DNA from: a virus
Virus record (IMG/VR): IMGVR_UViG_3300034418_006012
Span: 1 to 26,352 of that record
Direction: 5' to 3' (one strand)
DNA: 26,352 bases
In this document: positions 1 to 26,352 of the stretch, in pieces
Position numbering within the stretch: the stretch's first letter is position 1
How the letters are laid out: every line of letters begins with the position of its first letter
Position numbers and translations under genes: made by a program
The notes under the pieces: model-generated
Told to the model about the DNA's origin: nothing
Seen by the model: the letters and a program-made list of their open reading frames with translations, nothing else
The model's database searches: none

Positions 1-217
1 CTGAACGCATCCACTCAACCACATACTTTTTCAAATCTTTTTGACTATAGTGGTAATTGTAGTAATTCATGCTCTTACGTAGCAAATGGTCAAATTCTTC
101 CTGTGGCAGTTCCCGTGCCCGTTCGGTGTCCCAAACTGGTCCGTCTGTGGGTTTACTGTGAAACGATACTGCCCGGGGTTTTTTTGCTTTTACTTTAACG
201 CTTGCTACTGTAGCCAT
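1..217 (-). CDS. Hypothetical protein, N-terminal part (runs off left edge)
   Basis: This reading frame starts at ATG 217-215 and stays open to the window edge, giving 72 residues. It begins MATVASVKVKAKKPRAVSF and later has an aromatic stretch MNYYNYHYSQKD followed by KKYVVEWMR. An AAGGA ribosome site lies about 8 bases upstream of the ATG. The N-terminus is Lys/Arg-rich and the rest is polar and aromatic, with no signal peptide or membrane segment. I do not recognise the family. It is divergent from the late structural operon on its right and has a sigma-70-type promoter and an inverted repeat upstream, so it is probably an early or middle gene rather than a virion gene (inference). Confidence 0.72.
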   Translation of the reverse strand, partial: MATVASVKVKAKKPRAVSFHSKPTDGPVWDTERARELPQEEFDHLLRKSMNYYNYHYSQKDLKKYVVEWMRS

Positions 218-241
218 TTTTGATCCTTCTTGGAAAACTGT

Positions 242-270
242 ATTATAACAGATTTATCATTATTGTGCAA
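242..270 (-). promoter_or_regulatory. Sigma-70-type promoter with extended -10
   Basis: On the minus strand there is a perfect TATAAT (242-247) preceded by TG plus one base (extended -10). A weak -35, TTGCAC (265-270), lies 17 bases further upstream. It is placed to drive the unknown gene starting at 217. The host-type -10 contrasts with the T4-late-type boxes elsewhere in the window. Confidence 0.6.
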
Positions 271-288
271 GTAGTACCAAAGTACTAC
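271..288. promoter_or_regulatory. Perfect 7-bp inverted repeat, possible operator
   Basis: GTAGTAC (271-277), a 4-base spacer, then GTACTAC (282-288). The two arms are exact reverse complements. The site abuts the -35 of the minus-strand promoter and sits between two divergent transcription units. No T-run follows on either strand, so a terminator is unlikely. A dimeric repressor or activator site is the natural reading but is inferred. Confidence 0.45.
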
Positions 289-320
289 ATTACTTTTGGA
301 CTATTTACAATTCATATCGC

Positions 321-328
321 CATAAATA
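321..328 (+). promoter_or_regulatory. T4-type late promoter box CATAAATA
   Basis: CATAAATA matches the T4 late consensus TATAAATA at 7 of 8 positions and lies 22 bases before the ATG of the first plus-strand structural gene. T4-like phages use such boxes with gp55-programmed polymerase. Three similar boxes lie in other gaps in this window, which strengthens the call. Confidence 0.6.
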
Positions 329-350
329 TAAGAATACTGGATTCTGACTT

Positions 351-1727
351 ATGCCAAGATTAAGCATGTGGCGTGAAAACCACACCAACGATTATAGATT
401 TTTTGATAAACGCATTTCCGAAGAGTTTACTATCGGTGGCACCGGAGTCTACTTACACAAATACATTGGCACGAACAGTCAGGCTAATGCCTATGCACTT
501 ACGTCAGAAGTCAGTGCCAATACAACAGTTTTAAGTTTTGCTAATGTCAGCACTTTTGAACCAGGACAAACTGTACAGGGTATAGGTATTGCTGCAAATA
601 CCACTATCACTGTGGCTAATAGTACAGCAAACACAGTCACAATCAGTGCCAATACCACAACCACAATAGCAAATGGTACACCTATTAGTGTTTATTGGAA
701 AGATTGGGAACAGCCCGTATATCAGAATCAAAGTGCCCAAAACATACAGGACTTGTTGTTTTTAGAAAATAGAGATAGAAAGTATGACGAAGACGTTTAT
801 GTCATGCGCGGTATTTACACTGTTAACGACAATGATTTTGATTTGACACAGTTTGGTTTATTCTTAAATGCAGACACAGTTTATATGACGTTTCACTTAA
901 ATGACATGATTGCTACGCTGGGACGTAAAATCATGTCAGGTGACGTTATTGAACTACCTCACAAAAAAGACTACTATCCTTTAGATGCCACAATTCCTGC
1001 AGTCCTAAAAAGATTTTATGTAGTACAGGACTGTACTTTTAGTTCAGAAGGATTCAGTCAAACTTGGTGGCCGCACTTATGGCGTATCAAAATGACTCCG
1101 CTAGTGGATGCACAAGAATACAAAGATATTCTCAACAACATCGCAGCCAGCGAAAACACTTCTGAAACAATTGGCAATGTGTCCAGTAACTTCAGTAAGT
1201 TGTTGCAAATAAACGATGCTATTATAGAACAAGCAGAACAAGATGTAGATAAAAGCGGTAACAATATGGATGAACTCTATATTGTCCCACTTACTCCAAC
1301 AGGCGCTCCAGGCGATCCTACTGGTCTTGGTGCAGATAACTCAAACACTTACGCAGGAAGTACTAGAACATTAGCAACAACAAGTCCAACTACTCCCAAT
1401 GTTGCTATTCCTGCTTACTTAGGCGGTGATGGAACTGCTCCAAACGGATTTACTGTAACTGCTGGTACTTCTTTCCCCGGAAGTCCAACAATCGGGCAAT
1501 ATGTATTAAGGACAGATTACGTGCCGAATAGATTATTCCGTTACGATGGTGTTAGATGGATCAAAGTTGAAGACAATGTTCGCGCTAACTTGACTCCAGG
1601 TCCGGACAATAAGACACTACGCAGCATCTTTGTTAATGATACTACAACTTACACTAATCAAGAAGGCGAAAGATTTCCAACACGCCAAAGCCTTAGCAAG
1701 GCGCTTACACCCAAGGCAGATAACTAA
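351..1727 (+). CDS. Conserved virion structural protein (marine T4-like family, VrlC-like)
   Basis: A 458-residue soluble protein that begins MPRLSMWRENHTNDYRFFD. The conserved-looking core (residues about 1-42 and 113-270) contains NIQDLLFLENRDRKYD, the pattern DFDLTQFGLFL, GRKIMSGDVIELPH and EGFSQTWWPHLWR. From memory this resembles a structural protein of marine T4-like phages that is encoded near gp14/gp15 and sometimes labelled VrlC; I could not check this. Residues about 43-112 are an Asn/Thr/Ser-rich stretch with SANTT-type repeats that interrupts the core like an inserted domain. The C-terminal third is Pro/Gly/Thr-rich. It is the first gene of a late operon, and its stop overlaps the next start as TAATG. 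A role in the neck, tail terminus or baseplate is inferred from context. Confidence 0.68.
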   Translation: MPRLSMWRENHTNDYRFFDKRISEEFTIGGTGVYLHKYIGTNSQANAYALTSEVSANTTVLSFANVSTFEPGQTVQGIGIAANTTITVANSTANTVTISANTTTTIANGTPISVYWKDWEQPVYQNQSAQNIQDLLFLENRDRKYDEDVYVMRGIYTVNDNDFDLTQFGLFLNADTVYMTFHLNDMIATLGRKIMSGDVIELPHKKDYYPLDATIPAVLKRFYVVQDCTFSSEGFSQTWWPHLWRIKMTPLVDAQEYKDILNNIAASENTSETIGNVSSNFSKLLQINDAIIEQAEQDVDKSGNNMDELYIVPLTPTGAPGDPTGLGADNSNTYAGSTRTLATTSPTTPNVAIPAYLGGDGTAPNGFTVTAGTSFPGSPTIGQYVLRTDYVPNRLFRYDGVRWIKVEDNVRANLTPGPDNKTLRSIFVNDTTTYTNQEGERFPTRQSLSKALTPKADN

Positions 1728-3544
1728 TGGCTTTACAACAGTTTTTCTACGACAAACAAATACGCAGATATATTACGCAGTTTATACGTATGGTATCAAA
1801 CTTTCAAGTAGAGTTTGGCAAAGACAGAAACAGCAATACTACACTTCAACGTGTGCCTGTAATATATGGCGACAGCAGTAGGCAGGCAGCAGCAATTCTA
1901 AAACAAAACAGTGAAAACTATTTAAACAGCACACCTGCTATGGCAGTATACATTGCTGGAATGGAATATGATCGTAGTAGAATTATGAATCCCACTTACG
2001 TAGACAAAATGAACCTACGTGAACGTTATTATGATTCTCAGACTGGGCAACTGGCAACTACACAGGGTGATACTTTTACAGTAGAACGCTTGATGCCTGT
2101 GCCTTATAGACTGACTTTAAAATTAGACATTTGGACTAGCAACACTGAACAGAAACTCCAGATTCTGGAACAAATCTGTACATTATTCAACCCAGCACTA
2201 GAAATACAAAGCACAGACAACTACGTGGATTGGACCAGCATTACTTATGTATTGTTAAGTGGTGTCAGTTGGAGCAGTCGAACTGTACCTGTGGGAACAG
2301 ATACTAATATAGACATAGCAACATTGACATTTGAATTGCCAATTTATATCAGTGCTCCAGCGCTGGTCAAAACATTGGGTGTGGTACAAAAAATTATTGC
2401 CAGCATCTACGATGCAGACGGCAATATCGACACCGCAATATACGACGAAGCAAATCTACTTAGTAGACAATACCTCACACCTCTTGATTATGGTGTAATT
2501 TTACTAAACGATGAGTTACGTTTAGTAAAATACAATGATCCAGTCGACGACAAATTTGGACAACAATACATTAAAGAACTTGCTGCTAATGTTAGTGCAA
2601 ATGCTAATATTGTGTTAACAGATGCAGATGGTATTACCAGTGACATGTTAATTACTGGGTTAAGCCAACGCGGTACAGGCACTATAACTGCTAATACTGA
2701 AAGTACCACTATAACCGGTGTGAGCACTACATTTTCATCAGATATACGTGCTGGATTTACAATAGTCAGTCAAGACAATATATCTTTAGGCACAGTATCT
2801 AATGTTGTTAGCAACACTGAAATTACTTTATCCGCCAACGCAAATGCTAATGTATCAGCAAACGCCTACAATTTTATCAACAATGTTACAACCCCAAATA
2901 CTACAGTAGTAAGTGTAAATGGTATTACAGTATTAGCAAATGATTTAATTACTGGTAACATAGGTGATAAGATTGTATTCAGCGAACGCATATATGAATA
3001 TGGCGTAAATGAGCCATGGCGCAGTTTAATAAATGTTTATGGTAACTTAGTTAATGGTACTAGTCAAGTTCGTTTAGAATTAGCAGACGGCACAACAGAA
3101 GTTGTAGGTACAGTGGCTTACAACCCTGCCGATGACACTAGTTTGTTATATACTGTAGATGTAGACACAATACCAGCCAATACACTTTCACCTATCAACG
3201 CAATTATTGATCCCCAAAGTTCAAGACCTAACCGAGATTTACAAAAACTTGTTAATGGTACAAGATATTTGTTAGTTAATGACTACTCAAGTCCTGCAAA
3301 TGTTGCAAACGTAGCAACTTACAACTGGGTCGGTGCAGACAATACCAGACTGGTGGCCAGTGCAAACGACATTATACAATTCAACGGGCAACATTGGGTC
3401 GTTATATTTGATGCAAGTGAACTAACTGATACATACTATGTAACCAACATGACCACAGGTACACAGTATGCATGGAACGGTAATACTTGGGCCAAGAGTT
3501 ACGAAGGTTTCTATGAGGCAGGTAAATGGCAACTGGTAATATAA
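1727..3544 (+). CDS. gp15: gp15-like tail sheath stabiliser / tail completion protein with long C-terminal extension
   Basis: A 605-residue protein whose first 220 residues fit T4 gp15, which caps the tail tube and sheath and joins the tail to the head. Shared features are an N-terminal F-Y-x(4)-RRY pattern (FFYDKQIRRYITQF), the following SNFQVEF, the RVPVIYG strand, PVPYRLTLKLDIWTSN, the QILEQICTLFNP helix and the late LTFELPIYISAP strand. T4 gp15 is about 270 residues, so the rest is an extension. Residues about 286-400 form an Asn/Ala/Thr-rich beta-type module (GTGTITAN to SANANANVSANAY), and residues 400-605 resemble a further structural domain. The gene is translationally coupled to its neighbours: its ATG overlaps the previous stop, and the next gene starts 19 bases before its end. 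The family call rests on remembered similarity. Confidence 0.78.
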   Translation: MALQQFFYDKQIRRYITQFIRMVSNFQVEFGKDRNSNTTLQRVPVIYGDSSRQAAAILKQNSENYLNSTPAMAVYIAGMEYDRSRIMNPTYVDKMNLRERYYDSQTGQLATTQGDTFTVERLMPVPYRLTLKLDIWTSNTEQKLQILEQICTLFNPALEIQSTDNYVDWTSITYVLLSGVSWSSRTVPVGTDTNIDIATLTFELPIYISAPALVKTLGVVQKIIASIYDADGNIDTAIYDEANLLSRQYLTPLDYGVILLNDELRLVKYNDPVDDKFGQQYIKELAANVSANANIVLTDADGITSDMLITGLSQRGTGTITANTESTTITGVSTTFSSDIRAGFTIVSQDNISLGTVSNVVSNTEITLSANANANVSANAYNFINNVTTPNTTVVSVNGITVLANDLITGNIGDKIVFSERIYEYGVNEPWRSLINVYGNLVNGTSQVRLELADGTTEVVGTVAYNPADDTSLLYTVDVDTIPANTLSPINAIIDPQSSRPNRDLQKLVNGTRYLLVNDYSSPANVANVATYNWVGADNTRLVASANDIIQFNGQHWVVIFDASELTDTYYVTNMTTGTQYAWNGNTWAKSYEGFYEAGKWQLVI

Positions 3545-3960
3545 ATTCAAGTTGTGGTGCAATGATCTATTGCACCACTACAAAACGTTATCTATTCTTA
3601 CTACGTAACGACGGCAAGTTTCCCGACACTTGGGGACTTGTGGGTGGCAAAATAGAACGTGGAGAAAGTATACTTGCGGGATTGCACAGAGAAATTAGTG
3701 AAGAACTAGGTGGCCGAATTGAAGGCGCCAAAGTTATTCCCATAGAACAGTTTGTCAGCGACAACAAAAAATTTGTTTACCACACATTTTTAATCAAAGT
3801 AGAAGAAGAATTTGTACCAGACTTAAACCGAGAGCACAAAGGATTCTGCTGGGTGCCTTTGGAGTTCTTTCCAAAGCCATTGCACCCAGGCGTATTTAGA
3901 ACTATCAGATTAGAAAAAAGTCGAAATAAGTTAAAGACGCAGGAAAAACTTAAAAGTTAG
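3526..3960 (+). CDS. Nudix hydrolase
   Basis: A 144-residue protein with a Nudix box at residues 41-63. It has the initial Gly41, Glu47, then Arg55-Glu56-Ile-Ser-Glu59-Glu60 and Gly62, where the two terminal Glu residues bind the divalent metal. The last box position, usually Ile, Leu or Val, is Gly63, a small departure. Nudix enzymes cleave nucleoside diphosphates linked to another moiety; the substrate (ADP-ribose, dinucleoside polyphosphate, oxidised nucleotide or RNA cap) cannot be told from the sequence. T4-like phages often carry one, such as NudE, but this need not be its orthologue. The start at 3526 lies inside the end of the gp15-like gene, preceded by GAGGCAGG. The stop at 3960 overlaps the convergent minus-strand gene by 4 bases. 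Confidence 0.9.
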   Translation: MATGNINSSCGAMIYCTTTKRYLFLLRNDGKFPDTWGLVGGKIERGESILAGLHREISEELGGRIEGAKVIPIEQFVSDNKKFVYHTFLIKVEEEFVPDLNREHKGFCWVPLEFFPKPLHPGVFRTIRLEKSRNKLKTQEKLKS

Positions 3961-4502
3961 AATCTTCCAACTGCAACTTCAATTTCGCCAGGATCTTCTG
4001 TATCCTTACCGGTAATTGCTTTTCCAATTACAGCGCCACCGATATACTGATCAGTAGATTGAGCATACCCTGGCACTTCACTGGTAATCATTAAATCACC
4101 CTGTTTAACAATACCGACGGCTTTGCAGGGACAACGTCCAGTTAGTGCAATGTAAGGATGTGTTTGATTTCTAGTGGCCAATTCACCTACATAAGCATTC
4201 ATTTTATGGCTAGGTTGTGTACTAACAACTCCAAGTACTCTTGTGTCTGCAGGCTGTGAGGATTTAGTAATTTCCTGCATGCCGCCTAAAACAACAACAT
4301 CACCTGGTTCTAAAGGAACATCTGTAGCGTAACGTTCTGCCAAGTCAGCGTATTTTGCATTGGGTTCAAATCCTCCTGCAGTAATACCGTCATGAATTCT
4401 GATACTGTCGTTGGTGATGTCTACCGAAAGTTCACCAGAGGCACCTGTAAATGCGTCATTTTGTGCTTCAGTTCCTCGTCTAAATTGTACTTGTGTTGGC
4501 AT
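3957..4502 (-). CDS. Tail-fibre / receptor-binding-type protein with Mtd-like N-terminal domain
   Basis: A 181-residue protein. Residues 1-47 (VQFRRGTEAQNDAFTGA, then GELSVD and IRIHDG-x-TAGGF) match the pattern of the N-terminal domain of the phage BPP-1 major tropism determinant, a small virion-attachment module common in fibres. Residues about 50-181 (YADLAERY, then PGDVVVLGG, DTRVLGVVS, KQGDLMITS and GGAVIGKA) resemble a C-terminal domain frequent in marine phage structural proteins and related to Peptidase_G2-type self-processing tips; no catalytic assignment can be made. An unusual Cys-Pro-Cys lies at LTGRCPCKAVG. The gene has its own GATAAATA promoter, a GGAG ribosome site about 8 bases before the ATG, and ends convergently with the Nudix gene. 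It is the last gene of the fibre block. Confidence 0.72.
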   Translation of the reverse strand: MPTQVQFRRGTEAQNDAFTGASGELSVDITNDSIRIHDGITAGGFEPNAKYADLAERYATDVPLEPGDVVVLGGMQEITKSSQPADTRVLGVVSTQPSHKMNAYVGELATRNQTHPYIALTGRCPCKAVGIVKQGDLMITSEVPGYAQSTDQYIGGAVIGKAITGKDTEDPGEIEVAVGRF

Positions 4503-4519
4503 TTAATAAACTCCGTAAA

Positions 4520-4527
4520 TATTTATC
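4520..4527 (-). promoter_or_regulatory. T4-type late promoter box GATAAATA
   Basis: GATAAATA read on the minus strand, 17 bases before the ATG at 4502 and within the 30-base gap after the 898-residue fibre gene. A GGAG ribosome site follows at 4511-4514. It is 7 of 8 to the T4 late consensus. Confidence 0.6.
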
Positions 4528-4532
4528 GTTTT

Positions 4533-7229
4533 TTATGTCAGGACTCCGAGATCAACTGTTTCTAAAGAACCTGAAGGATCGTTCATGTCGTAGTTAGGAA
4601 TAAGCGGAATTAAAAAAGCATCGAATGACGAACTTTCCCCTACATATGTTTCGCCTGATCCATAATCACTGTTACCAGCAGATCCTGGGAACGATGTTAA
4701 TGTACTGTTAAAATAGCCACCAGCGCCGCCGCCGCCTGAACTGTAAGGATCACCGTTGCTCCAAAAAACACCATCACCTTCGATAATATAACTACTGGCG
4801 TTAACGTTTCCTGAGGCTATGTAGTTAGTTCCTGACACATTTCCACTTAATGTTAGTCCAGTTAGCGTACCAACTGATGTGATGTTTGTTTGTGCTGCTG
4901 TATCAAGTGTACCTGTTAACGTGGCTCCACTATTACCTATCTGTGCGGCTTCAACAGTTGTACCAGTCAGTGTTCCACTTAGTGTAAGTCCAGTTAATGT
5001 GCCTAAACTAGTAACATTGGTTTGTGCTGCTGTACTCAATGTACCAGTGAGAGTTGCTCCACTATTACCGATTGTAGCAGCTTCTACCGTTGTACCAGTT
5101 AGTGTACCCGATAAAGTTAAACCTGTTAAAGTTCCAAGTGAAGTGATATTTGTTTGGGCTGCGGTTTGTATTGTACCTGTCAGTGTAGCGCCTGAATTAC
5201 CAATTGCAGCAGCATTTATGGTTGTACCGGTAAGTGTCCCACTTAGTGTCAATCCGGTTAATGTACCTAAACTGGTTATATTTGTCTGTGCTGCTGTTTG
5301 TATTGTGCCTGTTAGTGTTGCACCTGTGTTACCAATTGCGGCAGCATTTATAGTTGTTCCTGTTAGCGTACCACTGAGTGTAAGTCCAGTCAGCGTACCT
5401 AAACTTGTAATATTTGTCTGAGCAGCAGTTTGCAATACACCAGTAATGCTTGGCGCTTGAATAGCATCGAAATAACCAGTACTCCAATAGTTGCTGGTTC
5501 CTCCTAAACTCAAACTAGCGTTACCTGCAGGTGTTACACCAACATTGCTTTGCCAACTTGTAGTAGCGTGATTATATATCCAAGTTGCGACACCAACTCC
5601 ACCGACATTACCTGCTAATATACCAGCACCGTCAATACCAGCACTAGTTGTTTGGTTATTGGCAACGATAATGTCTTTGTCATTTATTACAATAGTCCCA
5701 CTATCAACGTAAGTTACGTTACCTGTAACTTGCAGATTGCCCTCAATAACGACTAAACCATTTTGTCCTGCACTTGCTGGATCGATAGTAATTGTGTCGT
5801 GTGTGCTGGTAATACTGTTACTACCAATTGTAATCTCGCCTGTAGTAAGGCTGGAACCTACACTGGTAATGTTTGGTTGCGAAGCTTCTGTTACATACTG
5901 AGCAGTGCCTGCTGTAGTAGCAGAAGTTGCAGTGCCAGCGCTACCAGTGCTGTCGGCGTAAGTGGCATTGGCTACTGTTCCGGTTACATTAGCACCTGTG
6001 ATGCTGGTTAATGCGCTTCCGTCGCCAGTAAAAGCAGTAGCAATGACATTGCCAGCAGTTAAATTGCCAGTTGCTTTTTCAAACGTAAATCGTGTGGTGC
6101 CCGCATCTGTAATAATAAAACTTTGTGCGCCGGTTGCGAGGTCCAACTCCATTGTGTTGGGAGTGCCATTGTAGAAGAACTTAGCGTCATCTGAATTACC
6201 AAACCTTAAATGGTCTACAGAAGAACTGCCATCTGAGAAATCAATAACTCTTGCGTAAATGCTTGTACCAGATAGCGTAGTATAGTAAAGATAATTGGTG
6301 CCGGGGTTGTAATAAAGTCCTGAGTCAATACCCAACGATGCATTGCCTGTCGTAGCGCCACTTAGTGAAAACGGAATGTAATAGTTCGCTGATGTACCGG
6401 TTAGTGTTGTTACAACTGTAGTTGCTGCGGCTGCAGTTCCAGTTACGTCACCTGTCAATGATCCAACTAAACTTGCTCCACTATTACCAATTGTAGCGGC
6501 ATTAATAGTTGTACCTGTTAGTGTTCCTGATAAAGTTAGCCCTGTTAATGTGCCTAGTGAAGTGATGTTAGTTTGAGCAGCGGTGCTTAGTGTGCCAGTT
6601 AGTGTTGCACCTGAATTACCTATTTGTGCTGCCTCAATAGTTGTACCTGTCAGTGTTCCTGATAAAGTTAAACCGGTTAAAGTTCCAAGACTTGTAACAT
6701 TGGTTTGTGCAGCGGTGCTTAATGTACCTGTAAGTGTTGCGCCGGTATTACCAATTGTGGCCGCTTCTACCGTGGTGCCCGTTAGTGTCCCACTTAAAGT
6801 TAATCCGGTTAGTGTTCCTAGTGAAGTAATATTTGTTTGAGCGGCCGTACTTAATGTGCCAGTTAGTGTGGCACCACTGTTACCTATTTGTGCTGCTTCA
6901 ACAGTTGTTCCAGTTAGCGTACCTGACAGAGTTAGCCCGGTTAGCGTACCTAGGCTGGTTACGTTTGGTTGGCTTGCAGTATCTAAAGTACCAGTTAGTG
7001 TGGCGCCTGAATTGCCAATCTGTGCTGCTTCTACTGTTGTACCAGTAAACGTTCCAGTGGCGCTCAGTGTAGTAAATGCACCGGTGCTGGGAGAACTGTT
7101 ACCGATTGGAATATCGTTAATAGCGCCGTCCGTTTTAAGTTTCCAAGCGGCACCGTTCCATATCCAGGTTTTTGTACCAAAGGTATAGGTGTCATTTAGA
7201 CTGGGACTGTTTGGAAAATTTAAAGGCAT
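4533..7229 (-). CDS. Repeat-rich phage tail fibre, 898 residues
   Basis: A long fibre protein. Residues 1-30 carry an N-terminal motif seen in many phage fibres (FPNSPSLNDTYTFG, then WIWNGAAWKL), followed by IGNSSPSTGAFTTLSATG. Next come about five copies of a 44-residue unit (NxTSLGTLTGLTLSGTLTG, then EAAQIGNSGATLTGTL and TAAQ), a less repetitive segment at about 260-410 (including FSDGSSSVDHLRFGN and FFYNGTPNTMELDL), one roughly 140-residue cassette (about 461-600), and about five more units. The tail (about 793-898) begins with a VFWSNGDPYSSGGGG linker also present in the 3,710-residue fibre, then a unique end. The composition (Thr, Gly, Ser, Leu) and regular repeat suggest a trimeric beta-solenoid shaft (inference). 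It has its own AATAAATA promoter. Host recognition is the likely job. Confidence 0.85.
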   Translation of the reverse strand: MPLNFPNSPSLNDTYTFGTKTWIWNGAAWKLKTDGAINDIPIGNSSPSTGAFTTLSATGTFTGTTVEAAQIGNSGATLTGTLDTASQPNVTSLGTLTGLTLSGTLTGTTVEAAQIGNSGATLTGTLSTAAQTNITSLGTLTGLTLSGTLTGTTVEAATIGNTGATLTGTLSTAAQTNVTSLGTLTGLTLSGTLTGTTIEAAQIGNSGATLTGTLSTAAQTNITSLGTLTGLTLSGTLTGTTINAATIGNSGASLVGSLTGDVTGTAAAATTVVTTLTGTSANYYIPFSLSGATTGNASLGIDSGLYYNPGTNYLYYTTLSGTSIYARVIDFSDGSSSVDHLRFGNSDDAKFFYNGTPNTMELDLATGAQSFIITDAGTTRFTFEKATGNLTAGNVIATAFTGDGSALTSITGANVTGTVANATYADSTGSAGTATSATTAGTAQYVTEASQPNITSVGSSLTTGEITIGSNSITSTHDTITIDPASAGQNGLVVIEGNLQVTGNVTYVDSGTIVINDKDIIVANNQTTSAGIDGAGILAGNVGGVGVATWIYNHATTSWQSNVGVTPAGNASLSLGGTSNYWSTGYFDAIQAPSITGVLQTAAQTNITSLGTLTGLTLSGTLTGTTINAAAIGNTGATLTGTIQTAAQTNITSLGTLTGLTLSGTLTGTTINAAAIGNSGATLTGTIQTAAQTNITSLGTLTGLTLSGTLTGTTVEAATIGNSGATLTGTLSTAAQTNVTSLGTLTGLTLSGTLTGTTVEAAQIGNSGATLTGTLDTAAQTNITSVGTLTGLTLSGNVSGTNYIASGNVNASSYIIEGDGVFWSNGDPYSSGGGGAGGYFNSTLTSFPGSAGNSDYGSGETYVGESSSFDAFLIPLIPNYDMNDPSGSLETVDLGVLT
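4850..5428 (-). repeat. 44-residue (132-bp) tandem units, C-terminal array of the 898-residue fibre
   Basis: About five consecutive 132-bp units encode TSLGTLTGLTLSG-type repeats. Four have Leu at the diagnostic TS(L/V)G position; the last, next to the unique tail, has Val. Amino acids are nearly constant while codons differ widely between units. Boundaries are approximate. Confidence 0.85.
5429..5845 (-). repeat. Interspersed cassette, copy in the 898-residue fibre
   Basis: About 140 codons running from a GEITIGSNSITSTH strand through GLVVIEGNLQVTGNVTY, IIVANNQTTSAGIDGAGILA, ATWIYNHATTSWQSN and NYWSTGYF to APSITGVLQT. The same cassette occurs four times in the 3,710-residue fibre. This copy is of the SAGQNG / YVDSGTI subtype. 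Boundaries are approximate. Confidence 0.82.
6461..7060 (-). repeat. 44-residue (132-bp) tandem units, N-terminal array of the 898-residue fibre
   Basis: Four full units plus a degenerate first half-unit (FTGTTVEAAQIGNSGATLTG). All full units carry Leu in TSLG. Boundaries are approximate. Confidence 0.82.
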
Positions 7230-7245
7230 CTCTTACTCTTTATCA

Positions 7246-7253
7246 TATTTATT
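7246..7253 (-). promoter_or_regulatory. T4-type late promoter box AATAAATA
   Basis: AATAAATA on the minus strand in the 27-base gap between the LamG adhesin and the 898-residue fibre gene, 16 bases before the ATG at 7229. It is 7 of 8 to the T4 late consensus. Confidence 0.6.
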
Positions 7254-7256
7254 TGG

Positions 7257-10145
7257 TTATGAGGTACTTAACTTATTGGGTAGAGCCGAGGTCGGTACCG
7301 AAGTTACATCTCTTGCTACACCTTTAGTGAATCTAATATCGTCTAAATATCCATTCATTTCTTGAGTCGATGTCCCTGCTCTTGCACCCCAAAATCCTAC
7401 GTCAAAACTGTTGCCCAACGCTGAAGTACTTGCTCCCACATTAGCCGTTGATCCTGATGTTCCTTGGTAAAGTGTAAGCGTTCCTGCTGCGGTTCTTACC
7501 AAAGCACAATAAGTCCATGTTTGCGCTGATATAGCAGTATCACTGTCTATAATATTACTATAGCCAGTGTTATTATCACCAAGGCTACTCATAACTGCGT
7601 AAGCACCTGTAGTATCTGTCACTGCCAAGTAACCTGACTTCCATTGTATTCTAAGTGTTCTGCCTGTTCCAGAATTACAATACATCCACCATTCTAAAGT
7701 AAATGCTCCTGTGCCTGTAGTAATTAAAGTTGGTATGCTGGAAGTGCTGTGCCATAGACGCATATAATTAGATCCAGACGTGCCAAAATTAATTGAAGTA
7801 TTTCCAAAATTTTTAACACTGTCACTGAGTGCCACGGTGGCGTTAAGATTTATATTGTTGACACCAGAACCGTCGTAAATGTCAGCATCACTAAAAGGAA
7901 CAGCAAGATAAGCAGACCCGCTGGCTAATGCACTTGATGGTGGCGTAAAGTTAGACGTATAAACTGCACTTTTTGTATATCTAAAATCGCTGAGCCATCC
8001 TTTAAATATTTCGTTAGGATTATCTGCATACCTTGAGGCTAATCTGAAAGTAGGAGTACCAGTAAATGATGGTGTGTTTGTATTAGTTGCTACACTCTGA
8101 CCATTTAAGTATAATGTATTTGTTGTGCCGTTTCTAACCAAAGCAACGTGTTGCCATACGCCTATTTTTGCAAGCCCAGTGGATGAAGTCGTAGTACCGT
8201 TAAATCCGTTAACCCAAAAAGCAATAGCCCCAGTTGAGCTGCTTGCACCTACTATTGCAATACTATAGGATTGATTGGTATTAGTTCCTAATGTAAAAAT
8301 GCCGTTCGTGTTATCAAACGTTCCATCTGGTTTAAACCAACACTCCATTGTAAAATCACCAGTTGGTTTATGAGTTAAACTGGCTGATGAAGTTACATAA
8401 TCTCCACTATCGTCAAAATACATTGCGCCGGCGTGGCTGGCAGGATCGTAGGCATTGTAAACAGGGCCAGCAGTCATTGGCGTTGAGGAGTTTGAATAAG
8501 GCCAACCTGTTACAGATGTAGCAAAAGCATTATCACTAATATCGCCCATCCAAGGACCGGCATAAGCCAAGAACTCGGTATTTGCAATTTTTTCTAAACT
8601 GTGTGTAGGTGGATCAAACGCGGAAGTATACACAGCTGTGCCGTTAACCAATCTTAGTTGGCAAATATACCCTTTAGGTGTATAACTGTAACTGGTGCTA
8701 TACCCAACATAAAAAGTTCCGGAAAAATCAATTGTTGAACTGGATGTAGTTATTCCTACTTGTGCGCCATCACGATAGGCTTTTATGTTGTTTGATCCAC
8801 TACCACTTTTTACGATTGCAAAATGGTGCCAGGCATTTCTTGTGCCGCCACTAAATGTAAGGTTTACTGTGCCGTCATACAAGTGCAATATGCCACCGCT
8901 GTCTCCATAGATTGCTGGTTTAGAGCCAAAGGAGCCGCCCATGATTCCATAATTGCCCCAAGTTGTATGATTGTTGTACCACCAAAACTCAAGCGTAAAA
9001 TCGCCTGTACAGGTACAATTAGCATCAAGTGTCCAACTGTGATAAGAACTGCCATCAAAATACACACTGGGAGGTGGTTCATAATATGGGCTGGCTGCGC
9101 CCGAATAAGGGTTGCCCGACACAGTCATAGTAATGCTATTACTGGAATGATCAGTGACTACGCTATTGTCAGCAGTTTGTGCCGTAGCTATGCCTTGTAT
9201 AAGTGCATTAGTATCAGCAAAATACGCATCACCCGTATCAGCAACACTAATGGTCCACGTAATTGTTTTTGTAGCAGTTCTTGTAGTTGTATTAGCAGTA
9301 GCAGTCAACAGTGTGTACTCAGTTCCAACATCAGTTGGTGTGCCACTAATAGTGTCGCCTGAAAGACTTAAGCCATTTGGTAAACTATTTGCTGTGTAAA
9401 CCACTCCATAACCTGCACCACTAGTGGCTACCAATGTTAAATTACTCATGGCTGTATTCGCAGTTAAACTCTGTGCGTCGCTGGCAGGCAGACTCCAAGT
9501 AACTACATCAGTGTTTACCGTTAATGTAAATGAACGTAAAGCTGTCTGATTTTCTTCATCTTGTGCCTGAATGGTAAAACTGTAAGTTGTTGTATTACTG
9601 TCTACAGGTGCAGTTCCGGTTAAATTTCCAGTGTTAGCATCTAACGTAGCACCCGACGGCAAACTACCACTATAAAGACTATAAGTTATCGAATCACCAC
9701 CTTCTTCTGCCACAAAAGTATTGTTTATACTGGTAGTTTCATAGTATGGGCCAAGTTCGCTGTCTGCTGCCGGACTACTCCAAGTTGGCAGTCCGTCATA
9801 AACCAAACCTGGCACCAATGCTGCCGTGCCTCCATTTGGATTAGTTGCATATACAGTATAAGTCCCTGATGTTTTAGCAGGACTGGTAAAAGTTAGTGTA
9901 GTTGGTGTAATAGTTACAGAACCTATTTGTGCATTATCAACTCTTACTGTTGCACCAGATTTAAAACCACTGCCTTGAAGTACTATTTCCTCGCCGCCTG
10001 CAGGATCGAGTTGTTTAACACTACCATCAACAGTATAACCAGTAATTTTTGGTATTAGATATTCTGTTTGGTTAAACTGTGATGCTAAAGAAACAATTCC
10101 CGTTTGATCGGCTGCTCGTTTTCCTTTAAGGCCTGAATTTCTCAT
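7257..10145 (-). CDS. Virion adhesin: IPT/TIG, two Ig-like and three LamG-type (concanavalin-like) domains
   Basis: A 962-residue protein. Domains in order, with approximate positions: a short attachment segment (1-30); an IPT/TIG fold (32-115) with PAGGEEIVLQGSGF, TLTFTSPAKTSGTYTVYATN and GG; two putative-Ig (He_PIG / cadherin-like) folds (about 125-300) marked by LPSGATLDANTGNLTGTAP and LPNGLSLSGDTISGTP; then three LamG/concanavalin-like lectin folds (about 360-520, 575-740, 785-950), each with GDFTLEFW / GDFTMECW / GAFTLEWW and a matching WxHxAxV or W-T-Y-C-A-L-V strand. Such tandems bind surface glycans, so host or particle adhesion is the likely role. An upstream in-frame ATG at 10196 exists, but I chose 10145: it follows the previous stop by one base and has GAGGAA about 10 bases upstream. 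Confidence 0.85.
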   Translation of the reverse strand: MRNSGLKGKRAADQTGIVSLASQFNQTEYLIPKITGYTVDGSVKQLDPAGGEEIVLQGSGFKSGATVRVDNAQIGSVTITPTTLTFTSPAKTSGTYTVYATNPNGGTAALVPGLVYDGLPTWSSPAADSELGPYYETTSINNTFVAEEGGDSITYSLYSGSLPSGATLDANTGNLTGTAPVDSNTTTYSFTIQAQDEENQTALRSFTLTVNTDVVTWSLPASDAQSLTANTAMSNLTLVATSGAGYGVVYTANSLPNGLSLSGDTISGTPTDVGTEYTLLTATANTTTRTATKTITWTISVADTGDAYFADTNALIQGIATAQTADNSVVTDHSSNSITMTVSGNPYSGAASPYYEPPPSVYFDGSSYHSWTLDANCTCTGDFTLEFWWYNNHTTWGNYGIMGGSFGSKPAIYGDSGGILHLYDGTVNLTFSGGTRNAWHHFAIVKSGSGSNNIKAYRDGAQVGITTSSSTIDFSGTFYVGYSTSYSYTPKGYICQLRLVNGTAVYTSAFDPPTHSLEKIANTEFLAYAGPWMGDISDNAFATSVTGWPYSNSSTPMTAGPVYNAYDPASHAGAMYFDDSGDYVTSSASLTHKPTGDFTMECWFKPDGTFDNTNGIFTLGTNTNQSYSIAIVGASSSTGAIAFWVNGFNGTTTSSTGLAKIGVWQHVALVRNGTTNTLYLNGQSVATNTNTPSFTGTPTFRLASRYADNPNEIFKGWLSDFRYTKSAVYTSNFTPPSSALASGSAYLAVPFSDADIYDGSGVNNINLNATVALSDSVKNFGNTSINFGTSGSNYMRLWHSTSSIPTLITTGTGAFTLEWWMYCNSGTGRTLRIQWKSGYLAVTDTTGAYAVMSSLGDNNTGYSNIIDSDTAISAQTWTYCALVRTAAGTLTLYQGTSGSTANVGASTSALGNSFDVGFWGARAGTSTQEMNGYLDDIRFTKGVARDVTSVPTSALPNKLSTS

Positions 10146-10146
10146 G

Positions 10147-10506
10147 TTAAGACATTTCCTCGAATGAACATACTGCCTGTAAATCACCATCGGCACTGGC
10201 GGTGCATCTTAGTGCATCACCTTCAAGTAAATAAATTGTGCCAGTTTTGTCAATTGCATTAAATGCACTGTCTGCTGCTACCGCTACTGTTTTCACTATA
10301 TGATATGCAGTACTACTGCGATATAAATCCACAGTGATATCAGCTGAACTTGTGCCATCTATGTTTGAGATAATCAAACTGTTAATTTTGTAAATCTTTC
10401 CACTGTCAGCAGCGTTTTCAACTATAGCGGTGGCGCTTGTTGTACAACTCTGTACTGTAGTGTTGCCATTTACTGTTGTTAGACCTAAGATATTAGGTGT
10501 AGCCAT
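10147..10506 (-). CDS. Small conserved structural protein, function unknown
   Basis: A 119-residue protein beginning MATPNILGLTTVNGNTT. It reads as a small all-beta virion component: KIYKINSLIISNIDGTSSADITVDLYR is a strand-loop-strand pattern, followed by AIDKTGTIYLLEGDALRCTA. From memory, marine T4-like phages carry similar proteins of about this length among their fibre genes, but I cannot name the role. The start overlaps the stop of the 3,710-residue fibre gene (TAATG) and the stop is one base before the adhesin start, so the three genes form one translationally linked late unit. There is no signal peptide or membrane segment. Confidence 0.7.
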   Translation of the reverse strand: MATPNILGLTTVNGNTTVQSCTTSATAIVENAADSGKIYKINSLIISNIDGTSSADITVDLYRSSTAYHIVKTVAVAADSAFNAIDKTGTIYLLEGDALRCTASADGDLQAVCSFEEMS

Positions 10507-13500
10507 TATAAACCTCCAAATAATATTGAGAATGCAAACGCTGTACTTGTAACTGATCCAGTTTCGTTACCTGCGTTGGCAAAAGCGTTTGCATCAATGT
10601 TACCTCCAGTACTAGCAACTGTTACAACTCCACCTGCAGGACTAACCACAATACCACTGGGGTTTGGATTAGCTTCTGTTGGTTGCGGCATCAGTGCAAT
10701 AGCACCAGTGCTGGCGTCTGTACTTATAGTTGCTCCGCCAAGATTAATTGTATTTCCTGACAGGAACAAATCACGCCATTGGTAACTTGCACTACCTAAG
10801 TCGTAAGTTACATTTGCAGCAGGAATAATGCTTTGAGCAACTGCACTTAAATCAACATTGCCTCCACTGCCGCTGCCGTTGCTAAACGAAAGTTCTGCCT
10901 GCATTTCAGCCCACTGACTGCTGTCACCATCATTGAAGTAGATAAATTGTATACCACTGTCACTGTCAATCCATATGTCACCCTGACTTGGGCTACTTGG
11001 TGCGGTATTGCTTACTGTTGTAGTGCCGCCGCCACCACCTGAACTATAAGGATCGCCATTGCTCCAGAAAACTCCATCTCCAGCAATAATGTAACTGTTA
11101 GCAGTTACGTTAGCAGTTACTCCTAGCGTTGTTCCAATTGTAGCACTGTTATTAATGGTTATTGCATTTACAGTACTGTTACCACTTGTATCTAAAGTGG
11201 CGCCGATTAGTGCCGCGCTGGCATTACCAATAGTAGCAGCATTTACAGTTGTACCAGTTAATGTTCCACTTAGTGTTAAACCAGTAAGTGTACCTACTGA
11301 CGTAATGTTAGTTTGGGCAGCAGTGTCAAGAGTTCCTGTTAGTGTAGCACCGCTATTTCCTATCTGTGCTGCTTCAACAGTTGTACCTGTCAATGTACCA
11401 CTTAAAGTGAGTCCAGTTAGCGTACCCACTGATGTAATGTTGGTTTGAGCAGCAGTGTCAAGAGTTCCTGTTAAAGTTGCTCCACTATTGCCTATCTGTG
11501 CTGCTTCTACGGTAGTTCCAGTTAGTGTTCCTGACAGGGTTAGCGAAGTTAATGTGCCAACACTGGTAATATTTGCCTGTGTGGCATTTGTTACGTACTC
11601 AGCAGTTCCTGCCGTTGTTGCAGTTCCTGCACTGCCAGTGCTGTCTGCATAAGTTGCATTGGCTACCGTTCCAGTTACATTAGCGCCTGTTAAACTAGTT
11701 AATTGACTACCGTCGCCTATTAGGCTTGCACCAGAATTGCCAATAGTAGCAGCTTCTAGTGTTGTGCCGGTTAATGTGCCGCTTAGTGTCAATCCAGTTA
11801 GTGTACCTACTGATGTAATGTTGGTTTGAGCAGCAGTTTGTAAAGTACCTGTTAACGAAGCGCCAGTATTACCAATCTGTGCGGCTTCTACAGTTGTTCC
11901 AGTTAATGTACCACTTAGTGTAAGTCCTGTTAGTGTACCGACACTAGTAATATTAGTTTGTGCGGCTGTGTCTAATGTACCAGTTAGTGTAGCACCACTA
12001 TTTCCTATTTGTGCAGCATTTACTGTGGTTCCAGTAAATGTGTCTGACAGGAATAAGTTGCTTGTATGTGCGCCGTCTGCTGCAACTACAAAAACGTTTT
12101 GAATGCCACTTACACTGGTATTAACGTTACCACTACCCTCAACAACTACATTACTTGTTCCGTTAGTGATTGAAGATCCTGCTTCAACAGTAATACCTTC
12201 AATAAATCTACCGTTACCAAACAAGTAACTTCCGCTGGTAATGTTACCTGTAGTTCCTAACTGAACTGCCGTTACATCGCCTGTTAATGTTATTCCACTA
12301 CCAGCAATATTGCCTGTAACGCCTAATGTGCTTCCAATTGTAGTGGTACTGTTTACAGTTAGTTCATTTACCGTAGCGTTGCCGCTTGTGTCTAATGTTG
12401 CACCAATTAGTGCTGCACTAGCGTTACCGATAGTAGCAGCATTAACAGTAGTACCAGTTAGTGTACCACTTAGAGTCAATCCAGTTAGTGTACCAACACT
12501 GGTAATATTAGTTTGGGCTGCTGTACTTAATGTACCTGTTAGTGTTGCTCCTGTGTTACCAATTTGAGCAGCTTCTACCGTCGTACCAGTTAGTGTACCA
12601 CTTAATGTTAGTCCAGTTAATGTGCCTACTGATGTAATATTGGTTTGTGCAGCAGTTTGCAATACACCAGTAATACTTGGTGCTTGGATAGCATTGAAAT
12701 ATCCAGTATCCCAGTAATTACTAGTTCCGCCTAAACTTAAACTTGCATTACCCGCAGGTGTTATACCTACATTTGAACGCCAACTGGTAGTAGCATGATT
12801 ATATACCCAAGTAGCAATACCCTCGCCGCCTACATTACCTGCTAGTATACCAGCGCCGTCAATACCAGCACTCGTTGTTTGGTTATTAGCAACAACTATA
12901 TCTAAGTCATTGGTGCTGACAACATTACTGTCGATGTAAGTTACATTACCAGTAACTTGCAGGTTACCTTCAATTACTACCAATCCGCCGCTGCCGGCAG
13001 TACTTGGATCGATTGTAATTACACTATGTGTGCTGGTAATACTATTGCTACCTATTGTAATTTCGCCAATAGTTACAGAATCGGCTAAGGAGTTAATGTT
13101 AGGCTGTGCTGCGGTGCTAAGTGTACCTGTTAGAGTAGCATCGGTATTACCTATCTGTGCTGCTTCAACAGTTGTACCGGTTAGTGTGCCACTCAAAGTT
13201 AAGCCAGTTAATGTACCAACACTAGTAATATTCGTTTGTGCGGCAGTTTGTAATGTGCCTGTTAACTGTGATCCACTATTACCGATAGTTGCTGCTTCAA
13301 TAGCAGTACCAGTTAATGTACCACTTAAAGTTAATCCAGTTAGTGTTCCAACTGATGTAATATTAGTTTGAGCGGCAGTGCTTAATGTACCTGTTAATGT
13401 AGCACCACTATTTCCTATTTGTGCAGCCTCTACTGTGGTACCTGTCAATGTACCGCTTAATGTTAATCCAGTTAGTGTTCCAACTGAGGTAATATTGGTT

Positions 13501-16500
13501 TGACTTGCAGTCTGTAACGTGCCAGTTAATGTTGCTCCTGTGTTACCAATGCTAGCGGCTTCAATTGCAGTACCAGTTAATGTTCCTGACAAAGTTAGCC
13601 CGGTTAGTGTGCCAACGCTTGTAATATTAGTTTGACTTGCAGTTTGTAATGTACCTGTAATTGTTGTACCTACGTTGCCAACACTGGCTGCGTTGATATT
13701 TGTGCCGTCTAGGTTACCGCTTAGTGTTAATCCTGTTAGTGTACCTACTGATGTAATATTAGTTTGTGCAGCAGTATCTAGTGTACCAGTTAATGTTGCA
13801 CCACTATTACCAATCTGTGCTGCTTCTACCGTAGTGCCTGTTAAAGTGCCACTTAGTGTCAGTCCAGTTAGTGTACCTACCGATGTGATGTTGGTTTGGG
13901 CAGCAGTGCTTAACGTACCTGTTAAAGTTGCACCTGAGTTACCTATCTGTGCTGCTTCAACAGTTGTACCTGTCAATGTACCACTTAAAGTGAGTCCGGT
14001 TAGTGTACCAACACTAGTAATATTAGTTTGTGCCGATGTTTGTAATGTGCCAGTTAGTTGCGATCCCGAATTACCAATGGTGGCTGCTGTAATGGCTGTG
14101 CCAGTTAGCGTACCGCTCAAAATTAAACTAGTTAGCGTACCAACTTCTGTAATGTTTGTTTGGCTAGCAGTATCTAATGTACCAGTTAATGTTGCTCCAC
14201 TATTACCAATCTGAGATGCGTTAAGAGTTGTTCCTGTTAATCCACCACTTAATGTTAAGCCAGTAAGAGTTCCAACTGCGGTAATGTTACTCTGAGTCGC
14301 ATTTGTTACATATTCAGCAGTGCCTGCAGTATTAGCAAAATTAACACTTAAACCACTTAGGTTACTTAATTGGCTACCATCTCCCAAGAAGTAAGTAGCA
14401 GTTACATTTCCACCAGCATGGATGTTACCTCCAACGCCAATACCACTGTTACCTTGTAGTACTAAAGCACCTGTGCTTACACTGGTACTGCGTGTTCCAT
14501 CAACGTTGGCGCCACCTGGATCACTACTACCAATCAGTACCAAGTTACCAGTTTTAATATTTCCATAAACAGCAGTACTGTGATTGATGACGTTAGCATC
14601 GTCTCCTGCACCACTACCATACCATTCTAAATTCTGTTCGTCATTACTCCAAATTAACGCAGCATTGTCGTTTTGCGTTTTGTAGTAGTGCATTCTGAAG
14701 CCAATGTCTCTACCATCATCTTCAGTTAATGGAGTTAAGTTGGCATCAGTGTGCATTTCAATCAAGTTGTCTGTGACAGCAAGATTATTTGCACCGATAA
14801 TAGTAGTATTGCCTTCAACTGTTAAGTTGCCTGCGATTGTTGTATCCTGGCTAATAAGAACTGTACCGCCAATATGTACATCTTTGGCAATACCAACGCC
14901 ACCTGCGACTACCAATGCTCCGTTGGTTGTAGCGGTTGCCTGTGTTGTGTCTGTAATTGTTGTAACACCAGTTACACCTAGTGTCGAACCAACTGTAGCA
15001 CTGTTGTTTACAGACAATGCATTAACTGTGGCATTACCTGTGGCACTTAGTGTGCTTACAATAGCAGTATTGCCGCCGCCGGAACCCAATGCGCCATTTA
15101 AATTTGTGCCATTAATTGTAGTAATTGTTGCACTGGCGCCAGTAAATGCAGCACCAATGTTACCAATTATGGCTGCTTGTACTGTAGTTCCGTTTAATGT
15201 ACCACTTAAGGTTAAGCCAGTTAGTGTTCCAACTTCTGTAATATTTGTTTGGCTAGCAGTTTGTAATGTACCAGTTAACTGAGATCCGCTATTACCAATA
15301 GTTGCAGATTCTACGCTAGTACCAGTTAGTGTGCCACTTAGTGTTAGCCCAGTTAGTGTTCCTAGTGAGGTTATGTTTGTCTGCGCCGCAGTACTCAGCG
15401 TACCTGTCAAGGTAGCACCAGTGTTACCAATAGTAGCAGCACTTACAGTTGTACCTGTTAATGCACCACTTAGTGTCAATCCGGTTAGCGTACCAACCGA
15501 TGTTATATTTGTTTGAGAAGCGGTGTCTAATGTACCGGTTAATGTAGCACCACTATTACCAATTTGAGCTGCTTCTACTGTAGTACCAGTTAGTGTTCCT
15601 GATAATGTTAAGCCAGTTAGTGTACCAACAGATGTGATATTTGTCTGGGCCGCGGTGCTCAATGTTCCTGTTAGTGTAGCACCTGAGTTACCAATAGTTG
15701 CTGCTTCTACTGCGGTACCTGTTAATGTGCCACTTAGTGTTAGTCCAGTTAAAGTGCCTACGCTAGTAATATTTGTTTGTGCAGCAGTTTGTAAAGTACC
15801 TGTTAAAGTACTACCAGTAATGGCTGCACCACTGTTACCAATTATGGCTGCATTAATCGTCGTACCTGTTAGTGTACCGCTTAATGTCAATCCAGTTAGT
15901 GTACCTACTGATGTGATGTTGGTTTGTGCAGCGGTATTCAAAGTACCAGTTAGTGTGGCGCCCGAATTACCTATTTGAGCTGCTTCTACAGTGGTTCCAG
16001 TTAGTGTACCACTTAGTGTAAGTCCGGTTAAAGTACCAACTGATGTAATGTTTGTCTGCGCCGCAGTGCTCAATGTACCTGTTAGTGTAGCACCACTGTT
16101 ACCAATAGTGGCTGCGCTGACTGTTGTTCCTGTTAATCCACCGCTTAATGTTAAGCCAGTTAGTGTACCAACTGCTGTAATGTTACTCTGTGTAGCATTT
16201 GTTACATATTCAGCTGTTCCTGCGGTATTGGCATAATTTACGCTTAGGTCTGATAGTCCATCTAATTGGCTTCCATTACCAAAGAAGTAATTGGCAGTGA
16301 CATTACCACCAACTTGCAACACATCAAAGTATCCTGTTGACCAATAATTATTGGTTCCACCAAAACTTAACGCTGCATTACCTAGTGGAGTTATACCAAC
16401 GTTGCTTTGCCAACTAGTAGTTGCATGATTATATGTCCAGGTTGCTATTCCTTCACCACCCACATTACCTGCTAATATACCAGCGCCATCAATATCTGCA

Positions 16501-19500
16501 CTAGTTGATCTATTATTTGCAACAACAATGTCTAAGTCATTGGTGCTGACAATATTGCTGTCAATGTAAGTTACGTTACCTGTAACCTGCAAGTTGCCTT
16601 CAATTACTACCAATCCACCACTTCCAGCAGTGCTTGGATCAATAGTAATTACACTGTGTGTACTTGTGATACTGTTGCTGCCAATAGTTATTTCACCTAT
16701 TGTTACCGCATCCGCAAGTTCGTTGATATTTGGCTGAGCAGCGGTGCTTACCGTGCCTGTTAGTGTTGCACCTGAGTTACCAATTGTAGCAGCATTTATA
16801 GTTGTACCAGTAAGTGTATCACTTAGTGTTAAACCAGTTAGTGTTCCAACACTAGTGATATTAGTCTGTGCAGCAGTGCTTAACGTACCTGTTAGCGTAG
16901 CACCTGAGTTACCAATAGTTGCTGCTTCCACTGCGGTACCGGTTAGTGTACCACTTAAAGTTAGTCCTGTTAGTGTTCCAACTGATGTAATATTAGTTTG
17001 AGCAGCAGTATCTAAAGTGCCTGTCAGGGTAGCGCCCGAATTACCTATTTGTGCTGCTTCTACTGTGGTACCTGTTAATGTACCACTTAGTGTAAGTCCA
17101 GTTAGTGTTCCTAGTGAGGTTACATTTGGCTGGCTTACAGTGGATAACGTTCCTGTTAGTGTAGTATTTGTATTACCAATGGTAGCAGCATTAATAGCAG
17201 TACCGGTTAGTGTACCACTTAAAGTTAGTCCAGTTAGTGTGCCTACTGATGTGATATTAGTTTGAGCAGCAGTATCTAAAGTTCCTGTTAACGTAGCACC
17301 ACTGTTACCAATTTGAGCAGCTTCTAAAGTAGTACCGGTTAACGTATCACTAAGTGTTAATCCTATTAGTGTACCGACTGCTGTAATGTTGCTCTGTGTA
17401 GCATTTGTTACGTACTCAGCAGTTCCTGCAGTGTTAGCATAATTAACACTTAGTTCTGTTAATCCACCTAATTGACTACCATTACCAAAAAAGTAACTGG
17501 CAGATATATTTCCAGTTGAATCAACATTACCAGCAATTATATTTCCGGTAACATCTAATGTTGTACCAATTGTAGCACTATTGTTGATTGTAATATCATT
17601 TACAGTGGCATTTGCAGTGCTTTCAACTGTTGCGCCAAATATAGTACTACCTGTGTTACCGATTGTTGCGGCATTAACAGTTGTTCCTGTTAACGCACCA
17701 CTTAGTGTCAAACCGGTTAGTGTACCAACACTGGTAATATTTGCTTGTGCTGCTTCTGTTACATACCCGGCAGTACCTGCTGTGTTTGCTGTATTACTGT
17801 TACCTGCTTCAAGAGAATATGTGGCGTTAGCAACTGTTCCTGTAACATTTGCGCCAGTTAAACTGGTTAAAGCACTACCATCACCAATTAATGTGGCACC
17901 AGTATTACCAATTGTAGCAGCATTAATGTCAGTGCCAGTTAGTGTACCACTTAGTGTAAGTCCGGTTAGTGTTCCTACTGACGTAATGTTAGTCTGGTTT
18001 GCTGTTTGAAGTACACCTGTGACGCTTGGTGCTTCAATTGCATTAAAGTAACCTGTACTCCAGTAGTTACTGGTGCCACCGAGGCTTAAACTGGCGTTAC
18101 CAACCGGAGTTACTCCGACGTTACTTTGCCAACTTGTGGTAGCATGATTGTATATCCAGGTTGCAACTCCTGCTCCACCCACATTACCTGCTAGTATACC
18201 AGCACCATCAATACCAGCACTCGTTGTTTGGTTATTAGCAACAATAATGTCTTTGTCGTTGATAATTATAGTTCCACTATCAACATAAGTTACGTTACCT
18301 GTGACTTGTAAGTTTCCTTCAATTACAACTAATCCATTTTGACCTGCACTTGCGGGATCAATTGTAATTACGCTATGTGTGCTTACAATACTATTGCTGC
18401 CAATTGTGATCTCACCAATAGTTACTTCGTCAGCAAGTTGATTAATATTTGTCTGTGCTGGAGTATTGATTGTTCCAGTTAATGTAGCGCCTGAATTACC
18501 AATCTGCGCTGCTTGTACAGTTGTTCCGTTTAACGTGCCTGATAATGTTAATCCAGTCAGTGTACCAACTTGCGTTATATTTGTTTGAGCAGCGGTATCT
18601 AACGTACCAGTTAAGATTGCGCCTGTGTTACCAATTTGCGCTGCTTCTACTGTGGTGCCAGTCAATGTTCCTGACAGGGTGGCGCCAGTCAATACACCAA
18701 CACTGGTAATATTTGCCTGTGCTGCTTCGCTGACGTATTGTGCAACACCTGCTGTATTGGCAAAACTTACACTAACTCCTCCTAGTCCATCTAATAATGC
18801 ACCATTACCTAAAAAATAACTAGCAGACACATTGCCAGTAACACCTAAATCAGTACCAATTGTAGCACTGTTGTTTATTGTTAACGCATTAATAGTTGCA
18901 TTAGAAGTGGTGTTTAAAGTAGCGCCCGTGAATGCAGCGCCGGTGTTACCAATGGTTGCTGCTTGTACAGTTGGGGCATTCAGTGTGCCGCTTAAATTTA
19001 ATCCTGTTAGAGTGCCAACTGAGGTAATATTTGGTTGTGCTGCTGTTTGAATAGTTCCAGTTAGTGCAGCACCTGCATTACCAATAATGGCTGCACGAAT
19101 AGTAGTGCCGTCTAATATACCACTTAATGTCAGTCCAGTTAGTATACCAACACTGGTTATATTTGGTTGACTAGCAGTCTGTATAGTGCCAGTCAATGTA
19201 CTACCAGTAATTGCTGCACCACTATTTCCAATTGTGGCAGCGTTTATGGTTGTACCAGTTAGTGTGCCACTTAGTGTTAGTCCGGTTAGTGTACCAACAC
19301 TGGTAATGTTAGTTTGACTGGCTGTCTGAATTGTACCAGTTAGGGTTGCACCTGTGTTACCAATTTGAGCAGCATTAACAGTAGTGCCTGTCAGAGTTCC
19401 GCTCAATGTCAGTCCAGTTAGTGTACCAACACTGGTTATATTTGTCTGTTGTGGTGTTTGTAGTACACCAGTAATACTTGGTGCTTCGATGGCGTTAAAG

Positions 19501-21638
19501 TAGCCTGTACTCCAATAATTATTTGTACCACCAAAACTTAGTGCAGCATTACCTTGAGGTGTTATCCCTACATTTGAGCGCCAACTGGTAGTAGCATGAT
19601 TATATACCCAAGTTGCGATACCTTGACCACCAACATTACCTGCTAATATACCTGCGCCGTCTATGTCTGCACTAGTTGTTCTATTATTAGCGACAATAAT
19701 GTCTAAATCATTTGTACTTACAACATTACTATCAATGTAAGTTACATTACCAGTTACTCGTAAATTACCTTCAATTACAACTAGGCCGCCACTGCCTTCT
19801 GTGCTAGGATCAATTGTGATAGTGTCATGTGTGCTGGTAATACTGTTACTACCAATTGTAATCTCACCAATTGTAACTGCGTTTGCTAATTCATTTACGT
19901 TGGGTTGACTGGCAGTTTCTAATGTGCCAACTAAATTTGTGGCTTCGACATTACCTGCAATAATATTTCCAGTAACGCCTAATGTTGTTCCCACTGTTGC
20001 ACTAGTGTTAACAGTTAATCCATTTACTGTGGCATTTGCACTTGTATCTAGCGTTTCGCCGACTAGTTGTGTAGCAGCATTACCAACAGTAGCAGCATTA
20101 ACAACCGTTCCTGTAATAGCACCACTTAGAGTCAAACCAGTTAGTGTACCAACACTAGTTATATTTGTTTGTGCTGCAGTGTCTAGTGTACCTGTTAATG
20201 TAGCACCACTATTACCAATTTGTGCTGCTTCTACTGTAGTGCCAGTTAGTGTACCACTTAATGTCAGACTGGTCAATGTGCCAACACTGGTAATGTTTGC
20301 CTGTGTAGCATTGGTTACGAACTCGGCAGTACCCGCAGTGTTTGCAAAGTTTACACTTAATTCTGTAAGTCCGTCTAATTGGCTACCATTACCAAAGAAA
20401 TAACTGGCTGTAACATTGCCTGCGGTATCTACATTACCAGGTGTAATGTTTCCAACAACTTCTAAACCTAAGGAAGAAAAAGTTGCTATCGATTCACCGT
20501 TAACTGAAATTAAAATATTTCCGTCACTAGCAGGAATGTCAACATTAGAAGTGCCATTTTGAATTCTATATGTTGTTGCATCTTCAGATCCTTGAATAAC
20601 AAATGCACCACCTTCAGCAGTTGTAATAATCACTGCGGTATTGTTGGCACTAATTGATGCACCATCTAAGTTAATAGTACTTCCACTTAAGAATAAATCT
20701 TTAAATCTAAAATCTGAACTTCCCAAATTGTAAGTAACGTTGGCGCTTGGGATAATGTTGCCAATAAATTCTGTTGCACTAATACTGTTTGCAGTTATAC
20801 CGTCGACACTGTCAAGGTTACCACTATACGTTGGCAAATAACTGGCTACGTTTGCGTTTGAATAAGAAGCAGGCAGTCCTTCGAGTTGACTACCATTACC
20901 AATAAAATAAGCAGCAGTAACATTAGCAGTAGTAATTACATTACCAGCCAAACTATCTAAATTACCTGTGTATGTAGGCAAGTAATTAGCAACATTGGCA
21001 TTGCCATATGTAATTTCACCTAAACCAGTTAGTTGACTACCATTACCAATAAAGTAGGCTGCACTAACATTACCAGTAGCAATAACATCTGTGCTAACGA
21101 TGACATTACCAGCACCTATATTGCCTGTATAAGTTGGCAAGTAGCTAGCAACGTTTGCATTGCTGTAATTACCACTTACTACTACACCATTGACTGTGAG
21201 AGTTCCATTATCTACAGAAATATTTGTGCCGCGCAAAGTTACATTATTGCTGAGATAAAGTTCTGCCCATTCTTTAGAAATACTACCGAGTGTATAAGTT
21301 GCTGTAGTCTGAGGTAGTACATCAGACTTAATGCTAGTCAAATCTGCTTGAATGTTACTAAAAACACTTTGACCGTTAGGATAAAAATATCCCGCCCCAA
21401 TAATATTGCCAATAGTGCTTAAATTTCCAAAACCATTGATATTACCAACTCGTAAATTGCCAGTAGTATAAAAATAATTTGCAGTAATTGTATTACCGGT
21501 TAAATTTGTCGTACTGTTGCTACCAATAATTGTGTATAACTCTGTAAAGTTACTGTTTGTTTTGGTAAATGCGGTATAGAGTGAATCACCAGAGTTACTA
21601 TCTGGACCATCACCTAAGTCAATGATTTCTTGCGCCAT
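10506..21638 (-). CDS. Giant repeat-built tail fibre, 3,710 residues
   Basis: This is an uninterrupted 11.1-kb reading frame. Residues 1-40 are a fibre attachment motif (IDLGDGPDSNSGDSLYTAF, then TNSNFTELY). Residues 40-440 carry a second repeat family (ANVASYLPTYTGN three times; YFIGNGSQL several times) and a strand module with ATYTLGSISKEWAELYLSNN. Residues about 443-3,515 contain about 39 copies of a 44-residue unit (TSVGTLTGLTLSGTLTG with EAAQIGNSGATLTGTL), interrupted by four copies of a roughly 140-residue cassette, several YFFGNGSQL linkers and one unique module (about 2,170-2,420). The C-terminus has the VFWSNGDPYSSGGGG linker, SSPSQGDIWIDSDSG and a last strand module with YDLGSASYQWRDLFLSG. 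A trimeric beta-solenoid shaft with host-binding function is inferred. It has a late promoter upstream and a weak ribosome site (GGATAAAG). Its length far exceeds the T4 long tail fibre subunit gp37 (about 1,000 residues). Confidence 0.87.
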   Translation of the reverse strand: MAQEIIDLGDGPDSNSGDSLYTAFTKTNSNFTELYTIIGSNSTTNLTGNTITANYFYTTGNLRVGNINGFGNLSTIGNIIGAGYFYPNGQSVFSNIQADLTSIKSDVLPQTTATYTLGSISKEWAELYLSNNVTLRGTNISVDNGTLTVNGVVVSGNYSNANVASYLPTYTGNIGAGNVIVSTDVIATGNVSAAYFIGNGSQLTGLGEITYGNANVANYLPTYTGNLDSLAGNVITTANVTAAYFIGNGSQLEGLPASYSNANVASYLPTYSGNLDSVDGITANSISATEFIGNIIPSANVTYNLGSSDFRFKDLFLSGSTINLDGASISANNTAVIITTAEGGAFVIQGSEDATTYRIQNGTSNVDIPASDGNILISVNGESIATFSSLGLEVVGNITPGNVDTAGNVTASYFFGNGSQLDGLTELSVNFANTAGTAEFVTNATQANITSVGTLTSLTLSGTLTGTTVEAAQIGNSGATLTGTLDTAAQTNITSVGTLTGLTLSGAITGTVVNAATVGNAATQLVGETLDTSANATVNGLTVNTSATVGTTLGVTGNIIAGNVEATNLVGTLETASQPNVNELANAVTIGEITIGSNSITSTHDTITIDPSTEGSGGLVVIEGNLRVTGNVTYIDSNVVSTNDLDIIVANNRTTSADIDGAGILAGNVGGQGIATWVYNHATTSWRSNVGITPQGNAALSFGGTNNYWSTGYFNAIEAPSITGVLQTPQQTNITSVGTLTGLTLSGTLTGTTVNAAQIGNTGATLTGTIQTASQTNITSVGTLTGLTLSGTLTGTTINAATIGNSGAAITGSTLTGTIQTASQPNITSVGILTGLTLSGILDGTTIRAAIIGNAGAALTGTIQTAAQPNITSVGTLTGLNLSGTLNAPTVQAATIGNTGAAFTGATLNTTSNATINALTINNSATIGTDLGVTGNVSASYFLGNGALLDGLGGVSVSFANTAGVAQYVSEAAQANITSVGVLTGATLSGTLTGTTVEAAQIGNTGAILTGTLDTAAQTNITQVGTLTGLTLSGTLNGTTVQAAQIGNSGATLTGTINTPAQTNINQLADEVTIGEITIGSNSIVSTHSVITIDPASAGQNGLVVIEGNLQVTGNVTYVDSGTIIINDKDIIVANNQTTSAGIDGAGILAGNVGGAGVATWIYNHATTSWQSNVGVTPVGNASLSLGGTSNYWSTGYFNAIEAPSVTGVLQTANQTNITSVGTLTGLTLSGTLTGTDINAATIGNTGATLIGDGSALTSLTGANVTGTVANATYSLEAGNSNTANTAGTAGYVTEAAQANITSVGTLTGLTLSGALTGTTVNAATIGNTGSTIFGATVESTANATVNDITINNSATIGTTLDVTGNIIAGNVDSTGNISASYFFGNGSQLGGLTELSVNYANTAGTAEYVTNATQSNITAVGTLIGLTLSDTLTGTTLEAAQIGNSGATLTGTLDTAAQTNITSVGTLTGLTLSGTLTGTAINAATIGNTNTTLTGTLSTVSQPNVTSLGTLTGLTLSGTLTGTTVEAAQIGNSGATLTGTLDTAAQTNITSVGTLTGLTLSGTLTGTAVEAATIGNSGATLTGTLSTAAQTNITSVGTLTGLTLSDTLTGTTINAATIGNSGATLTGTVSTAAQPNINELADAVTIGEITIGSNSITSTHSVITIDPSTAGSGGLVVIEGNLQVTGNVTYIDSNIVSTNDLDIVVANNRSTSADIDGAGILAGNVGGEGIATWTYNHATTSWQSNVGITPLGNAALSFGGTNNYWSTGYFDVLQVGGNVTANYFFGNGSQLDGLSDLSVNYANTAGTAEYVTNATQSNITAVGTLTGLTLSGGLTGTTVSAATIGNSGATLTGTLSTAAQTNITSVGTLTGLTLSGTLTGTTVEAAQIGNSGATLTGTLNTAAQTNITSVGTLTGLTLSGTLTGTTINAAIIGNSGAAITGSTLTGTLQTAAQTNITSVGTLTGLTLSGTLTGTAVEAATIGNSGATLTGTLSTAAQTNITSVGTLTGLTLSGTLTGTTVEAAQIGNSGATLTGTLDTASQTNITSVGTLTGLTLSGALTGTTVSAATIGNTGATLTGTLSTAAQTNITSLGTLTGLTLSGTLTGTSVESATIGNSGSQLTGTLQTASQTNITEVGTLTGLTLSGTLNGTTVQAAIIGNIGAAFTGASATITTINGTNLNGALGSGGGNTAIVSTLSATGNATVNALSVNNSATVGSTLGVTGVTTITDTTQATATTNGALVVAGGVGIAKDVHIGGTVLISQDTTIAGNLTVEGNTTIIGANNLAVTDNLIEMHTDANLTPLTEDDGRDIGFRMHYYKTQNDNAALIWSNDEQNLEWYGSGAGDDANVINHSTAVYGNIKTGNLVLIGSSDPGGANVDGTRSTSVSTGALVLQGNSGIGVGGNIHAGGNVTATYFLGDGSQLSNLSGLSVNFANTAGTAEYVTNATQSNITAVGTLTGLTLSGGLTGTTLNASQIGNSGATLTGTLDTASQTNITEVGTLTSLILSGTLTGTAITAATIGNSGSQLTGTLQTSAQTNITSVGTLTGLTLSGTLTGTTVEAAQIGNSGATLTGTLSTAAQTNITSVGTLTGLTLSGTLTGTTVEAAQIGNSGATLTGTLDTAAQTNITSVGTLTGLTLSGNLDGTNINAASVGNVGTTITGTLQTASQTNITSVGTLTGLTLSGTLTGTAIEAASIGNTGATLTGTLQTASQTNITSVGTLTGLTLSGTLTGTTVEAAQIGNSGATLTGTLSTAAQTNITSVGTLTGLTLSGTLTGTAIEAATIGNSGSQLTGTLQTAAQTNITSVGTLTGLTLSGTLTGTTVEAAQIGNTDATLTGTLSTAAQPNINSLADSVTIGEITIGSNSITSTHSVITIDPSTAGSGGLVVIEGNLQVTGNVTYIDSNVVSTNDLDIVVANNQTTSAGIDGAGILAGNVGGEGIATWVYNHATTSWRSNVGITPAGNASLSLGGTSNYWDTGYFNAIQAPSITGVLQTAAQTNITSVGTLTGLTLSGTLTGTTVEAAQIGNTGATLTGTLSTAAQTNITSVGTLTGLTLSGTLTGTTVNAATIGNASAALIGATLDTSGNATVNELTVNSTTTIGSTLGVTGNIAGSGITLTGDVTAVQLGTTGNITSGSYLFGNGRFIEGITVEAGSSITNGTSNVVVEGSGNVNTSVSGIQNVFVVAADGAHTSNLFLSDTFTGTTVNAAQIGNSGATLTGTLDTAAQTNITSVGTLTGLTLSGTLTGTTVEAAQIGNTGASLTGTLQTAAQTNITSVGTLTGLTLSGTLTGTTLEAATIGNSGASLIGDGSQLTSLTGANVTGTVANATYADSTGSAGTATTAGTAEYVTNATQANITSVGTLTSLTLSGTLTGTTVEAAQIGNSGATLTGTLDTAAQTNITSVGTLTGLTLSGTLTGTTVEAAQIGNSGATLTGTLDTAAQTNITSVGTLTGLTLSGTLTGTTVNAATIGNASAALIGATLDTSGNSTVNAITINNSATIGTTLGVTANVTANSYIIAGDGVFWSNGDPYSSGGGGGTTTVSNTAPSSPSQGDIWIDSDSGIQFIYFNDGDSSQWAEMQAELSFSNGSGSGGNVDLSAVAQSIIPAANVTYDLGSASYQWRDLFLSGNTINLGGATISTDASTGAIALMPQPTEANPNPSGIVVSPAGGVVTVASTGGNIDANAFANAGNETGSVTSTAFAFSILFGGL
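12656..13077 (-). repeat. Interspersed cassette, copy 4 in the 3,710-residue fibre
   Basis: Encodes GEITIGSNSITSTHS to APSITGVLQT, with the SAGQNG position replaced by TAGSGG and YIDSNVVSTNDLD. It is the TAGSGG subtype, but its end (PAGNASLSLGG) is like the SAGQNG subtype, so it looks mosaic. Boundaries are approximate. Confidence 0.8.
14380..15120 (-). other. Unique non-repeat module inside the giant fibre
   Basis: Residues about 2,170-2,420 break the 44-residue array once. The module contains TTNGALVVAGGVGIAKDVHIGG, then TIAGNLTVEGNTTIIG, LIEMHTDANL, GRDIGFRMHYYK, ALIWSNDEQNLEWYG and LVLIGSSDPGGANVDG. The GALVVAGGVGI pattern occurs in marine phage fibres as I know them. It is richer in charged and aromatic residues than the shaft, so it may be a globular knob, joint or binding site (inference). 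Confidence 0.6.
16321..16706 (-). repeat. Interspersed cassette, copy 3 in the 3,710-residue fibre
   Basis: Starts with GEITIGSNSITSTHS and runs to NYWSTGYF, then leaves the cassette pattern (VLQVGGNVTANYFFGNGSQL) instead of ending APSITGVLQT. It therefore lacks the usual last strand and switches directly into a linker. Boundaries are approximate. Confidence 0.8.
18004..18425 (-). repeat. Interspersed cassette, copy 2 in the 3,710-residue fibre
   Basis: GEITIGSNSIVSTHS to APSVTGVLQT. It is of the SAGQNG / YVDSGTI subtype, and so closer to the copy in the 898-residue fibre than to the other three copies in its own gene. Boundaries are approximate. Confidence 0.8.
19457..19878 (-). repeat. Interspersed cassette, copy 1 in the 3,710-residue fibre
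   Basis: GEITIGSNSITSTHD to APSITGVLQT, of the STEGSGG / YIDSNVVSTNDLD subtype, with ALSFGGTNNYWSTGYF near the end. Boundaries are approximate. Confidence 0.8.
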
Positions 21639-21666
21639 TCTTTATCCGGTTTTTAGAACTATAGAG

Positions 21667-21674
21667 TATTTATT
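21667..21674 (-). promoter_or_regulatory. T4-type late promoter box AATAAATA
   Basis: AATAAATA on the minus strand between the terminator of the 136-residue gene and the ATG of the giant fibre at 21638, giving a leader of about 20 bases. It is the only promoter candidate seen for the giant fibre, 119-residue and adhesin genes. Confidence 0.62.
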
Positions 21675-21699
21675 TGTTTTTGATTATTAAGGTTCTACC

Positions 21700-21725
21700 A
21701 AAAAAATAGGCCCTTGCAGGCCTAT
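21700..21725 (-). terminator. Intrinsic terminator after the 136-residue structural gene
   Basis: Read on the minus strand: a 7-bp perfect stem ATAGGCC / GGCCTAT (21725-21719 with 21712-21706), a 6-base loop, and a run of seven T. It lies 24 bases past the stop at 21749 and would separate this gene from the fibre operon. Confidence 0.88.
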
Positions 21726-21748
21726 CTTCATCATTACGATAATGATTG

Positions 21749-22159
21749 TTAAGCAACTGGAACTGCAACTGTTGCAGGTGTTGTTCCGCTGTCTGCACTG
21801 GTACCAACCAAGAATTTGTCATCTGTTTGATTCCAAACAAACTTGTTAGTAATTCTGCTGGCGTAGAATGTAGCTGCGTTAGCATATGTACATTCAATAC
21901 TCATTGTGTTGGCAGTTAAGTTACCACTGTCAGTATTTGCCAAAGAGCATACACCTTCGTTTCCTGCTAGGTCATTAACTAAAAACTTAGTAGCTCCTTT
22001 TTTGCGTACAATGTATCCTGTAGCAGCACTGTTACCGCCTACTTTAACTTCAGGACTAATTTGATTGCCTGTAATGCTGGTATTACCACCAACTTGAGCT
22101 GTTCCTACTGGATAACCAATATCAACTGTTGCACTTTTTGCTGTCTTAAATTTTGCCAT
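21749..22159 (-). CDS. Small structural protein, function unknown (possible head decoration)
   Basis: A 136-residue protein beginning MAKFKTAKSATVDIGYPVG. It is rich in Thr, Ala, Asn and Gly. Recognisable stretches are GYIVRKKGATKFLVNDLAGNEGVC, broken here only by turn-like residues, and ATFYASRITNKFVW. The all-beta look and its place beside gp23 suggest a virion component, possibly on the capsid, but I do not recognise the family firmly. A GGAG ribosome site lies about 7 bases before the ATG. The gene stands alone, with a long structured leader before it and a strong terminator after it, which fits high independent late expression. It is divergent from the PfkB kinase. Confidence 0.68.
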   Translation of the reverse strand: MAKFKTAKSATVDIGYPVGTAQVGGNTSITGNQISPEVKVGGNSAATGYIVRKKGATKFLVNDLAGNEGVCSLANTDSGNLTANTMSIECTYANAATFYASRITNKFVWNQTDDKFLVGTSADSGTTPATVAVPVA

Positions 22160-22193
22160 TTTATTTCTCCTTAATTTAGCGTTCTAGGCCGCC

Positions 22194-22208
22194 CGGAGTG
22201 GCGCTCCG
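22194..22208. promoter_or_regulatory. Hairpin in the leader of the 136-residue gene
   Basis: CGGAG, 5 bases, CTCCG: a GC-rich stem in an AT-rich gap, lying in the transcribed leader of the minus-strand gene if transcription starts upstream of it. A 12-base near-palindrome (GTTCA TG TGAAC) follows at 22212-22223. No T-run follows, so it is not a terminator. It may stabilise or regulate the mRNA (inference). Confidence 0.35.
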
Positions 22209-22228
22209 AGAGTTCATGTGAACAACTG

Positions 22229-22236
22229 TATTTACC
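22229..22236 (-). promoter_or_regulatory. Weak late-promoter-like box GGTAAATA
   Basis: On the minus strand GGTAAATA matches TATAAATA at 6 of 8 positions, with the TAAATA core intact, about 70 bases before the ATG at 22159. It is the best late-promoter candidate for the 136-residue gene, but weaker than the other boxes in the window. Confidence 0.3.
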
Positions 22237-22243
22237 GTAAACA

Positions 22244-22272
22244 TTGACTATTTGGGCTATACCCAGTATTAT
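22244..22272 (+). promoter_or_regulatory. Sigma-70-type promoter for the PfkB kinase gene
   Basis: TTGACT (22244-22249, 5 of 6 to consensus), a 17-base spacer, and TATTAT (22267-22272, 5 of 6). The ATG is at 22283, ten bases past the -10, so transcription would begin about 4 bases before the start codon. There is no Shine-Dalgarno sequence between. Confidence 0.68.
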
Positions 22273-22282
22273 TAAATAAAAT

Positions 22283-23101
22283 ATGAAAATATTAAGTGTC
22301 GGTCACGTCTGCACAGACTTAGTTTACTACAGTAATACCATACCTAACATAAACAACAAAATAGGTTGTGAGCGTGCAGAGATCATTCTCGGTGGTAACG
22401 CTGCCAATGTGGGCCGTGCCCTAACTGAATTAGGTGCAGAAGTTGAACTTTGTACTGTGCTGGGCAACCAACAACATGCATATTCAAAAATTATAATTGA
22501 ACTGTTAAATGAATATGGCATCAATCACGATTATGTAAAATACAAAGAAGATCTAGCAACACCAAGTAGCATTATTATTGTAAACGACAAAGGCGAACGC
22601 ACAGTTGTCTATCATCAAAGTGAAGAAATAAAACGCAAAATAAGTTTGCCCACAGACTACGACTTTGATTTAATTACCGCAGACAATCACAGAATGCCCA
22701 TGGTCAATGAAATATTTTCTGCAGCACGTTTAAACAACATACCCACAATGCTGGACATTGACGCACCAATAGAAACGTTAGAATCATACCCCAAGGCAGA
22801 CTACGTTTGGTTAAGTTATGAAACTTATGCTTTGTGCAACCTCAGCATCTACGATTTGCAGCGACAGTTTGGAGGCTTGGTAGGATATACTAACAGTGAG
22901 GATGAAATTTGTTGGTTAGAAAACGGCGAAGTAAAAACTTGCCAGCCAGAAACTATACAGGCCCTTAATACGTTAGGCGCGGGTGATGTGTTTAGAGCAC
23001 AGTTTGCAGTATCAATTTGTAATGGGTTATCTGTTGAAGAGGCTGTAAAAGCAAGTTGTCACACCGCAGCATTACACTGTCAACAGTTACCAATTGCATA
23101 G
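22283..23101 (+). CDS. PfkB-family carbohydrate (ribokinase-like) kinase
   Basis: A 272-residue protein with both PfkB hallmarks: the N-terminal GGNAANVG (37-44), which binds the sugar or nucleoside substrate, and the C-terminal LGAGDVF (231-237) with the anion hole Gly-Ala-Gly and catalytic base Asp235. The start SVGHVCTDLVYY is the usual first strand and substrate-contact Asp12. The family phosphorylates ribose, fructose, 2-keto-3-deoxygluconate, adenosine and similar substrates with ATP. Which one is used here is unknown. It is shorter than typical members (about 300 residues) but looks intact. It is flanked by divergent and convergent virion genes, yet reads on its own sigma-70-type promoter and ends at a terminator, so it behaves as a separate cargo gene, probably bacterial in origin and expressed before the late phase (inference). 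Confidence 0.88.
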   Translation: MKILSVGHVCTDLVYYSNTIPNINNKIGCERAEIILGGNAANVGRALTELGAEVELCTVLGNQQHAYSKIIIELLNEYGINHDYVKYKEDLATPSSIIIVNDKGERTVVYHQSEEIKRKISLPTDYDFDLITADNHRMPMVNEIFSAARLNNIPTMLDIDAPIETLESYPKADYVWLSYETYALCNLSIYDLQRQFGGLVGYTNSEDEICWLENGEVKTCQPETIQALNTLGAGDVFRAQFAVSICNGLSVEEAVKASCHTAALHCQQLPIA

Positions 23102-23106
23102 CCAAC

Positions 23107-23131
23107 AAAAAAGGACCTTTCGGTCCTTTTT
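23107..23131. terminator. Bidirectional intrinsic terminator
   Basis: GGACC (23113-23117), loop TTTC, GGTCC (23122-23126), flanked by six A on the left and five T on the right. It works as a hairpin with a T-run on either strand. It lies between the convergent PfkB kinase and gp23 genes and can serve both. Confidence 0.88.
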
Positions 23132-23162
23132 CGCTTCCCATCCCTATGAGAATTTTCAGTGA

Positions 23163-24347
23163 TTACTGGAAGCTTAGGTTGCTTACATTAATCTCACTTA
23201 GGTAGTCGCCTGCGTTACCTAGAGAAGATGCTGTGTTTGTCAACTCAACATATCCATAACGAGTCATAAAGCCTACGACTGGTTCGAATGTTGCTGGGTC
23301 TAGAACAACACCACTGCTCATCAATGGAATGTATGGGCAGTAGAATGCTGCGGCATCAGCCTCGCTGGAACCTTTGTAACCAACTAGAACAGCAGTTGTG
23401 TCTGCTGCATAGCTGTCTACGTAGATACGCATTGCGCCGTTTAGTGTACCAACAAACTTGGTGTTTGTAGGTGCTTCGAATGTACCTTCTGTGGTACGTG
23501 CGAAAGCAGAAGTTGTTGCGCTCTGTAGTACTGTTAGAGCGGCTGGACTTACAACTGCCCAGTTACCTGCGCCGCGACGTGTACGCTGTGCAATCAAGTT
23601 TGCACTGCGGTTGATTAGAACAGCTAGAGCAGCGTGTTCGTCACCAACGAATGTAGCGGTACCAGATACTGTTGCCTGGTTGTATGTGAAGTCAGTAGCG
23701 GCTAGCGCACGTAGACTACCTAGAACTTCTTGGTCGATTTCAACGGTAATCTCTTGTGCTAGAGCAGCCATGATTTCTGCTTCAACGTCAAGACCATGCA
23801 TGCTTTGTGCATCTTGGGCAGCTTCAAATGTCCAACGTGCGCTTAGCTTACGTGTCTTGGCTTCTACAACCTGCTTCAAGATTTGAACGTTGATTTTACG
23901 TCCTGGGTTGCCTTCTAGTGCTGTTGTACTAGCAGCACGACCTGTAGATAAACTACCGGAATATGCTGTGGCAATCTTAAATGGGCTCAGTGCTTCGTCA
24001 CCAGCGGTTGTGCTTGTGTCGAATGGTGCAGGTGCTGTGCTTGTAGCAGTTTCAGCATAACGAACACGTAGAGTGTGGATCTGTGCAACAGGTCCTGTCA
24101 TTGGTTGAACACCAACGATTTCGTTAGCAATAACTGTAGGCATAACACGTCGAATTACTGGTAAAATTACACGGTTTAGTGTAGCAACGTTACCAGCAGC
24201 GGTTGCGCCTGCTGTAGCAGCTTCTGCCAAATGCTTGCGAGTGTTTTCTAGGATAACACCCATTGTGGTTCTCTTGGAACCTTGTAGACCTTCTAGCAGG
24301 GCATCTTTTGTTTCGCCCCAACGGCCTTCTAGTAGTGCTTGTGTCAT
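23163..24347 (-). CDS. gp23: Major capsid protein, gp23-like
   Basis: A 394-residue precursor of the main head subunit. The T4 gp23 signature is clear at residues about 60-95: VIRRVMPTVIANEIVGVQPM followed by GPVAQIHTLRVRYAE (T4 has RRAIPNLIAFDICGVQPM). A prohead-protease site of the L-x-E type occurs at LAE, residues 40-42, which would remove the N-terminal scaffold-binding segment; T4 gp23 is cut in the same way after residue 65. Later landmarks are RTRRGAGNWAVVSP, GYKGSSEADAAAFYCPYIPL and FEPVVGFMTRYGY. T4 gp23 is 521 residues, so this version is compact and probably lacks most of the surface insertion domain. A GGAG ribosome site lies 10 bases before the ATG. It follows gp22 and ends at the bidirectional terminator. 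Confidence 0.95.
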   Translation of the reverse strand: MTQALLEGRWGETKDALLEGLQGSKRTTMGVILENTRKHLAEAATAGATAAGNVATLNRVILPVIRRVMPTVIANEIVGVQPMTGPVAQIHTLRVRYAETATSTAPAPFDTSTTAGDEALSPFKIATAYSGSLSTGRAASTTALEGNPGRKINVQILKQVVEAKTRKLSARWTFEAAQDAQSMHGLDVEAEIMAALAQEITVEIDQEVLGSLRALAATDFTYNQATVSGTATFVGDEHAALAVLINRSANLIAQRTRRGAGNWAVVSPAALTVLQSATTSAFARTTEGTFEAPTNTKFVGTLNGAMRIYVDSYAADTTAVLVGYKGSSEADAAAFYCPYIPLMSSGVVLDPATFEPVVGFMTRYGYVELTNTASSLGNAGDYLSEINVSNLSFQ

Positions 24348-24371
24348 TTTTTCTTTACTCCTAATTAGGGT

Positions 24372-25469
24372 TTATTTAAGCCCTGCTAAACGTTTAATTT
24401 CAACAACATTATTATCGTTGGTTTCAACGCTGACCTTAGCAGATTTATCACCTGTCACTTCTTTACGATTCTCTGTAACCATTTGCTTTTCGGCTTTTGG
24501 TTGTGCAGAATTGTTTAGAACTGCTGGTAGATACTTATCAAATGCAGACTTCAGTTTCTCGGTCTGCACATTTTCCAAAAGCTGGCTCATTACTTCCTGC
24601 TTTTGCTTGTTCAAGGGTTTCATTAACTCGTTTAGAGTATCCTGACGCTCTTGACTTTCCTTAATCATGCGAATTTCACGGTCTTTTGATTCAACTAGTT
24701 GAGCCTTCTCATCAGCAGCAGCCTTGGCTTCTGTGATTTGTTGCTCTTTGTCTTCTAGTGCCTTCACAAGTTTAGCGATTTCCTTGTTCTCATTTAAGTG
24801 AGTAATAGCAAATTCACTGGCAAAGGCTTCGAATAGACGACGTCCAAAGTTGTTCTCGCGAGCAATTTGAATGTCTTCTTTTAGTTGAGTCAATTCAGAC
24901 TCTAGTTTCTTGCCTACAGACTCCTTGACAAGTGCAGCAGATTTAGCAACAAATTTGTCTTGTAGTTCAGCTAGTTTGGACTTGGCTTCTGCTACTAGAC
25001 GTACTTTTGTTTCTACTACGTCTTGCTTGTCTTTTGCAAACTCTTGAATTTCTTCTGCTAGAGCTTTGATTACAAACTGCTCAAGTTTCTGTGTAGATTC
25101 TTGTGCAACTTTGCGATCAGAGCGCAACTCTTTGATTTCTTCTGCTAGTTTTCCAACTAGAAATTTATCAAACTTGCCAGCGGCTTCTGTCATACGCTTG
25201 TTAAAACGTACACGGTCTGCTGCCAACTGTTGCTTTTCCTCAGCAAATTCTGTGAGTTCTGCTTGGAGACCTTCTGTGACCATCTTGTCTAGAGCTTCGA
25301 CCATTACGCTTTTATCGTGTTCATAGCGTGTAGAGAACTCATCGCGCATTTCTGTGCGAATTTGTTCACGTGCTTCATTAAGTTTGGATTCCCAGGCTTC
25401 ATTAATTGCAGTCTGAGTTTCTTCGTTAATGATACCACTGTCTACTAATGGTTTGATAGCATCAAACAT
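24372..25469 (-). CDS. gp22: Prohead core scaffolding protein, gp22-like
   Basis: A 365-residue, highly charged protein with long stretches of Glu, Lys, Gln and Ala expected to form coiled coils (for example residues about 45-190 and 230-310), as the inner scaffold of the T4 prohead does. It is placed between the protease gp21 and the capsid protein gp23 in the canonical order. Several L/I-x-E tripeptides (LTE in the first half; ITE near residue 245) are potential gp21 cut sites, in line with scaffold destruction during maturation. The C-terminus (EIKRLAGLK) is basic and could be the capsid-binding end (inference). A GGAG ribosome site lies about 8 bases before the ATG; the gap from gp21 is 14 bases. 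Length is somewhat above T4 gp22 (about 270). Confidence 0.87.
   Translation of the reverse strand: MFDAIKPLVDSGIINEETQTAINEAWESKLNEAREQIRTEMRDEFSTRYEHDKSVMVEALDKMVTEGLQAELTEFAEEKQQLAADRVRFNKRMTEAAGKFDKFLVGKLAEEIKELRSDRKVAQESTQKLEQFVIKALAEEIQEFAKDKQDVVETKVRLVAEAKSKLAELQDKFVAKSAALVKESVGKKLESELTQLKEDIQIARENNFGRRLFEAFASEFAITHLNENKEIAKLVKALEDKEQQITEAKAAADEKAQLVESKDREIRMIKESQERQDTLNELMKPLNKQKQEVMSQLLENVQTEKLKSAFDKYLPAVLNNSAQPKAEKQMVTENRKEVTGDKSAKVSVETNDNNVVEIKRLAGLK
24373..24380 (-). promoter_or_regulatory. Possible late promoter box before gp23 (CTTAAATA)
   Basis: CTTAAATA on the minus strand matches the T4 late box at 6 of 8 positions and overlaps the gp22 stop codon, 25 bases before the gp23 ATG. 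T4 gene 23 is likewise given a late promoter of its own just upstream. Weak by sequence alone. Confidence 0.35.
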
Positions 25470-25483
25470 GGATCATTCTCCTG

Positions 25484-26119
25484 TTATATTTTTAAGTCTT
25501 TGATGAGGCGCATTACTTCCTCACGCAAATACTTCTGTACCTTTTGATTAGCACCGGCATCTTTTGCCATTTCGAGCACCTTGTGTCCCCCACGCATATT
25601 CAATAAGCCTTCATAGACTGCTTTTGGATATGCGTTTGGAGCACTAGGCTGTGCTACAATATCAACTGTGACTATATCAAAGTCACTGACGTGTCCAGTA
25701 CCCTCGTTAACGTTACCGCTACCACGACTGCTTACGCCTAACTTCACACCTGATTCCAACATAGTTTGCACTAGTTGACCCATAGGTGTTGGAAGAACCT
25801 TTAATTTACCAAATCCGTTTGGACCGTCCATCCACATTTCTGTAATCATGTGACTGACACGATCTAGGTTAATTTTTAAATCGTCTGGGTGATCTACTTC
25901 ACCCAATACACTATAACCTTCTGTGATTTGCTTGTTAATATTACCTACAGCATCGGAAATTTCACTAACGGGGTATACTCTTTGGTTAGCGTTTTTAACA
26001 CCGCCCTGTATGAATATACCCTTCATATAGAGATTTTTACCTTTGCCGTCAGCGTTTGCCTCCGCTATAACTTCCATTCTAGCGTTGTCAAAGGTTAAAT
26101 GCTCTTTAAGTAGGTTCAT
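25484..26119 (-). CDS. gp21: Prohead core protease, gp21-like
   Basis: A 211-residue serine protease of the T4 gp21 / herpesvirus assemblin type, which cleaves scaffold and capsid precursors at L/I-x-E sites inside the prohead. The visible motifs are GVKNANQRVYP (41-50), the catalytic-His block GEVDHPD with His77, and the Ser block GVSSRGSG with Ser130/Ser131, followed by DFDIVTVDIVAQPSAPNAYP. The length is equal to T4 gp21 (about 212). The N-terminal ITE-like segments and the C-terminal basic helix (EEVMRLIKDLKI) fit a self-removing precursor (inference). Order gp21, gp22, gp23 on the same strand is canonical. The gap to the upstream gene is 13 bases. Confidence 0.93.
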   Translation of the reverse strand: MNLLKEHLTFDNARMEVIAEANADGKGKNLYMKGIFIQGGVKNANQRVYPVSEISDAVGNINKQITEGYSVLGEVDHPDDLKINLDRVSHMITEMWMDGPNGFGKLKVLPTPMGQLVQTMLESGVKLGVSSRGSGNVNEGTGHVSDFDIVTVDIVAQPSAPNAYPKAVYEGLLNMRGGHKVLEMAKDAGANQKVQKYLREEVMRLIKDLKI

Positions 26120-26132
26120 TAGTGATTATACC

Positions 26133-26352
26133 TTATACTTTACCTGCACCGGATACTTTTTTCATATCTGGCTTTGTGGTCATTCCCATGCTTGTACTCT
26201 TTGGTGTGGCTCCGCCTTTGTCCTCACCGCCTGCGTCGAAGTCAACTGCTTTACCGCCCATGTCGTTTTCGCCAGCAACTACAGACTCAGTGTTTGTACC
26301 TGCTTCTTCGCTTTCGACTGGGGAACCAACTTTTTCCAAGTATTCACGGATC
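26133..26352 (-). CDS. C-terminal part of a gene upstream of gp21 (possible prohead core component)
   Basis: The frame is open from the right edge (first complete codons I-R-E-Y-L-E-K-V-G) to the stop at 26133, about 72 residues. A TTG at 26339 could be read as a start but sits inside the open frame with no ribosome site, so I treat this as a truncated longer gene. The visible part is an acidic, Gly-rich, probably disordered region (VESEEAGTNTE, GGKAVDFDAGGEDKGG) with a basic end (KPDMKKVSGAGKV). In T4 the gene before gp21 region encodes prohead core proteins gp67/gp68, which are also small and charged. Position suggests the same here, but sequence does not prove it. Confidence 0.55.
   Translation of the reverse strand, partial: IREYLEKVGSPVESEEAGTNTESVVAGENDMGGKAVDFDAGGEDKGGATPKSTSMGMTTKPDMKKVSGAGKV

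Follow-up and report, generated by a model that had tools for sequence, protein, structure and literature searches.

The minus-strand gene at 10506..21638 raises the question of how about 50 copies of a protein repeat can stay alike in their amino acids while their codons are scrambled. The window, meaning the whole stretch of DNA analysed here, is the 26,352-base virus record IMGVR_UViG_3300034418_006012 (IMG/VR), from a T4-like myovirus. The original prediction proposed that either old units have been held by strong protein-level selection or codon diversification itself is favoured, and took as its example two adjacent units at 11322..11453 and 11454..11585. When this pair was recomputed, the reported counts were reproduced exactly: 15 of 44 codons are identical and 29 differ, with 3 amino-acid changes. 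The two units share 93 of 132 bases, the described TCA/AGT swap of serine codons is present at two positions, and NG86 gave a pS of 0.80 (dS undefined) and a dN of 0.097. The pair, for which no strand had been named, is coded on the minus strand in phase with gene 10506..21638; read on the plus strand in that phase, the two units contain 4 and 5 stops. The same array, or part of it, was present in five other IMG/VR contigs at 99.86-100% identity over 6.0-11.1 kb with no gap opening, and the array is therefore not a chimaera of one assembly.

A unit scan located 40 units of 44 amino acids in the giant fibre-like protein of 3,710 amino acids encoded by this gene, and 10 copies of the same repeat in a second, similar protein of 898 amino acids (4533..7229, minus strand). 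The total of 50 agrees with the number of copies that had been estimated. The unit is close to TNITSVGTLTGLTLSGTLTGTTVEAAQIGNSGATLTGTLSTAAQ, and units cover 47% of the big protein and 49% of the small one. Those of the big gene span 11181..20300 (minus strand) as tandem runs interrupted by spacers, and those of the small gene span 4758..7100 (minus strand), the last one being weak. A less repetitive block of about 132 amino acids is interspersed in both genes, with four copies in the big gene (19491..19886, 18039..18434, 16323..16715 and 12690..13085) and one in the small gene (5463..5855), all on the minus strand. The four big-gene copies share 78-90% protein identity at a dS of 1.3-1.9, and the copy at 18039..18434 is 92% identical in protein to the small-gene copy at a dS of 1.43. 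Over all ten block pairs of this phage, protein identity is 78-92%, dS 1.1-1.9 and dN/dS 0.04-0.14.

Judged from its genes, the window is a structural locus of a T4-like myovirus, with a predicted gp23-type capsid protein (Gp23 major capsid in Pfam, E 1.7e-97), a predicted prohead serine protease (Peptidase_S77, E 4.1e-26) and a predicted gp15-type tail sheath stabiliser (T4-gp15_tss in Pfam, E 3.7e-30) encoded nearby. In a phage collection, the best-ranked matches of the capsid protein include Vibrio phage 2.275.O (68.8%) and Pseudomonas phage PA5oct (66.5%), with records of 285-349 kb. The PHROG category "tail fiber protein" was matched over about one unit by both repeat proteins, weakly by the big one (E 0.00049) and at E 9.5e-12 by the small one. 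Pfam gave no family at E<=0.01 for the big protein; for the small protein the sole match, RlmL_1st, was below its own cut-off and was discarded as probably spurious. The first ~47 residues of the small protein weakly match Synechococcus phage genes, several of them annotated as tail fiber protein. The small protein had weak matches in 45 of 50,697 phage records, and the 20 listed lay in the N-terminus or in stretches mostly between unit runs. The first 446 residues of the big protein, an 88-residue repeat consensus and the region 18800-19931 had no match among the same 50,697 records, in a search whose low-complexity filter may mask the repeat. A PDB sequence search returned no match for the fibre-like protein. 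Two AlphaFold2 models were of low confidence (mean pLDDT 50.5 and 47.6); one contained only beta structure, with roughly two long strands in each unit, and the second had no secondary structure assigned. Because of the virion-gene neighbours, the weak PHROG tail fiber matches and the cyanophage-like N-terminus of the small protein, the big protein is probably a tail-fibre shaft.

A sister phage was available for comparison as three contigs with identical 9,753-nt arrays of the same unit. Several other genes of the locus were recorded alongside the arrays. The gene at 7257-10196 encodes a 979-aa protein with Laminin_G_3, He_PIG and TIG domains; neither this gene nor the ORF 10147..10506 had a tblastn match within the compared part of the sister phage, which carries a glycine-rich-domain ORF and a short ORF between the genes corresponding to the flanks of 7257-10196. 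Beside the fibre genes, 3957-4502 encodes a 181-aa protein with the N-terminal domain of the major tropism determinant (Mtd_N, E 1.6e-9). A NUDIX-domain gene (3526-3960) and a PfkB-family kinase gene (22283-23101) both lie inside the virion gene cluster and are kept in the sister phage, with dN/dS of 0.02 and 0.05, respectively.

Array statistics were calculated from 49 of the 50 units, one unit scoring below 110 having been dropped, which gave 1,176 pairs. Mean identity was 0.754 for amino acids, 0.667 for nucleotides and 0.428 for codons at same-residue positions, so that the codon-diverged appearance of the pair does extend across the array, as had been claimed. If codons were drawn independently according to the usage of the units themselves, a codon identity of 0.387 would be expected. 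Pooled over units, NG86 yielded a dS of 1.53, a dN of 0.239 and a ratio of 0.156, and 152 of the 1,176 pairs had a pS >= 0.75, where the silent correction reaches or passes its limit. The protein is thus conserved while the silent sites are near saturation, the pattern expected of polyubiquitin-like birth-and-death evolution.

The units are close to independence, and saturation is incomplete, since codon identity exceeds the random value by a small but genuine margin (z 8.9, gene-wide permutation). When the expectation was conditioned on the next base, expected and observed values were 0.424 and 0.443 within the big gene, 0.420 and 0.441 in the sister array, and 0.418 and 0.436 between the big window array and the sister. 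Between the big and small genes, codon identity was 0.392, higher than plain usage would give (0.382) and lower than expected from the next base (0.410). Preferences for particular codons at individual columns are correlated between the two phages (rho 0.59, n 113), and part of the small excess therefore need not reflect ancestry within the array. The serine boxes differ between columns, one being mixed (18 TCN, 14 AGY) and another biased (6 TCN, 33 AGY; Fisher p 0.0004), which indicates that box identity is partly retained. Distance along the gene had no clear effect on codon identity (rho -0.073, one-sided p 0.055), adjacent units were at 0.430 against 0.431 ± 0.013 (34 pairs), and the dependence of codon identity on amino-acid identity was weakly positive (rho 0.118, p 0.04). 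With nearly saturated silent sites, a dN/dS of 0.156 and no clear distance effect, purifying selection on apparently old units is supported, their age being a reading of the sequence divergence.

It could be proposed instead that codon diversification is itself selected, cutting homology between units and hence slippage and recombination. Homologous repeats are unstable in phages, and there is little usable homology in the big gene, where 62 of 780 unit pairs share an exact run of at least 20 nt and 7 share at least 30 nt; the lack of gaps in the five near-identical contigs and the fall of big-versus-small-gene codon identity under its next-base expectation also agree with such selection. However, silent similarity was not below that of independent draws, nor lowest between neighbours. 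Within the big gene mean codon identity exceeds the random value, and the mean longest shared run was 12.64 nt against 11.85 ± 0.145 nt in 200 within-column shuffles. Adjacent units of the window had a codon identity of 0.437 against a permutation null of 0.446 ± 0.015 (27 pairs, z -0.63); the small gene had a z of +0.75 and the sister array one of +3.1 (19 pairs), its neighbours being more alike than chance. The lower value against a with-replacement baseline (0.433 observed over 24 pairs, against 0.462 ± 0.016) should not be taken for avoidance, as that baseline is inflated by drawing from the same sample, and the permutation null is the fair one. Codon usage in the big array was no more even than that of the phage's other genes: homozygosity was about the same for Thr and Ala and higher for Gly, Leu, Ser, Val and Ile, and in the small gene that of Ile was lower than in other genes (n 20). 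When 20% of matching codons were redrawn in simulated data, adjacent identity fell by ~0.043, about three null standard deviations; a possible weak avoidance, far below this level, would be missed. Selection for codon diversification is accordingly regarded as highly improbable. The signature that had been predicted for it was found in one half only, as silent sites were near saturation while long shared tracts departed from expectation in the opposite direction, and of the two alternatives first proposed it is that of old selected units which is supported.

A related reading is that second-order selection for genome stability, acting only on rare long tracts, keeps homology between units low. 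Arrays that regained long identical tracts would lose units by recombination, and the phages carrying them would be purged; over-dispersion would not be expected, because selection would touch only those rare tracts. This reading was judged very unlikely.

The identical codons that remain are not scattered evenly. They cluster at lag 1 in three arrays (z 4.9, 3.8 and 2.7), and clustering is weak or absent at longer lags (window lag 3, z -1.1; lag 8, z -1.2); given this fading, part of the lag-1 clustering may be codon context. The longest exact tract in the window is 56 nt, in the codons at 13941..13997, and matches 11358..11414 in a distant unit (both on the minus strand); the 200 shuffles gave a mean of 31.8 nt and a maximum of 54 nt. 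The longest exact run of the sister array, at offset 132, measures 104 nt; at least three of its unit pairs are 91-92% identical in nucleotides, two of them adjacent, and one adjacent pair consists of 12 codons with 8 differing followed by 32 identical ones. In sister contig L098, the adjacent units at residues 2570/2614 and 2897/2941 of a 3,251-aa ORF are 92% identical in nucleotides, and the 104-nt run lies in the first of these pairs, which suggests recent duplication or conversion. More generally, the sharp identical tracts suggest occasional short exchanges, conversions or duplications in otherwise old sequence, and they are few, as the 7 of 780 window pairs with at least 30 nt indicate.

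Comparison with the sister phage was consistent with a history of exchange at the locus. In flanking genes that align, dS between the two phages is mostly 0.38-0.75, with one small gene at 0.13. In contrast, an 866-bp block at 20119..20984 (minus strand) is 98.3% identical to L098, while the stretches flanking it in the sister are only 89-90% identical, and dS falls to 0.02 over the 228 codons that precede the first unit. As one end of the block lies inside the second unit, it probably represents a recent exchange into the array. For the other 39 units of the big gene, with the exchanged one left out, the mean best match to a sister partner was 0.606 against 0.607 ± 0.008 after shuffling, and with the exchanged unit counted the best partner reached 0.70 in 4 of 40 units against 1.75 expected. 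The exchanged unit aside, the window units taken together lack orthologues in the sister array. Most simply, this would be read as the replacement of the fibre region by a divergent allele in one of the two lineages; the lost orthology itself would be explained equally well by gain and loss of units and by replacement of the whole allele.

Codon identity was alike within arrays and between phages (0.445, 0.441 and 0.437, against expectations of 0.393, 0.395 and 0.389). The difference of within minus between phages, over 69 units with 5 dropped, was 0.0067 for codons (p 0.052) and 0.0025 for amino acids (p 0.27), and concerted evolution of the 44-aa units, in the sense of within-genome likeness, amounts to at most a trace. 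The ~132-aa blocks, at 78-92% protein identity within this phage, reach 62-77% with the sister, and their silent sites are saturated in both comparisons. A simple recent duplication tree had been named as one outcome that would overturn the first observation, and none was seen: in the third-position tree the units of both phages are intermixed (30 label changes against 33.2 shuffled, p 0.116), while the full-nucleotide tree keeps some grouping by array (27 against 33.1, p 0.01).

The exchanged block ending inside a unit, which shows that the locus recombines, and the loss of unit orthologues beyond it would also be compatible with units recently gathered from many divergent phages, so that their differences were imported and not built up in place. 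Two points make this account very doubtful. The two 36-nt unit sequences tried in IMG/VR matched 2 and 6 contigs, all of them from this phage, and among the related loci compared, only this phage and its sister had more than 10 matched units in one ORF.

Related loci contributed 431 long ORFs, 292 of them non-redundant, and 93 of these 292 (the window's phage and its sister included) had internal protein repeats with diverged DNA. A diagonal scan found no merged segment at >=90% nucleotide identity in the 93 repeat ORFs; because it averages over merged segments it overlooks short recent copies, as the 91-92% unit pairs of L098 show. Four of its 93 rows are antisense, and the sister is represented in it by the shorter L097, as the scan has no row for L098, L099, L100 or L162. 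In codon-identity excess over expectation, the big window protein ranked 10th lowest and the small one 6th lowest of the 93, at 0.053 and 0.032 against a median of 0.153. In named phage records, most repeat ORFs have retained codon identity to a greater extent than the window has, as in L180 (0.63 against 0.38 expected). The cyanophage S-SCSM2R locus L185 carries GTQG-type repeats at 12847-15780 with a codon identity of 0.398-0.410 against ~0.47 expected; relative to permutation within the repeats, z is only -1.2. The related contig L148 contains a (Gly-Thr)28 run at 14133-14300 with its codons in homogeneous blocks, and its negative z (-6.7) was rejected as a case of over-dispersion because such blocks are what slippage would make.

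Metagenome assembly may hide arrays of identical units, which limits claims of their absence, and survivorship was weighed on these grounds. According to this explanation, recent identical-unit arrays are lost by deletion or collapsed in short-read assembly, and only scrambled ones remain visible. The window and its IMG/VR relatives are metagenome assemblies, and their longest exact within-array repeats, 56 nt in the window and 104 nt in the sister, are under the usual short-read length. Survivorship would account for a missing near-identical tail, but not for the near-random bulk of silent sites. Moreover, in seven regions of named phage records, which may also be short-read assemblies, 8 of 36 long ORFs had internal repeats and none had a segment at >=90% nucleotide identity, and the homogeneous (Gly-Thr)28 run of L148 did assemble. 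Survivorship was therefore considered unlikely as the explanation of the array.

We consider it quite probable that the array consists of old structural repeats whose codon scrambling is a by-product of time and protein constraint, without selection on codons, and with occasional patching and allele swaps. This account starts from direct observations, namely near-saturation, low dN/dS, the lack of over-dispersion, the tracts and the lost unit orthology with the sister. Purifying selection on the amino acids of each unit, acting for long enough, would leave silent sites nearly random between units, and selection on codons would not be needed for the divergence. The constraint would come from a repeating fold, for which both AlphaFold2 models are of low confidence. 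Short exchanges or duplications would now and then patch or add units, producing sharp identical tracts that later erode, and related phages would swap array alleles.

The value of the locus lies in about 50 units in which protein and DNA identity are almost completely uncoupled, together with a sister phage for comparison. The nulls applied here (independent draws, within-column shuffle and next-base context) separate plain saturation from selected diversification, and they favour plain saturation. Fibre-like proteins of related contigs likewise commonly have protein repeats with diverged DNA, and most retain more residual codon identity. A literature search found no paper on codon-scrambled repeats in phages, and the closest published parallel, by analogy, is polyubiquitin. 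In the portion of text available from PMC10457151, which cites Nei et al. 2000, the synonymous differences of polyubiquitin are disputed as the result of purifying selection with duplication and loss or of slow exchange. Within the scope of that text, polyubiquitin resembles the phage array in its head-to-tail units with near-constant protein and many synonymous differences. The same text describes within-species units of Plasmodium polyubiquitin as generally far more alike than units of different species, whereas codon identity in the phage array is about the same within arrays and between phages. The phage unit differs further in being a structural repeat within a long protein and in varying more than polyubiquitin does, with a mean identity of 75%.

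Persi, Wolf and Koonin (2016; PMC5120217), whose main text lacks words beginning with virus or phage, described periodic protein repeats, in the portion available, as having a dN/dS mostly below 1; that portion also reports that evolutionary distance increases with physical distance in human proteins, and that selection is strongly relaxed among the copies within one protein. As far as that portion extends, the phage array is like these repeats in its dN/dS below 1 and unlike them in having no clear distance effect, copies that are alike in protein and silent sites near saturation. From this comparison, long phage proteins made of repeats would seem able to persist with no homogenisation of their DNA, unlike the relaxed-then-fixed pattern that the same portion of the work by Persi and colleagues presents.
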